Assembly (NCBI GenBank): GCA_025928545.1
Contig: JAICJH010000002.1
Span: 1-64,000 of the forward strand
DNA length: 64,000 bases
Direction: 5' to 3'
Source of the DNA: Bryobacteraceae bacterium
GTDB taxonomy: Bacteria; Acidobacteriota; Terriglobia; Bryobacterales; Bryobacteraceae
Below the pieces are notes generated by a model. That model did no database searches and was not told where the DNA came from. It saw only the letters and a list, made by a program, of their open reading frames with translations. Position 1 is the first letter of the stretch; every line of letters begins with the position of its first letter. The position numbers and the translations under genes are program-made. Below, in pieces: positions 1-64,000 of the stretch.

Positions 1-3000
1 GACGCTGGTGTCGGGCGGAACGTGCACGATCCAGGCGACGCAGTCCGGCGACGCGAATTACTCAGCGGCGACACCGGTGAATCAGAGCTTCACGGTGACT
101 CCCGCAAGCCAGACCATCACCTTTAATGCGCTATCGAACCAGGTGTTCGGAACGGCACCGTTCACGGTGAGTGCGACGTCGTCGTCCGGATTGGCTGTCA
201 GCTTCAGTTCAACAACGACTGGCGTCTGCACGGTATCTGTGGCGACCGTGACACTGGTGTCGGGCGGAACGTGCACGATCCAGGCGACACAGTCGGGCAA
301 TGCGAATTACTCAGCGGCAGCACCGGTGAATCAGAGCTTCACTGTGACTCCGGCAAGCCAGACGATCACCTTTAATGCGCTGTCGAATCAGGTGTTCGGA
401 ACAGCTCCGTTTACGGTGAGCGCGACGGCGTCTTCCGGCTTAGCGGTCAGCTTCAGTTCAACAACGACTGGCGTCTGCACGGTATCTGTGGCGACCGTGA
501 CGCTGGTGTCGGGCGGAACGTGCACGATCCAGGCGACGCAGTCCGGCGACGCGAATTACTCAGCGGCGACACCGGTGAATCAGAGCTTCACGGTGACACA
601 AGCAAGTCAGACCATAACGTTCAGTGCGCTATCGAACCAGGTGTTCGGAACGGCGCCATTCACGGTGAGCGCGACGTCGTCTTCCGGCCTGGCTGTCAGC
701 TTCAGTTCAACGACGACCGGCATCTGCACGGTGTCGGGTTCAACCGTGACGCTGGTGGCGGGCGGAACCTGCACAATTCAGGCGACGCAGTCGGGCGATG
801 CGAATTACTCAGCGGCGACACCGGTAAGCCAGAGCTTCACGGTGACACAGGCAAGCCAGACCATCACGTTTAGTGCACTTTCGAACCAGGTATTCGGAAC
901 CGCGCCGTTCACGGTGAGCGCGACGTCGTCTTCCGGCCTGACAGTCAGCTTCAGTTCAACGACGACTGGCGTCTGCACGGTATCCACGACAACCGTGACG
1001 CTGGTCGCGGCGGGAACCTGCACGATCCAGGCGACGCAGTCGGGCGATGCGAATTACTCAGCGGCAACGTCGGTGAACCAAAGCTTCACCGTGACATCGT
1101 CGAGCCAGACGATCACGTTTAATGCGCTGTCGAACCAGGTGTTCGGGGCTGCGCCGTTCACGGTGAGCGCGACAGCATCGTCCGGGCTGGCAGTGAGCTT
1201 CAGTTCAACAACCACTGGTGTTTGCACCGTAACCAGCTCCACCGTGACGTTGGTGGCGGCGGGAACGTGCACGATCCAGGCAACGCAGTCCGGTGATGCG
1301 AATTATTCAGCGGCAACACCGGTGAATCAGAGCTTCGCGGTGACACCGGCGAGCCAGACGATCTCGTTCAGCGCTCTTTCGAATCAGGTATTCGGAGCCG
1401 CACCGTTCACGGTGAACGCATCGGCATCTTCCGGTTTGCCCGTCGCCTTCGCGTCAGTGGCGCTCGTCGACGTCCAGTTTGGTTGTACGGCCGCAACGTC
1501 CTGCTTCTCAAACAACGGCGGCATTTCATCGGTCCAGCAATCCGGTGCGGGTGTGATTGGGAGCGCGACCGACGTTTGGAATATGGTCACAGGTACGGGC
1601 GGACTGGGAACCACCGGTTCGAATGCACCCCTGGTGAATGTCGCCGGAAATGTATCTCCCGTCACGGTCAGTTGGAATTCAGACACGTTTTATTCGGACG
1701 GTTCCCAGCCGGGCGCATTTGCGGGAACGCAGTTCGCGAACCTGATGGGCGGGTATCTGCTCAACGCCAGCCCAACGCCAAAGAACATTACCCTCTCCGG
1801 TCTGACACCCAACGCACCCTATGGACTGATTCTGATAACGCAGGGCGATCCCGCCGCTGGAGGCCACAGCGCACAGTTTGTGGTCAACGGCTCAGCCCCC
1901 GTTACAACGGCTCCCGCAGCCAATATCAATACTTTCGTAAATGGCCAGAATTTTGAGTTGCTGAATGTTACGGCCGACAGTTCGGGCGTCATCGACATAG
2001 CCTATTCGGCGGCAGCGGGCGAAGCGGATATCAATGGCTTCCAGCTATTCTCTGCCGGTCCGGCCTGTACGGTAAGCGGGTCGACGGTCACTCTGGTTGC
2101 ATCGGGAAGCTGCACAATTCTGGCAACACAATCAGGCGATGCGAATTACTCAGCGGCAACACCGGTAAGCCAGAGCTTCATAGTGACTCCTGCGAGTCAG
2201 ACGATCACGTTTAATCCGCTGCCGAACCAGGTGTTCGGAAGTGCGCCGTTCACCGTGGTCGCGACGGCGTCCTCGGGCCTGGCGGTCAGTTTCAGCGCAA
2301 CCGGCGCCTGCACAGTGTCCGGATCGACCGTGACGCTGGCGACGGCGGGAAGCTGCACGATCCAGGCGACACAGTCGGGCGATGCGAACTACTCAGCGGC
2401 AACACCCGTAAATCAGAGCTTCACTGTAACTCCGGCAAGCCAGACGATCACCTTCAATGCGCTGTCGAATCAAGTGTTCGGAACAGCGCCGTTCACAGTG
2501 AGTGCCACGTCGTCTTCCGGCTTAGCTGTCAGCTTCAGTTCAACAACGACGGGCATCTGCACGGTATCCGTGACGACTGTGACGCTGGTGGCGGGAGGAA
2601 CGTGCACGATCCAGGCGACGCAGTCGGGCGACGCGAATTACTCAGCGGCAGCACCCGTGAATCAGAGCTTTACCGTGACTCCCGCAAGCCAGACCATCAC
2701 GTTCAGTGCACTCTCGAACCAGGTGTTCGGAAACCCGCCGTTTGCGGTGAGCGCCACGTCGTCTTCCGGCCTGGCTGTCAGCTTCAGTTCCACAACGACA
2801 GGCGTCTGCACGGTATCCGTGGCGACCGTGACGCTGGTGGCAGCGGGAACCTGCACGATCCAGGCGACACAGTCCGGCAATGCAAATTATTCAGCGGCGA
2901 CACCGGTGAATCAGAGCTTCACTGTGACACCGGCAAGCCAAACCATCACGTTTAATGCGCTGTCGAATCAGGTGTTCGGGACTACGCCGTTTACGGTCAG

Positions 3001-6000
3001 CGCCACGGCATCTTCCGGGTTGGCAGTCAGCTTCAGTTCCACAACGACCGGCGTCTGCACGGTATCCGTGGCTACTGTGACACTGGTGGCGGGCGGAACG
3101 TGCACGATCCAGGCGACGCAGTCCGGGGATGCGAATTACTCAGCGGCAACACCGGTGAATCAGAGCTTCACGGTCACCCCCGCAAGCCAGACGATCACCT
3201 TCAATGCACTCTCGGCCCAGGTCTTCGGAACCGCGCCGTTCACGGTCAGCGCGACCGCATCATCAGGCCTGGCTGTCAGCTTCAGTTCAACAACCAGTAC
3301 GATCTGCACAGTATCGGGATCGACCGTGACGCTGGTCGGAGCAGGAACCTGCACCATTCAGGCGACGCAGTCCGGCAACGGGAATTACTCCGCGGCGGCT
3401 CCGGTGAACCAGTCGTTCGCCGTGAACAAGACGACAACGATCACCGCGCTCACCTCATCACTGGCTTCATCCAGTTTCGGAACATCCATCACGTTGACAG
3501 TCACCGTATCGCCAGCCACCGCATCCGGTACAGTGACGATTAATGACGGCACGTCTCCCATCGGTTCGGGTACCCTCAACGGCGGTACGCTGACACTGAA
3601 CATTGCCACGCTCTCCGTTGCCACCCATTCGCTGACAGCCGTTTATGCGGGCGACGCCAATAACGCCGGGAGTTCATCTGCTCCCCTGACCCAAACAGTT
3701 ATTAAGGCTTCCACCACCACATCCCTGACTTCGTCGACCAACCCTTCAACTGTCGGCGTTAGCGTCACGTTCAACGCCACCGTATCGCCTTCCAGCGCGA
3801 CAGGTACCGTCACCTTCCGGGACAACGGAACAGTGATCGGTACCGCGACACTGAATGCAGGTGTTGCAGCGCTCACTACCAGCACGCTTTCAGGCGGGCC
3901 CCACTCGCTGATTGCCTCTTATGCAGGCGATAACAACGATACAGCGAGTCAGTCGCCTGTGCTGACTCAAACGGTCAATTTCCCGCAGATCATCATTACA
4001 ACTCAGACCCTGCCCTCAGGGCAAGCAGGTTCCGCTTACGGGCCGGTTACAATGCAGGCCAGCGGTGGCTCCGGAAACTTCACCTGGTCCGCCAGTGGGT
4101 TGCCCGCAGGCATTTCGATCAGCACAGCCGGAACCCTCAGCGGAATCGCATCGGCCGCATTTTCAGGCAACGTCAGCATTACTGTGTCTGACAGCGGTTC
4201 CGGATTATCCGCCACTACTTCACTGAGCCTCACCCTCGCTTCAGGGCAAATCACTATCAGCGGGCCAACCAATCTCGGCCCGGTTTCGGTTGGCGGAAAT
4301 CTCTCGGGATCATACACGGCGCAGGGCGGTACATCGCCATATGTATGGTCGCTATCCGGCGCTCCAGCGGGCTTCACTATCGACGCGACCGGAAAGGTGA
4401 GCGGGGTAACGACTTCCGCAGGCAACGGTGTGTTCACGGTCAGCGTTCACGATTCAACGCCGGGAACTCCGATCACAGGCAATCTCGGTGTCTCCTTCTC
4501 CGCCTTTGGATTAGTGTCTACCTCCCTGCCGCCCGCGTCGACGCTGTCCGACTACAGCGCGGCACTCAGCGCGGCGGGCGGATCGCCCCCGTATACTTTC
4601 TCCGCGACCGGTCTGCCTGCCGGACTCGGTTTCTCAGGCTCCACCATATCCGGCCGTCCTCAGGCTCCCGGAATTTTCGACATCGCAGTGAATGCAACCG
4701 ATTCGAGAGGGCTCTCCGTTTCGGCTACTCTGTCCCTGACGGTCACCGGCCCCGGACCGCTGCACATCACCTCCAGCTCGCTGGCTGATGGAATCGTCGG
4801 CCAGCCCTACTCGCAAACCCTGAGCGCCGCGGGAGGCTCTCCGGCCTACACCTGGACGCAAAGCGGCGGTGTACTCCCGGCTGGACTTAGTCTCAATTCC
4901 AGCGGCACAATCTTCGGCACACCAACGCAGGCAGGTGCGTATTCAATCGGCATACAGGCCAACGATACTTCCGGAGGCCAGGTTGTCGCTTCGGTTTCAA
5001 TCAACATCCAGCCGGCGCCGATTGTGATCGCCAACGGGGCGAAACTTCCCTCAGGAATTGCGGGCGCACTTTATCCCGCGCAGGTGCTCAGCGCGACCGG
5101 CGGAACAGCGCCTTACACCTTCAGCCTGAAAGGCTCTCTGCCGGACGGCCTGACTCTCGCGAACAGCCAGATCACAGGCACGCCAGGAACAGCGGGAAGT
5201 TTCAGCTTTACTCTCGCCGTAACCGATTCATCCTCACCCGCGCTTACCGGCACACTCGATATGTCGGTGACCATACGGCCGAATGTCGCGGATCTCGTTC
5301 TTTCCGCTGGTAGCGAGTCGTTCGCACTCACATCGGGAACCTCGGCCGTCCCCGCTGCGAGCTCGGTCACGGTCAGCTCCAGCGATTCGTCCCAGACTCT
5401 CACCTTCACCATCGACGCCTCGTCCGCATCATGGCTCAGCGTCAGCGGAGGAAGCTCAACACCTGCCACTGTCGCGGTGGGTCTGTCGAATGCGGCTCTC
5501 ACCCTCTCACCAACCGGGTCTCCGTATTCCGGCAGTGTCGTCGTCACGTGCACCTCAGGGCCGTGCACCGGAAAATCGCAGACGATCAACGTGTCGCTGA
5601 CAGTCACCGCGCCTCCGCCTCAGTTGAGCCTGAGTGCCTCCATCTTCTCTTTCATCGCATCGGCGGGCGATCCGCAGGTGGGGTCCGCTGCCCTCGGTAT
5701 TCAGAATTCGGGTGGCGGAAAACTGGATATCACCGCTGTCACCTCGGCCGACAGCTGGCTTACTGTGGGCGCCTTCCCGTCGTCTGTGTTGCCAGGCCCG
5801 GGCGGCGCGGTAACCATCACCGCGAACCCGGGTTCAATGAAACCGGGTTATTACACTTCCACGATCACGGTCAAGAGCTCCGCCGGAAACGCATCCATTC
5901 CGGTCGCACTCCTGATATCGAGTCAGGCCACGATGACTTTGGGACCGGGCGGAACACAATTCTCGGCGCCGCAGGGCGGCACGCCGGGTAATTCCTCCGG

Positions 6001-7669
6001 GTCGTTCCTGGTCAGTGTTTCGAGCACGGCGAGCGTTAATTATACGGCTGCCATTGTGGCCGGAGACTTTCTTCGTGGCGGGGGAGCCGGCTCTGCATCG
6101 GGTTCCGCTCCGGGTACTGTCAACTTCTCGCTGGATGACGCGGCTGTTGCAGCGCTGCCCGCCGGAGCCTACTACGGCACGATTCGGGTAACAGGGAGCG
6201 GCGTCGTCAATTCGCCGCAGGATTTCCAGGTGGTGTTAAACATACTGCCTGCATCCACGCCTGTCGTGCCGGATCCACAACCCGGTGGTCTTCTTTTCCT
6301 GAGCTCGACTCCCGGCGTTTCACAGCAGACGATACAGGTCTATGCGAGCTCCAAAACCCCGCTTCAGTTCCAGGCTTCCGTCACCATGAACAATGGCAAG
6401 GGATGGTTGGCAATCAATACCACCAATGGATCGACCAGCTCTGGTTCTCCGGCTCAGGTTCTCGTTTCGGTGGATTCCAGTAATCTGACACCCGGCGTTT
6501 ACACCGGCACGATTAACTTTGCGTCGGGTCCGGCAGTTCGCAGCGCAAACGTCACGCTGGTTGTGGCGACTCCTGTCAGCGCGACAGCGTCCGCGCTGGA
6601 ACCCTCCATCAGCGGCCTGAAGCCGCGCGATGCCCCGGTATGCGCCAATGCCAAACTGGTGCCCGCGCCCACAGGCCTGGTTAGTAATTTCGCGGCGCCC
6701 GCTTCGTGGCCTACACCCATCACGCTGAAGCTGGTGGATACCTGCGGCAGTGTGATCGGCAGAGGTCAGATCGTCGCGACGTTCTCGAATGGCGATCCGC
6801 CATTAGCTTTATCGCCCGTCAATACTGCGGCGGGCCTCTACTCCGGTACCTGGACTCCGCGCAGGAGTTCCGCGCAGACAATTATTACAGCGCAGGCCAG
6901 CGCATCCGGCTATACACCTGCCTCGGTGCAGGTGCAGGGTCAGGTTACGCCGAACGCCGCTCCGCAGCTTGTTCCGAACGGAACTTTGGATGTTTTCCAT
7001 CCGCAGGTGGGTGGAGGCCTCGGTCCGGGGAACATCGTGCAGATCTACGGGACATCTCTCTCGGGCCAGGCAGTTTCCGCGAACACGCTTCCATTGCCGA
7101 CGAAGGTAGGTGGAACGCAGGTATTGATCGGCGGTATTACCGCTCCGCTCTTCTATGTGAGCCCCACCCAGGTCAATGCGCAAATTCCGTTCGAACTGCA
7201 GGCGGGCCAGCAATATCAGGTGATCGTCAATGCCAACGGTGCACTGACCACCCCGGAACAGATTCAACTGAATGCCGGAGCGCCGGCGCTTCTGCAATTC
7301 ACTTCCGGCCTTGTTATCGCTCAACATCCCGATGGCACGTTGGTTTCCGACACGGCTCCCGCAATCCCCGGGGAATTCCTGGTGCTCTATATGACGGGTC
7401 TCGGCGCGACTGATATTCCCGTCCCCACGGGCCAGGCGTCACCTTCCGACCCACCCGCCCGCGTGCTGGATACCCCGGCAGTTACGCTGGATGCAATCGC
7501 CGTTACGCCGCTGTTTGCCGGACTCACGCCCAGTCTTGTTGGTCTGTACCAGATCAACATTCAGGTGCCGGCCGAACTTCCGGATCATACTTACAAGCTG
7601 GTTGTATCTCAAACCGGCGTGGTGAGTAACTCGACATCACTGCCGGTCAAGACTCCGGCTGCAAATTAG
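1..7669 (+). CDS. Giant Ig-like repeat surface protein with Solibacter-type C-terminal domain (5' end outside window)
   Basis: The reading frame is open to the left edge, so the N-terminus and signal peptide are missing; at least 2555 residues are visible. Order seen: one partial and eleven full ~83-residue Ig-like repeats (to about residue 1140), two further Ig-like domains of the Big_3_5 kind (each ending in a 'YAGD' strand), five putative Ig (He_PIG-like, 'GLPAGL' and 'SGT' turns) domains, two or three BACON-like domains ('SWLSVS', 'SWLTVG'), and a last ~220 residues of the TIGR03437 type ('GPGNIVQIYGTSL', 'QVNAQIPFEL', 'YQINIQVPA'). That C-terminal family is typical of Solibacter-like Acidobacteriota and is usually found on exported proteins. 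Probable role is an extracellular adhesin or matrix scaffold. No catalytic motif was seen. It faces a minus-strand gene remnant with overlapping stop codons. Confidence 0.85.
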   Translation, partial: TLVSGGTCTIQATQSGDANYSAATPVNQSFTVTPASQTITFNALSNQVFGTAPFTVSATSSSGLAVSFSSTTTGVCTVSVATVTLVSGGTCTIQATQSGNANYSAAAPVNQSFTVTPASQTITFNALSNQVFGTAPFTVSATASSGLAVSFSSTTTGVCTVSVATVTLVSGGTCTIQATQSGDANYSAATPVNQSFTVTQASQTITFSALSNQVFGTAPFTVSATSSSGLAVSFSSTTTGICTVSGSTVTLVAGGTCTIQATQSGDANYSAATPVSQSFTVTQASQTITFSALSNQVFGTAPFTVSATSSSGLTVSFSSTTTGVCTVSTTTVTLVAAGTCTIQATQSGDANYSAATSVNQSFTVTSSSQTITFNALSNQVFGAAPFTVSATASSGLAVSFSSTTTGVCTVTSSTVTLVAAGTCTIQATQSGDANYSAATPVNQSFAVTPASQTISFSALSNQVFGAAPFTVNASASSGLPVAFASVALVDVQFGCTAATSCFSNNGGISSVQQSGAGVIGSATDVWNMVTGTGGLGTTGSNAPLVNVAGNVSPVTVSWNSDTFYSDGSQPGAFAGTQFANLMGGYLLNASPTPKNITLSGLTPNAPYGLILITQGDPAAGGHSAQFVVNGSAPVTTAPAANINTFVNGQNFELLNVTADSSGVIDIAYSAAAGEADINGFQLFSAGPACTVSGSTVTLVASGSCTILATQSGDANYSAATPVSQSFIVTPASQTITFNPLPNQVFGSAPFTVVATASSGLAVSFSATGACTVSGSTVTLATAGSCTIQATQSGDANYSAATPVNQSFTVTPASQTITFNALSNQVFGTAPFTVSATSSSGLAVSFSSTTTGICTVSVTTVTLVAGGTCTIQATQSGDANYSAAAPVNQSFTVTPASQTITFSALSNQVFGNPPFAVSATSSSGLAVSFSSTTTGVCTVSVATVTLVAAGTCTIQATQSGNANYSAATPVNQSFTVTPASQTITFNALSNQVFGTTPFTVSATASSGLAVSFSSTTTGVCTVSVATVTLVAGGTCTIQATQSGDANYSAATPVNQSFTVTPASQTITFNALSAQVFGTAPFTVSATASSGLAVSFSSTTSTICTVSGSTVTLVGAGTCTIQATQSGNGNYSAAAPVNQSFAVNKTTTITALTSSLASSSFGTSITLTVTVSPATASGTVTINDGTSPIGSGTLNGGTLTLNIATLSVATHSLTAVYAGDANNAGSSSAPLTQTVIKASTTTSLTSSTNPSTVGVSVTFNATVSPSSATGTVTFRDNGTVIGTATLNAGVAALTTSTLSGGPHSLIASYAGDNNDTASQSPVLTQTVNFPQIIITTQTLPSGQAGSAYGPVTMQASGGSGNFTWSASGLPAGISISTAGTLSGIASAAFSGNVSITVSDSGSGLSATTSLSLTLASGQITISGPTNLGPVSVGGNLSGSYTAQGGTSPYVWSLSGAPAGFTIDATGKVSGVTTSAGNGVFTVSVHDSTPGTPITGNLGVSFSAFGLVSTSLPPASTLSDYSAALSAAGGSPPYTFSATGLPAGLGFSGSTISGRPQAPGIFDIAVNATDSRGLSVSATLSLTVTGPGPLHITSSSLADGIVGQPYSQTLSAAGGSPAYTWTQSGGVLPAGLSLNSSGTIFGTPTQAGAYSIGIQANDTSGGQVVASVSINIQPAPIVIANGAKLPSGIAGALYPAQVLSATGGTAPYTFSLKGSLPDGLTLANSQITGTPGTAGSFSFTLAVTDSSSPALTGTLDMSVTIRPNVADLVLSAGSESFALTSGTSAVPAASSVTVSSSDSSQTLTFTIDASSASWLSVSGGSSTPATVAVGLSNAALTLSPTGSPYSGSVVVTCTSGPCTGKSQTINVSLTVTAPPPQLSLSASIFSFIASAGDPQVGSAALGIQNSGGGKLDITAVTSADSWLTVGAFPSSVLPGPGGAVTITANPGSMKPGYYTSTITVKSSAGNASIPVALLISSQATMTLGPGGTQFSAPQGGTPGNSSGSFLVSVSSTASVNYTAAIVAGDFLRGGGAGSASGSAPGTVNFSLDDAAVAALPAGAYYGTIRVTGSGVVNSPQDFQVVLNILPASTPVVPDPQPGGLLFLSSTPGVSQQTIQVYASSKTPLQFQASVTMNNGKGWLAINTTNGSTSSGSPAQVLVSVDSSNLTPGVYTGTINFASGPAVRSANVTLVVATPVSATASALEPSISGLKPRDAPVCANAKLVPAPTGLVSNFAAPASWPTPITLKLVDTCGSVIGRGQIVATFSNGDPPLALSPVNTAAGLYSGTWTPRRSSAQTIITAQASASGYTPASVQVQGQVTPNAAPQLVPNGTLDVFHPQVGGGLGPGNIVQIYGTSLSGQAVSANTLPLPTKVGGTQVLIGGITAPLFYVSPTQVNAQIPFELQAGQQYQVIVNANGALTTPEQIQLNAGAPALLQFTSGLVIAQHPDGTLVSDTAPAIPGEFLVLYMTGLGATDIPVPTGQASPSDPPARVLDTPAVTLDAIAVTPLFAGLTPSLVGLYQINIQVPAELPDHTYKLVVSQTGVVSNSTSLPVKTPAAN
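104..3430 (+). repeat. 249-bp tandem repeats encoding 83-aa Ig-like units
   Basis: Unit starts (codon for the Ala or Ser of 'ASQTITF') fall at 104, 353, 602, 851, 1100, 1349, 2192, 2435, 2684, 2933 and 3182, and a partial unit precedes 104. Period is 249 bp, except the unit at 2192 (243 bp) and the unit at 1349, which carries a 609-bp insertion. Units are highly similar at DNA level, including long identical stretches such as the 'caggcgacgcagtc' segment. This suggests recent duplication or gene conversion. Protein hallmarks are 'SNQVFGTAPFTV', 'SGLAVSFSS' and 'CTIQATQSGDANYSAA', with two Cys per unit. Confidence 0.95.
1457..2065 (+). other. 203-aa domain inserted inside the sixth Ig-like repeat
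   Basis: The repeat starting at 1349 runs normally to 'SGLPVAFAS' and resumes at 'CTVSGSTVTLV' from 2066. Between them lie 203 residues unlike the repeats, containing 'VDVQFG', 'GAGVIGSATDVWN', 'TLSGLTPNAPYGLIL' and 'ADINGFQLF'. The pattern resembles the beta-sandwich modules (galactose-binding-like) found in secreted and PEP-CTERM proteins of Acidobacteriota and Planctomycetes. The reading frame is kept across both joints. The domain family is an inference. Confidence 0.75.
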
Positions 7670-7878
7670 CGCTGCGGTTCAGGCCCATTCGCTGCCCCGC
7701 CGTCGGCCGCGTGAACCAGCGCAAGCGTCGTCTCATTCCAATTGAGGGTGCCGTCCGCCTCCGGCGTTTCCGTCGGAAACGCAAAGGCTGAGACCTGCAG
7801 GCCCTCCACTTCGGGAGAAGCGGGTTCCATAACTACCGGGGACGCGTCGACTCCAGACAGGTAGGCAAAGGCGCTGCC
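7666..7878 (-). pseudogene. N-terminal fragment of an enolase-superfamily (mandelate racemase/muconate cycloisomerase) gene
   Basis: On the minus strand a 54-codon frame runs from an ATG at 7830 to a TAA at 7666. It encodes 'LQVSAFAFPTETPEADGTLN' followed by 'WNETTLALVHAADGG'. The frame stays open upstream of the ATG back to a TGA near 7878. The pattern V-x-V-S-A-[YF]-x(2)-PT-x(2)-PE-[SA]-DGT-x(2)-W-x(2)-TTLxLV is how many mandelate racemase/muconate lactonizing enzymes begin, normally followed by about 320 more residues with the catalytic Lys and metal ligands. Here the frame stops after the first beta strands, with its stop overlapping the stop of the giant repeat protein. It is therefore a broken remnant with no expected activity. 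Family recognition is by eye. Confidence 0.5.
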
Positions 7879-7980
7879 TCAAGACTGAAGACGGCTATTA
7901 TCCTGTGGCCGAATCCGTCTGAAGGAACTCAAACTCCGATTCGTTAACCTTGAGCCGCACACAACGGCGGACCACGAGCG

Positions 7981-8796
7981 TTATGCCCGGAGCTTGCGGC
8001 GCAGGAGAATGACGCCGCTCATCGCGCTCAACAGCAGGACGAACGATTGTGGCTCGGGCGCAGCCGTGACGTCGGTGATTTCGGCACCGGAGAGGGCAGT
8101 GTCGTAGATACGCACATCGCTGAGCGATCCGCCGAAGTATTCGCTCGAATTGAACTGACGGCCGAGCACGAACGGGATGCCGCCATCGCTCAGGATGAAA
8201 CCGGCGCGGGTCGCCTGAAGAATGCCGTCGATATAAAACGCGGCATTGGAACCATCGACGGTCAGTGCGTAATTGTGCCACGCGCCGTCAGCGGGGGTCG
8301 CGATGCCGGTGCAGTTATCGGCGCCGCTTCCGCAGCCACCGCCGTTGACCGGCGTCTTCCCGAGGTCATCCCAGAAATGGTAGTTATCGGTGACGCGCAT
8401 CTCGGTCCCGTCAGGTCCCATGTAGAGCGCATGACCGCCGCCACCCTGGGAGAAGAAATCGCTGCCCGGGAAGCCGCTGAATTCTGCATTCAACATGATC
8501 GTGAAGCTGAGTGGGCCGAACTCGGGCGCGATGGGTACCAGAAATGCGGTGGGTCCGAAGCTCACGTAATCGTCAACGCCGTCCAGCGTGAGCACGCCAC
8601 CACTGACTGTCGGGAGGCCGACGGGACCGCCGGCGCCGGCGAGGGTCCCGGTGTAGGGAACGGAGCCGGAGTCATTGACATCGCCATCAAACGTCCAGTG
8701 GTGAATCAGATCGCTTTGGGCGGGAAGCGCGGCGAACAGGCAGAGGGCGCCAAGGGTAGCGACTTTGCCGAACTCACGCCGAAAAATGCGGGTCAT
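7981..8796 (-). CDS. PEP-CTERM anchored LamG-like protein
   Basis: This is a 271-residue exported protein. The ATG at 8796 is preferred over an upstream in-frame ATG at 8841 because GGAGG lies about five bases ahead and the protein then opens with a signal peptide ('VATLGALCLFAALPAQS'). The middle is a concanavalin/LamG-like jelly roll: 'HHWTFDGDVNDSGS', 'LDGVDDYVSFG', and late strands 'VRIYDTALSGAEI'. The end is a classical PEP-CTERM sorting tail: 'APEPQS', a hydrophobic helix, then 'RRKLRA'. Such tails are processed by exosortase, which is not encoded in this window. Probable role is a surface or exopolysaccharide-associated carbohydrate-binding protein. Confidence 0.85.
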   Translation of the reverse strand: MTRIFRREFGKVATLGALCLFAALPAQSDLIHHWTFDGDVNDSGSVPYTGTLAGAGGPVGLPTVSGGVLTLDGVDDYVSFGPTAFLVPIAPEFGPLSFTIMLNAEFSGFPGSDFFSQGGGGHALYMGPDGTEMRVTDNYHFWDDLGKTPVNGGGCGSGADNCTGIATPADGAWHNYALTVDGSNAAFYIDGILQATRAGFILSDGGIPFVLGRQFNSSEYFGGSLSDVRIYDTALSGAEITDVTAAPEPQSFVLLLSAMSGVILLRRKLRA

Positions 8797-8963
8797 CAAA
8801 TCCTCCGTACGGCAAAATAAAAATTTCGTCAATTCTAGCAAGTGTAGCAGAATCAGGCTTAAGGAAGGAACATTAGGGGTTATAGTACTATCCGGCGAAA
8901 GACGCGGGGGCAGCCGAATCTAAAGATGCCATCTATCGAAGCTTCGGGAAAGCTCCCGCACTT

Positions 8964-9542
8964 TCAGCTCATCAACTGGCGCAGCCTGGCGCGCGCAACC
9001 CGCAGGTCGTTCTCCACGCTTCGCTGGGAAATCCGCGATTCTTCCGCGCTGAGCACCTCAACGATTTCGCCCGCCGTGAGTCCGCCAAAGTAAAACAGCT
9101 CCACGACCCTGGCTTTTCGTGGCGATTCCGCGCCCAGTTTATCCAGCGCGTCATTGAGTTCCAGCAAATCCGGCTGGCCCGTGGTCCCCACTGGCTCTTC
9201 GAAACCCAGCGGCACTTTCACCACATCTCCGCCGCGTTTCCGCGCCAGACGCTCACGCGCATCGTCGACAAGCACGTGACGCATGACCTGCGCCACAACG
9301 CCGATGAACTGGGAACGGTTTTTCCAGTCGACGTGCTGCAGGTTACGGATCCGCAGCCAGGCTTCGTGGACCAGCGCGGTTGGCTGCAGCGTGCTTTCCT
9401 GCCGTTCATTGCGCAGGTAACTTCCAGCCAGTCGGCGAAGGTCGCGGTAGACGTGCGCAGTCACTTCCTCCAGTGCGGCGGAGTCTCCTTCGCTCCACTT
9501 CACCAGCCATCTTGTCACGGTCTCGGATGTCAATACTTCCAT
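8964..9542 (-). CDS. ECF-type RNA polymerase sigma factor (TIGR02999-like)
   Basis: About 192 residues. Region 2 is 'ALEEVTAHVYRDLRRLAGSY' with 'LQPTALVHEAWLRI' and 'WKNRSQFIGVVAQVMRHVLV', and region 4 ends in a helix-turn-helix ('SQRSVENDLRVARARLRQL'). The 'NRSQFIGVVAQVMRHVLVDD' block is characteristic of the sigma-70-like ECF subfamily common in Acidobacteriota and Planctomycetes, usually encoded beside Ser/Thr kinases, as here. The start is uncertain. I chose the ATG at 9542, but a GTG at 9587 or ATG at 9581 would add 13-15 residues, and none has a clear ribosome-binding site. The gene is divergent from the kinase, leaving at most about 53 bp for both promoters. Confidence 0.88.
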   Translation of the reverse strand: MEVLTSETVTRWLVKWSEGDSAALEEVTAHVYRDLRRLAGSYLRNERQESTLQPTALVHEAWLRIRNLQHVDWKNRSQFIGVVAQVMRHVLVDDARERLARKRGGDVVKVPLGFEEPVGTTGQPDLLELNDALDKLGAESPRKARVVELFYFGGLTAGEIVEVLSAEESRISQRSVENDLRVARARLRQLMS

Positions 9543-9595
9543 GTTCGAAACGTGCGGCGTCGCACTTCGATAATATGGCATGAACACGCCGGAAT

Positions 9596-12277
9596 ATGTC
9601 TCCAGAACGCGAGAAGCTGATTGACGACCTGTTTGCGGAGGCGGTGGCGCTCACGGACGAGCGCCGCGTCGCTTTTTTTGAGCATCTCCAGGCACGAAAC
9701 GATGCTGCTTTCGACCCCGCTTTTATCGATGAACTGAAGGCGCTGGTCACCGGATTCGAAACGGCCGAGGCGGAGGGCTTCCTGAACGAGCCGCTGATTC
9801 GCGCGGAGGCTGTGGACGCGCCGGCTCAGATGCTCGCAAACGGACAGCAGTTCGAGGGCTATGAGATCGTCCGCCTGCTGGGCGAAGGCGGCATGGGCGA
9901 AGTTTATCTCGCGCAGGACCCTGAACTCCGCCGCAACGTCGCCATCAAATTGATCCCGGGCGCCTGGCGCTCGAAGGAAGCGCTCCGCCGGTTTCGCCAG
10001 GAAAGACTGATCCTGGCGCGGCTCCAGCATCCCAACATTGCGAAACTCTTTGCGGCCGTCACAACTCAGGAGGGCGTGCCGTTCTTCGTCATGGAGTATG
10101 TCGAAGGGGAGCGCCTCGACCGCTACGCGAAGGAACATGCGCTGTCCGTCAGGGAGCGTTTGCGGATGTTCCGGCTGATCTGCTCCGCCGTCAGTTACGC
10201 TCATCAAAACCTGGTGGTTCACCGCGATCTGAAACCGGGCAACATTCTGGTGACAGCCGATGGCGAGCCGAAGCTGCTCGATTTCGGCATCGCAAAACTG
10301 CTTTACGAAGCTGGTTCCGAACAACCCTCCGTCACTATTGTGAATGCGCTGACTCCGCAATACGCGAGTCCGGAACAGATCAAAGGGGAAGCTGTCACCA
10401 CCGCGACAGACGTCTATTCGCTCGGCGTGCTTCTGTACGAACTGATGACCGGTTCGGGGCCGTACTCGCTCCAGGGCGGTTCACCGGCCGAATTAATGAA
10501 CGCCGTCTGCAATCGGGAACCGCCGAAGCCGAGCACGCGCATTGCGCAAACAGGGGTTACGCCGAAAGCGCTGCAGGGCGATCTGGATCAGATCATTCTC
10601 AAGGCGCTGCGAAAGGAACCCGCCGAGAGGTATGCGTCGGTGGAACAGCTTTCGGAAGATATCGGCCGCCATCTGGATGGGTTGCCTGTGCAGGCCCGGA
10701 ACGGAACGGTCGCATACCGGATTTCGAAATTCGTACGCCGCAATGCCGTCCTGGCGGTTGCCGCATCGCTCGTTCTGCTGACTTTAATCGCCGGGATCGC
10801 GGCGACGGCGTTTGAGGCACGACGCGCCGATCGGCGATTCCGCGACGTGCGGCAGCTGGCACACTCGGTTTTGTTCGATTATCACGATTCGATCGCCGCG
10901 CTGCCGGGCGCCACCGCGGTCCGCAAACGGCTGGTGGAGGACGGCCTGAGGTATCTCGACAGCCTGTCGAAGGATTCTGGTAACGACCCCTCGCTGTTGA
11001 GCGAACTCGCGGACGCCTATGAGAAGGTCGGGGCGGTGCAGGGCGGGTTTGCACTGTCGGACGCGGGCAGAACGATTTCCGTGTCCAATCTGGGCGATCA
11101 CACCGGCGCTGTCCGTAGTGTCGAGAAAGCGCTCGCCATCCGCCGGCAGCTGGCCGAAAGCGAACCATCGAATCGTGACGCGCAGGATAAGCTCGGAATC
11201 CTCTACGCCAGCCTGGCAGGGCAGTATCTGTTAACCGGCCACCCGAAGCGCACAGTCGAATATTCCGATAAGAGTATTTCCATACTCGAGCCGGGCGTGG
11301 CGGCACGCCCCCGTAATGAGCCGGCCAGTTACTGGCTGGTCAACGCCTACATGGCTAAGGGAAAGGCGCTCGGAGATCCCGCAACGGGAAATCTGGGCAA
11401 TACCGCAGCCGCTCTCGGATTCCTCAACAAGGCGCGCCTGGTTGCGGAACGGCTGGCCGGGGAGCATCCGGCGGTTACCTCTTATCAGCAGCTCCTCGGA
11501 AGCCTTTACAACATGTCCGCATCGCTGTCGACCGATGAACGAGAGTCGCTTGATGCGAGCTTAAGGGCCGCGGAAATCGATCGGAAGCTGGTCGGTCTCG
11601 AACCGGAGAATACCTGGTATCGCCGTGAACTCGCCGTGCAACTGGGGAATGCCGGTTCATCGATGATGCGTCTGAAGGATACACCGGGCGCTCTGTCAAA
11701 ATTCCGCGAAGCGCTTGCGATTTATCAGTCTCTGGTTGCCGCCGATCCGTCCGATGCCGCAATCCGGCGGGACGCTGCCGTTGGATATAGAAATGTCGGC
11801 GTCGCCTTGACACCGGAGAATCGCGCCGAGGGGATGATTAATTTTCACCGGGCGCTCGATATGTTATCGGCGTTGGCTACGCAGGATCCCACGAATTCGG
11901 ATGTTCTTCGCCAATGGGCGTACACCTGGCTCGCGCTCAGCCGCTCTCAGTCGCGTATGGCGGATCTGGCCGGCGCCGCCGAAAGCGCCCGGCAGGGTAT
12001 CCGCATCGGTGAAGCGTTAGTAGCGGATTCTGTAAACAATGTAAGCGCCCAGACCACGCTGGCAATGCTGTATTTCCAGCTGGGCGGTTATGAGTCCGCG
12101 CGCGCTGCAAAGCCTGCGGGCGACAGGTCACGCGAATTCCGGAATGCGGCGGCCGCCGCATGGCGGAAGAGCCTCGCCATCTATGAGGCGCTCAGGCAAA
12201 AGGGCACACTCAATCCCGCCGACGCCGGCAAACCGGACGAAATCAGGCGTGAAATCGCCAACGCGACCGCGCACTGA
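9596..12277 (+). CDS. Membrane Ser/Thr protein kinase with TPR-like extracytoplasmic region
   Basis: 893 residues. A short N-terminal helical segment typical of this kinase group (1-85) precedes a Hanks-type kinase domain (about 89-350) with a Gly-rich loop 'LGEGGMGEVY' near 95-104, 'VAIKLI' Lys near 118, catalytic 'HRDLKPGN' at 209-216, 'DFG' at 229-231 and an 'SPEQIKGE' activation segment. All catalytic residues appear present. One transmembrane helix lies near 384-406 ('AVLAVAASLVLLTLIAG'), followed by about 490 helical residues with TPR-like repeats, probably extracytoplasmic or sensory. The divergent ECF sigma gene suggests a paired signalling unit, and three small exported-protein genes follow downstream. 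Confidence 0.92.
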   Translation: MSPEREKLIDDLFAEAVALTDERRVAFFEHLQARNDAAFDPAFIDELKALVTGFETAEAEGFLNEPLIRAEAVDAPAQMLANGQQFEGYEIVRLLGEGGMGEVYLAQDPELRRNVAIKLIPGAWRSKEALRRFRQERLILARLQHPNIAKLFAAVTTQEGVPFFVMEYVEGERLDRYAKEHALSVRERLRMFRLICSAVSYAHQNLVVHRDLKPGNILVTADGEPKLLDFGIAKLLYEAGSEQPSVTIVNALTPQYASPEQIKGEAVTTATDVYSLGVLLYELMTGSGPYSLQGGSPAELMNAVCNREPPKPSTRIAQTGVTPKALQGDLDQIILKALRKEPAERYASVEQLSEDIGRHLDGLPVQARNGTVAYRISKFVRRNAVLAVAASLVLLTLIAGIAATAFEARRADRRFRDVRQLAHSVLFDYHDSIAALPGATAVRKRLVEDGLRYLDSLSKDSGNDPSLLSELADAYEKVGAVQGGFALSDAGRTISVSNLGDHTGAVRSVEKALAIRRQLAESEPSNRDAQDKLGILYASLAGQYLLTGHPKRTVEYSDKSISILEPGVAARPRNEPASYWLVNAYMAKGKALGDPATGNLGNTAAALGFLNKARLVAERLAGEHPAVTSYQQLLGSLYNMSASLSTDERESLDASLRAAEIDRKLVGLEPENTWYRRELAVQLGNAGSSMMRLKDTPGALSKFREALAIYQSLVAADPSDAAIRRDAAVGYRNVGVALTPENRAEGMINFHRALDMLSALATQDPTNSDVLRQWAYTWLALSRSQSRMADLAGAAESARQGIRIGEALVADSVNNVSAQTTLAMLYFQLGGYESARAAKPAGDRSREFRNAAAAAWRKSLAIYEALRQKGTLNPADAGKPDEIRREIANATAH

Positions 12278-12354
12278 ACGAATCCGAAGTTTTTTGAAAT
12301 TGCACTGCGGTCCTCCACCTCGGTTTCCGCCTTACTGGATGAGGGGAACAGACT

Positions 12355-13170
12355 ATGCCGCGTTTCAACGCGCTGTTTATGATTGCCGCCGTCGCTTTGT
12401 CGCTTCAAAGCGCGATGGCCCAGAAGTTTAAGGTAGGCGAGCGTGTCGAATTCGACAGGATTCAGAGCTCGGACCCCGCCAGGGCCCAGTGGGCCCCGGG
12501 CACAGTCCTCAGGATTGACGTGGTCCGCCTCAGTTCAACGCTCTCGCAGACCAATTATGTGATTCGAATCGATCCCACGCCGGGGCGACTTCCCGAGGAC
12601 GTCACTATCTCGCAGCGCCTTGCCGAACAGGGTATGACGTATTCAGGCGATTCCAGCCGGTCAGTCGGCTTCGTTCGCGCCGCTGCGGGTGGCGGGACAC
12701 CCGCGCCGGCTATCCAGACCGACACTCTGCGGCTGGATCAATTCGGCACGGTTCTCGCGGACCGGCCCCTGCTGGACTGCCGAAATCTGAAGACCGGGCC
12801 TGCCCGCAACGGCCAGCAGCCTCCACCTGAGCTGATGAAGACAATCATCCGCTGTCTGTTCGAGCAACCGTCAGCCCCTGGACAGGATGGGGCCACTACG
12901 ATCGACATCACGGCATTTACGCCAGGCGCTTCTCATCGCTGGGATATTTTTACGGACCGCGGGTCCGGAGCCACCATCGACACCATCTCTTATACGTTCC
13001 AGGTGACCTTTAATCAGAAGACTTTTTATCACACCTACAATCAGGCGGAAAACGGCATACAACGCATTTTTTCCTGCTACGTGGATGAGGATGTTCACGG
13101 CTGGTATTGCGGGCAGTTCCGGGCTCTCCGCGAAGGCGAACGCAAAATGATTCCCGTCGACAAAAAGTGA
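12355..13170 (+). CDS. Exported protein with N-terminal Tudor/SH3-like module
   Basis: 271 residues. A signal peptide ends near residue 22 ('SLQSAMAQ'). Next comes a small beta-barrel-like module 'FKVGERVEFD...APGTVLRIDVV...YVIRIDP', which resembles the modules in the next gene and recalls Tudor/agenet/SH3-like folds. The remaining ~170 residues have no family I recognise; they contain Cys pairs and 'CYVDEDVHGWYCGQF' near the end. The gene stops 1 bp before the next ATG, so the two are probably co-transcribed. Exported location is supported; function is unknown. Confidence 0.75.
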   Translation: MPRFNALFMIAAVALSLQSAMAQKFKVGERVEFDRIQSSDPARAQWAPGTVLRIDVVRLSSTLSQTNYVIRIDPTPGRLPEDVTISQRLAEQGMTYSGDSSRSVGFVRAAAGGGTPAPAIQTDTLRLDQFGTVLADRPLLDCRNLKTGPARNGQQPPPELMKTIIRCLFEQPSAPGQDGATTIDITAFTPGASHRWDIFTDRGSGATIDTISYTFQVTFNQKTFYHTYNQAENGIQRIFSCYVDEDVHGWYCGQFRALREGERKMIPVDKK

Positions 13171-13171
13171 G

Positions 13172-13870
13172 ATGAGTATGCGTCATTCGCGCCAATACAT
13201 ACATCTCGCGGGCGTATTGGCCTGGTGTATGGCCGCCGCCATTGCCTTCGCGCAATTGCCGCCACAGCCGGCGAACGGCCCTGCGACGGATCAGCCTGTG
13301 TTCCATGCGGGAGACCGCGTGGAGGTCAATCCGGCCCAGATGGCGCCGCCGAACACCAAATGGTATCCGGCGACGGTCACCCAGGTGTACATCACGCCGT
13401 CGGGGGAGATCGCCGGTTATAAGGTCAGGATCGATACCGTCGATGGGAGCAATTATGATTTCGACAATGTCCCGAGGCGCGCAAACTGGATTCGCCTCCC
13501 GGCAGGCAACGCCGCTCAGGGCGGCCTTCAGGACGCGCAGGGCGGATACCAGCCCCCGGTGAACGGGCTTCCTTCTCCTCCTCCTCCGCCCGGCGGCTAT
13601 CAGCCGCCCGTGAACGGACTTCCCGCACCGCCGCCGCCAAACGGGGATCGCCCGGAGGCGACTCTGCATGCCGGTGATCGCGTGGAAGTGAATCTGACTC
13701 AGATGATGGCGCCAAACACGAAATGGGTTCCGGCCACCGTCGTCAAAGTCAATACAACGCCACTGGGCGATGTCATCAGCTACAGGATCAGACTCGATGG
13801 CGTGGAGGGCACAGCGGCCGAACACGACGACATTCCTAAGCGCCCGAACTGGATTCGTGCCTCGCAGTAA
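13172..13870 (+). CDS. Exported protein with two Tudor/SH3-like modules joined by a Pro-rich linker
   Basis: 232 residues with a signal peptide ('AWCMAAAIAFAQ'). Two copies of a ~60-residue module are seen: 'FHAGDRVEVNPAQM...NTKWYPATVTQV...GYKVRID' (about 44-108) and 'LHAGDRVEVNLTQM...NTKWVPATVVKV...SYRIRLD' (about 167-230). Each ends 'NWIR'. They are joined by a linker with two 'GGYQPPVNGLP' repeats and Pro runs. The modules match the start of the preceding protein, so the pair carries three related domains. Such modules bind extended peptides or methylated ligands in other contexts; the ligand here is unknown. An alternative ATG two codons downstream is possible. Confidence 0.75.
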   Translation: MSMRHSRQYIHLAGVLAWCMAAAIAFAQLPPQPANGPATDQPVFHAGDRVEVNPAQMAPPNTKWYPATVTQVYITPSGEIAGYKVRIDTVDGSNYDFDNVPRRANWIRLPAGNAAQGGLQDAQGGYQPPVNGLPSPPPPPGGYQPPVNGLPAPPPPNGDRPEATLHAGDRVEVNLTQMMAPNTKWVPATVVKVNTTPLGDVISYRIRLDGVEGTAAEHDDIPKRPNWIRASQ

Positions 13871-13903
13871 CGCAACCGATTATCAAAAAACCAGGGAGAA
13901 AGC

Positions 13904-14854
13904 ATGTCCAAATTAAAAGCAGCAGTTCTGTCGATGGGTGCGGTCAGCGCGTTGATGTTTTCGTTCTCAGCGGGCGCGCCTGCGCAGAATTTGACCGGGC
14001 CGGTCGACCGGAAATTTGTAAACAATCCGTGCCCCGACCCCTATTTGAGCAGCGCATTATGGAATGAAACGGCGGGCTCCGTGAACCCGGTAACCCGCGC
14101 GGGCTGGACCCCTTCGCTTTGCAATGTGAGCAACTACGGAACCTTCAGGACGTTTCCGGAACTCGAAACAAAGTTGAGTATATACCGCTTTCAACTGGCT
14201 TTGCAGGCGAACGGGATCAGTTTTGTGGGAGGGTTTCGCGGTCGCGACAACAACAACTACCTGATCTTCCGCAAAGATAAGGCGTATGTTGGTGTGAATA
14301 CCGGCCTGGTGGGCAGTGGCGGGGCTTCGCTCCTCACCGAGAATGGCGCGGGATTGGTGAACACCAACGGCAGCAACGTCGTTTCCCAGGGTGGCGGAAA
14401 TTTTGTCCCGCTGTCGACGGTTGTCTCGCAGGGTGGCGGAAACCTGATTACAAGCGATGGCGCGGGTGCGGTTTCCCAGGGCGCCGGAAATGTGGTCGCG
14501 CAGGGTAGCGGCAATGGTCGACAGGTCCTGGACATCGGACAGACCCTCTTTCAGTTCTTGAATCGTTGGGCGATAGTCTCCGGCCCTCAGCCGCTGGCCA
14601 ATCCGTCCGCTCCCTCGACGTCGCGGCCCGCTCCCGCAGCCGTAAAGCCCAATCCCTCGAATTCCGAAACGGCGCAATGGAGACAGCGCGGGCCCTGCAC
14701 CGATCCGTGGGTTTCGAAAGCTGTGACCGAAGTCAAAGGCCAGGTAAACGGCTCCGGAAATTCCGGAGAATGCCAGGTGGCGCGATACAACGGGGGCTCG
14801 TGGCGAACCTATGATGAGCTTTACCGCGGCGTCGCCCGGGCATTCGGCAGGTAA
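13904..14854 (+). CDS. Exported protein with duplicated terminal modules and a Gly/Asn/Ser/Gln repeat core
   Basis: 316 residues. It is preceded by 'gggagaaagc' (ribosome site AGGGAGA) and a signal peptide ending near 'GAPAQ'. An N-terminal block 'NPCPDPYLSSAL...CNVSNYGTFRTFPEL' is echoed at the C-terminus by 'GPCTDPWVSKAV...CQVARYNGGSWRTYDEL', two Cys in each. Between them is a low-complexity stretch with repeated 'VVSQGGGN' and 'AGxVSQGAGN' units (about 140-205). No known family is recognised. It lies third in a row of exported proteins downstream of the kinase, and a hairpin terminator follows its stop. Confidence 0.75.
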   Translation: MSKLKAAVLSMGAVSALMFSFSAGAPAQNLTGPVDRKFVNNPCPDPYLSSALWNETAGSVNPVTRAGWTPSLCNVSNYGTFRTFPELETKLSIYRFQLALQANGISFVGGFRGRDNNNYLIFRKDKAYVGVNTGLVGSGGASLLTENGAGLVNTNGSNVVSQGGGNFVPLSTVVSQGGGNLITSDGAGAVSQGAGNVVAQGSGNGRQVLDIGQTLFQFLNRWAIVSGPQPLANPSAPSTSRPAPAAVKPNPSNSETAQWRQRGPCTDPWVSKAVTEVKGQVNGSGNSGECQVARYNGGSWRTYDELYRGVARAFGR

Positions 14855-15364
14855 TCGACCGGACAGAAATCTGGAACTTGAGATCACAAAATCCAGCGCC
14901 GCATTTACACGGCGCTGGACTACTTTTCCTCCGGTACCGGCGTAATTCGTGATATCCCTTCGTAGTGATCCAGAAGCTCTTCTCCCGACCATACGGCCAG
15001 GTGAATCGCTCCCGAATGTCAGGAAGCCGTCCATAGCGCCCACCGTCACCAACTGCTGGTAATGGTAGTGCTGACGTTCAGTGCCGCAGACAAAGAAGGC
15101 GTCCGCGGAATTTGAATGAGCTGCGCCGCGGGGCACCGCCGAACTGACTATCCGTTTTTCTGATGAACTCAATAGATTTTCTTGTGTTGTATCTTCGGCG
15201 GTTCCCGTCTAGCATAAAGATATTCAGCTTTAGTGCGCCGCTAAGTCCAGCGGCACTAACTCTTCTCCGCTCTCCGATCTGAGCCCTTCGCATTCGTCTT
15301 GCGCCTTTAAGCGCGGTGTTACGTCTCGCACTGCTGTATCCATTCATCCAAAGGAGATCTATCT
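14855..15364. other. 510-bp gap with possible degraded gene on the minus strand
   Basis: Beyond the terminator hairpin no intact gene is seen. On the minus strand, a short open stretch ending at a TAG at 14920 reads 'LLDHYEGISRITPVPEEK', which looks like an authentic protein C-terminus. Upstream, in another frame, is 'TERQHYHYQQLVTVG' (about 15040-15090). A TGA separates the two blocks. The pattern fits a frameshifted gene remnant of unknown family. The last ~150 bp before 15365 would hold the promoter of the TonB-dependent receptor gene. Confidence 0.3.
14893..14929 (+). terminator. Rho-independent-like terminator after the exported-protein operon
   Basis: A perfect 9-bp stem CCAGCGCCG / CGGCGCTGG (14893-14901 and 14910-14918) with an 8-nt loop is followed by 'actacttttc'. 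The T tract is modest. It sits 39 bp after the stop codon at 14854. Confidence 0.65.
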
Positions 15365-18300
15365 ATGCGAGTTGTTCTGACATTTCTGCTGGTTTCAGCG
15401 ATGGCATTCTCCCAATCGTTTCAGGGATCTTTGCGAGGCCGCGTCACGGATTCCGCGGATGCCGTGGTGCCGGTGGCGAAAGTAACGCTGGTCCAGAACG
15501 GCACTAATGTGAGCAGCGGCACGGTAACAAACGGCCAGGGCGAATATTCGTTTCCCGCTGTGGCCCCCGCCTCCTACATGCTTCAGGTAGAGGCTCCCGG
15601 CTTCAAGAAAGCCGAACTAAAAGATGTTGTTGTCCCCACACAAACCGCGGTGGCGCGGGATGTGAAGCTCGAGCTTGGGCAGGTGAGCGAGACCATCAAT
15701 GTGACGTCGGGGGCGGAAATGCTGAACACGTCCGACGCCTCGACCGGCACCGTTCTGGATCGCGGCAAGATTGAAGACCTGCCGAATTTGGGACGGAATC
15801 CGTTTATTCTGGCGCGGCTCAGCGAAGGAGTCGTGTGGACGGGCAATCCGAAATTCAATCGCATGGAGGATCAAAGTGGATCTTCCGCAATTTCGATTGC
15901 TGGCGGTCCGCTGCAAACGAATAACTACACGCTGGACGGAATTTCCATCACGGATTCCACGAATCGAGCGGTGATCATTCCCGATCAGGAAGCGGTTGCG
16001 GAGATGAAGGTGCAGTCCAATACGTATGACGCTTCGATGGGCCGTACCGGCGGCGGCGTCTTCAATACGACGCTCCGGTCCGGTACGAACCGCATGCACG
16101 GCTCGCTCTTCGGCTCGCTCCGCGAAACCGACTGGGGCGCCAATAACTTCTTTTCGAACAAAGCGGGGCAGCCTCGCGCACAGGCAACCTTCAAGAACTA
16201 CGGCGATTCGCTGGGCGGCCCGGTGCGGATTCCCAGAATCTACGACGGTCTGAATAAAACGTTTTTCTTTGTGACGACCGAGGGCTACCGCCAGTACGAT
16301 GCGAACAGCGGAACGCTTTCGGTACCCACGGCGGCGGAAAGAGTCGGTGATTTTTCTCAGAGTATTACGCCCTCCAAGGCACCATGGCTGATGTACGATC
16401 CTCTGAGTACGAGGCTTTCGACAGGGGCGCGGACGCCGTTTGCGAACAACATCATTCCGGCGAGTATGCTCAGCCCCATCGGTCTGAAGCTGGCCTCGTA
16501 CTATCCTCTACCGAACCAGCCCACAAAGTCTTACGGCGCGGCAAATTACATCTATTCGATTACGACGCAGGATCGCGCCGATCAGGGCACCTTCAAACTG
16601 GATCACGAATTCGCGCCGTGGCTGCGGGCTTCGGCATCGTATCTGCACTACGGCAGCCAGGAACCTTCCAATCAGACGTTTCCCGGCAGCATCGCGACGC
16701 CGGGCCAGACAATCATTTATCGTCAGGTGGACGCCACGCAGCTGAATGCGACCGCGACCGTGACGCCGACGACGGTGGTCACGGCTCGCTTCGGGTTCAA
16801 CCGATTCCCGGATTACGAACCCAAATTCAGCCACGGTTTTCAGCTCACAGAACTCGGCTTTCGGTCCGCGGTGGACGCGCTGACGCCGGGAAATCCGGAT
16901 TTCCCGAGTATCACGGCGGGTGAGTTCTCGGCTTTCGGCGGCGGTACGACGAGTTGGACCGTATATCATTCCACCAGCTTCAACGCCGAGGTCGCGAAGT
17001 TCGTGGGCAAGCACAGCATCAAGGCCGGTTTCGAACGGCGGCTGATCGGGGACGCGTTCCAGACGGCAACCGGACCATCGAGCTTCGCCTTTGCTTCGGG
17101 CTTTACATCGCAGTCAGCCGCGAAAACCGTGACGGGCACGGGCGGCGGCCTTGCCTCCATGCTGCTGGGCTATCCCGGTTCAGGTACGACCGATGGCGGC
17201 AGCATTACAGTGGGCACGAAGTACAACCAGTACGTTTACTACACGGCGTTCTTCCTTCAGGACGACTTCCGCATTACACCGAAGCTGACGCTGAATATTG
17301 GCTTCCGCGGCGAGCATGAAAGCAATCCGGCGGAATCGAACAACCAGTACTTTCTCAATGCCGACCTCAGCAAGCCGAATCCGCTGCAGGCCAGCATTCC
17401 GAGCCTGACGCTGCTGGGTCAGACGCGCTATGCGGGCGTGAACGGAAACCCAGATCATTCCGGCAATCCGATGGCGCTGAAGGTGGGTCCGCGCATCGGC
17501 TTCGCTTACAGTTATGATCCGAAGACGGTGGTTCGGGGCGGTTTCGGAATTTTCTGGGCTCCGCAGTCGTTCTCGGCCACCAATCAGACCGGCTATTCGC
17601 AGACGACAAGCATCGTGGGCTCAACGGACGGCGGCTATACGCCGGCATCCACGCTGACCGATCCGTATCCGAATGGGCTCACGCCGGTCGCCGGCAATTC
17701 CCTGGGAGCAGGCGCGGCGCTGGGCGAAGCGATCACGGCGATGGACCCGGGCTACCGGTCCGCTGGATATGTGGAGCAGATGTCGCTCGACATTCAGCGC
17801 CAGCTTGATAGTAAGACGACGATTCAGGTCGGCTACATCGGCTCGCACAGCTTGAAGTTGCCGTTCACGGTCAACTTGAACCAGCTGAATCCGAGTAACT
17901 TCGCGCTCGGAGCGGCCGTCCTGAATAAAGCCGTCGCAAACCCGTTCTATGGACTCGCGCCCAGCACAGTTTCTCTCGGAAGCGGCCCGACGATCGCCCA
18001 GTCCACTCTGCTGTTGTCGTATCCGCAGTACACGAACGTGAATCTGTTGACGCCGATGGGCCGAGCCATTTACTACGCGGGTTACGTCAAGGGATCGCGG
18101 CGTATGACGGCTGGGCTGACACTGAACGCCACTTTCACGTGGTCGCGGACGATGGGTATGTCGTCCGGCACGTCCGCGAACGTGGTGCAGGACTACACAT
18201 CGCCCATCGTCCCGCAGACGTGGACGAGGGTCGCGACCGATCAGCCGAACAGCTTTTCGATGTCGTTCAGTTATCAGTTGCCTTTCGGCAAAGGCAAGAT

Positions 18301-18796
18301 GTTCGTGAATCGCGGCGGAGCGCTGGACTGGATGCTCGGCGGCTGGTCGATCCAGGGCCAGAGCCTGATTCACTCCGGCACGCCGCTGGCGGTGACGCAG
18401 GGAACCAATTCGAATACGGGTTGCAATGGCTGCACGCAGCTTCCGACGGCGACCGGTGTTTCGGCGCAGACGTCGGGCTCGGTGGTGGACCGCATCTATC
18501 AGTGGGTCAATCCCGCGGCCTTCACAGTGACGCCGGCGTATTCATTCGGAAATGTCAGCCCGCGCATCAATGTGTACAGCCCCCCGCTCTTCAATATCGA
18601 TGCGTCGCTGTTCAAGACGGTCACGTTTAAGGAACACTTCAAGTTCCAGTTCCGGGCGGAAGCACTCAACCTGACCAACACGGTACTGTTTGCTTCGCCG
18701 GCTCTGAATGTGAGCAGTCCGAGTACGTTTGGGGTGATCACAAGCCAGACGAACTTCCCGAGGCTGCTGCAACTTGGAGGACGGATCACGTTCTAG
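15365..18796 (+). CDS. TonB-dependent receptor, Oar-like, with N-terminal carboxypeptidase-regulatory domain
   Basis: 1143 residues. A strong ribosome site (AAGGAGAT) precedes the ATG, and the signal peptide ends near 'AMAFSQ'. Residues ~20-105 form a carboxypeptidase-regulatory-like beta-sandwich ('GSLRGRVTDSADAVVPVAKV', 'GEYSFPAVAPASY'). A plug-like region follows ('RNPFILARLSEGV', 'NNYTLDGISITDS', 'MGRTGGGVFNTTLRSGTN'). The rest is an outer-membrane beta-barrel ending in 'LQLGGRITF', with a terminal Phe as usual for BamA substrates. In Acidobacteriota these proteins are numerous and thought to take up oligomeric substrates; the substrate here is unknown. An intercistronic repeat structure and a symporter gene follow. 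Confidence 0.9.
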   Translation: MRVVLTFLLVSAMAFSQSFQGSLRGRVTDSADAVVPVAKVTLVQNGTNVSSGTVTNGQGEYSFPAVAPASYMLQVEAPGFKKAELKDVVVPTQTAVARDVKLELGQVSETINVTSGAEMLNTSDASTGTVLDRGKIEDLPNLGRNPFILARLSEGVVWTGNPKFNRMEDQSGSSAISIAGGPLQTNNYTLDGISITDSTNRAVIIPDQEAVAEMKVQSNTYDASMGRTGGGVFNTTLRSGTNRMHGSLFGSLRETDWGANNFFSNKAGQPRAQATFKNYGDSLGGPVRIPRIYDGLNKTFFFVTTEGYRQYDANSGTLSVPTAAERVGDFSQSITPSKAPWLMYDPLSTRLSTGARTPFANNIIPASMLSPIGLKLASYYPLPNQPTKSYGAANYIYSITTQDRADQGTFKLDHEFAPWLRASASYLHYGSQEPSNQTFPGSIATPGQTIIYRQVDATQLNATATVTPTTVVTARFGFNRFPDYEPKFSHGFQLTELGFRSAVDALTPGNPDFPSITAGEFSAFGGGTTSWTVYHSTSFNAEVAKFVGKHSIKAGFERRLIGDAFQTATGPSSFAFASGFTSQSAAKTVTGTGGGLASMLLGYPGSGTTDGGSITVGTKYNQYVYYTAFFLQDDFRITPKLTLNIGFRGEHESNPAESNNQYFLNADLSKPNPLQASIPSLTLLGQTRYAGVNGNPDHSGNPMALKVGPRIGFAYSYDPKTVVRGGFGIFWAPQSFSATNQTGYSQTTSIVGSTDGGYTPASTLTDPYPNGLTPVAGNSLGAGAALGEAITAMDPGYRSAGYVEQMSLDIQRQLDSKTTIQVGYIGSHSLKLPFTVNLNQLNPSNFALGAAVLNKAVANPFYGLAPSTVSLGSGPTIAQSTLLLSYPQYTNVNLLTPMGRAIYYAGYVKGSRRMTAGLTLNATFTWSRTMGMSSGTSANVVQDYTSPIVPQTWTRVATDQPNSFSMSFSYQLPFGKGKMFVNRGGALDWMLGGWSIQGQSLIHSGTPLAVTQGTNSNTGCNGCTQLPTATGVSAQTSGSVVDRIYQWVNPAAFTVTPAYSFGNVSPRINVYSPPLFNIDASLFKTVTFKEHFKFQFRAEALNLTNTVLFASPALNVSSPSTFGVITSQTNFPRLLQLGGRITF

Positions 18797-18838
18797 TCCG
18801 CTGCGGAGGAGCGGACGCCGTAAAGGTGTCCGCTCCTC
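18796..18838 (+). promoter_or_regulatory. Intercistronic three-arm inverted repeat (two alternative hairpins)
   Basis: Three arms are seen: GTCCGCT at 18796-18802 (overlapping the TonB receptor stop codon end), AGCGGAC at 18810-18816, and GTCCGCTCCTC at 18828-18838. The central GAGGAGCGGAC (18806-18816) can pair with the last arm (11 bp, perfect) or partly with the first (7 bp), and the two pairings exclude each other. No T tract follows. It may be a processing or attenuation structure between the receptor and symporter genes. Confidence 0.45.
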
Positions 18839-18870
18839 ACAACTTTCAATGATTCAGCCGAGGAGACCAG

Positions 18871-20100
18871 ATGAAATCCAAATCGCTTACAACGTGGATC
18901 ATGGCCGGCCTCGGCGCCGGGGTGGTATTCGGGATCGTTTCCCCCTCGGCGGCGAAGGAATGCGGCATTTTGGGAACGATTTTCCTGCGGCTGATCAAGT
19001 CGATCATCGCGCCGCTGCTGTTCGGAACATTGGTTTCGGGAATTGCAGGCGCGGGCAATCTGAAGATGATGGGCCGCATCGGCGGCAAGGCTCTTCTCTA
19101 TTTTGAAATTGTGACTACGGTTGCGTTGTTTGTGGGGTTAGGCGCGGTCAATCTGATTCAGCCGGGCGTCGGAATTCAGATCAAAGCCGGCGCATCCTCA
19201 GGCGTATCGGGAAGTTCGGGCGGTATCGCCACAATTCTGGAACACACTTTTCCCGCCAGCGTAGTGGACGCGATGGCGAAAGGAGAAGTGCTGCAATTGG
19301 TTATTTTCGCATTCCTGTTTGGCGCGGCATGCGCCTCCGCCGGGATCAAAGCGAAGCGGGTTGTCGAGCTTTGCGAGTCCTTATCCGAAGTGATGTTCAA
19401 ATACACGGGCTATGTGATGTACGCGGCGCCGATTGGCGTGTTCGGAGCGATGGCAGCGACGATCGGCGAAAGAGGTATCAGCGTGCTGGGCAGTCTCGGG
19501 AAGCTGGTCGCGACGCTTTATGGAGCGGAAATATTCTTTGTGGCCGTTGTTCTGGGAGCGGTGACCGCGATCACCCGCATTCCGGTGCGCCGCTTTATCG
19601 AAGCTGTGCGCGGACCGTTTCTGATCGCCTTCTCGACGGCATCGAGCGAGGCGGCGTTGCCTGAGGCGCTCGAAAAGATGGAGAAATTCGGGGTGCCGAA
19701 GCACATTGTCGCGTTTGTGCTCCCCGCGGGCTATAGCTTCAACCTGGACGGCTCCACGCTTTATCTCGCGCTCGCCTCCATGTTTATCGCACAGGCGGCA
19801 GGGATACATATTCCGTTTACGACGCAGCTCGTTATGATGCTTACTTTGATGCTGACGAGCAAGGGCGTGGCCGGAGTGCCGCGCGCCTCGCTGGTGATTC
19901 TTGCCGGAACACTGGCGACGTTCGGCCTGCCGGTGGAGGGAATCGCCGTCATTCTTGGCGTGGATACCCTGATGGATATGGCTCGCACCTCTGTCAACCT
20001 GCTGGGAAATTGTCTGGCGACGGCGGTGGTGGCGCGATGGGAAGGTATCGATTTCAGATCGCCGGAGGCGGCGGCTGTCATCGTTGCAAAGGTTGCCTGA
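18871..20100 (+). CDS. Dicarboxylate/amino acid:cation symporter (DAACS, GltP-like)
   Basis: 409 residues; the ribosome site 'gaggagacc' precedes the ATG. It shows the family hallmarks: a Ser-rich re-entrant loop 'FSTASSEAALPEALEKM' (HP1), 'PAGYSFNLDGSTLYLALASM' (TM7), and 'TSKGVAGVPRASLVILAGTL' (HP2/TM8), within about eight hydrophobic segments. It would import glutamate, aspartate or C4-dicarboxylates with Na+ or H+. Length matches the bacterial family. Its position ahead of two exported aminotransferases suggests recovery of amino or keto acids formed outside the cytoplasm (inference). Confidence 0.92.
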   Translation: MKSKSLTTWIMAGLGAGVVFGIVSPSAAKECGILGTIFLRLIKSIIAPLLFGTLVSGIAGAGNLKMMGRIGGKALLYFEIVTTVALFVGLGAVNLIQPGVGIQIKAGASSGVSGSSGGIATILEHTFPASVVDAMAKGEVLQLVIFAFLFGAACASAGIKAKRVVELCESLSEVMFKYTGYVMYAAPIGVFGAMAATIGERGISVLGSLGKLVATLYGAEIFFVAVVLGAVTAITRIPVRRFIEAVRGPFLIAFSTASSEAALPEALEKMEKFGVPKHIVAFVLPAGYSFNLDGSTLYLALASMFIAQAAGIHIPFTTQLVMMLTLMLTSKGVAGVPRASLVILAGTLATFGLPVEGIAVILGVDTLMDMARTSVNLLGNCLATAVVARWEGIDFRSPEAAAVIVAKVA

Positions 20101-20127
20101 ATCCGCACTAAGTTGTGAGTAAGTCAG

Positions 20128-20157
20128 TTGACTTTTAAGTTACGCAGGATTTATGAT
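20128..20157 (+). promoter_or_regulatory. Probable housekeeping-sigma promoter for the aminotransferase/SulP operon
   Basis: TTGACT (20128-20133), an 18-bp spacer, then TATGAT (20152-20157). Both boxes are close to consensus. Transcription would start near 20165 and leave a leader of about 200 nt before the GTG start at 20363. The leader is otherwise featureless apart from G+C-rich stretches. Confidence 0.55.
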
Positions 20158-20362
20158 GGATTTGCTTATCTGATCGTTTTCAGGAAGCGGCTACGCCAGC
20201 CGCCTAAGTATTCTGACCCACGCCACGGCGCGCCCCCTTTCCACGTAAACAGAACAATCTGGCTTCCGTCCAGCCACGCGCATCCGGCATCTATGGGCTC
20301 GCGCCCCGATAGCCTCAGCCGCGCCTCTGTGTCCGTGGTGTGTCTAAAGGAGACCAATTAAC

Positions 20363-21532
20363 GTGAACGTCAAACTAACACCTGTCGAAGAAAAAGATTT
20401 TCTGCGCCGCGGCTTCACCCGCCGTCATTTGGGGCAGATCGCCACGCTGGCCGGAATCGGCGCCTCGCTGCCGTTCTACAACGAACCGGCTCTCGCGCAG
20501 TTATCGAAGATCGACAACGCTCCGGCCGATGCCGTCATGATCAACGCGAATGAAAACCCGTTGGGGCCGAGTCCCGAAGCGATGGAAGCGGTACACAAAA
20601 TCACGATACAGGGAGGCCGGTATCTGTTCAGCGAAACCGACAACCTTCAGGCGCTGCTGGCGAAACAGGAAGGTCTGAAACCTGATCACGTGAAGATCTA
20701 TCCGGGTTCGAGCGCGCCGCTGCATCAGGCCGTTCTCGCGTTCACGTCGCCGACCAAACCTTACATCACGGGCGATCCAGGATATGAAGCCGGCGACCGC
20801 GCTGCGAAGTTCATCGGCACGCCGTCGCTCAAGGTTCCCCTGCTCAAAGATTTTTCGCACGATGTGAAAGGCATGGCCGCCGCCAGCAAGACGCCTGGGC
20901 TGATCTACGTCTGCAACCCGAACAATCCGACGGGAACGCTCACGTCGCGGGCGGATATCGAGTGGCTGGTGAATAACAAGCCCGAAGGCGCCGTCGTCAT
21001 GATCGATGAAGCCTATACCCACATTGCGCCCAACGGATTCTTCTGCAGCGATCTGGTGGCGAAGGGCAAAGACGTCGTCATTCTGCGCACATTCTCGAAG
21101 ATCTACGGGATGGCGGGGCTTCGCGCCGGCGCGGCATTCGGGCGTCCGGATCTGATCGCCAAAATAGATGGCTTCAGCCGGCTGGACATGATGCCGATTA
21201 CAGGCGTGGCGGCCGCCATGGCGAGCCTGAAATCGCCAGCCCTGATTCCGGAACGGCGGAAGAAGATCGGCGCGGTCCGCGAGGACGTATTCAATTACTT
21301 CGAAAAGGGCAAATTCAAGTATGTTCCTTCGGTTTCGAATTGCGTAATGGTGGATACGGGCAGAAAGGGCGAGCCGTACACGAATAATCCCGTGATGCTC
21401 GCGCTTCGCAGGGAGAACGTGTACATCGGGCGCGTGTGGGCGGCGTGGCCGACTTACGTTCGCGTCACGATCGGTACGCAGGCTGAGATGGACAAGTTCA
21501 AGGCGGCGTTTAGCAAAGTGATGAACGCCTAG
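20363..21532 (+). CDS. Tat-exported PLP-dependent aminotransferase (histidinol-phosphate aminotransferase-like), copy 1
   Basis: 389 residues. A GTG start lies 9 bp after AAAGGAGA. The N-terminus holds a twin-arginine signal ('FTRRHLGQIATLAGIGAS', cleavage near 'ALAQ' at about 48). The body is a fold-type I aminotransferase: 'NANENPLGPSPEAM', 'YPGSSAPLHQAV', 'NPNNPTGTL', Asp215 in 'MIDEAY', and the Schiff-base Lys246 in 'SKIYGMAGLRAG'. All the PLP residues I can check are present. Tat export fits a protein that folds with its cofactor in the cytoplasm. Substrate is not deducible. It is paralogous to the gene at 22872, with a SulP-type permease gene between them. Confidence 0.88.
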   Translation: MNVKLTPVEEKDFLRRGFTRRHLGQIATLAGIGASLPFYNEPALAQLSKIDNAPADAVMINANENPLGPSPEAMEAVHKITIQGGRYLFSETDNLQALLAKQEGLKPDHVKIYPGSSAPLHQAVLAFTSPTKPYITGDPGYEAGDRAAKFIGTPSLKVPLLKDFSHDVKGMAAASKTPGLIYVCNPNNPTGTLTSRADIEWLVNNKPEGAVVMIDEAYTHIAPNGFFCSDLVAKGKDVVILRTFSKIYGMAGLRAGAAFGRPDLIAKIDGFSRLDMMPITGVAAAMASLKSPALIPERRKKIGAVREDVFNYFEKGKFKYVPSVSNCVMVDTGRKGEPYTNNPVMLALRRENVYIGRVWAAWPTYVRVTIGTQAEMDKFKAAFSKVMNA

Positions 21533-21568
21533 GAAGGCAGACGTAAGGAATCCTGAAAACCAGAAGAC

Positions 21569-22837
21569 ATGATCAGATCCACAGCGAAATATAACTGGGA
21601 GCGGTTCATGGGGGATTGCGCGGGGGGAGTGATTGCCGCCCTCATCGCACTTCCATATGGTTTGTCTATGGCAGCCCTGATGGGGTTGCCGCCGATGCTG
21701 GGCGTGATGACTTCCATCATGACGGCGCCGATTACCGCCCTTCTCGGCCGCAATCCGGTTCTGATCGGAGGTACAGCGAGCGTGACCGTGCCGTTCATCG
21801 CGGCGGCGGTACATGCGCAGGGCATCGGCGGGGCCGCGAAAGTGACGATCGTTGCTTCGGTTCTTATGATGGTGTTCTGCGTACTGCGCCTCGGACGCTA
21901 CGCCGCGATGGTTCCACACACGGTAGTAGCGGGCTTCTCCGCCGGTATCGGCGGGATCATGTTTATCTCTCAGATGAACTCGCTGTTCGGCGTGCGGGCC
22001 GTAGCCGCCTCCGGCGGGAACTATCTGCTCCAGTTGGCGGGCGTTGTCACCGAGTTCGGGTCGTCGCGCTGGCCGCCGATGCTGCTGAGCGGAATCGTCA
22101 TTTTGGCGGCCGCGCTGATCATGCGCCGATGGCCGAAGCTCCCGGCACCGCTGATTGGCGTGGTGCTCGCCACCATCGCCGCCGGGCTGATCGGCTCGCA
22201 TGAGCCGGAGGTCGGCTCGCTCCATTTGACTCTGCCCGATTTCGCGGGATTTTCATGGAATGCCCGCGACATGCGCGAGGTCCTGCCGCAGGGTTTGATG
22301 CTTGCATTCGTTTCCGCCGCCAACTTGTTGCTGACATCGCGCGCGGTTGAGCATTTCCGCGGTCGCCACAAACATCTGAAGCGCAGCGACGCGGACGCCG
22401 AGATGGGAGCGTATGGAATCGCGAATCTCGCGGTGGGAATTTTCGGCGCCCCGATGAGTATCGGGATTCCGGCGCGCAGCGTAGCCGCGGTCCGCTGCGG
22501 CGGGACGACCAAATTGACCAACATCATGCATGGCGTGTTTCTTTTCCTGCTGGTAAGCATGGGCTCCGGCGCGCTGGCCCACATTCCCATGGCCGCGCTG
22601 GCGGGCGTCACGGCCTGGATGGGACTGTCGCTGCTCGACGTCAGCACCTGGCGGCGTCTGCCGAAGATGCGCTTTGTGGATGCGGGCGCGTTTCTGGTGA
22701 CCGCAATTGGTGTACTGATGATCAATGCCGTCGCCGCCGTTCTGGCCGGGTGTTCGCTGTACGCGATTCGTTATGCATACCAAAAATCTCTGAAAACGCC
22801 GGGGCCGATCGCCGGTGTGCCCGGAGTCGCTCGTTGA
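21569..22837 (+). CDS. SulP-family anion permease lacking a STAS domain
   Basis: 422 residues, almost entirely hydrophobic helices. It opens 'FMGDCAGGVIAALIALPYGLSMAALMGLPP', the SulP-type first helices, and has 'LIGGTASVTVPFIAA' and 'TVVAGFSAGIGGIMF'. Canonical SulP transporters are 500-750 residues with a C-terminal STAS domain; this one ends about ten residues after the last helix, so STAS is absent. The family moves sulfate, bicarbonate, oxalate and other anions including dicarboxylates. The flanking aminotransferases make an organic acid plausible, but that is inference. It is 36 bp from the upstream gene and 34 bp from the downstream one, probably one operon. Confidence 0.82.
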   Translation: MIRSTAKYNWERFMGDCAGGVIAALIALPYGLSMAALMGLPPMLGVMTSIMTAPITALLGRNPVLIGGTASVTVPFIAAAVHAQGIGGAAKVTIVASVLMMVFCVLRLGRYAAMVPHTVVAGFSAGIGGIMFISQMNSLFGVRAVAASGGNYLLQLAGVVTEFGSSRWPPMLLSGIVILAAALIMRRWPKLPAPLIGVVLATIAAGLIGSHEPEVGSLHLTLPDFAGFSWNARDMREVLPQGLMLAFVSAANLLLTSRAVEHFRGRHKHLKRSDADAEMGAYGIANLAVGIFGAPMSIGIPARSVAAVRCGGTTKLTNIMHGVFLFLLVSMGSGALAHIPMAALAGVTAWMGLSLLDVSTWRRLPKMRFVDAGAFLVTAIGVLMINAVAAVLAGCSLYAIRYAYQKSLKTPGPIAGVPGVAR

Positions 22838-22871
22838 AGATTCGATCGAAATACAAAGGAGTGTCAGACCA

Positions 22872-24062
22872 ATGAACCAGACAACAGAAGTTTTATCCAA
22901 AAGCGCAGCTTCCAGTCTTCTCGAACGTGGCTTCTCCCGCCGGCATCTGGGCAGGATTGCCACGCTGCTGACGGCAGGGGCGGGTCTCCCGTTTTATAAC
23001 GAGTTCGCGATGGCGCAAACCGCGGAGACGCCGGTACGCGGATCGCGCGACGCGGGCATCCCGTACGACCCGACTATGATTCGCATCAGTTCGAATGAGA
23101 ACCCGATGGGACCACATCCGGCGGGACTGGAAGCGCTGACCAAAGTGGCGCCCAGGGGATGGCGCTACAACCCGGGTCCCGAGATGGGCAATCTCGCGCA
23201 GACCATTTCCAAAATCGAAGGCGTGCCGCTCGATCATATCTGGACGACACCCGGCTCGAGCGAACCGCTGCACGCCGCCACCTGCGCGTTTACTTCGCCC
23301 ACGCGGAGCTGGACCATGGCTGCGCCGGGCTATGGAAGCCGGGCTCCGGCGTTCATCGGCTCGAAGGTAGTCGGCGTTCCTCTGGCCGCGGACCACTCCC
23401 ACGATGTGGAAGCGATGCTGAAATCGCAGCCGAATGCGGGAGCCTACTACATCTGCAACCCCAACAATCCGACCGCGACGATCACGCCGCGGGAAAAGAT
23501 CGACTGGCTGCTGGCCAGGAAGCCGAAGGATTCGGTCGTCGTCGTGGACGAGGCTTATATCCACTTTTCACCGAACGCCAAAATGTGCAGCGATCTCGTG
23601 GCGGCGGGCAAAGACGTGGTGGTACTCCGGACCTTCTCCAAGATTTATGGCATGGCGGGTCTACGGGCCGGCTTCGCCATGGGGCGTCCCGACCTTCTCG
23701 CGAAGATGCGGGTGTATGGATCGAGCGGCATGACGATCGTCACCGGCGTGGCCTGCGCCAATGCCAGTCTGCTCGTGCCCGACCTGGTGCCGACCCGCCG
23801 GAAGCAGATGATGGATATCCGCGATGACACTTTCTCGTTCCTCGACAAGAAGGGCGTCCAGCACCTCCCGAGCGAGGGCAACTTCTTCATGATGTCCGTG
23901 AAAGGGATGACGGGCGCGCAGATAGGACAGGCCATGACAACCCATAAGGTGCAATTGGCCGGCAACCGCTGGCCCGAATGGCCGCAGCACATCCGCGTGA
24001 CCGTGGGCACAGCGGAGGAAATGGGGAAGTTCCAGGAGGCGCTCACCAGGGTCATCGGGTAA
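22872..24062 (+). CDS. Tat-exported PLP-dependent aminotransferase, copy 2
   Basis: 396 residues. The start at 22872 is chosen because AAAGGAG lies 11-12 bp upstream; an earlier in-frame ATG (22815) lies inside the permease gene. Twin-arginine signal 'FSRRHLGRIATLLTAGAGL' is followed by 'PFYNEFAMAQ'. Fold-type I features: 'SSNENPMGPHPAGL', 'TPGSSEPLHAA', 'NPNNPTATI', Asp226 in 'VVDEAY', and Lys257 in 'SKIYGMAGLRAGFAMG'. Clear paralog of the gene at 20363, including the signal peptide and 'LPFYNE' junction, so probably a duplication followed by divergence in specificity. A hairpin terminator follows. Confidence 0.88.
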   Translation: MNQTTEVLSKSAASSLLERGFSRRHLGRIATLLTAGAGLPFYNEFAMAQTAETPVRGSRDAGIPYDPTMIRISSNENPMGPHPAGLEALTKVAPRGWRYNPGPEMGNLAQTISKIEGVPLDHIWTTPGSSEPLHAATCAFTSPTRSWTMAAPGYGSRAPAFIGSKVVGVPLAADHSHDVEAMLKSQPNAGAYYICNPNNPTATITPREKIDWLLARKPKDSVVVVDEAYIHFSPNAKMCSDLVAAGKDVVVLRTFSKIYGMAGLRAGFAMGRPDLLAKMRVYGSSGMTIVTGVACANASLLVPDLVPTRRKQMMDIRDDTFSFLDKKGVQHLPSEGNFFMMSVKGMTGAQIGQAMTTHKVQLAGNRWPEWPQHIRVTVGTAEEMGKFQEALTRVIG

Positions 24063-24084
24063 TTCGAAGTCTCCCCCACCCACT

Positions 24085-24121
24085 GGGGCCGCCGGAGCGG
24101 TCTGTCCCGCGGCCCCGTTTT
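24085..24121 (+). terminator. Terminator-like hairpin after aminotransferase copy 2
   Basis: GGGGCCGC (24085-24092) and GCGGCCCC (24109-24116) form a perfect 8-bp stem with a 16-nt loop, followed by GTTTT. It lies 23 bp after the stop codon. Confidence 0.6.
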
Positions 24122-24185
24122 CATCCCGCCGCGCGTATAATAAAGCCGAACGGAGCCGTGGTGCTCCTTGTACCGGGAGGTACAG

Positions 24186-24806
24186 ATGCGTTCGGTATTG
24201 GTTTCCACGATCCTTGTGGCGATCGTGGCGGTGGCAGGACTGGCGATTCCGGCGAGTACTTCACGGCTGACGGTCGTCATGGACTTCAAAGGCCCGTGGT
24301 CTCCGCCCGCGGCGCGGGAGATGCAGAAGGAATCGGCGCGAATTTTGAGTCCTGCCGGCCTGAGCATCGACTGGAAAATGCGGGGCGAGGCTATATCAGG
24401 GGGGGCTGACGCAAATTTCGTGGTGATGACTTTCCACGGCAGTTGCCAGTTCGATTCGGAGCCGCCTGTTTATGACGAATTGGGACCTTACGCCAGTATT
24501 CGGGAAACCAACGGCGAAGTGCAGCCTTTCGGCGACGTGGATTGCACCCGGGTGGTTAGTTCGGCCCGCTACGCCATGTCCGGCAGCGACTTCGACCGCC
24601 AGAACTATCTGGTGGGGCGCGCGCTCGGCCGCGTGGTCGCGCATGAGCTTGTTCATATGGTGACGCGTTCGGAAGATCACGCCCATGGTGGAGTGCAGAA
24701 AGCGGCGCTTTCCGGCCGTGAACTGATTGGCGCGCCGCTTCCGCTGGAACTCGCGGAAGTCAGTCAGATTCGCCGCGCTCTGGCGGCTGCGCAGTTTCAG
24801 AAGTAG
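24186..24806 (+). CDS. Exported HExxH-containing putative zinc protease
   Basis: 206 residues. The ATG at 24186 follows 'gggaggtacag', a good ribosome site; an in-frame ATG six codons earlier is less likely. Signal peptide: 'VLVSTILVAIVAVAGLAIPAS'. The motif 'HELVHMVTRSEDHAHGG' places His153, Glu154 and His157 as zinc ligands and catalytic Glu, with a further His165 eight residues on. The spacing differs from the metzincin HExxHxxGxxH motif. Other family features were not identified, so protease activity is probable but not proven. The gene sits alone between two terminally separated units, near the exported flavoprotein gene. Confidence 0.65.
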   Translation: MRSVLVSTILVAIVAVAGLAIPASTSRLTVVMDFKGPWSPPAAREMQKESARILSPAGLSIDWKMRGEAISGGADANFVVMTFHGSCQFDSEPPVYDELGPYASIRETNGEVQPFGDVDCTRVVSSARYAMSGSDFDRQNYLVGRALGRVVAHELVHMVTRSEDHAHGGVQKAALSGRELIGAPLPLELAEVSQIRRALAAAQFQK

Positions 24807-24865
24807 AATCTCCGTCCGATTAATTCCCCTGTCCGGCATCCAACCATCTTTTTGAGAGGTGCGTG

Positions 24866-25975
24866 ATGTCCGCTCTTTTTTCGCGGCGGGGCCTTCTGCG
24901 GGCCGCGATGCTGTCGCCGTTAGTCTGCCGCGCGCGCGCCGCGCGGGTATCCAGAGTGCTGAAGCCGGTGCACGTCTCGCTCGATCGCGTGATCCGCACC
25001 ATCGCCGGTTTGCGCCCATTCCGTCCCTCTGGCTTTGTGGTGCGGGGCCAAAATATTGACGGCAAAGTGATTGTCCATAACTACGGACACGGCGGCGCCG
25101 GGATTACGCTGTCCTGGGGGACGGCCCATCTGGCGGCTCTCGAAGCGGTCCGCACGCACTATCGGGATGCAGCGGTCATCGGCGGTGGGGTATCGGGATT
25201 GACGGCGGCGCGCATTCTGCTCGAACGCGGATTCCGGGTAACCATTTACGCGCGTGAGTTTGCGACCAATACGACTTCCGGCGTCGCGGGCGGCCAGTGG
25301 TTTCCTTTCACGTTCTACGATCCGGAGAAACTGACGCGGGAGGTGGAGGAACAGTTCGTCCAGGCAGCCCGCTATGCATACAACCGCTACCAGACGCTTG
25401 TGGGATCATACTACGGGATTCGCTGGCTGACGAACTATCAAATGAGCAACAAGCCGCTGCCTGCCAATGGGCTCATGAGCCGCACGGGTCCAATGGCAGG
25501 CATGATGCCGGAATATGCGAACCTGCCGCGCGGATCGCATCCGTTTCCCTTCCGCTATGCGAGGCAGTTCGACACAATGTTCATCGAGCCGCCCGTTTAC
25601 CTGGAGACGATGATGAGCGAGGTGCGGCTGGCGGGCGCGGGGATTGAGAATCGCGAGTTCCACGATACGGCGGAGATGCTGGCCCTGCCTCAGAAGCTGA
25701 TTGTGAACTGCACGGGACTGGAAGCGAAGAGTCTCTTTCAGGATGAAGAGTTGACGCCCATCAAGGGCCAGCTCTCCATTCTTTTGCCGCAGAGTGAAGT
25801 GGACTACGCGACGCTGCCGCCGGAGCTTTATATGTTTCCGCGGAAGGACGGGATCGTGCTGGGCGGGACGCACGAGCGTGGCGTCTGGGATACGTCGCCC
25901 GAGGAGAAGGAGGTCACGCGCATCCTGACGGGACATCGGGCTATTTTCGAGAAGCTCGGAAGGACGAGCGTTTAA
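24866..25975 (+). CDS. Tat-exported FAD-dependent D-amino-acid-oxidase-like enzyme with circularly permuted domain order
   Basis: 369 residues; ATG chosen after GAGAGGT, in preference to a GTG one codon earlier. The N-terminus has a twin-arginine motif 'FSRRGLLRAAM'. The segment that normally ends DAAO-family proteins ('IAGLRPFRPSGFVV', 'HNYGHGGAGITLSWG', residues ~47-85) comes first. The FAD-binding Rossmann motif 'VIGGGVSGLTAARILLERGF' follows at about 104-123. The protein then ends in 'GIVLGGTHERGVWD' and a helix, where normal family members would continue into the GLRP segment. All the expected parts are present in rotated order. Likely oxidises D-amino acids or related amines outside the cytoplasm; substrate unknown. 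Confidence 0.82.
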   Translation: MSALFSRRGLLRAAMLSPLVCRARAARVSRVLKPVHVSLDRVIRTIAGLRPFRPSGFVVRGQNIDGKVIVHNYGHGGAGITLSWGTAHLAALEAVRTHYRDAAVIGGGVSGLTAARILLERGFRVTIYAREFATNTTSGVAGGQWFPFTFYDPEKLTREVEEQFVQAARYAYNRYQTLVGSYYGIRWLTNYQMSNKPLPANGLMSRTGPMAGMMPEYANLPRGSHPFPFRYARQFDTMFIEPPVYLETMMSEVRLAGAGIENREFHDTAEMLALPQKLIVNCTGLEAKSLFQDEELTPIKGQLSILLPQSEVDYATLPPELYMFPRKDGIVLGGTHERGVWDTSPEEKEVTRILTGHRAIFEKLGRTSV

Positions 25976-26741
25976 CCGGCTTCGCGAATGCGCGGAACGT
26001 CCACAACTTCGATTCTTGGGACGGGATCTTCGACGGGACGGACGAGGTCGAAAAACGTCTGATTGCCGTACAGAGCGGACGAAAGCCGTTATTCGTGGTC
26101 CGTGCGCACGGAGCAGGTGGGTCGGCGCTGCATCAGGCTCCACCAGCACAGACGGCAGCTTGCGACATCAGAGAATGCCTCTTGCAGCAGCGAACCCGTG
26201 TATCCGGCGAACGAGCCGCACGACGGTCGCGCCGTGGGATCGCTTAAAGGATTGACCGGCACGAAAAGTTGGTCCCTTCCCGCCGCGAGAGGACAATACT
26301 GGCAACCAGGGCGCGCATCATCCAGATTGCAGCTCGGACATCCGGACATTCCATGCCGAGCCATCCGCGGCTTTAACAGTTGCCTCGCGCAAATACCGAT
26401 AATCCGGAGAGTTGCCTTGAACCGAGATAATACCCGACTCGAACTGCAAATCGACATGTTCGGCTTAGTGGTGAACCGATATCCCTGACGCACATAATCT
26501 AACGCGGAACTTCTCGGCGCGAGAGCAACTCAGATTTGCGGATACGACATTTTCGGGGTGGAATGTTTAGATGCGTTGGCTGTTCGCTACGTGCCCAACG
26601 GCTCCTGAAGGGTGCGAAATCCTGCGGGGGGAGCTGGGGAGTATCCGGGCGCACGCGGCTTCACAAGGTCCAATAAGGTCCAAAATGGGAGCGGCCACCA
26701 GTATTACTAGTGCCGTTCCCAATTATCTGCTTTATTTTATA
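25976..26741. other. 766-bp gap without an intact gene
   Basis: No intact gene is supported. On the minus strand a 45-codon open stretch (about 26332-26469) reads protein-like ('VDLQFESGIISVQGNSPDYR', then 'LREATVKAADGSAWNVRM') but is closed by stops at both ends. It may be a remnant of an unrecognised gene. Next to the tRNA-Leu, the 9-mer AAGGTCCAA occurs twice in tandem (26665-26673 and 26675-26683). No integrase gene or att-like duplication of the tRNA end was found. Confidence 0.4.
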
Positions 26742-26828
26742 TGGTGCGGAGAGGGGGACTTGAACCCCCACGAGATTACTCCCGCTAGCACCTCAAGCTA
26801 GTGCGTCTGCCAATTCCGCCACCTCCGC
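26742..26828 (-). tRNA. tRNA-Leu (anticodon GAG)
   Basis: Cloverleaf on the minus strand: acceptor GCGGAGG, D-loop 'ggcggaattggcagacgc', anticodon stem CTAGC/GCTAG around loop TTGAGGT (GAG), a long variable arm as expected for Leu, T-arm 'ggttcaagtcc', and encoded CCA at 26742-26744. It lies directly downstream of secG, the same arrangement as secG-leuU in E. coli. Confidence 0.95.
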
Positions 26829-26851
26829 AATGTTGGGGCGATTTGTTGTAA

Positions 26852-27184
26852 CTATTTCTTCTGCTGCGCAGGCTGAGGTGTTGCCGGCGCGCTGGTCGTC
26901 GTCTTGGCCCCGCCATGGCGTTCCAGAACCGGCGCCGAAGAGACTCCCGCGCCGCGCGTTGCGACGATAGAGAGCGCAATCGACGTCAGCATGAAAATAA
27001 TCGCCGAAATCGTCGTCGCTTTCGACAACAGAGTTGCCGAGCCCCGGGGGCCAAAAGCCGTCTGGGAACCCATGCCGCCAAAAGCCCCCGCAAGATCAGC
27101 CGCTTTGCCGCTTTGCAGCAAAACAACGATGATCAGGAAAAGGCACACCACAACGTGAACAACAATGAGAAGAGCTGAGATCAC
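26852..27184 (-). CDS. secG: Preprotein translocase subunit SecG
   Basis: About 110 residues from a GTG at 27184 ('VISALLIVVHVVVCLFLIIV'); the frame is open further upstream but those residues are not SecG-like and overlap metF. The features are two transmembrane helices flanking the signature 'VLLQSGKAADLAGAFGGMGS' and 'TAFGPRGSATLLSKAT', which match SecG. The C-terminal tail (~40 residues) is Ala/Thr/Pro-rich and ends in Lys. SecG associates with SecYE in the inner membrane and assists SecA-driven export. Overlap of the open frame with metF suggests co-transcription metF-secG-tRNA-Leu. The exact start is uncertain. Confidence 0.9.
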   Translation of the reverse strand: MISALLIVVHVVVCLFLIIVVLLQSGKAADLAGAFGGMGSQTAFGPRGSATLLSKATTISAIIFMLTSIALSIVATRGAGVSSAPVLERHGGAKTTTSAPATPQPAQQKK

Positions 27185-27222
27185 AACCAGACCAGTATAG
27201 CGCAGCAACCTCGCCAGCCAGA

Positions 27223-28092
27223 TCAGGCGAGTCCGGCCACCCGCAGTTCGGCAAAAACGTCCTTTGTGGCCGTACTCCGGTTCAACGTGTAGAAATGAAT
27301 TCCCGGGGCTCCGCCGCGCAGAAGGTCGATGCATTGCGCTGTGGCATGCGCTATTCCAAGTTGCATCAATGCCTGCGGATCTTCTTTGCGTCTTTCGAGC
27401 TCAGCCGAAAGGCGCCCGGGCAACGAAGCCCCGAATCGTACGCCCTGGGCCGCATTGCTGAGCGGCATGATCCCGGGAATAATCGGCACCTCGATTCCCG
27501 CCGCCCGCGCCCGCTCGCAAAAGCTCCAGTAGCACCTGTTGTCGAAAAACAGTTGGGTAATCAGGAAGTCCACGCCGGCGTCGACCTTCCGCTTCAGGTT
27601 CTCCAGATCCAGGTTTGGATCCAGACATTCCACGTGCTTTTCCGGGTATGCGGCGCCCCCCACTGAAACGGAGACTCCATGCTCTTGCCGGATAAATGCC
27701 ACAAGTTCATTAGCATAAGCAAATCCGCCAGGCACGGGGGCAAAATTGGTTGCCCCCTTCGGAGGATCTCCACGCAGGGCCAGAATATTCGTCACGCCTG
27801 CAGCCGTCAGACGGTTCACGACGGTGCCAATCTCATCCCGGGTCGCACCAACGCACGTGAGGTGAGCCATCGCCTCAATCCCTGCGTGGCTGCGGATACG
27901 GGAGACGACCTCCAGCGTCTTCTCACGTGTAGACCCGCCGGCGCCGTACGTGACAGATACGAAGGCAGGCTCCAGCGCACTTAATTCCCCAATCGTCCGT
28001 TCCAGTTGGGCGGCGGCCTCGTCTGATTTCGGGGGAAAGAATTCGAAAGAGATCGATGTCTTACCGGTCGCCAGCCGCTCCCGGATCAGCAT
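27223..28092 (-). CDS. metF: 5,10-methylenetetrahydrofolate reductase
   Basis: 289 residues, the normal length for bacterial MetF. Signatures seen: 'SFEFFPPKSDEAAAQLERTI', 'FVSVTYGAGGSTREKTLEVV', 'AHLTCVGATRDEI', 'NILALRGDPPKG', 'VGGAAYPEKHVEC', 'DFLITQLFFDN', 'IIPGIMPLSN' and 'GIHFYTLNRS'. The enzyme is a flavin-dependent TIM barrel that reduces methylene-THF to methyl-THF for methionine synthesis. It lies between tRNA-Arg upstream and secG downstream. Confidence 0.97.
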   Translation of the reverse strand: MLIRERLATGKTSISFEFFPPKSDEAAAQLERTIGELSALEPAFVSVTYGAGGSTREKTLEVVSRIRSHAGIEAMAHLTCVGATRDEIGTVVNRLTAAGVTNILALRGDPPKGATNFAPVPGGFAYANELVAFIRQEHGVSVSVGGAAYPEKHVECLDPNLDLENLKRKVDAGVDFLITQLFFDNRCYWSFCERARAAGIEVPIIPGIMPLSNAAQGVRFGASLPGRLSAELERRKEDPQALMQLGIAHATAQCIDLLRGGAPGIHFYTLNRSTATKDVFAELRVAGLA

Positions 28093-28147
28093 AACTTCAA
28101 CTCAGGTTGTGGCGTCATGTCAGCGATTGAGCGAATGAGAAGGATAT

Positions 28148-28223
28148 GGTGCGCCCGGCGAGATTCGAACTCACGACCTTTTGCTTCGGAGGCAAACGCT
28201 CTATCCAGCTGAGCTACGGGCGC
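28148..28223 (-). tRNA. tRNA-Arg (anticodon CCG)
   Basis: Minus-strand cloverleaf: acceptor GCGCCCG pairing with CGGGCGC, D-arm 'agctcagctggatagagc', anticodon stem TTTGC/GCAAA around loop CTCCGAA (CCG), T-arm 'gagttcgaatctc', CCA encoded at 28148-28150. 76 nt in total. Confidence 0.96.
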
Positions 28224-28293
28224 AACGTTTAACCATTCTATCTTAGCGGTGGGGAGCGATAGCGAGGCCTCGCCCGGCTTGACGCTATTCCAT

Positions 28294-28641
28294 CTACGCT
28301 CGAATCATGGTCAGCAACATCTTGAACCGCCCGTGCGCCTTCAATGCGTGCGGCTGGTTGGCCGGCATCAGCACCGTTTCGCCGGTCTTTGTCTCTATCG
28401 CTGTGCCCGATATCGTAATCACCGCGTCCCCTTCCAGGATCTGAACCATCGCATCGAAAGGCGTTGTATGCTCGCTCAGCCCCTGGCCGTCATCGAAGGC
28501 GAACAACGTGATTGTTCCCATGCCGCGCTTCATCAGTGTTCGGCTGACTACCGCGCCTTCCTGGTAATTGACCAGTTCCCCCAGGCGCAGGGCCTGCGCC
28601 TGGGGCATTTCGCTCTTATTTGGAATCGCTTCGGAACTCAT
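28294..28641 (-). CDS. Small cupin-domain protein
   Basis: 115 residues, preceded by CAGGAGA. It is a single cupin barrel: 'LFAFDDGQGLSEHTTPFDAMVQILEGDAVITI' (motif 1, with His and Glu-like positions), 'GETVLMPANQPHAL' (motif 2), and 'FKMLLTMIRA'. The metal site looks reduced to one or two His. The start lies 21 bp after the NO reductase stop, so the genes are probably co-transcribed. Similar small cupins sit next to nitric oxide or anaerobic respiration genes in other bacteria. A sensing or small-molecule-binding role is inference. Confidence 0.85.
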   Translation of the reverse strand: MSSEAIPNKSEMPQAQALRLGELVNYQEGAVVSRTLMKRGMGTITLFAFDDGQGLSEHTTPFDAMVQILEGDAVITISGTAIETKTGETVLMPANQPHALKAHGRFKMLLTMIRA

Positions 28642-28662
28642 GTCGTATCTCCTGTGCCAGTC

Positions 28663-30927
28663 CTAATCTCCCGCAACCCGAGCGCCGAATTCCGGCACCG
28701 GTACTTCCGCGCTGGCCCGAACTTTCTTTGGCGACCGCGTGGTCAGTACGAAGGCAACCAGGATCAAAGCGCCTAATGCGAACAGGGTATCGCCTGGCGC
28801 ACGCATCCATCGCAGCTGCTGCATCAGGGGCGACCCGAGGAATTCCGTACTCCGTGCATACCAGTAGCCATGTTCCACCGAAGCCCATGTCTGCATCAGG
28901 CCGACGGGAAGCAGGCTGCCGACACACATGGCGAACAGACCGCCATTCATACCCCAGAACGCGAGCCGGAGCCAGTTTTCCTTCCATTCGGCCTGCGGAT
29001 CCATTGCCCTGAGACATACAAGCATCAGGCCAATGCCCAGCATTCCGTACACGCCAAACAGTGCGGCATGTCCATGCAGCGGGGTCGTATTCAGGCCCTG
29101 CATGAAGTACAACGCGATAGGCGGGTTGATCATGAATCCAAACAACCCGGCGCCCACCATGTTCCAGAAGGCCACCGCGACAAAAAAGTTAATCGGCCAC
29201 CGATACCGCTGAGCCCAGGCTGCCAGCCGGCCGCGGCGCAGATCGTCCAGCGCCGAATACGCCACCATCGTCAGCGGCACCACTTCCAGAGCGCTGAAGA
29301 CCGAACCCCATGCCAGCGCCACTGTCGGGGTACCCGAAAAGTACAGGTGATGGCATGTTCCGATGATTCCGCCAGCCAGAAAAATGGTTGCGGATAAGAG
29401 AGCTGCTTTCGCTGCGAGTGCCGGCCGGATGAGGCCGAGCCGCGTAAAGAAGAAGGCGATCACCGTGGTCGCAAAGACCTCAAAGAAGCCTTCCACCCAA
29501 AGGTGGATCACCCACCAGCGCCAGTATTCCACGATCGAGAGATGGGTATGCTGTCCCCAGGTCAGCCCCGCGCCATAGAACAGCCCGATGGCGCCTGCGG
29601 ACAGTACGAACAGCCAAAGAAGAGGCTTTTGTTCCCCGGGCTGTTTGAGCGCCGGGCGGATGGATCGAACCACGAGAAACAGCCAAAGCAACAAGCCGAC
29701 GAACAGCAGAACCTGCCAGACTCTGCCGAGATCGACATATTCATAGCCCTGGTGTCCCCATAAGAAAGCACTGGCATCCGATAGCCGGTTGTGGATGCTG
29801 AGCCATTCGCCCGCCATCGATCCGGCCACCACAAAAAGCAGCGCGCCGAACAGGACATGCACGCCGAGGCTCTGAAACTTTGGCTCAATGCCGCTTACCA
29901 GCGGGCCGATAAAGAGTCCGGCTGCCAGCCAGGCGGTGGCGATCCAGAAGATGCCTACCTGAACGTGCCACGTTCTGCTCACGCTGTAAGGCAGTATGTT
30001 AGAGATATCGATCCCGTAAAAACCATTGCCCTCGACGCCATAATGTGCCGTGATGATGCCCATCCCTATCTGGACTACAATCAGGGCCGAAACGACCCAG
30101 AAGTACTTGAGGGTCGCGCGCTGCGACGGAGTGGCTATCCATCGGCCCAGGGGATCGGAATGGGGCAGGGATTTAGGCACTTCCTCAGCCTCTTGCGATG
30201 CATACCACCACACCATCGCACATACACCTGCCAGCAGCATGATGATGCTGACACCGGTCCACATGACACTGTCGCCGGTGGGGCGGTTGCCAATGAGCGG
30301 TTCGTAGGGCCAGTTATTGGTATAGGAAATGTGGTCGCCGACGCGATTCGCCGCCGCCGACCAGGATGTCCAGAAGATGAAGCCGGCAAACTGGCGCATC
30401 CGTTCCGGGCTGCTGACCGTTCCGGGCCGGATCGCATACGCGGGATTTCCGCCGATGAAGACATCGGAAAAATGCCGCAGGGTTGCTTCGAACGCGCGGG
30501 CTCGCACCGGCTCAATCGTGATCGTGTTCGTGGCTGAGTTGTAAGTATTCCGGCGATACATTTGCTCCAGACGGCCCTGGAGGCCCGCCTTTTCCTCGGC
30601 GCTCAACTGGTCGTACGGCTTCCCCTTTTCGGCCGCGGACCAGTCGTTCAGCACGAAGGTCGCTTCGCGATGCAACCAGTCGGCCGTCCAGTCCGGGGCG
30701 ACGTAGCTTCCGTGTCCCCAGATGGAACCCACTTCCATGCCGCCCAATGCCTGCCAGACGTTCTGGCCTCTGCCGATATCGCCCTCGGCCATCAATACTG
30801 TCCCGTCAGTACTCACGACGCGCGCGGGAATCGGCGGCATCTCCTGATAGATTCTCGTGCCAATCCAGCCTAAGACGGCGAATGAGAGCACAAATACAAC
30901 TGCGAAGCTGATCCATAGTTTTTTCAT
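28663..30927 (-). CDS. norB: Quinol-dependent nitric oxide reductase (qNorB)
   Basis: 754 residues, the length of single-subunit qNor. The N-terminal extension has the cytochrome-c-like periplasmic fold found in qNor ('GDIGRGQNVWQALGGMEVGS', 'HGSYVAPDWTADWLHREA'). It is followed by about 14 transmembrane helices of the heme-copper oxidase fold. Heme and iron ligand segments seen: 'QHTHLSIVEYWRWWVIHLWVEG', 'CHHLYFSGTP' and 'LHGHAALFGVYGMLGIGLM'. It reduces 2 NO to N2O using quinol electrons in the inner membrane. With no other denitrification reductase in the window, NO detoxification is the likely role. The palindrome GTGAC-N4-GTCAC lies about 71 bp upstream of the ATG. Confidence 0.95.
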   Translation of the reverse strand: MKKLWISFAVVFVLSFAVLGWIGTRIYQEMPPIPARVVSTDGTVLMAEGDIGRGQNVWQALGGMEVGSIWGHGSYVAPDWTADWLHREATFVLNDWSAAEKGKPYDQLSAEEKAGLQGRLEQMYRRNTYNSATNTITIEPVRARAFEATLRHFSDVFIGGNPAYAIRPGTVSSPERMRQFAGFIFWTSWSAAANRVGDHISYTNNWPYEPLIGNRPTGDSVMWTGVSIIMLLAGVCAMVWWYASQEAEEVPKSLPHSDPLGRWIATPSQRATLKYFWVVSALIVVQIGMGIITAHYGVEGNGFYGIDISNILPYSVSRTWHVQVGIFWIATAWLAAGLFIGPLVSGIEPKFQSLGVHVLFGALLFVVAGSMAGEWLSIHNRLSDASAFLWGHQGYEYVDLGRVWQVLLFVGLLLWLFLVVRSIRPALKQPGEQKPLLWLFVLSAGAIGLFYGAGLTWGQHTHLSIVEYWRWWVIHLWVEGFFEVFATTVIAFFFTRLGLIRPALAAKAALLSATIFLAGGIIGTCHHLYFSGTPTVALAWGSVFSALEVVPLTMVAYSALDDLRRGRLAAWAQRYRWPINFFVAVAFWNMVGAGLFGFMINPPIALYFMQGLNTTPLHGHAALFGVYGMLGIGLMLVCLRAMDPQAEWKENWLRLAFWGMNGGLFAMCVGSLLPVGLMQTWASVEHGYWYARSTEFLGSPLMQQLRWMRAPGDTLFALGALILVAFVLTTRSPKKVRASAEVPVPEFGARVAGD

Positions 30928-30991
30928 TGACTTGTTTTCTCCAACGGCTTACTGCAAAATCCAAGATTACGGGCGATTCCGCGGGTTCGCA

Positions 30992-31005
30992 GTGACTTTG
31001 GTCAC
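30992..31005. promoter_or_regulatory. NO-regulon palindrome, site A (upstream of NO reductase)
   Basis: GTGAC-TTTG-GTCAC is a 5-4-5 inverted repeat. Its centre is about 71 bp upstream of the qNor start. It has the half-site length and 4-bp spacer of Crp/Fnr-family operators and is shared with two more sites in this cluster. Confidence 0.7.
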
Positions 31006-31016
31006 CCGCGGCCGGC

Positions 31017-32348
31017 CTATGCGAAAACTCTTCGCGCGGGATGTGGACTCTCGGCGGTCAAGTGCGCAGGCGGGCGGCAAAAAGTCACGAGCAGGTTTGC
31101 GGCGAACAAACTGACAGCCGTCAGTTCAGTGACAGCGGAAACCGGCAGAATCCGCCAGAACAACTGCGCATACGCAAAGCCCTCGTATGCCGGAATTTCG
31201 GAAATCACGCGTAGCGCGCACCCGGCGTTGAGCAGAACCAGCGATGCGAGCATGCCGCGTTTGCTGAAGAGCACGCGCGCGCCGCAGAACGCGGGCAGGA
31301 TTCGTTGGCCGATTGCGAATACCATAACGCCCAGAAAGCCCACTGTCACTGAATGGCGCGACGCGCCCCAGATTCCTCCTGCCTGATCCGCAGCCGCGGC
31401 CCACACGGTCAGTACGCCGGCTACGGCCAGCCAGACATAAGCGACGCGGACGAACACCGGGAAAGAAGTGTGAACCCCTGCCGTCTTAGGCGGGTTCACG
31501 GTGCGGTGAAAAACGCGCAAAGCGAAAGCAGCGAGCGCGGCCGAAGCCAGAAGTAGCGCTGCCGAAATCAGGGCCTGTCCCATCAACGCGATGACGACAC
31601 CGGCCCACGCGAGCCCGGTGGCCTTCAGGAGCAGCTTGCCATCCGGTGCCTGCAGTCCTGCAAAGACCGGCAACCAGCGGGCGTTAAAGCCCCAAACCGT
31701 CGGGACAAGGAAGGCCCAGACCGGAACGGCAAGCATCCGCTGATCCAGCGTGCGTGTGATCGCGGGGGATATGCCGAGCCAGGCCGCCTGCCCGGTTGCG
31801 AACAGGTTCAGCAGCAGGGCGAAAAGGAAGCCGCAGGAGCCGGCAACCACAACCAGCATCCAGGGCTCCCTTGGCTTACGCGGAGCCGAGGGGTCGGGCT
31901 TGTGTCCTGAAACAGTGGCAAAGAAAGTCAGGAACGCCGCGAGTTCCATGGCGGCAGAAAGGGGGAGCGATACGCGCCAGTTCCAGCCCGTGACATTTGC
32001 GGCCCAGCGCAGCGTGACGCCGGCGGTCCAGAGAAGGTAGGAACTCCACGCCCGGCGCACCGCGAATTGCGGCAGGCGGCCCATTTTCGAAAGAGAATAA
32101 AAGCCGATGCCGATGACAAAGGTTCCGATCCAGCCGTAAATCTGGGCATGCCCGTGAGCCTGGAGCCATGCGGGAGAAAGAGAATCCAGCTGATGCCTGC
32201 CGCTGATGGAGACCAGATTCCATACTCCGAGAAAGGTCCCCGGGAGCAGCATGAATACGATACCGGTGATGATGTACGCCATGACCGCGCGCTGCAATTG
32301 CACTTCGCGCTGAACATTGCTGAGAGTTTTTTCGTTGCTCTTGTCCAT
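31017..32348 (-). CDS. NnrS-like polytopic membrane protein
   Basis: 443 residues and about 12 hydrophobic helices. Notable segments: 'WLQAHGHAQIYGWIGTFVIGIGFYSLSKM' near the N-terminus (two His in a helix), 'RWLPVFAGLQAP', and 'ASRHSVTVGFLGVMVFAIGQRILPAF'. The RH-x-x-TVG-type helix and the His-rich first helices resemble NnrS-like heme/copper membrane proteins linked to NO stress. The match is less certain than for its neighbours. It lies between a RIC/NapH-like unit and qNor, and carries its own palindrome about 55 bp upstream. Function within NO resistance is inferred from family and context. Confidence 0.65.
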   Translation of the reverse strand: MDKSNEKTLSNVQREVQLQRAVMAYIITGIVFMLLPGTFLGVWNLVSISGRHQLDSLSPAWLQAHGHAQIYGWIGTFVIGIGFYSLSKMGRLPQFAVRRAWSSYLLWTAGVTLRWAANVTGWNWRVSLPLSAAMELAAFLTFFATVSGHKPDPSAPRKPREPWMLVVVAGSCGFLFALLLNLFATGQAAWLGISPAITRTLDQRMLAVPVWAFLVPTVWGFNARWLPVFAGLQAPDGKLLLKATGLAWAGVVIALMGQALISAALLLASAALAAFALRVFHRTVNPPKTAGVHTSFPVFVRVAYVWLAVAGVLTVWAAAADQAGGIWGASRHSVTVGFLGVMVFAIGQRILPAFCGARVLFSKRGMLASLVLLNAGCALRVISEIPAYEGFAYAQLFWRILPVSAVTELTAVSLFAANLLVTFCRPPAHLTAESPHPARRVFA

Positions 32349-32396
32349 TTCAATCTGCCTCTGATTCGAGCGTACGGTTTCAGCGGGAAAGAGGCA

Positions 32397-32410
32397 GTGA
32401 CTGAAGTCAC
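32397..32410. promoter_or_regulatory. NO-regulon palindrome, site B (upstream of NnrS-like gene)
   Basis: GTGAC-TGAA-GTCAC, extended by one base on each side to AGTGACTGAAGTCACT. Its centre is about 55 bp upstream of the ATG at 32348. It is the most symmetric of the three sites. Confidence 0.72.
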
Positions 32411-32425
32411 TGAGCGCGGATTTTT

Positions 32426-33499
32426 TCAGGGATGGGAGAGCTCGTCGGCGTGCGGAACGAGTTCAAAATAGACTTGCTCGGGCAACGGTGTATTCCAGTG
32501 ACCACTCCAGCGCGCTCCGATGTAGGTGCCGACGAACAACGCGGCAACGCCCGCCGCTATTGCCCACGGCGGTACACGCCGGCGGCGCTGGGCTGACAGA
32601 AACAACGCTCCATCGGCCGGACAGGCCGCCACGCACTGCATGCAACCCAGGCACTCCGCCGATTGAATTGTGATCAATCGATCCACGGGCAATGCCGACG
32701 GACACGCTTTAGCGCACCTCGCGCAATCGACGCAAAGGTCCTCATCGCGGCGAATTCGCAAAGGGCTCGCCAGCGATATCAGCCCCATCAGTGCGCCATA
32801 GGGGCAAAAATAGCGGCACCAGAAATTCTGTACAAACAGCGATCCCAGCCCCAGAACCACCATCGCGGTCGCGCCTGCAATACCCAACTCCCGGAAGAGA
32901 TTGAGCATTTTGACATCGTCCACCAGACCATAAGGGCTTTCCAGAAACTGGCGAATTCCTTCCACGGACATGTCTGCGACCACATAAACGAACAGCGCCA
33001 TCAGAATGTACTTGACACCGCGCAGGGGGATGTCGAGCCACCGTGCCAGGCGGAAGTTGCGTCCGAAAAGCCGTCGTCCCAGCCGCCAGAGATACTCCGA
33101 GACGGTTCCCACGGGGCACAGCCATCCACAAAAGCTCTTTCGAAAAATCAGAGACGCCCCGAGAAATGCGATAAGCAGCAGGGTTCCGGCGGGGTGGATT
33201 GCGGGCAAATGGCCAGTCAGCAAAACGACCTTCAGGTTCATCAGCGACGCAATCGGCAACCAGCCTTCCACGCCGGCCGGCCGGCTGGCACGCACGGTTT
33301 GTCCGCTGCTTTCGTAGAAGCGGACAAACAGATAGAACTGAATTCCGATCCAGATATTCAGCAGAAGGAAGGTGAACTGAATGGTTCGCCGTAATTTCTG
33401 CGAGTAATCCGCCCCTGCCCGCCGCAACAGCTTCTTTGACGGCCTGGACGCGGGGAGTGTGCCATCAACTCGTGTGTCGTTGCGTGAGAGCGATATCAT
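32426..33499 (-). CDS. NapH/NosR-like polyferredoxin membrane protein
   Basis: 357 residues. About five transmembrane helices carry two cytoplasmic-face motifs 'CGWLCPVG' and 'CRYFCPYG', typical of NapH/CcoG/NosR-type electron-transfer proteins. They are followed by two 4Fe-4S clusters: 'CVDCARCAKACP' and 'CLGCMQCVAACP'. A last helix ('WAIAAGVAALFVGTYIG') and a short tail follow. It would pass electrons from quinol or ferredoxin to a partner oxidoreductase. It starts 15 bp after the RIC gene stop, so the two are co-transcribed under site C. Here it may supply electrons for iron-sulfur repair or NO removal (inference). Confidence 0.85.
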   Translation of the reverse strand: MISLSRNDTRVDGTLPASRPSKKLLRRAGADYSQKLRRTIQFTFLLLNIWIGIQFYLFVRFYESSGQTVRASRPAGVEGWLPIASLMNLKVVLLTGHLPAIHPAGTLLLIAFLGASLIFRKSFCGWLCPVGTVSEYLWRLGRRLFGRNFRLARWLDIPLRGVKYILMALFVYVVADMSVEGIRQFLESPYGLVDDVKMLNLFRELGIAGATAMVVLGLGSLFVQNFWCRYFCPYGALMGLISLASPLRIRRDEDLCVDCARCAKACPSALPVDRLITIQSAECLGCMQCVAACPADGALFLSAQRRRRVPPWAIAAGVAALFVGTYIGARWSGHWNTPLPEQVYFELVPHADELSHP

Positions 33500-33514
33500 C
33501 GCCCAACTCCTTCC

Positions 33515-34237
33515 TTAGCCGGCTTGCTCCATCTCCACGGCACGCGGAAACAGGGCATTATTCTCCAGGTGAATGTGCTGATGGAGGTCGTGTTCGAACT
33601 CCTCCAGCGCGAGATATAACCCGAGGTACGTGGGGCACGCTCCAACCGGCGCCTTGTACCCGCTCGAAAGTTCGCGAATGCGCGCCAGCAGTGCGCCCGC
33701 GTCGTCGTGTTCCGCCACCATGTTCGCGATCGGCCGCTGTACTGTACCAAAGAACGCCGGAGGCACGGGATTGCCGGCCTGAACCGCCTGTTCCATTTTC
33801 GCGATATAAGGAAACAGCACCTGCTCTTCCTTGAGCATGTGGGTGGAGAGTTCCTGGCTGACGGCTGAGAAGAGTTGTTCAATCTGCCCAATCTCCGGCC
33901 GGTCAGCTCCATGCCTCGCGAGAACTCTGGCGAGTAACGCATCAATTCGCGGCGTCTCCTGGCGGACATAGGCGTGATGTTTTCCGACGATCTGTCCAAT
34001 TAATTCGCTCAGCGGCTTGCCAGTCCACTCGGCGGCCTCCGGCCCGACGGGCTCCTGTCCGGCTTGCACCAGAAGTTCGAGGACGCGGGTAAGATCCACG
34101 CTGGCGCGGGAACAGGCGTCACTCAGAGGCCTTTTTCCGCCGCAGCAATAGTCTATTCCCAGCGATTCAAAAATTCTGATGCTGGCCGGATTCTCCAACG
34201 CGATTTCCCGAACGGTTTTTTCAAGTGTGGTTGCCAT
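33515..34237 (-). CDS. Iron-sulfur cluster repair di-iron protein (RIC; ScdA/YtfE family)
   Basis: 240 residues from the ATG at 34237 (AGGAAAG upstream); the longer frame to 34372 lacks family similarity and runs over the operator. N-terminal ScdA_N-like domain has 'SIRIFESLGIDYCCGG'. The hemerythrin-like part carries His/Glu ligands in 'GKHHAYVRQETPRI', 'STHMLKEEQVLFPYI', 'MVAEHDDAG' and 'HDLHQHIHLENNALFP'. The family repairs Fe-S clusters after nitrosative or oxidative damage. It is first gene of a two-gene unit with the NapH-like gene, with a palindrome about 55 bp upstream. Confidence 0.94.
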   Translation of the reverse strand: MATTLEKTVREIALENPASIRIFESLGIDYCCGGKRPLSDACSRASVDLTRVLELLVQAGQEPVGPEAAEWTGKPLSELIGQIVGKHHAYVRQETPRIDALLARVLARHGADRPEIGQIEQLFSAVSQELSTHMLKEEQVLFPYIAKMEQAVQAGNPVPPAFFGTVQRPIANMVAEHDDAGALLARIRELSSGYKAPVGACPTYLGLYLALEEFEHDLHQHIHLENNALFPRAVEMEQAG

Positions 34238-34285
34238 CTTTCCTGCTCCCTGTTTCGAGAATAGGGCGGCAACCGATCCTGCGCA

Positions 34286-34299
34286 GTGACTAAAGTCAC
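34286..34299. promoter_or_regulatory. NO-regulon palindrome, site C (upstream of RIC gene)
   Basis: GTGAC-TAAA-GTCAC; centre about 55 bp upstream of the RIC ATG at 34237 and just downstream of the zinc-ribbon gene stop. It has the same half-sites and spacer length as sites A and B. Confidence 0.72.
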
Positions 34300-34310
34300 C
34301 GCTTGTGCTT

Positions 34311-34949
34311 CTAGGTGCGTGGTTCGGCTGTGGGATTGGCGGGCGGTGCAAATCTGGCGCCCAGCGCGCCACCGGCGGCGCAGATACCCACCACCAGGGC
34401 GAACACCATTAACATCACCATCAGAAGCACGGCCCCGAGCATGGTTGGATTGTTGACGACTTCCGACATCCGCGGATCCTGTTTCACCATCTGATCGAGC
34501 ATTTCACGTCCGGTAGAAGAAGCCATCGTGATCGAAAAGACTACCGCCATGCTGACGAAGGCAAAAAGCCCTGTCAGAAACCCCAGGCGCGCGCCGGACG
34601 CCACATCGAGACGCAGGCCCGTGAGCCGGCGATAGAGACGTACGCCGCCCCATCCGGCCAGCAGCCACCACACAAAGAAGAGGTAGTTCACGACCGGCAG
34701 CATCTCCGCCATCATGATCCCCAGCGACATCATGAAAGCTACGCGCAGGGCAATCGGGTTAGCGAAACTGATCGGCAGCGGAACGGGCGTAATGATTACC
34801 GCCGGGGCGGGTGGAGGAGGAGGCGGCGGAGCGAACTCCTCCTGCTCGGCGGCCGTCAGTTCGTGGACAGGCCGTCCGCAGCGGTGGCAAAAACGCGCGT
34901 TTTCGACAACGACGGTACCGCACGTACATCTTTCGGGCGTATCGGGCAT
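34311..34949 (-). CDS. Zinc-ribbon membrane protein of unknown function
   Basis: 212 residues. The N-terminal double-Cys zinc ribbon 'CTCGTVVVENARFCHRCGRP' is followed by a Pro run and about four hydrophobic helices ('FMMSLGIMMAEMLPVVNYLFFVWWLL', 'GFLTGLFAFVSMAVVF', 'LLMVMLMVFALVVGICAAGG'). This architecture is common among uncharacterised acidobacterial proteins. No enzymatic motif is visible. It is co-directional with the NO genes, but it ends before operator C and is probably a separate unit. Confidence 0.75.
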   Translation of the reverse strand: MPDTPERCTCGTVVVENARFCHRCGRPVHELTAAEQEEFAPPPPPPPAPAVIITPVPLPISFANPIALRVAFMMSLGIMMAEMLPVVNYLFFVWWLLAGWGGVRLYRRLTGLRLDVASGARLGFLTGLFAFVSMAVVFSITMASSTGREMLDQMVKQDPRMSEVVNNPTMLGAVLLMVMLMVFALVVGICAAGGALGARFAPPANPTAEPRT

Positions 34950-34980
34950 GAGATGCGCCTGTCACGAAACAGGCACAATT

Positions 34981-35511
34981 TCAGTTTGACTCACGCCCTC
35001 CGATGGAGGCAACTCCGATGCGCGTCTCCCCGTCCCTCTCGCGGATCGAAATGATTCGCGTGATGCCGCCTTCCTTGTATTCAAGACGTGTGGATCTGTC
35101 TTTTTCCGACACGATCATCAGGCTGGGAAATTGTTTACGGTAGTACTCGACGACATCGGAAACCTTATCTTTCGTGCGGTATTCGCCACCCACGACATAA
35201 AGACTCTTATCCGTGGCGCCATCCGAGGAACTCCATTCGAAGTTCGCGCCGCCGCCGTCTTTGGTGCGATAAGCGCCCGGATAGACGGGAACGCCGACGA
35301 CAGCGGGATTCATCCTGTCCCGCGCGCGGATATTGAGGCGGCCACCGGGCGTTTCGATGGCGACATCGGTACCGTTGGTCCCGTCGATCTTCCTGATATG
35401 AATGGATCTTGTGACGAAAATGCCGGCTACGGCAACCGCAAGAAACACGATCAGACCCGCAAAAAGCAAGCCCGAAATGATGCCGCCGCGCCGGGAAAGC
35501 AGTGTTCTCAT
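34981..35511 (-). CDS. Small membrane-anchored protein of unknown function
   Basis: 176 residues. The ATG at 35511 is preferred over the GTG at 35517 because AGGAG lies five bases ahead. One N-terminal helix ('GIISGLLFAGLIVFLAVAVA') anchors a soluble domain with 'GGRLNIRARD', 'VGVPVYPGA', 'VVEYYRKQFPSLMIV' and 'RIISIRERDGETRIGVASI'. The 'VPVYPGA...VVEYYRKQF' layout recalls small periplasmic domains seen in other Acidobacteriota, but I recognise no named family. It is 31 bp upstream of the zinc-ribbon gene and may be co-transcribed. Confidence 0.7.
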   Translation of the reverse strand: MRTLLSRRGGIISGLLFAGLIVFLAVAVAGIFVTRSIHIRKIDGTNGTDVAIETPGGRLNIRARDRMNPAVVGVPVYPGAYRTKDGGGANFEWSSSDGATDKSLYVVGGEYRTKDKVSDVVEYYRKQFPSLMIVSEKDRSTRLEYKEGGITRIISIRERDGETRIGVASIGGRESN

Positions 35512-35593
35512 GGCCACTCCTTCCTGTTCATACGCAGGGTTGGAGCAACAGGTTCACGAAATCGGCAGCCAGTCGCGTGATAGCTTTTTCCTG

Positions 35594-36562
35594 ATGGAAC
35601 AAATAACAGTTGTGGTGCTGGGGGGAGCCCAGGAACCCGCCCTGAAACGCCTGAGTGAGTTGGGTCCCGAGGTCCGGTTTAAGCACGCCGATACCGCCGA
35701 TGGCCTCGAACCTGAACTTAAAGACGCCCGGATTCTGTTTCAGTGGGCGGGAAACCGGGAAGAGCTGAAAAAAGTGATGGCCGGTGCGCCGCGCCTCGAA
35801 TGGATTCACGGGCGCTATGCCGGACTGGATGCAATTCTCTGCCCGGAGTTGATCGAAAGCCCGATTCCCATGACGAACGGACGCGGGTCTTTCAGCCAGT
35901 CTTTGGGCGAGTTTGTGATGTGCGGCGCGCTCTACTTTGCGAAGGATCTGCCGCGCATGCTTCGGGCGAAGGCGGCGCGGCGCTGGGAAGTTTTCGACGT
36001 TCTGGAACTCAGCCAGGAAACGCTGGGGATTGTAGGACATGGGGATATCGGGCGGGCTATCGCGCGCCGGGCGAAGGCCTTCGGGATGCGCGTGCTTGCT
36101 TTGCGACGCGATGTTGCGCCAAGGGCCGGCGACGAGGATGTGGATCAGGTATTCGCCAATTCGGACCTACACACAATGCTGCCACTTTGCGACTACGTGG
36201 TGGCCGCGGCGCCGTTGACGCCGGAGACGCGTCACATGATCGGCGCGGCTGAGTTTGCGCTGATGAAGCCGAGCGCGATTGTGATGAACGTGGGCCGCGG
36301 ACCGGTCATCGACGAGGCTGCGATTGTGAAGGCGCTGGAGACGAAGCAGATCCGGGGCGCGGCGCTGGACGTGTTCGAAGTGGAACCTCTGCCCGCGGAA
36401 AGCCCGCTTTGGGGCATGGAGAATGTGCTGATCTCGTTTCATACGGCGGATCATACGAAAGATTGGCTGGATGATGCGGTGTCGTTGTTCATGGAAGAGT
36501 TCGGGCGGTGGCGGAGTGGTCAACCATTGAAAAATGTGGTGGATAAACGAGCCGGATATTAA
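35594..36562 (+). CDS. D-2-hydroxyacid dehydrogenase family protein
   Basis: 322 residues from the ATG at 35594; the open frame extends upstream, but over the antisense of the previous gene. NAD-binding motif 'LGIVGHGDIGRAIARRAKAF' (GxGxxG) and 'YVVAAAPLTPETRHMIGAAEF', 'NVGRGPVIDEAAIVKAL', and 'GAALDVFEVEPLPAESPLW' with the catalytic Arg/Glu/His pattern ('LISFHTADHT'; His). It fits dehydrogenases of the GyaR/GhrA type acting on 2-keto acids. Substrate is not evident. The next gene begins 16 bp after its stop. Confidence 0.9.
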   Translation: MEQITVVVLGGAQEPALKRLSELGPEVRFKHADTADGLEPELKDARILFQWAGNREELKKVMAGAPRLEWIHGRYAGLDAILCPELIESPIPMTNGRGSFSQSLGEFVMCGALYFAKDLPRMLRAKAARRWEVFDVLELSQETLGIVGHGDIGRAIARRAKAFGMRVLALRRDVAPRAGDEDVDQVFANSDLHTMLPLCDYVVAAAPLTPETRHMIGAAEFALMKPSAIVMNVGRGPVIDEAAIVKALETKQIRGAALDVFEVEPLPAESPLWGMENVLISFHTADHTKDWLDDAVSLFMEEFGRWRSGQPLKNVVDKRAGY

Positions 36563-36578
36563 TTTGGTGTCCAGAACC

Positions 36579-37877
36579 ATGGGGAAGTACGCCTGTCTGC
36601 TGGCCACGCTTCTGCTGGCGGCACCCACCGCTTTCGCCCAGGATCCGCTGCCGAATTTCAATAAAGAACTGCGGAAAGCCACCAGAAATATCTTTGGTTT
36701 CACTTTTGAGGAGCGCACCCGCTGGGAAGAAAAAAGCGGCGTGAATTTCGGCAAAGCCGTGGATCAGCAGGATATGCTGAGCCGGTTGCGAATCGGCGCG
36801 GACTTCACACCCGTATCATGGCTCACGGTGAGCGCGATGGGGCAGGATGTCAGGGCTCCATTCTACGGCGCGGGTGCGCCGAATACGCTGCGCGACACGA
36901 TGGATCTTCAGGAAGGCTACGTGAAGCTTCTCGCGAAACGCAAGACTGGTTTCGGCGCGGAGTTCGGGCGCGAGATGCTGAATTTCGGAGAAGCCCGGCT
37001 GATCGGGTCGCCGCAGTGGAGCAATGTTTCGCGCACCTTCGACACGGGCCGCTTGTACTACAGGACAACAAAAGCACGTTTCGAAGCGCTCCTGGTGTCT
37101 CCGGTCCGGATTCTGTCCGACGGATTCAACGTTCCGAATCTCGGCGAACGGATTTGGGGCATGTACGACACGTTTTCCAGTGTGTGGCGGGGAGCGTCGA
37201 TTGACGCCTACGCGCTGCGGCATTCGCAGAACAAGATTGGCGGCTGGACCGGGGCAGGAACGCTCGGGACGAACACTTTCGGCGCGCGGCTCTACGGGCT
37301 GTTTCCGGGGAAGGTTGCTTACAGCGTGGAGGGCATCGGCCAGACCGGGCATCTGGGCCTTTTGGATCAGCGGGCTCACGCGTGGTTCGCCGGGCTATCA
37401 CGCAAGACGACGGTGCTCGGATTAACGTTGGATATTTCAGCGGAGTACAAACTCGCATCGGGGACCGGGGCGGGTCAGACGAACAGTTCCACTTTCGATC
37501 AGCTGTCGCCGGCCAATCACGATAAATTCGGGCACGAGGATCTGTTCGGGTGGCGCAATCTCCGGACGTTTAAGAGCCTGGAGACGCTGGGGATCACAAA
37601 GTCGGTGGCGTTGAATGTGATGTATACGGATCACTGGCTCGACAGCGCTTTCGATTCGCTCTACAACAGTTCCGGTGGGGTGATTGCCACGTCAAAGACG
37701 GGTGTGGCGGGGACGCGGGTGGGGCAGGAAGTGGACGAGTTTGTGACGTACAGGCGCGGGGCGCACTTGTTCGGCGCGGGGTTCGGGCATTTTTTCAAGG
37801 GGCAGTTCGTGCAGGAAACTACGCGCGATATTAATCCGCGGTATTTTTATGTGTTTCAGCAGTACTCGTTCAAATAG
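36579..37877 (+). CDS. Outer-membrane porin, alginate-export-like family
   Basis: 432 residues from the ATG at 36579. The signal peptide is 'LLATLLLAAPTAFAQ'. The mature part is a beta-barrel with 'RLRIGADFTPVSWLTVSAMGQD', 'DLQEGYVKL', 'GFGAEFGREMLNFGEARLIG', 'WSNVSRTFDTGRLYYR' and a terminal 'VFQQYSFK'. These match the alginate_export (AlgE-like) family, which is widespread in Acidobacteriota on genes not related to alginate. The open frame begins inside the dehydrogenase gene, so translational coupling is possible. Probable role is passage of anionic sugars or organic acids across the outer membrane. Confidence 0.85.
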   Translation: MGKYACLLATLLLAAPTAFAQDPLPNFNKELRKATRNIFGFTFEERTRWEEKSGVNFGKAVDQQDMLSRLRIGADFTPVSWLTVSAMGQDVRAPFYGAGAPNTLRDTMDLQEGYVKLLAKRKTGFGAEFGREMLNFGEARLIGSPQWSNVSRTFDTGRLYYRTTKARFEALLVSPVRILSDGFNVPNLGERIWGMYDTFSSVWRGASIDAYALRHSQNKIGGWTGAGTLGTNTFGARLYGLFPGKVAYSVEGIGQTGHLGLLDQRAHAWFAGLSRKTTVLGLTLDISAEYKLASGTGAGQTNSSTFDQLSPANHDKFGHEDLFGWRNLRTFKSLETLGITKSVALNVMYTDHWLDSAFDSLYNSSGGVIATSKTGVAGTRVGQEVDEFVTYRRGAHLFGAGFGHFFKGQFVQETTRDINPRYFYVFQQYSFK

Positions 37878-38016
37878 AGGATTTTCGGCACAAAGTTGCA
37901 AGAACCGCTTGCTTGCGCGCGCGGCTCAGTAAATTCGTGGTGCGCTTGGCGATTGAATCTCGTAGTGCTCGCGGGAAATAAATTCGAATTCTAAGCGGGA
38001 CATAACCGGCGATGAC

Positions 38017-38691
38017 TTACACGCCGCGGCGATTGCCGTAGAGATAGACGTGCAGTCGCGGTCCAAAGCGATAGCCGTGAGTCTTGCATAATTCGGCAAT
38101 CCACGGACCGCGATCGGTCAGAACTTCACTCGACGTTCCCTCCGGCATCAGGATGATTTTTTCGGGTGGCGCCTTTAGTGTGTTCGCGATGGACTGCACT
38201 TCGGCCAGATCCGACTCCCGCGCGACCACGAATTTCAACTGGTAATCGTATTCCCGGGTGAGACGGAGCAGAATTTCGGGCTGGATGCGAAGTTGTTCGT
38301 GCCGGTCGTGAAAGACACCTTCCGGCGTGGAATTCGCAAGCTTGGGACTAATACTCATCAAGTCGCAGACGACAGGCGAGAAGACGGTGCCCGCGGTTTC
38401 GAATGTGATGTGCAAGCCCAAATCGTGAAGCTTTTCCGATAATTCCACGATGCCAGCTGCGATCATCGGCTCTCCGCCGGTAATTACTACGTGTTTTGCG
38501 GCGGCAAAGCTGCGCACCTGATCGACAATTTCAGCGATCGAAAGATCTTCGCCTTCGGGTTTCCATGAGGTATAGGGCGTATCGCACCACGAGCACCGCA
38601 AATTGCAGCCGCTGGTGCGCACAAAGACCGAGGGCACACCCGCGAGGATGCCTTCACCCTGCACCGAATAGAAGATTTCAGAGATTCGCAT
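38017..38691 (-). CDS. queE: 7-carboxy-7-deazaguanine synthase
   Basis: 224 residues. Radical SAM protein with the QueE signature 'SVQGEGILAGVPSVFVRTSGC', cluster-binding 'CNLRCSWCDTPY', 'HVVITGGEPMIA' and 'GTSSEVL'. It converts 6-carboxy-tetrahydropterin to 7-carboxy-7-deazaguanine, in the queuosine or 7-deazaguanine pathway. Its ATG lies 6 bp after the queC stop, so the two form an operon. queD and queF were not found in the window. Confidence 0.95.
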   Translation of the reverse strand: MRISEIFYSVQGEGILAGVPSVFVRTSGCNLRCSWCDTPYTSWKPEGEDLSIAEIVDQVRSFAAAKHVVITGGEPMIAAGIVELSEKLHDLGLHITFETAGTVFSPVVCDLMSISPKLANSTPEGVFHDRHEQLRIQPEILLRLTREYDYQLKFVVARESDLAEVQSIANTLKAPPEKIILMPEGTSSEVLTDRGPWIAELCKTHGYRFGPRLHVYLYGNRRGV

Positions 38692-38697
38692 CTTGCA

Positions 38698-39384
38698 TCA
38701 AACCGGGTCCACCAGGCCTGCTTCGCGGAAGCCTTTCGCGCGCAGAATACAGGAATCGCACTGGCCGCACGGCCTACCGGCCGCGTCGGGATCATAGCAG
38801 CTATGGGTCTGCCCAAACGGCACATTCAGCTCCGCGCCGAGCCGAACGATATCGGCCTTGGAAAGGCGAATCAGCGGCGTGTGGATCCGCATGTGCGTAA
38901 TCTCTTCGACACCGGTTTTCGTGGCGAGGTTGCTCATCTTTTCGAAAGCTTCGATGAATTCGGGGCGGCAATCCGGGTAGCCCGAATAATCGAGCGCGTT
39001 GACGCCGATGAAAATATCGCTCGATTCGAGCACTTCGGCCCAGGCTAATGCGAATGAAAGAAAAATGGTATTGCGCGCCGGGACGTAGGTGACGGGAATG
39101 CCCGAGCCCATCGATGCTTCATCGCGCGATTTGGGCACATCGATATCGTCTGTGAGGGCGGAGTGGCCGAAGATGCGGAGATCGATCTTCGCGATACGGT
39201 GATCGGTGGCGCCGAGCGATTTCGCTATGCGGCGGGCCGCTTCGAGTTCTGTGAGATGGCGCTGGCCATAGTCGAATGAGAGCGCGTAGCAATCGAAGCC
39301 ATCGCGGCGTGCGAGGGCGAGGCAGGTGGCGGAGTCCAGTCCGCCGCTGAGAAGACAGACTGCTTTTTTGTTGGGCCCGGGCAT
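38698..39384 (-). CDS. queC: 7-cyano-7-deazaguanine synthase
   Basis: 228 residues from the ATG at 39384 (the longer open frame upstream is antisense to the next gene). PP-loop '[15 protein letters not shown]', '[10 protein letters not shown]', '[14 protein letters not shown]', '[18 protein letters not shown]' and a zinc site 'HSCYDP...CGQCDSC'. It uses ATP to convert the 7-carboxy intermediate to preQ0. It is first gene of queC-queE. About 84 bp separate it from the divergent membrane protein gene, which would hold both promoters. Confidence 0.96.
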
Positions 39385-39468
39385 TTGACTCTTTGCCGCG
39401 ATTATAGCGGGCGCGGAATGTAGAATCGTTAGATCGAACCCGCCGCGCGCACATCTCCGCGTAAGATC

Positions 39469-40743
39469 TTGCTCGTTTCTGTTGCGGCGGGGATTGCGAT
39501 TGCGCTTGTTTTCATTGCAATGAACTATCGTGCTTACGATGGATTCTTTCAGGATGACGAACTGGACAATCTGAGTTGGGCGCCGCATGTGGGCGCGAGG
39601 GAGTTCGTTGTCGCGTTTGTGAAGCCGGTGTTCGACGTCAACAACTTTCGGCCGGCGGCGCATCTGTATTTCGCAGTCATGGGAAGGTTGTTCGGCGAGA
39701 ACTTTCCGCCGTGGATGACGCCGATATTCGCGCTGCATTTGCTGAACGGACTGCTGGTTTTCGCGCTGGCGCGAAAGATGGGTATGGCGCTCTGGCACGC
39801 TTTAGCAGGTGCAGCGTTTTTCACGTGGAGCGCCGGGGCGTTCGATGCGTACTGGAAGCCGATGTATGTGTTCGATCTGCTCTGCACAACGTTTTGTTTG
39901 GGCAGTATTCTGCTCTATGCCCATCGCAGATTTGTGCTGAGTTTCGCCGCATTCTGGATTGCCTACAAGTCAAAGGAACTCGCCGTAATGCTGCCGCTCG
40001 TGCTGTTGGCGTGGGAACACTGGTTCGGCGAGCGGCGATACGCGCGCGTATTGCCGTTCCTGCTGGTTTCACTCTCATTCGGACTTCAGGGCTTGTTGCG
40101 GAATCCAAATACGGATAACGAATATACGTTTCGGTTTACCTGGAAGGCGCTCACTGCGACGGTACCGTTTTACGCGCGCCGGTTTCTGTTATTCCGAGGC
40201 AGTGGATTGTGGCTGGCCGGGTTGTTGATGGTGCGCGATCGCCGGATCTGGTTTGGCTTGCTGGCAGCAGGTTGCTTTGTGTCGCCGCTGCTGTTTCTGC
40301 CGGGACGGCTTTATGTGGCTTACGCTTACCTTCCTCTTGCATGCGCGACGATTGCGGTGACCGCCGCGGCGTCGCGGTTCCGGCCGGTCTGGCTCTGGCT
40401 CGTGCTCATTTTGTGGATGCCGTTCAATCTGACGGAAGCGCGACATTTTCAGCACGCGAAACTGGCGGCGGACGACGAGGTGTTTGCCTTTGTCGATACG
40501 GTGAACAGGTGGGTGGCGAAGAACCCTTCGATCAGGACTTTTGTCTATGACGGCGTGCCGCCCTCATTTCATCACTGGGGCGTTACGGCTGCGTGGAATA
40601 TTGCGCACCACGGATTGAACATGCCTGCTTATTTTTCAGGCTGGCCCGAGGCCGAGAACGCGCTGGCGAACGAGAACGTGGCCTACGGAGCCTGGAATAC
40701 AAAGGCGAATCGGATCGAATTGGCCCTCAGAACGAAAAGGTAG
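39469..40743 (+). CDS. Polytopic glycosyltransferase-like membrane protein (GT-C type)
   Basis: About 424 residues; the start is uncertain (TTG at 39469, no ATG nearby). Roughly ten transmembrane helices. After the first helix comes '[13 protein letters not shown]', an acidic extracytoplasmic loop typical of polyprenyl-phosphate-sugar-dependent GT-C enzymes, then '[22 protein letters not shown]' as in acidobacterial family members. The C-terminal ~100 residues are soluble. It would transfer a sugar or glycolipid component on the periplasmic side. Its stop overlaps the convergent TonB receptor gene by 17 bp. Confidence 0.75.
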
Positions 40744-43570
40744 TGCCGAACTGCACGCGACGCAGGTTCGAAGTCTCGCGGAACAAAAGAATGCTTGTGG
40801 CCTGCCCGAACAGGGGCGATGAGAGATTACCCACGAAGCCGCCGGGATTCAGGTGATTAAAGACGTTATTTACGTCGATGTTGAAATTCAGTTTGAAGCG
40901 ACTTTCCGGATTGCTGCCTGAGCCGCTCGCGGCGGGCCTGGAACCGAAACCGAACGTGCGTCCGAGGCGGGCGTTGAGATTCCACATTCCGGTTCCCTGA
41001 AGATAATTGTGCGGCACGAGCGTTTGGCCTGGAATCGGATTCGTATCGAAAGCGCCAAAGCGTGTGTTGACCACGCTGGGCCGGGTGAGATCGGTCGCGA
41101 ACGCAGGGCGGTCGCTGCCGTATGAATCACCATTGAGATCGTGGCCGATCGTGAGATCGTACGGCGCCCCGGACGACATCACGAACATTGGGCTGAATTG
41201 TAGTTTGAGCGGCGCCGTGATCGTTCCCACAAGGTTCAACTGGTGCCGCCTGTCATAACTCGCTCTGCCGAAATCCTGCATATAGTTGTACGGATTCGAG
41301 GGCACGCCGAGCCAGTTGCCGTCGTGATTCGAGAACTGGAGCGTATAGTTTGCCGTGAGCGAAACGGCTTTGCTGATTTTGGTTTCCCACTTCACCATGG
41401 TGAGTTTCTGCCGGTAAACGCCGCTCGAAATGTATTCGTAAATATTGCCGGCGGCATTGCCATATGGACGGACTCCACTACCGGGCTGGGCTGGATTGTA
41501 AGTGCCCGGATACGGCGTGTTGACGTTGACAGTCATCGGGAAATGGTTGCCGTTAATGTACAGGTAAGTCACCGACAGGTTTGTCTTGCGCGGCAACTGG
41601 CGTTCCAGCGTGACGGCCTCGATCGTATCGATCCCCGGTTTCATGTCCGGACCGTACTTCCAGGTCACCGGTGGCTGCTTCTGTGCGGCCAGAGTGCTGA
41701 GCGCCGGGATCGTGCCGTAGAAATCAGGGTTCGCAACCAGGTATTGCTGCTGGGTGACGCCGTTGAACCGGTTCGTTTGGACGAGGGGGTAGGTGCCAAA
41801 GCGATCGAAGAAGACGCCCGCGCCAACGCGGATGACCGTCTTACCGGGCTTGGCGGACGTCGATCCCGGCGACCACGCAAGGCTGACGCGCGGCGCGACC
41901 GGCACCGGATCCAGCGTGATATCGGTCTGTTGTTCGTGGCGAAAACCAATGCTCAGCGTCAGGTTCGGACGAATGCGCCAGTCATCCTGCGCAAACGCCT
42001 CATACTGATTCTGGCCGACGCTGACGCGCGGATTACCTCCGGCGATGGAAAACTGCGAAGCACCGCCGCCCAATGACCGAATGGTCGCCATGGGATAGCC
42101 AAGTTTCTGGAACAGCAGAGTTCGCCGGTATTGCTCGAGCGAGCTGATCTGAATACTGGTGTTCGGAATGGGTTGATTATTGGAATCGAGCGCCGGCGCG
42201 TTACCCACACCAAGGAAGGTAAAAGTACCCCCAAAATTGGAAGGCGAATTATCCGTGACGCTGCTGTAGACCAACCGCACGCCGAACCGCAGAGTGTGGG
42301 TGCCGTGGACCCACGTCGAAATATTCTGCACGTCGTAACGCCGGTACCTGTTGAAAGCATTGCCGACCTGATTGGCGCCGGCATTAAACGATCCATCTAC
42401 GTTGATGGCAGGTTTGGATATGTCGCCATACTGCTGGTTGCTGGACCTCGAGTAGAGAAAACGCGTCTCAGTTGCGAGCGCAGGGCTGAGCACGGCGGTC
42501 TCCGACAGTTGCACTTCCTGGGACGTCCCTTCGCTGCTGTAGGCGCGGGAAAGCAGTGAATACGAACCGATGCCGCCATTCTCGCGATCGTTGCGGTTAT
42601 AAGAAAAGCGCCCCGTGGCAGTGTGGTTGGCGGAAATCTGATAATCCACGCGAGCCGTTCCGCTCAGATTGCTGCGTGGGGTGATCACGGATTCTTCCAC
42701 GGGCGAAGGCAACAGAGTCGACTCGTCGAGTGTGACCGCATGGATGATTGCGTCGTTATCAATCTTGTTCTGGGTCGCGTTCAGTGTCCACGAGATTTTG
42801 TGTTTGAAGGAATCGCTCAGCGTTTCGTTAAACGATCGATTGACATAGTCGGCTTTGTTGGCGGCGTAGGGATTTCTGGAATTAAAGAATGCGTCGCTGT
42901 CGGTGAGCTGGAAGGTCCCCTTGAGGTCGTCGGTTCCGGGCTTCGTGATGATCTCTATTCGGCCGAAGCCCAGATATTCGGATTCCGCGGTAAACGGATT
43001 CTGATTCAGGCGGATCTCCTTGATGGTTTTCTTAGGTGGAAGCAGGCCGCCACTGAAGCCGTCGATCAGCATGCCTGGGGCATCGCCATTGCCCGCGGAC
43101 GGGCCCGCTAGGGCAGTCAGCATGTCGCTGAGGTCGTCGGGATCGTCAGGCAGTGCGTCGAGATCGCTGTCTTTGATCACGACGGCGGACTTGTTCTGGC
43201 TGGGATCGACGGTGACCTCCGGACCATGATCTTCAGTCACGCTTACTTCCTGTTTGCCGCCCCCCGGCGTGAGCTGGATGGGGAGTTGTGTTGCGATACC
43301 CGGCTGAATTGTTACCGCATGTTCATAAGCGACGAAGCCGGGGTATGTGACCGCAACCCTGTATTCACCTTCGGGGAGAGCTGCGAAAACGTAGCTGCCA
43401 TCGGGCTGGGTTTGCGCGAGCTTCTGGATGCCTTTGCCGGTAATTGCCACGTTAACCGCGGGAATGATTGCGCCTGAGGAATCCGTCAGGGTTCCGCGAA
43501 GACTGGCGGATTGTTGCGCGATGAGCGCAACTGTAGTGAGAATGAATACGGATATCAAGGACTTTTTCAT
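40727..43570 (-). CDS. TonB-dependent receptor, Oar-like (second copy)
   Basis: 947 residues from an ATG at 43570; an upstream in-frame start at 43594 is less likely because the signal peptide begins at 'MKKSLISVFILTTVALIAQ'. The N-terminus is carboxypeptidase-regulatory-like ('ASLRGTLTDSSGAIIPAVNV', 'GSYVFAALPEGEYRV'). The plug-like segment has 'DPSQNKSAVVIKDSDLDALP' and 'GMLIDGFSGGLLPPKKTI'. The barrel ends '[12 protein letters not shown]'. It is shorter than the receptor at 15365 and not a recent duplicate. The substrate is unknown. It lies between glycan genes on both sides. Confidence 0.9.
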   Translation of the reverse strand: MKKSLISVFILTTVALIAQQSASLRGTLTDSSGAIIPAVNVAITGKGIQKLAQTQPDGSYVFAALPEGEYRVAVTYPGFVAYEHAVTIQPGIATQLPIQLTPGGGKQEVSVTEDHGPEVTVDPSQNKSAVVIKDSDLDALPDDPDDLSDMLTALAGPSAGNGDAPGMLIDGFSGGLLPPKKTIKEIRLNQNPFTAESEYLGFGRIEIITKPGTDDLKGTFQLTDSDAFFNSRNPYAANKADYVNRSFNETLSDSFKHKISWTLNATQNKIDNDAIIHAVTLDESTLLPSPVEESVITPRSNLSGTARVDYQISANHTATGRFSYNRNDRENGGIGSYSLLSRAYSSEGTSQEVQLSETAVLSPALATETRFLYSRSSNQQYGDISKPAINVDGSFNAGANQVGNAFNRYRRYDVQNISTWVHGTHTLRFGVRLVYSSVTDNSPSNFGGTFTFLGVGNAPALDSNNQPIPNTSIQISSLEQYRRTLLFQKLGYPMATIRSLGGGASQFSIAGGNPRVSVGQNQYEAFAQDDWRIRPNLTLSIGFRHEQQTDITLDPVPVAPRVSLAWSPGSTSAKPGKTVIRVGAGVFFDRFGTYPLVQTNRFNGVTQQQYLVANPDFYGTIPALSTLAAQKQPPVTWKYGPDMKPGIDTIEAVTLERQLPRKTNLSVTYLYINGNHFPMTVNVNTPYPGTYNPAQPGSGVRPYGNAAGNIYEYISSGVYRQKLTMVKWETKISKAVSLTANYTLQFSNHDGNWLGVPSNPYNYMQDFGRASYDRRHQLNLVGTITAPLKLQFSPMFVMSSGAPYDLTIGHDLNGDSYGSDRPAFATDLTRPSVVNTRFGAFDTNPIPGQTLVPHNYLQGTGMWNLNARLGRTFGFGSRPAASGSGSNPESRFKLNFNIDVNNVFNHLNPGGFVGNLSSPLFGQATSILLFRETSNLRRVQFGTTFSF

Positions 43571-43688
43571 AAAACGCCTCAGTCGTTTTTGCAATGCCGC
43601 CAGTTGCTGCGCCAGTTCGCTTAAGAGAACCGGGCTTTCTGCAATTGGTTACATACTTTTCTAAACTGACGAGCGCCGTCTATGGGCG

Positions 43689-44921
43689 TTAGCGATGGAA
43701 GGAAATATTTACGGCACTGCAGGGAAGTTCCATGTAGCCGCTTACCGGCCGGGAGCCCTGCGGAATTTCAAAGGTTAAGGCGTCTTCGATGTAGTCGCAA
43801 ACTTCGAATTCGCCCAGGCTGCCATCGCTCACCGCTACTGAAATCGAGTAGGTACCCGGAGCGAGGCGGGGCATGGTGAGGCGGAAATCGACTATGCGCT
43901 CATCACCCGCCGCCAGTGCGGGGAGTGGATGATTCTCACGGGCGGAGTTGGTTCCGAAGATGTTTTCGCCTTTTTGGTTGCGGACAAGAAAGCCGGCAAT
44001 AGGCGCGGAAACCTGCCGTTTGCCGCGGATTTTCAGCCTGAGTGAGGCTTCGGTGCGGCTGACTCCCGCTACTTCCGCCGCGCCGTTGCCGAAGCGGTGA
44101 GTGCCGGGTACCGGTTCGGCGATGGCATGCGGATGCGCATCTCCGGTGACATTTTCACCGGCGGGTTTCGGAATCTGAGTGCGGTCCAGCGTGGTCGCCA
44201 GGTAATGGGCGACCACTTCATCGGCCTCGCCAAGTCCGCGAACCACGCCTCGCTCCAGCCACAGACAGCGCTCGCAAAGAGCTTTTACGTCGGTAGTATC
44301 GTGTGAGACAAACAAGATGGTGACGCCGTTCGCCCGGAGTTCGTGAATTCGGCGCATGCAGCGCTGACGAAACGCGACATCGCCCACCGCCAGGGCTTCA
44401 TCGACGATGAGGATGCGTGGCTCGGAATGCGCCGCGACCGCGAAAGCAAGGCGAAGAATCATGCCTGTGGAATAGGTGCGGATGGGCTGATCGATAAAAT
44501 CGCCGATGCCCGAGAAATCGTGTATGGCTTCGAATTTCGATTCGATTTCATCCTGTGAAAGTCCGAGTATGGTGGCGTTCAGGTGCACGTTTTGCCGGCC
44601 GGTAAATTCGGGGGCGAATCCGGAGCCGAGTTCGAGCAGAGTGGAGCAGCGTCCGTTCAGAGTCACAGTGCCTGTGCTCGGTCGGAGGATTCCCGCGATG
44701 ATTTGAAGCAGAGTGCTCTTGCCGGAGCCGTTTGCGCCGATGATGCCGAAGGCCTCGCCTTCGGCCACGGAGAAGCTCACATCGCGGAGAGCGCAAACTT
44801 CGTCACTAGACTCTCCAGTGCGCCGATGCGTCATGGGCGAGAAGATACGGCGTACCCGGCTCCACTGCGAGTGGCCGAGCACGTACACCTTCGAAACGTC
44901 CACCACCTCGACGGCGTTCAT
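43689..44921 (-). CDS. ABC transporter ATP-binding protein, Wzt-like with C-terminal glycan-binding-type domain
   Basis: 410 residues. Nucleotide-binding domain: Walker A 'GIIGANGSGKSTLL' at about 59-71, 'ELGSGFAPEFTGRQNVHLNA' (typical of the polysaccharide/teichoic export subfamily), signature 'YSTGMILRLAFAVA', Walker B 'ILIVDEALAVGD', switch 'FVSHD'. From about 245 a second domain resembles Wzt-C ('GVSRTEASLRLKIRGK', 'GFLVRNQKGENIFGTNS', 'LAPGTYSISVAVSDGS'), which in E. coli O9a-type systems binds the capped glycan end. It is the last gene of a four-gene operon. No Wzm-type permease is in the window. Confidence 0.88.
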   Translation of the reverse strand: MNAVEVVDVSKVYVLGHSQWSRVRRIFSPMTHRRTGESSDEVCALRDVSFSVAEGEAFGIIGANGSGKSTLLQIIAGILRPSTGTVTLNGRCSTLLELGSGFAPEFTGRQNVHLNATILGLSQDEIESKFEAIHDFSGIGDFIDQPIRTYSTGMILRLAFAVAAHSEPRILIVDEALAVGDVAFRQRCMRRIHELRANGVTILFVSHDTTDVKALCERCLWLERGVVRGLGEADEVVAHYLATTLDRTQIPKPAGENVTGDAHPHAIAEPVPGTHRFGNGAAEVAGVSRTEASLRLKIRGKRQVSAPIAGFLVRNQKGENIFGTNSARENHPLPALAAGDERIVDFRLTMPRLAPGTYSISVAVSDGSLGEFEVCDYIEDALTFEIPQGSRPVSGYMELPCSAVNISFHR

Positions 44922-44923
44922 GA

Positions 44924-45778
44924 TTACTTCCGGCCGCGCAGGATCACGCGCTCAAACGGATGATTGCCGGGGCGGAGCACGCCGTGGTGCATGCCGACTT
45001 CTTCCACCTTCGTGAACCGGAGTTTCGACATCATCTGCATCAGGCAGGAACGATTGGGCAGCCACCATGAGACTTCGTCTTCATCCGGATCCGACCCGCC
45101 GAGATACATCATGGCGGGAGGTTCCTGCGGCCCGTCCGGGAGCATCTGCGCCAGAACCAATGTGCCGCGGCAAAGCGCAGCGAGGGCCGCGAGCGCTCTC
45201 AGCGGATAAAGTGTGTGGACCAGTACGTCGCCGACAAACACGAGATCGAAACCTTCAGGGACGCCCGCTTTTTCCGCCGTCAGGTCATAGAGCGTGGAGT
45301 AGCAGCGCTCCACTCGCGACCCAAGCCTTGCGTGGCAGAACTGGAAGGGACCTTCGAGCAGGCAGCGATAAAGCTCGCGTTCGGAATCGCCACGACGCAT
45401 TGCGCTGAGTTCGCCGCCGGGAAAGATCATGCGCTCGATTTTTCGCAGCGAGCCTTCGACGTCCTGCCCGGGAAAGCGATCGAGGTCGATCAGGGACGGC
45501 AATTCCACGGATACGACGCGTGCACCGCGCTTTTCGAATTCGAAGGCGAAGAATCCGGTGGCGGAGCCCGCATCGAGGACCGTCATGCCGCGCATGTCCT
45601 CTGGGAACTCGAAGGCCGAAATCGTTTCGCGGTAATCGTACATGCCGGGCGTGACAAGCCCATCGCCCAGATCGATCGTGTGATACCAGTAATAACGGCT
45701 GGTGTCGGGGAGGCCGAGTTCGTGAGCGCGCCCGGAAAACGCGCGCATGTCGTCTACAAAGCTACTTCCAGGCTGCAT
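44924..45778 (-). CDS. Class I SAM-dependent methyltransferase (glycan operon, copy 1)
   Basis: 284 residues from the ATG at 45778, whose ribosome site (AAGGG) lies in the end of the upstream gene; the two overlap by 17 bp. An ATG ten codons later is possible. SAM-binding motif I 'MTVLDAGSATGFFAFEFEKRGA' is followed by 'VVSVELPSL', 'FDLVFVGDVLVHTLYPLRAL' and 'WWLPNRSCLMQMMSKL'. This layout is close to the methyltransferase encoded at 55294. The acceptor is probably a sugar. The stop is 2 bp from the Wzt-like start. Confidence 0.85.
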   Translation of the reverse strand: MQPGSSFVDDMRAFSGRAHELGLPDTSRYYWYHTIDLGDGLVTPGMYDYRETISAFEFPEDMRGMTVLDAGSATGFFAFEFEKRGARVVSVELPSLIDLDRFPGQDVEGSLRKIERMIFPGGELSAMRRGDSERELYRCLLEGPFQFCHARLGSRVERCYSTLYDLTAEKAGVPEGFDLVFVGDVLVHTLYPLRALAALAALCRGTLVLAQMLPDGPQEPPAMMYLGGSDPDEDEVSWWLPNRSCLMQMMSKLRFTKVEEVGMHHGVLRPGNHPFERVILRGRK

Positions 45779-46526
45779 AGACGACCCTTTTGCCGCGCGC
45801 GTGCTGTTCGTAGGCGCCTTCGTGCGGCGGAATCTGCTCAATGCGCCGGAAGCCTGCCTGGCGAAGCATGAACCGGAGTGCCTTCGGCGATGGGCAGGTT
45901 GCCATTGGGGTGACACCGGTTTCACGGCCGCCTGCGTCGAACTCGCCCGTTTCATCTATGAGAGCCAGGATTCCGTGATAGGGACGAAGCCATTCGCGGG
46001 AACCCCACTCAGTTGAGCCTTCGATCTCGTCCACCACCTGAGTTTCGATCAAGCACATTTCGCCGGTAACGGCCGCAACCTGGCGGAGACACAGCATCGG
46101 ATCTTCGACGTGATACAAAACACCCAGAAAAAGCGTGAGCGGGTATTGGCGATTTCGGTCGGCAGCAAGGGTTTCGACGCGGCCCTGGCGGTACTCGACC
46201 CGGTCGATACCCATCGCTTTTGCGACGAAGCGCGCGCGGCCGAGGTTTTCCTCACGGGCATCGAGGCCCGTCACAAGCATGCCGCGGCGCGCCATCGCCA
46301 GGGAATAAAAGCCTTCGTGGCAACCGATATCGAGGCACTCCAGGCCGCGTTCACGCTGGCCGAAGTAATTGCCGACGGCCCCTTCGACCATGCGCAGGCG
46401 CGTGTCGAAAATATCCGTGACGGAAGGCGGAACGATCGCGGTAGTCCGCAGGCCTCCCCCGAATTCAAACGGATAGAACCACGGCCCGTATTGTTCGATC
46501 CCAAGCTGAATTTCCTGCGGCGTCAC
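45762..46526 (-). CDS. Class I SAM-dependent methyltransferase (glycan operon, copy 2)
   Basis: 254 residues. I chose the GTG at 46526 because GGAGG lies five bases upstream and it overlaps the preceding stop (GTGA); an in-frame ATG at 46598 lies inside the previous gene. Features: 'FDTRLRMVEGAVGNYFGQRE', SAM motif 'CLDIGCHEGFYSLAMARRG', 'VTGLDAREENLGRARFVAKA', 'FLGVLYHVEDPMLCLRQVA'. The layout resembles tRNA-mo5U34-type (DUF1698-like) methyltransferases, but the operon points to a glycan substrate. Confidence 0.85.
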   Translation of the reverse strand: MTPQEIQLGIEQYGPWFYPFEFGGGLRTTAIVPPSVTDIFDTRLRMVEGAVGNYFGQRERGLECLDIGCHEGFYSLAMARRGMLVTGLDAREENLGRARFVAKAMGIDRVEYRQGRVETLAADRNRQYPLTLFLGVLYHVEDPMLCLRQVAAVTGEMCLIETQVVDEIEGSTEWGSREWLRPYHGILALIDETGEFDAGGRETGVTPMATCPSPKALRFMLRQAGFRRIEQIPPHEGAYEQHARGKRVVYAAWK

Positions 46527-47290
46527 GCTTTCCTCCAGAGCCAGCCATCGGGCCAGTAGGTGACGTTTTGCGTCAACGGGCTCGTGTTCACTTTCCATTC
46601 CGGTTGCCGCATTTCGAATTCCGGATGCCAGGCGAGAAATTCGCGGGCCGCAGCAGCGGGATGGTCGTGCGCCCACGTTGCTTCGCCGTGAGGCACATCC
46701 GACAGGTCGCGCATGATGCCATCGGCAGCGACGATGCACGAGCCACGCGTCACCAGTGGGGCATACGCTTCGAGTTCGGCTGCGACGTGGGCCTGGGTGT
46801 GATTAGAATCCAGAATCACCAGCGCGGTTTCGCCGCTCTTCACCAACCCATGCACCTGCGCAACGATTTCCGGGGCAACGGAATTCCCTTCTATCAACCG
46901 GATGCGGTGTGAAAGCGGATGTTCAGACAGGGCTTCCCGGACTCCGGCACGTATCTCGACATCGATGCCGATCACGCGCCCTTTATTCATTGCCTGACAC
47001 AGGGAAGCGTGGAACAGGAGCGAGCCACCGTCGAACACGCCGGTTTCCACGATTACGTCGGGGCGGATCTCGTACACGACTTCCTGGAGGCGGATGAGGT
47101 CCTCGGGTAACTGCAGGATGGGCCGGCCGAACCAGGAAAACGTATGGTAGTAGCGCAGCGACCAGCCGACCCGGACCCATTCACGGCTGATGAGCTCGAA
47201 CGCCTCGCGCGAGTAGAGTGGCACATCGCGACGGCCGCCAGGCTGATCGATCGTCAACACCTCGGCGTCGTGATTAATCGTTAGATTCAT
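46523..47290 (-). CDS. CmcI-like SAM-dependent methyltransferase/hydroxylase family protein
   Basis: 255 residues. CmcI family (named for cephalosporin hydroxylation) with 'PEDLIRLQEVVYEIRPDVIVETG', 'GGSLLFHASLCQ', 'RVIGIDVEI', 'LVILDSNHTQAHVAAELEAY' and 'GSCIVAADGIMRDL'. In surface glycan and glycolipid clusters, members of this family act as sugar O-methyltransferases (e.g. rhamnosyl O-methylation), which suits this setting. It is first in the operon; the two methyltransferases and Wzt-like ATPase follow with overlapping or nearly touching ends. Confidence 0.87.
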   Translation of the reverse strand: MNLTINHDAEVLTIDQPGGRRDVPLYSREAFELISREWVRVGWSLRYYHTFSWFGRPILQLPEDLIRLQEVVYEIRPDVIVETGVFDGGSLLFHASLCQAMNKGRVIGIDVEIRAGVREALSEHPLSHRIRLIEGNSVAPEIVAQVHGLVKSGETALVILDSNHTQAHVAAELEAYAPLVTRGSCIVAADGIMRDLSDVPHGEATWAHDHPAAAAREFLAWHPEFEMRQPEWKVNTSPLTQNVTYWPDGWLWRKA

Positions 47291-47424
47291 TCTGAGGGGC
47301 GAAACCGACCATTATCGCGCGTCCGTTCCCGTCCGCTGAAGTGCCCGGTGGCCGCCATGACCCTGAAGAGCGGTGATATTCTGGTTTCGAAACGTTGTCT
47401 GAGCAATTTCGGACCGGCGCTAAC

Positions 47425-47919
47425 ATGGACCTCAACCTCGAAACACTCAAAGGCGAAATTCTCAACTACCTGGCAGCCTCGGAATTTGCCGTATTCCACA
47501 GCTTTTCGGGCGGGCTGGAAGAGCTTCCGGTCATCAGCTGGGATACGGAACGCTTTCCCGACTACCGCATGTTTCTGGATGCGGCGCAGAAGGTGGGCCA
47601 AAAGCTGATTTTGTTCGCTTCGCGGAATTTCGAAGAAATCGAAGTTGAGGAGGCGCTCGAGGGTATCGAAGAGGCCGCCATCAACCATGAGGAACAGCGC
47701 GATCTGGAGCGCCGGGTTCGAAGCGCCCGCAAGCATAGCGGCGAAACATGCTCGCTCGAGATGGCGTTCGATTTCAACTCGCACCTTTACGTGTACGAGT
47801 TACAGCCCGACTGGTACGAAGAGTTTCTGGAGACCTGCGACGAAATCACCACAATGCTGCCTGTGGGAGATGGTGGTGATTCCGAAGATGGCCTCGGCGG
47901 CTTCTATTCGAATAACTAG
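47425..47919 (+). CDS. Conserved small acidic protein of unknown function
   Basis: 164 residues from an ATG at 47425. No signal peptide or transmembrane segment. It has many acidic residues, 'EFAVFHSFSGGLEELPVISW', 'QKVGQKLILFASRNFEEIEV', a predicted helix 'EEQRDLERRVRSARKHSGET', and 'LYVYELQPDWYEEFLETCDEI'. I recognise no named family. It overlaps the start of recJ by 32 bp in another frame, suggesting translational coupling. Cytoplasmic location is likely. Confidence 0.7.
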   Translation: MDLNLETLKGEILNYLAASEFAVFHSFSGGLEELPVISWDTERFPDYRMFLDAAQKVGQKLILFASRNFEEIEVEEALEGIEEAAINHEEQRDLERRVRSARKHSGETCSLEMAFDFNSHLYVYELQPDWYEEFLETCDEITTMLPVGDGGDSEDGLGGFYSNN

Positions 47920-49680
47920 CCGCTGGGATTTTCCGCGAGCGGATGACGGGCTATCCACTGGCGATCACACTTCCGCCGTTGCCGCGCTTGGCGTTGAGCT
48001 GAAGGTTCCTTTTGCCGCCGCGCAAGTGCTGTGGAAGCGGGGTTACCGCGATGCGGTCAGCGCCGGCAAGTTCCTGAATCCCAGGATGGAGGATCTGCAC
48101 GATCCGTTTCTGCTGCGCGATATGGATCGCGCGGTAGCGCGCATTGAAACCGCTATCGCCGGGGGCGAGGCGATGGAGATCCACGGCGATTACGACGTGG
48201 ATGGCGTGACTTCCACCGTGATTCTGAAGAAGGCGCTGGAATTGATCGGTGTCAACGCCGCGTGGCATATCCCGCATCGCCTGAACGATGGGTACGGCAT
48301 GCAGGTTGCTTCAGTGGAAGAAGCTGCGCAACGGGGTGTGCGGCTGATCGTCAGCGTGGACAACGGAATCCGCGCCGGCGCCGCAATTGCCCGCGGCCTG
48401 GAACTGGGCGTTGAGACGATCATTACGGATCACCATCTGCCGGAGAATGAACTTCCGGCGGCCGTGGCGATCGTGAATCCGAACCGGACGGATTGCACTT
48501 ATCCGAATCCGAACTTGTGCGGGGCCGGAGTCGCGTTCAAACTGGCCCACGCGATTCTCTCCCGCGCCGGCTGGACAGATGCGAAGCTCTCCGCGTTCTG
48601 GAATCGTTCCTGAAGCTGGTGGCGATTGCGACGATTGCGGATATTGTTCCGTTGACAGGCGAGAATCGCATCATCGTAAAGCACGGTCTGGCGGGGCTGA
48701 GCGATGTGCGCAATCCTGGTCTGCGGGCTTTGTTAGCTGCCGCGGGCTTTAGAGATCGCGTGCCGGATGCGGGAGAGGTCGCATTTCGGATTGCCCCCGC
48801 CATCAACGCTTCGGGCAGGATGGACAGCGCCGGGCAGGCCGTTCGAATGTTCCTGACGAACGATCCCGAGGAAGCTGCCGTCATCGCCCAGGAGTTGTTC
48901 GCCATGAATCAGGAACGGCAGACGGCGGAGCGCGCTGTCGTGAACGCTATCTTCGCGCAGTGCGCTGAGACACCGGTGGCTGATTCGGATGGCGCTCTGG
49001 TTTTCTGGGGCGAGGGATGGCATCGCGGCGTGGTTGGCATCGTGGCCAGCCGGGTGGTGAACAGATTCCATCGTCCGGCTATTGTACTGGGGGTGGAAAA
49101 TGGCGTGGCGCAAGGCTCCGGCCGCAGCATCGAGGCCTTCCATCTGCTGGAAGCGCTGGAAAGTATGCGCGAACTGTTCACGCGGTTTGGTGGCCACGCG
49201 CATGCGGCGGGCCTGACACTGCCCTCGGCCGCGCTCGAAGTGTTTCGCGAGCGTTTCCGGGTTTATGCGGCAGGGCGGCTCACCCCGGAGGACATGCGGC
49301 CCGTAGTCGATATAGACGCGGTGGTGCAATTGGCGGAGTTGGGCGATGCGCTGTGGCTCGCGTTGCAGCAGATCGGGCCGTTCGGCATGGATAATCGTTC
49401 TCCGCTGTTCGCCGTCACGGCGGTGAAACTCGTAAGCCCGCCACAGGTCTGGAAAGAGAAGCATCTGAAAGTTGTTGTGAAGCAGGGGACGCGGACCGTT
49501 GCCATGAAGGCATGGAACATGGCTGAGAGAGTTCACGAACTCAGTGAGATGGAATTGCTCGACGTTGCATTTGAGATCGATCGCGGCTGGTCTGGCGGTT
49601 GGGATTTGACGGCTCGCGAATTCCGGGCGCATGAGGGCCGGGCTGTCAGCGCCAACGCTGGTGCGGGCGTCGGCTTATAA
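47888..49680 (+). pseudogene. recJ: Single-stranded-DNA exonuclease RecJ, split by an apparent frameshift
   Basis: The first part, from the ATG at 47888, holds 'EDLHDPFLLRDMDRAVARIE', 'IHGDYDVDGVTST' (DHH motif I, Asp103-Asp105 area) and 'IITDHHLPENELP' (Asp181-His182-His183). It stops at 48613 after 'GWTDAKLSAFWNRS'. The natural continuation 'RVLESFLKLVAIATIADIVPL' is in another frame and runs to 49680 with 'NASGRMDSAGQAVRMF', 'GIVASRVV' and 'RFGGHAHAAGLTLP' (DHHA1). The join lies near 48587-48592 in 'aagctctccgcg', and a one-base deletion would explain it. Everything else is family-normal. It could be a sequencing error, a recent mutation, or rarely recoding. Confidence 0.88.
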
Positions 49681-49688
49681 CACCAGGC

Positions 49689-49725
49689 AAAAAAAATAGC
49701 GGGGCAGATATTCCTGCCCCGCTAT
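49689..49725 (-). terminator. Strong Rho-independent terminator for the PQQ-like operon
   Basis: A perfect 12-bp stem (ATAGCGGGGCAG at 49696-49707 and CTGCCCCGCTAT at 49714-49725) with a 6-nt loop. On the minus strand it is followed by eight T residues (complement of 49689-49696). It is located 18 bp beyond the stop of the beta-propeller gene; the recJ stop is on the other side. Confidence 0.92.
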
Positions 49726-49743
49726 CAAAGTTAAAACGCGATG

Positions 49744-51285
49744 TTATTTTGCGATGCCGTAGCAGTAAAGCATGCCGTCGAACGTACCGAGATACACCTT
49801 GCCGTTGGCGACGGAAAGTTCGCCGTTGTGCACCCATGACTTAATGTCGTCGCCGCTGCTCCAGAGCTCTTTGCCGGTCTGACCATCCAGAGCGTAGAGA
49901 ACCGCGCGAGTGGAGGCGGGAATTCGGCGGGAGGCAACGTCGGCGAGACCTACGTCGTAATACGCCTGGGCCGTGTTCTCGCCACTGCCGTAAGCGAAGA
50001 CCACGCCATTGGCAACGACGGGCGGCTCGCCCTGATCCATATCGCGTGAGATCCAGGCAGGTTGAAGGGTAATCTTGCCATTCACTTCCTGGACTTTGAA
50101 TGCGGCAACTCCGCCTTTCTTCGTCTCACCGTTCGTGATCGGGAATTTGAACTGCGAGTGTTGCGGTCCCCAGAACGGGCTCAACACCCAGCGGTTGCCC
50201 TTCGGATCAAGCCAGGTAGCGAGCGAGCCCCAGATGCCGGCCGAGGCGAAGTTGACGTCCTCATTGCAAAACATGGGAGTTGTGAACAGGTCAGTGCGGT
50301 GATCGTCGCCACCGATGGACGCGGTGTCCATCAGCCAAAGGCGGCATTCCTTGCTCCCGCTGACCATCAGTTCTTTGTTCTTGTACTGGAAAATCACGGG
50401 GGTGACCTGCGCATCCAGATCGCGCTTCACCAGCCATGCCGCATTGGGTGGTCCGAACGTGTCGAAAAGCTTGAGCTCTTTCGTCTGCGGATCCTGCTTC
50501 AGGCCGATGATGCCGTTACCGTAAACGCCGGCTTCGGGATTCCACTGGCCGTCGCCGGTTCCTGTGTACATGGCCCCGGTCTTCGAGCTGATTGCGGGAC
50601 CGGTGCGACCCCACATGCCGCCACCTGCCGGACCCCAGTTGCCGACCTTCTTTGTGGCGAGATCGAACGCATAGCCATGGTTGGGATTGCCGCCGCAGCC
50701 CTGCGAAGTGTGCGTGTAGATAACACCCTTGTACAGGTTGAGCGACCACGTCTTGCCGTTAGCCGGCACGAACTTCATCGGCGGCGCGATATCTTCACCA
50801 TCGGCGGCGTTGATTTGATGCAGACGGCCATCCCAGGACACGGAATAGATTGTGTACTTGCCAGGCGCAGTCATTGCGATGGCCGGAATGGCGGTTTGTC
50901 CGCCGGGGCAGAGCGGATCCTGTCCGGGCGCCGGGCCGACGTAGTCGCTGGTGTAGTGCTTGCTCCAGAGAATAGTGCCCTTGGCGGCGTCAATGGCGAA
51001 AAGATCGTCGGAAACACCGGCCACGATGGCGATTTCCTTCGGTCCGGTCTTGGTCGTGACCTTACCGGCAACAAGCGTGTTGAAGAGATTGCTCATCACG
51101 CGTGGCTTGCTATCGAGCTGAAGCTTCCATAAAAGCGTCATGTTTTTGGCCGTGGCGGGGCTGAGCAACTTCTCGTCTTTTTGCCAGTGCGTGCGCTCGA
51201 AGTCGTTGCCGCCCGCGAGCCAGTCGGCGCTCCAGCCGAGAACGCAGCCTGCGGTCATTACCGCAATGATTGAAATGATTTTCAT
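49744..51285 (-). CDS. Exported PQQ-like beta-propeller repeat protein, copy 2
   Basis: 513 residues with signal peptide '[18 protein letters not shown]'. Repeated beta-propeller motifs: '[19 protein letters not shown]', '[13 protein letters not shown]', '[18 protein letters not shown]', '[17 protein letters not shown]'. The architecture is a quinoprotein-dehydrogenase-like propeller, but I do not see the PQQ ring of Trp-docking repeats or a cytochrome c domain that would show an enzyme. Cys pairs 'DPLCPGG' and '[11 protein letters not shown]' are present. Tandem paralog of the gene at 51306; the start of this gene is 20 bp after that gene's stop. Confidence 0.83.
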
Positions 51286-51305
51286 GGTTTCTGAACCTTA
51301 TCCAG

Positions 51306-53030
51306 TTACTGAACTTTCTTGGCGAGATCCGGCGGGACAAGTGGAATCCCGAACGCGTAAATCGTGCTGTCCGACGTGGCGAAGTAGAGTTGACCAGCGC
51401 TTGCCGCCAATCCACCCGATCGCCCAAGCGAACCCGTGATGGTCGATCCGCTGTTGTACAGCTCCTTGCCGGTCGCGCCGTCAAGCGCATAAAGCTTTGC
51501 GCCCGCGCCGCTGGAGGCGGCAAACACGATACCGTTCACGACGATTGGCGGCAGGGGAGCCGCAATGTCGTGCGAGACCCAGGCGGGTTGCAGCGTGGGT
51601 TTGCCGTTCTGCGCCACGACTTTGAATGCCGCGATTGCACCGCTGTTTGCGGCGCCGTTGGTGCCCGGGAATTTTGCCGCGCTGTTCAGCGCGCCAGTCA
51701 CGCCAACCAGAACCCAGCGAGTACCGGTGCTGTCTTCCCAACTGGCGAGCGCGCCGGCGTCTGCTCCGGATGCCGCATATGCGACGGATGCGAGTGGGGT
51801 CTTATGGTCTGCGCCACCGATAGCCGCGCTGTCCAGCAGATAAAGATTGCCGTTCTTGTTGGCGACCGCGATCAGATCTTTGTCTGTGCCGCCGTTTTTG
51901 AAGGAGAAAACAACGGGCGAAGAAGTGAAATCCGACTTACCAGGCGTGAACCAGTCCTTCAGCTTGAGGGTCTTGGTTTCGAGAGCGACCACGGAATCCG
52001 AATATGCGGCCGGAGTGTAATCGCCATCCGCGATAGCTGCGTAAACCGTGCCATCGGTTCCAAGTGCCGGACCGTATGTTCCGGCTACGCCACCGCCGTT
52101 GGTCGACCAGTGCATCGCGGCCGGAGAAGCCGCCGAAGTATCGATGGCCCAGATGCCATTGGCTACCCCGGCACAATTGCCACTCGTCGAAGCGTAGATC
52201 ACGTTGTCGACCAGAATCAGGCCGGTGGCATTGGCATTCGCGGGGAGGAAGCGAACAGGGGGCTTGGCGTCAGCTCCATTCGAGATATACATGGTTCGCA
52301 GCATGCCGTCCGTCGCCACCGCATAAACGGCATCCGGGGGGCGAGCGCCGCCACCACCGAACCCGCCGGGACCTCCGGGTCCGCGACCCGCGCCGGAAGC
52401 TCCCGCCGCGCCGCGTCCACCGGCCGCGGCAATTTGGCCACCACGGCCGCCCGACCCACCTGCCGCTCCGCCGAAGCCGCCACCACCGCGGCCCTGTCCA
52501 ATTGTGATCGCGCCGGCTTCGGGCTCACTCACGCCGCTGGCTGCTCCGCCGCGTCCACCACCGCCTCGTCCGGCAGCTGGCGCCGGCGGGAGGAGCGGAG
52601 TGGGGCGTGTAACACCCGCGGTCATTCCGCCAGGACATGCCGCTGTGCTTTGCGCCGGCGTGGCGCCAAAATTCTGGGTCCATTCCACACGGCCGACGTC
52701 GGTATCCAGTGCGACGGCATTATTCGACGCGCCGCCGAGAAAGGCATACGACCGGAAGCCACGATAGCCGATGTAGCTGTCTACCATGACAGCGGAGGAG
52801 AGGGAATAGCTTTGCTTTGCGTCGTTGGTGGCTTTCACTTTCCAGAGAAACGAAAAGCCGGGCATGCTGGTGGCGGAGATTCGGTTATCCGTCCGTGCCC
52901 ACGAAGTGCGCTGCGCATCGGCGCCGCCGGTGTTCCAGCTTCCGCCGCCGCGCCCGAACTGAGCAATCGACAGCCCCGCAAGAGAAACGCATCCGGCGAC
53001 AAGCGCCACTGCGCGAGAGATATTTCGCAT
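51306..53030 (-). CDS. Exported PQQ-like beta-propeller protein with Gly-rich insert, copy 1
   Basis: 574 residues from the ATG at 53030 (an earlier in-frame start is less likely); signal peptide 'VALVAGCVSLAGLSIAQ'. Propeller motifs: 'NNAVALDTDVGRVEWTQNFG', 'NGIWAIDTSAASPAAMHWS', 'KLYALDGATGKELYNSG', 'GQLYFATSDSTIYAFGI'. Between strands, residues about 155-245 are a low-complexity Gly/Ala/Arg stretch (multiple 'RGGGG', 'GGRGG' units). It shares 'LQPAWVSHD' and 'ALDGATGKELY' blocks with the gene downstream. About 190 bp separate it from divergent infC. Confidence 0.83.
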   Translation of the reverse strand: MRNISRAVALVAGCVSLAGLSIAQFGRGGGSWNTGGADAQRTSWARTDNRISATSMPGFSFLWKVKATNDAKQSYSLSSAVMVDSYIGYRGFRSYAFLGGASNNAVALDTDVGRVEWTQNFGATPAQSTAACPGGMTAGVTRPTPLLPPAPAAGRGGGGRGGAASGVSEPEAGAITIGQGRGGGGFGGAAGGSGGRGGQIAAAGGRGAAGASGAGRGPGGPGGFGGGGARPPDAVYAVATDGMLRTMYISNGADAKPPVRFLPANANATGLILVDNVIYASTSGNCAGVANGIWAIDTSAASPAAMHWSTNGGGVAGTYGPALGTDGTVYAAIADGDYTPAAYSDSVVALETKTLKLKDWFTPGKSDFTSSPVVFSFKNGGTDKDLIAVANKNGNLYLLDSAAIGGADHKTPLASVAYAASGADAGALASWEDSTGTRWVLVGVTGALNSAAKFPGTNGAANSGAIAAFKVVAQNGKPTLQPAWVSHDIAAPLPPIVVNGIVFAASSGAGAKLYALDGATGKELYNSGSTITGSLGRSGGLAASAGQLYFATSDSTIYAFGIPLVPPDLAKKVQ

Positions 53031-53223
53031 ATTGTCTGAGTAATCCTTCTCGTTGAGTATATACCCGCACAATAGAGCGGTAATGGAGTGTTTACAGGCG
53101 TTTACACGGATTCAAGGGCCGTGTTGGTCCAGCCAAAACGCTCCTCCACGAACCTGTTCAGTGGCATCCGGTTGCAATTACGCCAGCCAATAGTGTTATG
53201 TTGGGATCTAGCCATATTCACGC

Positions 53224-53850
53224 ATGCTTCCAGGCCGTAATTTCCCACCCCGCAAACCCAGCCGCAGAGAAAATGTAAATGAGACGATTCGCGCGCGTGA
53301 AGTGCGCGCGGTCTTCCCCGATGGCACATCGGAGATCATGCCTACCCCCGCCGCTGTGCGGAAGGCGCAGGATCTGGGCCTCGATCTGGTTCTGGTTTCG
53401 CCTACTGCCGTGCCCCCCGTGGCCAAGGCAATCGATTACGGGCAGTATCAGTATGAGATGAAGAAGAAGCAGCACGACGCCAAAAAAAAGCAGCATGTCG
53501 TGCAGGTGAAGGAACTCAAATTCCGCCCGAACACTGACGATCACGATTACGATTTCAAGAAGAACCACGCGATTCGGTTCCTGCAGGAAGGCAATCGGGT
53601 GAAGGCGGTAGTGCAGTTTCGTGGACGCGAGATCGCCCACACGGATCTCGGACGTAAGTTACTTCTTCGTTTTGCGGAAGATCTGACGGTATATGGCGTG
53701 GTGGATGGTTCGCCCAGGATGGAAGGGCGCAATGCGCACATCCTGCTGAGTCCGGTGAAGGCTGTGGTCAAGGCCGCGCCGAAAGAAAAGCAGCACACTG
53801 AAAAACCACCTGCCGCTCCTCCGGCTCCTGTTGCAACGCAGCAGGCCTGA
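53224..53850 (+). CDS. infC: Translation initiation factor IF-3
   Basis: 208 residues. N-terminal domain 'RRENVNETIRAREVRAVFPD', 'AQDLGLDLVLVSPTAVPPVA', linker 'DYGQYQYEMKKKQHDAKKKQ', C-terminal domain 'VQVKELKFRPNTDDHDYDFK' and 'RFLQEGNRVKAVVQFRGREI'. These are full IF-3 signatures. A Lys/Pro/Ala-rich tail of ~30 residues ('APKEKQHTEKPPAAPPAP') extends beyond the usual end. IF-3 binds the 30S subunit and enforces start-codon selection. rpmI and rplT, normally next, are absent; the next gene is a beta-helix lipoprotein. Confidence 0.96.
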   Translation: MLPGRNFPPRKPSRRENVNETIRAREVRAVFPDGTSEIMPTPAAVRKAQDLGLDLVLVSPTAVPPVAKAIDYGQYQYEMKKKQHDAKKKQHVVQVKELKFRPNTDDHDYDFKKNHAIRFLQEGNRVKAVVQFRGREIAHTDLGRKLLLRFAEDLTVYGVVDGSPRMEGRNAHILLSPVKAVVKAAPKEKQHTEKPPAAPPAPVATQQA

Positions 53851-53887
53851 GTACGCTCGTTACAAGGCTATTCTTTCGGATTTCTGA

Positions 53888-55270
53888 GTGCCGCTCCCTG
53901 ACAGTCGCGGTTCGGTAACGCTGGCTGCTTTCGCCTTTGCGCTGGCAGGTTGCGGACACGGTTCGAATGCGGATTCAGTCCGCGCCACATTGCAAAAAGG
54001 TTCGACACTCGTTGAACTCCCGGCCGGGGAGCTCCACCTCGATCGGCCTCTCTCGATTCCCGCTGGCTCGAAGAACATTGTCATCCGCGGTAATGCCGCA
54101 GGCAGCACACTCGTGCTCGACCCCGGTTTCAAGGGCACTGCGGCGATTGTGGCCGACCGCGCTTCCAATCTCACGCTCTCGGGATTTTCGATTATTGGCA
54201 ATCGTGCGGAGATGAAGTCCGAATGGTATCTGCCGCTCCAGGAAGCTGCGTTTGCGGATTACTACACGGCAAACGGCATCGTCGTCCGCAACAGCGCCGC
54301 AGTCACCATTCGCGGAATTTCTTTTTCGCGTATCCGCGCGTTTCCCGTGATTATCGACGCTACATCGAAATCGCTGATCGATTCGGTGACCATTGAAGAT
54401 TCCGGGACGCTGAACAGCGCTGGTTACAACAACACTACCGGCGGCATTCTTCTCGAAGAGGGGTCGAGTGAGTTTGAGGTGCGCGACTCGATTATCCGGC
54501 GAGTAGCGGGCAACGCCATCTGGACCCACTCTTATGCCAGATCGCCGCGGCAGGCGGATGGCGCGATACGGCGCAATCTCATCCAGACCGTCGCGCGCGA
54601 TGCGATTCAGGTGGGCCACGCGACGCGTGTTCGGGTGGAAAAGAATCGCGGATCGTCCATCGGCTTTCCCGTGGAGCAGGTCGATTTTCCCGGGTACGCC
54701 ACGCCCGTAGCGATCGATACCGCCGGTAATGTGGACCAGACCGTCTACACCGGCAATGAATTCACCGACGTTGCCGGACAGTGCTTCAATCTCGATGGCT
54801 TTCACGATGGCGAAGTCACCGGCAACAGCTGTGTGAACAATCCGGCGGTGGCGGCGCAGTGGCTGGGGCTGCATTTCGGTATTTCGTTTGGCAACCACGA
54901 TCCAGGCATGACGTCCGCGAATGTCGCGATCGCGCACAACACGATTGACGGCTTCGCCTATGGCGCGCTGTTTCTGGTTGGCGACCACAATCGGGTGGAG
55001 GACAACCGTTTCCTCAATGTCAATCTTTCGAAATGCGGAACGAAGCCTGTTCCGGCCAAATGCGCCGCCTTGCCCGATGAGCCCGATGCACTGCGCAGCG
55101 GCATTTATCTGAGCGACAACGCCGGAAGACCGGCGATCACGCGCGACAACACGATTCGCAATAACTTCATCACGGGTTTTGGAATCGCGCAGCACTGTAT
55201 CGGAGCGAAACCTGGAGTCAGCCTGAAGACCGACACGATGTCGGGCAATTCCTGCAAAGACGTTCCCTGA
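53888..55270 (+). CDS. Parallel beta-helix lipoprotein
   Basis: About 460 residues. A GTG at 53888 opens the frame; the true start may be a little downstream. The lipobox 'AFALAGCGHGS' puts a lipidated Cys near residue 22. The body is a right-handed beta-helix (pectate-lyase/NosD-like): 'NIVIRGNAAGSTLVLDPGF', 'NLTLSGFSIIGN', 'AAVTIRGISFSRI', 'GNAIWTHSYARSPRQADGAI', 'GYALFLVGDHNRVEDNRF'-type turns. A polysaccharide lyase or epimerase role is possible, but no catalytic residues were identified. The first codons resemble a widespread 'PDSRGSV' segment (see findings). Confidence 0.78.
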   Translation: MPLPDSRGSVTLAAFAFALAGCGHGSNADSVRATLQKGSTLVELPAGELHLDRPLSIPAGSKNIVIRGNAAGSTLVLDPGFKGTAAIVADRASNLTLSGFSIIGNRAEMKSEWYLPLQEAAFADYYTANGIVVRNSAAVTIRGISFSRIRAFPVIIDATSKSLIDSVTIEDSGTLNSAGYNNTTGGILLEEGSSEFEVRDSIIRRVAGNAIWTHSYARSPRQADGAIRRNLIQTVARDAIQVGHATRVRVEKNRGSSIGFPVEQVDFPGYATPVAIDTAGNVDQTVYTGNEFTDVAGQCFNLDGFHDGEVTGNSCVNNPAVAAQWLGLHFGISFGNHDPGMTSANVAIAHNTIDGFAYGALFLVGDHNRVEDNRFLNVNLSKCGTKPVPAKCAALPDEPDALRSGIYLSDNAGRPAITRDNTIRNNFITGFGIAQHCIGAKPGVSLKTDTMSGNSCKDVP

Positions 55271-55293
55271 CGAATTGCTATCCTTTTGTTTCC

Positions 55294-56667
55294 ATGCCAC
55301 TCGATTCCGCCGCGCGTAATCCCGAATTCCAACGCCTGATCCGGCTGCAGACGGAAGCCTTCGCGCGTAACACGCCCTATCACAGCCTGGAACTGAACGA
55401 TGGCACCATCATCCCCGGCATTATTTCTGTACCGCAGTTGCGGGCGCGGCTGGACCGTTTTCCTCTGCCGGAAGATCTGCGCGGATTGCGGGTTCTCGAT
55501 ATCGGCGCGGCTTCCGGCTGGAACAGTTTCGAATGTGAGCGGCGCGGCGCGGAAGTGGTCGCGGTCGATTACGTGGAATATGACGAATTGCTGGCGGTGA
55601 AGCGGCTGCGCGATTCCAAACTGGAGTATGCAATCGCCGAGATGGAGGAGATCACGCCCGAACGTTTCGGCCTGTTCGATTACGTGCTCTTCTTCGGTGT
55701 GCTCTATCATCTGCGCCACCCGTTGCTCGGTTTGGAAAACGTCTGCGCGGTGACGCGGGGAACCGCCTTCATCGAATCCTACGTGATCGACGATGCCCCG
55801 GATCCCGCGCGTACGTACATGGAGTTTTACGAAACCGACGAATTGGGCGGACAAATCGATAACTGGTGCGGCCCCACCACGCAGTGTCTGATCTCGATGA
55901 CACGCGCGGCCGGTTTCCCGCGCGCCGAGTTTCTCTATGTCGATTCGCGACGCGGCGGTCTCATTGCGCATCGCCGCTGGCAGGCTGTTGAATCGTTGCC
56001 GGGCAGCAAGCCGCCGTTTCTTTGTTCAGCCGTGAACAATCGCCATAACGACATCGTGTTTCAGCCGCGCAAGGATGAGTACATGGCCCTCGCATTCCTC
56101 AGCGATGAGGCGTTGACGAAACACGAAGTGCTGGTACGAATCGACGAATATGGCATTCCGCCGATTATCCTGGTGCGGCACGAAGCGGGTTACTGGCAGG
56201 TCAATGTTAAAGTTCCGCCGGGGATCTCGCCCGGAGATCATGACGTTCGCGTGGGTACGAAGACCGCGGGCTTCAGCGACCCGGTGCGAATAAAGATGTT
56301 GCCGGCAGGCGCCGAACGCCGCTATGGCGATACTCCGTTTATTGCGCGAGCGGAAGAGGTCGCGCCCCCGGTGTTTGTGCGCGTGGAAAACACGATGGAC
56401 CGCAGTCTGACGTTTCGTGGCTACCGGAATGAATCGCTCGCGTGCCGTTTCACACATAGCGACAACGCTCTGGATTTGTCGAGAGTACAGCTGACCGTGG
56501 ACGAGCGTCCCTGGCCGCTGCTGTCTGTGGAGCGCCCGGAACCCGGAATGTGGCAGGTAAATGCGCGAATGCGGGGTCTGGAAGCAGGCGCGCACGAGTT
56601 GCGATTGCGCACCGCGCGTAGCGGCTTTTCCGAAGGCTTCAGGGTCCACTCCGATCCGGTGGCTTGA
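55294..56667 (+). CDS. Class I SAM methyltransferase fused to two C-terminal Ig-like domains
   Basis: 457 residues. N-terminal methyltransferase domain (about 1-235): 'FPLPEDLRGLRVLDIGAASG', 'WNSFECERRGAEVVAVDY', 'FDYVLFFGVLYHLRHPLLGL', 'NWCGPTTQCLISMTRAAGFP'. From about 260 two similar ~90-residue beta-sandwich modules follow, each with '[YM]WQVN' and a 'G-x-H-[DE]-[VL]-R' turn then 'GFS'. The methyltransferase part resembles the operon copy at 44924. Ig-like tails on such enzymes suggest glycan or cell-surface acceptors. Cytoplasmic location is assumed since no signal peptide is seen. Confidence 0.83.
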   Translation: MPLDSAARNPEFQRLIRLQTEAFARNTPYHSLELNDGTIIPGIISVPQLRARLDRFPLPEDLRGLRVLDIGAASGWNSFECERRGAEVVAVDYVEYDELLAVKRLRDSKLEYAIAEMEEITPERFGLFDYVLFFGVLYHLRHPLLGLENVCAVTRGTAFIESYVIDDAPDPARTYMEFYETDELGGQIDNWCGPTTQCLISMTRAAGFPRAEFLYVDSRRGGLIAHRRWQAVESLPGSKPPFLCSAVNNRHNDIVFQPRKDEYMALAFLSDEALTKHEVLVRIDEYGIPPIILVRHEAGYWQVNVKVPPGISPGDHDVRVGTKTAGFSDPVRIKMLPAGAERRYGDTPFIARAEEVAPPVFVRVENTMDRSLTFRGYRNESLACRFTHSDNALDLSRVQLTVDERPWPLLSVERPEPGMWQVNARMRGLEAGAHELRLRTARSGFSEGFRVHSDPVA

Positions 56668-56698
56668 AAAGACATCCTGAGTATGGGACAAGGGATAC

Positions 56699-57649
56699 AT
56701 GAGACACCGCCCGCTTGGACAAACAGGACTGCAGGTTCCTCCCATCATGCTGGGCGGCAACGTCTTTGGCTGGACGTTGAATGAGAATGAGTCCTTTCGC
56801 ATTCTCGACGCGGCGTTCGACGCCGGCCTGACGTTCATCGATACCGCCGACATCTATTCCACCTGGGTGCCAGGGAATACCGGCGGTGAATCCGAACAGA
56901 TTATCGGAAAATGGTTCGCGCGCAGCGGTAAGCGAAATCTTGTAACGATCGCGACCAAGGTCGGCATGGACATGGGCGGCGGCAGAAAAGGGCTCTCCGC
57001 AAAATATATGGAGCGCGCTGTCGATGACTCGCTGAGCCGGCTGCAAACCGATCGCATCGATCTTTACCAGTCCCATGAAGACGATGCCAGTGTTCCGCTG
57101 GAAGAAACGCTGGGCGCGTTTGACGCGATGGTCCGGAAGGGCAAAGTGCGCTTCATTGGTGCTTCGAATTACTCGGGAGCAAGGTTGAAGGAAGCGCTCG
57201 AAACCAGCAACCGTACCGGACTGGTGCGCTTTCAGACTCTCCAGCCGCATTACAATCTGATGGAGCGGGAGCCTTACGAATCGGATCTCGCTCCGGTGGC
57301 GGAGGAGTATGGCCTCGGAGTGATTCCGTATTTTTCGCTGGCCTCGGGATTTCTGACGGGCAAGTACCGCAGCGAGGCCGATCTGACGAAGAGCCCGCGC
57401 GGCGGTGGCGTTGGCAAATATCTCAATGAGCGCGGCTACAGAGTATTGGGCGCGCTGGATGCGGTGGCGAAGGAAGTGCAGTCGACTCCGGCGCGTCTGG
57501 CGCTGGCGTGGCTGATGTCGCGACCTGGAGTAGCGGCGCCGATTTCGAGTGCCACCAGCATCGATCATGTGAAGGATCTGGTGGAGGCGACGAAGTTGGA
57601 GCCGGGGCTTTCGGCACTGGATCAACTCACCGAAGCCAGCGAGCCGTAG
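56699..57649 (+). CDS. Aldo/keto reductase family oxidoreductase
   Basis: 316 residues. AKR motifs: 'LGQTGLQVPPIMLGGNVFGW', 'AFDAGLTFIDTADIYS' (catalytic Asp and Tyr), 'NLVTIATKVG' (catalytic Lys), 'DRIDLYQSHEDDASVPLEET' (His), 'VRFIGASNYSGARL', 'LQPHYNLMEREPYESDLAPV', 'LAWLMSRPGVAAPISSATS'. NAD(P)H-dependent carbonyl reduction is expected; substrate unknown. It lies 32 bp after the methyltransferase and 48 bp before the peptidase, co-directional. Confidence 0.93.
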   Translation: MRHRPLGQTGLQVPPIMLGGNVFGWTLNENESFRILDAAFDAGLTFIDTADIYSTWVPGNTGGESEQIIGKWFARSGKRNLVTIATKVGMDMGGGRKGLSAKYMERAVDDSLSRLQTDRIDLYQSHEDDASVPLEETLGAFDAMVRKGKVRFIGASNYSGARLKEALETSNRTGLVRFQTLQPHYNLMEREPYESDLAPVAEEYGLGVIPYFSLASGFLTGKYRSEADLTKSPRGGGVGKYLNERGYRVLGALDAVAKEVQSTPARLALAWLMSRPGVAAPISSATSIDHVKDLVEATKLEPGLSALDQLTEASEP

Positions 57650-57697
57650 AATTGCCTCGGCGCAGCCTGGGCGGTGTATCTTGTGGGAAACTACTTT

Positions 57698-59776
57698 ATG
57701 CGCCGAATCGCACTGGCAGTGGTTTCTCTCACATTTCTTTCGCTGACGGTGTTTTATTCCGTGCGGGCCGCTGAAGGCCCGAAGTCGAAGATAAAGCCTG
57801 GCAAAACCGCAGCGGCGCCCGCCACGTATGGGAATGCTGATTCCATCAGCGAAGCCGAAGTCAAAGTCTACGATTATTTCCTCGCATCGGATCAATTGGA
57901 AGGTCGTAATCTGCCCTCGCGTGGCTTCGACACGGCGGCACTGTATGTTGCCAGTCATCTCGCCGAGTGGGGTTTAAAGCCAGGCGGAAGTGCCGCCGAA
58001 ACGAATGGGCCGTTGCAGCCATATTTCATGCCGATGGAAATGGTCAGTAAACAGGTCGTGCCCGAAGAGAGCAAAGCCACGATTACGACGCCCCCCGCCG
58101 CCGCCGCTGGTCGAGGCGGAGCATCGGGAGCCAGCGGTGGCAGTCCCCGGACGGCGGATTTTGAGTATGGACGGGACTGGACCACCACCGCGGGTGGGCG
58201 CGGCGGGGCTCCGCTGCAGCCTGTCGATATTAATGGCAAACCCGCCATGGAATTTTCGGGAAGCATGGTGTTCGCGGGTAACGGCTATACGGTCGTGAAG
58301 GGTAACATCAATCCTTACGAAGGGCTGGACGTGAGAGGCAAGATCGTCGTCATCGCAGGCCTGCCCCCTGAAATAGCCGCTCAGCAGGCGGCTGCGGGAC
58401 GTGGGCGTGGGCGCGGCGCCGCGGGAGCATCGGGAACGGTAGGTGGAACGGGTGGAACGGCCACAGCAGCCGCGCCAGATGCACCTCCGGATCCTGCAAC
58501 CGCGGCCGGCGGACGGGGAGCCGCCGCTCCTGCGAACCCGCTCGGTGAGAATTGCAAAGACTATATGACGCCGGACGAGGCGGCTGCGAAGAATGGCGCT
58601 GTTGCCGTGGTGACCATCGCCAGTTTCGCTCAGCTCAGCACGCTGGCCCCAGCCGGCAGAGGAAATGCGCCCATCAACGGACCGACGTTTACGGTCCCGA
58701 AGATCGTGCAGCCACCCGCCTGCGCGAACGTTCCCACTGTTACAGCCGGACCGGCGCTCGCAACAGCCATTTTTCAGGGTGAAAAACGCGACGCGGCGCA
58801 GATCTTTTACGCCGGTGGCGCGAACACAAAACAGGATTCGTTCGCGCTCGGGGCGAATAAGAAGCTGAGCTTTCACCTCGGCGTCCACACCGAGCCCGGG
58901 CACGGTGAAAATGTGATCGGTATTGTCGAGGGCGGCGATCCGGTGTTGAAGAACGAATATGTGGTGATCAGTGCGCACCTCGACCACATCGGCTTCAGCG
59001 CGCCCCTGCCGGATGGACACAATATCAACAACGGGGCCGACGATGACGGGTCCGGATCGAGCGGACTGTTGGCGCTGGCTCATGCCTATGCGGAAGGCGC
59101 CGCCAAGGGCATGAGGCCGCGCCGGAGCACGGTTTTCTTATGGAATGCCGGCGAAGAGAAAGGCCTCTGGGGTTCGCAATATTTCAACGAGTACCCGTCG
59201 ATTGACCTGACGAAAGTTGTGGCCGATCTGAACATCGATATGATCGGCCGCACCAAAGGTCCCGGTTACGCCGATCCCGACCCAACCCACGTTCTGGTGA
59301 AGCCAGGAGAGATTTTCGTCATAGGACCGGACATTAGCAGCAAGGATCTGGGCAAAACGCTGGAAACGGTCAACGGCAGCTACCAAAAGCTGGAATTGAA
59401 TCATTTTTACGACACAACCGCGCCCGATGCGACGCACGACAATCTGGGTCCGCAACCACGCGGTCAGCGGATCTTCTACCGCAGCGATCACTATAACTTC
59501 GCGAAGATGGGAATCCCGATTGCGTTTTTTACAAACGGACTGCACCCCGACTATCACCGGGCAACCGACACCCCGGATAAGATCGATTACAAGCAGATCG
59601 AGATTGTGTCGAAGACGGTGGGCGCTGTTGCCTGGGTCCTGGCGAACCAGGATAGCCGGCCGGAAATCAATGCCACGCTGCCGGATCAGCTCATCAAAGA
59701 CATGAAGACGGTGAAAGACCAGGGTTGGGGTAAGATCACTCCGGTGCTTTCACCACTGCCGCACGAACCATTCTGA
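57698..59776 (+). CDS. Exported M28-family metallopeptidase with Gly-rich inserts
   Basis: 692 residues from the ATG at 57698; an upstream GTG at 57674 would add eight. Signal peptide: 'RIALAVVSLTFLSLTVFYSVRA'. A PA-type insert domain, then the M28 catalytic domain: 'VVISAHLDHIGF' (zinc His and Asp), 'INNGADDDGSGSSGLLALA', 'LWNAGEEKGLWGSQYF' (Glu pair), 'DLNIDMIGR', 'IFYRSDHYNFAKMGIP' and 'YHRATDTPDKIDY' (His). Two Gly/Ala/Arg-rich stretches interrupt the N-terminal half ('AAGRGGASGASGG', and a second around 'AAGRGRGRGAAG'). It is a broad aminopeptidase type; location periplasmic or extracellular. Confidence 0.9.
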   Translation: MRRIALAVVSLTFLSLTVFYSVRAAEGPKSKIKPGKTAAAPATYGNADSISEAEVKVYDYFLASDQLEGRNLPSRGFDTAALYVASHLAEWGLKPGGSAAETNGPLQPYFMPMEMVSKQVVPEESKATITTPPAAAAGRGGASGASGGSPRTADFEYGRDWTTTAGGRGGAPLQPVDINGKPAMEFSGSMVFAGNGYTVVKGNINPYEGLDVRGKIVVIAGLPPEIAAQQAAAGRGRGRGAAGASGTVGGTGGTATAAAPDAPPDPATAAGGRGAAAPANPLGENCKDYMTPDEAAAKNGAVAVVTIASFAQLSTLAPAGRGNAPINGPTFTVPKIVQPPACANVPTVTAGPALATAIFQGEKRDAAQIFYAGGANTKQDSFALGANKKLSFHLGVHTEPGHGENVIGIVEGGDPVLKNEYVVISAHLDHIGFSAPLPDGHNINNGADDDGSGSSGLLALAHAYAEGAAKGMRPRRSTVFLWNAGEEKGLWGSQYFNEYPSIDLTKVVADLNIDMIGRTKGPGYADPDPTHVLVKPGEIFVIGPDISSKDLGKTLETVNGSYQKLELNHFYDTTAPDATHDNLGPQPRGQRIFYRSDHYNFAKMGIPIAFFTNGLHPDYHRATDTPDKIDYKQIEIVSKTVGAVAWVLANQDSRPEINATLPDQLIKDMKTVKDQGWGKITPVLSPLPHEPF

Positions 59777-60814
59777 TCAGGGCGTTGCTTTCGCCAGCTG
59801 ATCCTGCGCCGAAATCAGTTGTTCCGCTTTCGTAATCTGATCCGCCGTGCCGCGAACCACCAGGGCCGGGAGTGCGGAGTAATTGAAAACTCTCTGAATA
59901 GACAACTTCGTCCGAAGCATCGTCAGAGTTTCCTGAATCCCCTTCGGTATGGCGATGTGGGTGGGGTAGAAAACGCGTACGACAATGCCGCCGAGAGGAG
60001 ACGCTGCCGCCGGCATAATGAACTCGCGAGGGCCGGCTGAAGCCAGGGGTATCTGGTTCGCCGGAATGTCGAGTGATTGAATAATCCATGCTGCGGTCGC
60101 TAAATCGCCGGGGGAACAGCGAATCGCGATTGCACTGTTCGGTGTCAGGTAAAAAACCTTCTGAATATCCACCACAGTGCGCAGCACCGTGAGAATCTCC
60201 TGAATTTGCTGGGGCACCTTCACAGTAGCCAGATAGAAAACGCGCGCCACCTGCCCACCTGTAGCTGCCTGATATTGAAATTCCGGATTGGTCGCCGTCG
60301 AACCGGGCGCGACATCCAGCGCGCGGATCAGGTATTCTGCCAGCGCCATCTGCGCTGCCGGCCCGCGCATAATCAGGTCCTGTAGTGGTGTGTAGTTGAA
60401 CACCTTCTGCACGTCGGCCACTGTGCGCAGCGTAGTGAGAACTTCCTGCATCACCTGCGGAGCGGTGGGCAGATTGGCCAGATGGAACAGGCGGATGACA
60501 TCGTCGCTCTTTCCTGCAACCGGATACTGCAGTGCAGACGAACTGGCTGGCTGGTCCAGTTGACGGAGGATCCAGCCGCTCATCGCCAATTCGTCGGCGG
60601 TCCCGTTGACAGTGATCGTCGATGCCGCCGGGTCCGCAGATAACTGGCGGATATCCCCGACGGTGCGCAGTACGGTCGCCATCTCCTGAAGATTCTGCGG
60701 AGTTGGTTTGTTGCTGAAATCGAACGTTTGGCGTTGAGCCGCGGGCGTCTGAGCTGAGACGGCCACCGCACCGCAGACCGCCACAAACGCCGCAAACCCG
60801 ATGTGACTGCGCAT
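59777..60814 (-). CDS. Exported protein made of four secretin-N-like repeats
   Basis: 345 residues with signal peptide 'AFVAVCGAVAVSAQ'. Four units of ~80-85 residues share '[QN]-[IL]-Q-E-x-[LA]-T-[VT]-L-R-T-V-x-D-[IV]-[RQ]' then a hydrophobic strand and '-AxxWIIxxLD-'. Units begin near 'TFDFSNKP', 'VIRLFHLANLP', 'VARVFYLATVKVP' and 'VVRVFYPTHIAIP'. The layout resembles secretin N domains, whose beta-alpha-beta folds stack in pilus and secretion channels. No secretin pore domain follows. The stop abuts the convergent peptidase stop with no gap. Confidence 0.72.
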   Translation of the reverse strand: MRSHIGFAAFVAVCGAVAVSAQTPAAQRQTFDFSNKPTPQNLQEMATVLRTVGDIRQLSADPAASTITVNGTADELAMSGWILRQLDQPASSSALQYPVAGKSDDVIRLFHLANLPTAPQVMQEVLTTLRTVADVQKVFNYTPLQDLIMRGPAAQMALAEYLIRALDVAPGSTATNPEFQYQAATGGQVARVFYLATVKVPQQIQEILTVLRTVVDIQKVFYLTPNSAIAIRCSPGDLATAAWIIQSLDIPANQIPLASAGPREFIMPAAASPLGGIVVRVFYPTHIAIPKGIQETLTMLRTKLSIQRVFNYSALPALVVRGTADQITKAEQLISAQDQLAKATP

Positions 60815-60902
60815 ATTCTGACTCCTTTTAAATTGCTAAATTGCCGAATACCTGCTAACAAAGACGCAGTGACATCCGGAACGTGCAGTGCAATCTACAC
60901 CG

Positions 60903-61394
60903 TCAGCGCTTTTTCGGCTTCGTGTTACGCCCATGCCCTATCCCGCCGGAGGCCCCTGACATCCCGCGCTCGCATTCGGCGATAGCGGCTTCCGCCACCT
61001 CCAGTCGGTGAGCCGTGTCCGGCGTCTCGGGTTTCCAGTACTTCCAGCGAGCACGGTTTTTCTGGAACTGAAACTGCGCCCATTCGTAATGGCGGTTTGA
61101 GAGCAGCATTCTCCCGTAAAGATCGTCGAGGTCGGACGCCGCCTGCATGGCTGCGAGTGTTGGGCGCGCCACACCAAGCAGCTTGCTGGCCAGCGGCTCG
61201 CCCTGCTGGATCAACGCCGCCGCGTCATCGGCTTTCCCGTCGTGAAATGAACTCAGGGCCTTCACGTTCATCGCGATGAGTTGCTCAAGGTCCTGGCGAT
61301 ACCACGTTTCAGTCGTCACGTCCTGCGGTGTCACAGTAACCGGTGGTGTGCCGCAACCCGTCAAAACTAAGGCAACAATGATAAACAGCCGCAC
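60903..61394 (-). CDS. Putative lipoprotein of unknown function
   Basis: About 163 residues from a GTG at 61394, chosen because it gives a lipoprotein signal ('[16 protein letters not shown]'). The mature part is helical, with '[20 protein letters not shown]', '[20 protein letters not shown]' and '[20 protein letters not shown]', and a Gly/Lys-rich tail. No known family is recognised. It is 88 bp upstream of the repeat-protein start, co-directional. Confidence 0.65.
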
Positions 61395-61460
61395 CGTAAC
61401 AGGATATCCGGTATCGCATTTGCCCAAGCAGGATGGCAGGCGAATTGCTTTTACAAGGGC

Positions 61461-61622
61461 ATGTTGCACTGGTCTCTTGTATTTCTCATCATCGCCCTCG
61501 TAGCAGGGCTTCTCGGCTTTACTGGGATCGCAGGCGCCGCGGTTGGAATCGCGAAGATACTCTTCTTCGTATTTCTGGTTGTATGGCTGCTCGCGTTTCT
61601 GGTGTTCAGACGGGCCGTCTGA
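61461..61622 (+). CDS. DUF1328-type small membrane protein
   Basis: 53 residues, shorter than most reported reading frames. The sequence '[20 protein letters not shown]' then '[20 protein letters not shown]' matches the DUF1328 (YtjA-like) family: two transmembrane helices joined by a 'TGIA' turn and a charged end 'FRRAV'. Such proteins are stress-associated and widespread, with no known activity. It is divergent from the lipoprotein start at 61394. A weak ribosome site (AAGGGC) lies very close to the ATG. Confidence 0.8.
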
Positions 61623-61660
61623 CGATGGCGTCAGACGAAAAAATCTGAGAAGCTTGGATA

Positions 61661-62515
61661 GTGGAGATCGAGCAGGATAGCGTAATCCTCGCGCTCGGCG
61701 GTTCTGACGCGCTCAGCGATATGGACCCTGAAGCGCGCGCCGAAGCCCTCGAAGATCACCTGTCGCGCCAACTCGACAACGCCGTATTTCTTCGGATGGG
61801 CGCACCCGCCCGTCCAATGACGGTTGGCGAGTTGGACGCCCAGATCGATCAACGGCCGATCCGGCGAGGCATCGGGACACTGTTCGCGTCCGGTGGCACT
61901 AGTCCGTTCGGTAATCGAGTGCCAGAGGAACCGGCTAATGTATCGCGGCTGACGCCGATGCCGCAGCGTCCCACGCTTCTCGATTTTTTCCGGCTTCGTT
62001 TTGCGCCCGCCACTCACGTCCTGCAAAGCGCCGATAAGGCGCTGACTTCTGGCTACCCGGAAGAGATTGTGCTCGCGTGTCTGCTGCACGACGTAGCGCA
62101 GACTCTGATGAAGGCGGATCACGGGTGGTGGGGTGCGCAGTTATTCGAGCCCTACGTGTCCGAACAGGTGGCGTTCGCAATTCGGTATCATCAGGCGCTG
62201 CGGTTCTATCCCGATCCGTCCGTGGGATACGAGTACCCGCGGCTCTACAACGTGATCTTCGGAACCGATTACGTTCCGCCGCCCCATATAGAGGCGGCGT
62301 ATAAGTACTGCCGCGATCACAAGTGGTACATGGCGGCGCGCCTGGTTACCGTTAACGATTTGTACTCGTTCGATCCCAATCACAAAGTTGACCTCGAAAA
62401 GTTTACGGACATCATCGGGCGCCATTTCAGGCAGCCAAAGGAAGGCCTCGGCCAGGATAACAGCGCTTCCGCTCATATGTGGCGCACAATCGCGAATCCC
62501 GACGCGCCGCTCTAA
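61661..62515 (+). CDS. HD-domain protein (PhnZ/MIOX-like)
   Basis: 284 residues from a GTG. The N-terminal ~110 residues have no recognised motif. The HD domain carries 'THVLQSADKALTSGYPEEIV' (first His), 'LACLLHDVAQTLMKADHGWW' (His-Asp then a later His) and 'AFAIRYHQALRFYP' (His), with a further 'DLYSFDPN'. This ligand set is similar to small HD-domain oxygenases and phosphohydrolases such as PhnZ or myo-inositol oxygenase, and chemistry cannot be decided by eye. The stop is 2 bp from the convergent GerW-like gene. Confidence 0.72.
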   Translation: MEIEQDSVILALGGSDALSDMDPEARAEALEDHLSRQLDNAVFLRMGAPARPMTVGELDAQIDQRPIRRGIGTLFASGGTSPFGNRVPEEPANVSRLTPMPQRPTLLDFFRLRFAPATHVLQSADKALTSGYPEEIVLACLLHDVAQTLMKADHGWWGAQLFEPYVSEQVAFAIRYHQALRFYPDPSVGYEYPRLYNVIFGTDYVPPPHIEAAYKYCRDHKWYMAARLVTVNDLYSFDPNHKVDLEKFTDIIGRHFRQPKEGLGQDNSASAHMWRTIANPDAPL

Positions 62516-62517
62516 CC

Positions 62518-62862
62518 TCAGGTCTTGTTCGCTCGCCGCTTTCTCAGCAAGGCACCAATCACCACGCCGGCCATCGCCGCTACAAACAGCTTTCGCCTGT
62601 CGTTCGGTGCAACAAAGCGGCTTCCCGTGTCGGTGATTTCGTAAACGCCAACGGGGAGCGCCACCACGCCTCCTCCTCCGCCAGAGCCTTCGCCGGCTCT
62701 CTCGCTTTGGTTACCCTTCCCAGAACCGCCGCCAAACCCATAGGCGACTCTGGCCACCGGGATAATCGTTTTTCCATTAGCGGCGACGGGTTCCCCAAAT
62801 ATCGATTTCACGGTCGCACTCGTCTGAAGCGGCTCGGCGATGGCTTCGAATATTTCGTTCAT
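62518..62862 (-). CDS. GerW/YtfJ-like protein
   Basis: 114 residues from the ATG at 62862 (CAGGAG eight bases upstream). Contains 'GEPVAANGKTIIPVARVAYG' and 'FGGGSGKGNQSERAGEGSGG', then 'GVVALPVGVYEIT', the pattern of the spore YtfJ/GerW family (PF09579). In Bacillus it is linked to spore lysozyme-sensitive germination; in non-sporeformers its role is unknown. A C-terminal hydrophobic helix ('LFVAAMAGVVIGALL') followed by 'RKRRANKT' could anchor it. It is divergent from the gene at 62909. Confidence 0.82.
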   Translation of the reverse strand: MNEIFEAIAEPLQTSATVKSIFGEPVAANGKTIIPVARVAYGFGGGSGKGNQSERAGEGSGGGGGVVALPVGVYEITDTGSRFVAPNDRRKLFVAAMAGVVIGALLRKRRANKT

Positions 62863-62908
62863 ATAAACTCCTGTGGCAAATGCCCTCAGCACTTGCTATA
62901 ACTACGGT

Positions 62909-63865
62909 GTGAAGGCAATTACATTTGCCACTGTACTGATTGTTGCCGCCGTATTCCTGGTTTGGCCGGCCACGCTCACACCGGCGGGACCTGCCAGCCT
63001 GCTTGAGACCAACATTCTGTTTGCCATTTACGGCCGGGGCTTCGGAATTGCGCCCATCCTGGGTCATCTCGGAACCTACAAAGATATCGAAAGCATGGCT
63101 GTGGACACCCAGCCGTCGGTCAGGAAGATCGCTGCCATACCGGGCAGTAAGAACGTAATCACGGGAATCGACCTGGTCTACGCACTCGCAATTCCGTGCG
63201 GTGGCTCCGCCAACTGTTTGTTGCATGCGGACACGGGCCTTGTCGACAAGTACATCCAACCGGCTGCCGCTCGCGGCTGGACCGTCATCCTGGATACGCA
63301 AATCGGACGGTCCGATCCGCTTACAGAGGTTAAGCGAATGATCGATCGGGGCTACCTGAAATTCGAGAACGTACACGTCGCCCTGGACCCCGAGTATCAC
63401 AGTGTCCCCGGACACGAGACGCCCGGCATTCCGGTCGGTACAGTCACTGCGGGGCAGGTCAACGACGTCCAGGATCTTCTGAATCGGTACGTGGATTCCG
63501 AGCACCTCAAAACGAAGAAGATTCTGATTGTGCATCAATTCGGCGATGCCGCTGTGCATGACCGCGTGCCATACATGATTGCCGACAAGACGAAATTGAA
63601 GGAGTTTCCGAAGGTCGACCTGGTAATCGATGCGGACGGGCTTGGTGAGCCGGCCGAAAAAATCAGAAGGTACAATCTGATGACGAACCGGGAGACGTAT
63701 CCGGCGGTTCATTTCACGGGCCTCAAAGTATTCTTTCCAAATCAATGGGAAAAAGCGGGGCATTTCGATAAGCCGCCCCTGACCATTGAACAAATCTTTG
63801 GACTGACCCCGGTGCCAAACGCGCCTAAAATGCTCGTGAAGCCGAACGTGCTGATTGTTGCCTGA
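62909..63865 (+). CDS. Conserved exported protein of unknown function
   Basis: About 318 residues from a GTG at 62909, which puts a hydrophobic leader first ('ITFATVLIVAAVFLVWPATL'); a GTG at 62873 would add 12 residues. Conserved-looking blocks: 'FAIYGRGFGIAPILGHLGTY', 'GIDLVYALAIPCGGSANCLL', 'GWTVILDTQIGRSDPL', 'NVHVALDPEYHSVPG' and 'KILIVHQFGDAAV', 'DLVIDADGLGEPAEKI'. The alternating beta/alpha pattern suggests a TIM-barrel-like fold with acidic and His residues at strand ends. Homologues are recalled as 'hypothetical' in several phyla, but no function is known to me. Confidence 0.7.
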   Translation: MKAITFATVLIVAAVFLVWPATLTPAGPASLLETNILFAIYGRGFGIAPILGHLGTYKDIESMAVDTQPSVRKIAAIPGSKNVITGIDLVYALAIPCGGSANCLLHADTGLVDKYIQPAAARGWTVILDTQIGRSDPLTEVKRMIDRGYLKFENVHVALDPEYHSVPGHETPGIPVGTVTAGQVNDVQDLLNRYVDSEHLKTKKILIVHQFGDAAVHDRVPYMIADKTKLKEFPKVDLVIDADGLGEPAEKIRRYNLMTNRETYPAVHFTGLKVFFPNQWEKAGHFDKPPLTIEQIFGLTPVPNAPKMLVKPNVLIVA

Positions 63866-63870
63866 TTCCT

Positions 63871-64000
63871 TCAGGCCAGACTCGTCTGCCGGTGCCCATC
63901 GCAGATCGCGAGCAGATGAAAAACCAGGACCAGAGGTCCGATAAACGTCGGCACCAGACTCATGGGAAACGCGGCCAGCGCCTGGCTGGTAACGCCGCCG
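63871..64000 (-). CDS. C-terminus of a membrane protein (5' end outside window)
   Basis: A minus-strand open frame enters at the right edge and stops at 63871. The last ~42 residues include 'FPMSLVPTFIGPLVLVFHLL' and 'AICDGHRQTSLA', a membrane-spanning helix with a short hydrophilic tail. It lies 5 bp from the convergent stop at 63865. Too little is visible to name a family. Confidence 0.55.
   Translation of the reverse strand, partial: GGVTSQALAAFPMSLVPTFIGPLVLVFHLLAICDGHRQTSLA

Follow-up and report, generated by a model that had tools for sequence, protein, structure and literature searches.

What regulates a group of nitric oxide (NO) genes that share a 14-bp palindrome in a bacterium of the Bryobacteraceae? 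The question is raised by three copies of GTGAC-N4-GTCAC within the window, the 64,000-nt stretch of DNA analysed here. Acidobacteria are abundant in soils, and across 24 acidobacterial genomes nor genes (norBC, norZ) also occur in strains of subdivisions 1 and 3 that have no dissimilatory nitrate/nitrite reductases, according to the available part of PMC5900883. A search covering titles and abstract openings, with subscription journals mostly outside it, turned up no article about an NO regulator in Acidobacteria. Our computational results comprise the sites and how well they are conserved, the −10 spacing, the linkage and co-occurrence of a regulator, and its CRP-type recognition residues. 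On this sequence evidence, the palindromes are probably (at about 85%) operators of a class II Crp/Fnr activator encoded outside the window.

Three palindromes precede NO genes

A pattern scan of the window finds the motif exactly at 30992–31005 (GTGACTTTGGTCAC; N4 is TTTG on the plus strand), 32397–32410 (GTGACTGAAGTCAC) and 34286–34299 (GTGACTAAAGTCAC), and no further exact copy in all 64,000 nt. These are the places given by the original prediction, before qNor, an NnrS-like gene and RIC; its centre-to-start distances of about 71, 55 and 55 bp read here as 71.5, 55.5 and 55.5 bp (start codons at 30927, 32348 and 34237). The RIC start is taken as the ATG at 34237; the longest open frame starts with a GTG at 34372.

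qNor (28663–30927, minus strand) encodes a quinol-dependent nitric oxide reductase (PF22085 and PF00115) and probably shares its transcript with a cupin-domain protein gene 21 bp after it (28294–28641, minus strand). The NnrS-like membrane protein (31017–32348, minus strand) scores over the PF05940 cut-off. RIC (33515–34237, minus strand) is a di-iron iron–sulfur repair protein of the ScdA/YtfE type (TIGR03652, 226 bits; cut-off 204.7). Fifteen base pairs after it, and probably cotranscribed, lies the gene for a NapH/NosR-like membrane ferredoxin (32426–33499, minus strand; TIGR02163 below cut-off, Fer4_5 over cut-off).

With at most one mismatch allowed, the window holds 9 matches versus 1.89 expected, and 0 of 100 shuffles gave 9. 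The match at 14723 (matrix score 19.2) lies within an open reading frame and was taken as chance. The 6.7-Mb draft genome has the exact motif at 12 places versus 5 for the reversed pattern, a density from which simple arithmetic gives 0.006 exact sites expected per 3.3 kb versus 3 observed. Scored with a matrix built from relatives, own genome left out, five promoter sites reach 22.3–25.9 (qNor 25.3, NnrS-like 25.9, RIC 25.4), versus 10.0–16.5 for the seven other exact genome matches; surroundings were read for four of the seven, and all four lie within open reading frames.

The site is conserved in relatives

In a first collection of 151 genomes (our own and 150 relatives), sites picked with the GTGAC pattern, at most one mismatch allowed, lie upstream of 26 of 30 qNor loci (13 exact) and 26 of 28 RIC loci (15 exact), own genome included; each search contributed 30 loci, not all matches, and two of the RIC loci came without upstream DNA. 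Coding controls gave no sites at the qNor and RIC loci, and Markov controls a mean of 0.25 and 0.14 sites, respectively. In a second collection, all 70 RIC genes near the candidate regulator described below carry the site (coding control 0/70), and 61 of these loci are on contigs that match none of the earlier set in length. Counting the bare 14-mer genome-wide, by itself a weak test, gives 569 versus 263 reversed-pattern matches in the 76 genomes with a regulator match and 424 versus 315 in the 75 without (Mann–Whitney p = 8.5e-5).

The motif is therefore kept before most qNor and RIC orthologues examined, the check that had been proposed for it; the contrary outcome, a motif unconserved or equally frequent elsewhere, is not what we see, with coding controls empty and orthologues keeping the site. 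That the palindromes arose by chance is hardly credible: 7 of the 12 exact genome matches do score low on the matrix, but the conservation upstream of orthologues and the controls stand against it.

Promoter spacing resembles that of class II activation

In the first collection (sites at most 130 bp from the start only), a TAnnnT −10-like box stands at one offset in 21 of 49 sites, with another 10 of the 49 one base off and at most 3 at any position elsewhere. The second collection repeats that offset in 39 of 61 sites, plus 7, with at most 2 elsewhere. Judged by spacing only, this site-to-−10 distance is that of a class II activator, whose operator would replace the −35 box. Taking the qNor site centre as −41.5, its predicted −10 box is TAATCT (30964–30969, minus strand; predicted +1 near 30957); those of the NnrS-like gene and RIC are TACGCT (32369–32374, minus strand; +1 near 32362) and TATTCT (34258–34263, minus strand; +1 near 34251).

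The site might instead be a repressor operator. Members of the Crp/Fnr family are able to act as repressors, a role that the accessible part of PMC545781 proposes for HcpR at sat and apsAB, but the −10-like box follows the site at class II spacing with no overlap, and we regard repression as very improbable. Under the activator reading, a cell meeting NO would have a dimeric activator bind GTGAC-N4-GTCAC, with its centre at −41.5 where a −35 box would otherwise serve, and recruit RNA polymerase to the TAnnnT −10 box. Three window transcripts would come on: RIC with the ferredoxin-type protein, the NnrS-like gene, and qNor with the cupin gene.

A Crp/Fnr protein on another contig is the candidate regulator

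As originally noted, the window contains no regulator gene; both Crp/Fnr genes over the HTH_Crp_2 cut-off are on other contigs, C85 and C120. Our candidate is a 232-aa protein encoded on C85 (27550–28245) of our own genome (G000), where its gene does not adjoin the regulated genes. Domains over cut-off (PF00027, 79 bits; PF13545, 61.7 bits; PF00325, 21.8 bits) assign it to the Crp/Fnr superfamily, with a predicted cNMP-binding fold and Crp-type helix–turn–helix.

Among the 151 genomes, 59 have both regulator and RIC, 17 the regulator only, 5 RIC only and 70 neither; the regulator is found in 59 of 64 RIC-bearing genomes, a co-occurrence whose Fisher tests take no account of phylogeny. Linkage, counted over the 83 strongest regulator matches (E up to 3.4e-34), depends on closeness: among orthologues at 53% identity or more, 20 of 27 have RIC or qNor no more than 3 kb away; at 40–52% only 8 of 55 lie near either gene, and over all orthologues used the figure is 28 of 83. 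RIC is the gene most often accompanying it (70 of 80 loci). The suggested search for a co-occurring Crp/Fnr gene has thus yielded one, often gene-linked in relatives. At loci L270, L271 and L272 the open reading frames chosen look un-Crp-like, and these entries are uninformative. General autoregulation was rejected, only 4/30 and 10/72 regulator genes having a site of their own.

In CRP, an Arg-Ser pair holds the cAMP phosphate; the C85 protein differs in having Y95-P96 aligned there (Tyr in 77/80 orthologues, Phe in 3/80, Pro in 80/80), which makes cAMP an unlikely ligand. FNR uses four cysteines for its 4Fe-4S cluster; this set is absent from the 80 aligned orthologues, whose only invariant sensor-domain cysteines are C50 and C119. 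R194, E195 and R199, at CRP positions R180, E181 and R185, are kept in 80/80, an R-E-R combination that fits a GTGA half-site and not the TTGAT of FNR/DNR. The family's residues also match the correlations R180/G3 and E181/A6 described in the available part of PMC1274295.

Could another regulator bind the palindrome, either the C120 Crp/Fnr protein or an Rrf2/NsrR protein? The C120 protein also passes the HTH_Crp_2 cut-off, the genome has two Rrf2 proteins, and some site-bearing genomes are without a close C85 orthologue: a qNor site (at most one mismatch) occurs in draft genomes G033, G068, G078 and G086, a RIC site in draft genome G056, and an exact narG site in G074, which gave no regulator match. 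(The G078 qNor site is at −197.) Against this, the C120 protein was set aside because its recognition helix, SREIVTHY, is without a second arginine, and the Rrf2 proteins because the NsrR motif, gATGyAT-N5-ATrCATc in the part of PMC1274295 consulted, is unrelated to the site; the C85 family, moreover, is linked to RIC and qNor. We judge a different regulator unlikely. The conserved sites and the co-occurring, linked Crp/Fnr protein argue for the specific regulator with a defined motif that had been suggested for this lineage. Knowing the operator and its candidate regulator gene would make it possible to test directly how these bacteria control an enzyme that produces N2O, and to predict regulons across Acidobacteria.

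Relation to known NO regulators

The half-site had been called unlike the TTGAT of FNR/DNR and closer to HcpR-like sites. This holds in outline, but GTGAC is more exactly CRP's GTGA followed by C and differs from each HcpR site in the portions available: TGTGA-N6-TCACA and TTGAC-N4-GTCAA (PMC1274295) and ATTTGACC-N2-GGTCAAAT (PMC545781). HcpR, NO-responsive in Desulfovibrio, other delta-proteobacteria, Clostridia and Porphyromonas, is likewise a Crp/Fnr protein; its nitrogen-oxide targets include hcp, and TTGAC-N4-GTCAA has the same spacer (PMC1274295, in part). Desulfovibrio HcpR, with a CRP-like TGTGA-N6-TCACA and R180, also resembles the C85 family (same source). Compared with HcpR by its published description, the present system differs in its most frequent target, RIC, and its half-site. 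Met68, a haem-binding residue, matters in Porphyromonas HcpR (PMC12750200, in part); at no position of the 80 C85 orthologues does a Met reach 97% conservation, HcpR itself standing outside that alignment.

DNR and NnrR are similar in that they too belong to the Crp/Fnr family and activate nor, nir and nnrS genes, as far as PMC1274295 was available. Their half-sites are TTGAT or TTGcg, whereas the three window sites read GTGAC, matching neither TTGAT-N4-ATCAA nor TTGcg, and the regulator carries an arginine where CRP has residue 180. The PDB matches of the C85 protein include DNR (3dkw). The best sequence matches there, with 3d0s and 4byy among them, are of CRP/GlxR type, known from E. coli, M. 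tuberculosis and Corynebacterium; recognition residues the same as those of CRP would account for the GTGA half-site. NsrR and NorR exert NO/nitrite-responsive control of ytfE/dnrN, hmp, nor and hcp elsewhere (PMC1274295, in part), with protein families and motifs unrelated to the C85 family and the GTGAC site.

Signal and breadth of the regulon

Elsewhere in our own genome, copies of the motif stand before the operon for respiratory nitrate reductase (narGHJ) and before a DUF3079–hemerythrin pair, both of which the same activator would probably turn on as well. Their −10-like boxes, TATTCC for narG and CACAAT for DUF3079, are neither of them a full TAnnnT. Hemerythrin was dropped as a general target, 0 of 12 hemerythrin ORFs having a site. 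The original picture of an all-NO regulon holds for the qNor, NnrS and RIC sites; the set is wider than NO detoxification and takes in narGHJ.

We infer NO as the signal, the part of our reading contested by a shared alternative: the same activator may answer low oxygen, redox state or nitrate/nitrite and run a general anaerobic/nitrate regulon. The presence of narGHJ in the own-genome set and of NarK-like transporters close by favours this, and the two invariant cysteines could sense redox, any NO-binding cofactor being hypothetical. However, RIC is the top companion, the qNor, NnrS and hcp sites mark genes tied to damage by NO, only 3 of 20 orthologues keep the narG site, and the FNR-type set of oxygen-sensing cysteines is absent. 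Of 25 cytochrome c entries, 20 were used. We hold this alternative to be doubtful, though far from negligible. Only tentatively, and with slightly more conviction, do we suggest a widespread Acidobacteriota activator with RIC as core target, in which C50 and C119, not the haem ligands or Fe-S cysteines used by the family's known NO and oxygen sensors, might sense NO or redox state. Further site-bearing genes in other loci are nirK-like, narK-like, NnrS (30 of 46 entries used, those with loci) and hcp, the last at loci L236 and L241 among the 14 scanned of 28 site-bearing ORFs classed as other.

Sites upstream of qNor and RIC genes are conserved

Comparative evidence gives strong support to a predicted, conserved Crp/Fnr regulon for nitric-oxide (NO) defence in Acidobacteriota; as read from sequence, it belongs to a known type, though with an operator, a set of targets and sensor residues of its own. 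The palindrome GTGAC-N4-GTCAC has exactly three exact matches in the window, precisely where they had been predicted (30992–31005, 32397–32410 and 34286–34299). Each sits 5′ of a minus-strand gene, encoding respectively qNor (PF22085 and PF00115), an NnrS-like protein (PF05940) and the di-iron repair protein RIC (TIGR03652, score above cut-off). With the RIC start taken as ATG 34237, its site lies 55.5 bp upstream, in agreement with the original prediction. A NapH-like membrane ferredoxin gene begins 15 bp past RIC, and a cupin gene (28294–28641), 21 bp past qNor, may also belong to the NO regulon. The left end of the window (8–7669) holds a 2,553-residue open frame, by eye mostly near-identical repeats.

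Across 151 genomes (its own and 150 relatives, genus to class level), qNor is present in 53 and RIC in 64. The motif had been expected to recur upstream of both genes in relatives, and it does: a site with no more than one mismatch lies within 300 bp upstream of qNor in 26 of the 30 loci examined (13 exact), and upstream of RIC in 26 of the 28 examined loci having upstream DNA (15 exact). Within the coding parts of these genes there is none, and Markov-simulated upstream regions average 0.25 (qNor) and 0.14 (RIC) sites. All 26 site-bearing qNor loci belong to the 28 whose identity is 67% or higher; in two (L036 and L056) the site is ~200 bp off. At one mismatch or fewer, no site precedes qNor in L035, L044, L061 and L062, or RIC in L111 and L114. 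For nnrS the same expectation holds in part, with a site in 10/30 loci; 12/30 lie within 300 bp of RIC (one of these also site-bearing) and 9/30 have neither site nor RIC within that distance. The narG-linked cytochrome has a site in just 3/20.

The exact motif occurs at 12 places in the 6.7-Mb draft genome, versus five for the reversed pattern. A weight matrix built from 25 qNor and 25 RIC sites of relatives, excluding this genome, separates these matches into five scoring 22.3 to 25.9 and seven scoring 10.0 to 16.5. The high scorers are the three window sites, one on contig C99 before a cytochrome c–narG–narH–narJ operon, and one on contig C85 before a DUF3079 gene, itself followed by a hemerythrin-domain gene, with a NasC-like reductase and a NarK-like transporter nearby. 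Divergent from the narG operon, across the shared palindrome, is a gene (L007, 1604–2623) that by eye is potassium-channel-like with a TrkA-N-like part. Among the low scorers, the four whose surroundings were inspected sit within ORFs, one of them (L001) close to the start of its ORF, which may truly begin further in. For L002, L006 and L012 the assessment used the matrix score alone. A window match at 14723–14736 (GTGACCGAAGTCAA, matrix score 19.2) lies inside an ORF and is probably due to chance.

Promoter architecture

Aligning 52 sites in gene direction gives the consensus GTGAC-YNNA-GTCA(C/T)-TGC and, at one fixed distance, a second conserved element, a TAnnnT box (A in 35/52, last T in 36/52). 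The full box is found at that offset in 21/49, one base further in 10/49, and in at most three at any other. Among 61 RIC loci on new contigs, 39 have it at the same offset, seven one base further and at most two elsewhere. Class II Crp-type activators bind sites centred at −41.5, and the site-to-box spacing is that expected for such an activator. All three promoters predicted in the window carry a full box; the corresponding bases are TATTCC for narG and CACAAT for DUF3079.

A candidate regulator co-occurs with its predicted targets

The draft genome encodes eight cNMP-binding domains above cut-off and only two Crp-type HTH proteins above cut-off, on C85 and C120. The C85 protein (27550–28245, 232 residues), which lies outside the window, has relatives in 86/151 genomes (E up to 1e-15) and supplies the co-occurring Crp/Fnr-type gene that the original prediction called for. 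Of its 83 strongest matches, 28 are no more than 3 kb from RIC or qNor. Linkage is 20/27 at 53% identity or more and 8/55 at 40–52%; those 20 regulators are all co-directional, 57–226 bp from the nearer gene. Regulator and RIC occur together in 59 genomes, regulator alone in 17, RIC alone in five and neither in 70 (Fisher p 2.6e-20, uncorrected for descent); for qNor the counts are 42, 34, 11 and 64 (p 1.8e-7, likewise uncorrected). One relative's locus, L179, has the order regulator, RIC, ferredoxin, NnrS, qNor, an arrangement that equals the cluster of the window plus the regulator.

Four of the 26 genomes with a qNor site (G033, G068, G086 and G078, the last with a distant site) nevertheless have no close regulator orthologue in the draft; the same applies to G056, which has a RIC site, and G074, which carries a narG site, gave no regulator match. 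These sites must reflect either draft gaps or another Crp protein.

Sensor and DNA-contacting residues

In CRP, an Arg-Ser pair holds the cAMP phosphate. The C85 family has Tyr-Pro at this position, so cAMP is an unlikely ligand on sequence grounds. Among 80 aligned orthologues, no histidine or methionine reaches 97% conservation; C50 and C119 are invariant (80/80), and a distant group (40–49% identity, n = 20) retains EGxxC in 19/20 and CxxxP in 20/20. Judged from the target genes alone, NO is the putative signal.

Where CRP has R180, E181 and R185, all 80 orthologues (80/80) carry R, E and R in the alignment. In the distant group the helix was read in 18 of the 20 members: it is GTVREVVSRN in 16, and two variants keep R-E-R. 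Rodionov and colleagues (PMC1274295) link R180 to G3 of the site and E181 to A6, and give TGTGA-N6-TCACA, TTGAC-N4-GTCAA and GTAAC-N4-GTTAC as HcpR motifs. GTGAC-N4-GTCAC follows their residue–base correlation for a helix of the R-E type. Placing the operator near HcpR was reasonable for the motif; this extends to the motif only, not to HcpR membership.

Wider targets

A profile of 21 regulator orthologues retrieved 413 relatives in named genomes. The best 80 of these 413, from acidobacterial groups by record titles, were used; 10 appear to overlap contigs of the first set. RIC lies within 70 of these 80 loci, with a strand-matched matrix match at most 160 bp away in 69/70 and, inside 200 bp, a site with one mismatch or none in 70/70 (29 exact; coding control 0/70). 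With ORFs called mechanically, a match lies near the start of RIC in 46/48, ferredoxin in 6/8, qNor in 5/10, NnrS in 6/36, the regulator in 10/72, hemerythrin ORFs in 0/12 and other ORFs in 28/298.

Domain identities cover 14 of these 28 other ORFs: two hcp; two nirK-like (one above the NCBI cut-off); two DUF1858-NnrS; one each of a NarK-like transporter, a ScdA_N protein and a YwiC protein; three radical-SAM proteins akin to haem b/d1 synthesis; and two seemingly unrelated, an RND adaptor and a methyltransferase. Through the radical-SAM genes, the regulon may extend to haem synthesis. Such genes, near the regulator and with an upstream site, were seen in L201, L206, L209, L223, L228, L230 and L242; that of L206 is TIGR04053 above cut-off, those of L201 and L209 resemble AhbD/NirJ, and the remainder were assigned by eye. 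In L032 (12030–14336) and L239 (2088–4313), NarK-like transporters carry an extended C-terminal part; in L032 this part resembles the electron-transfer membrane proteins QmoC and DsrM.
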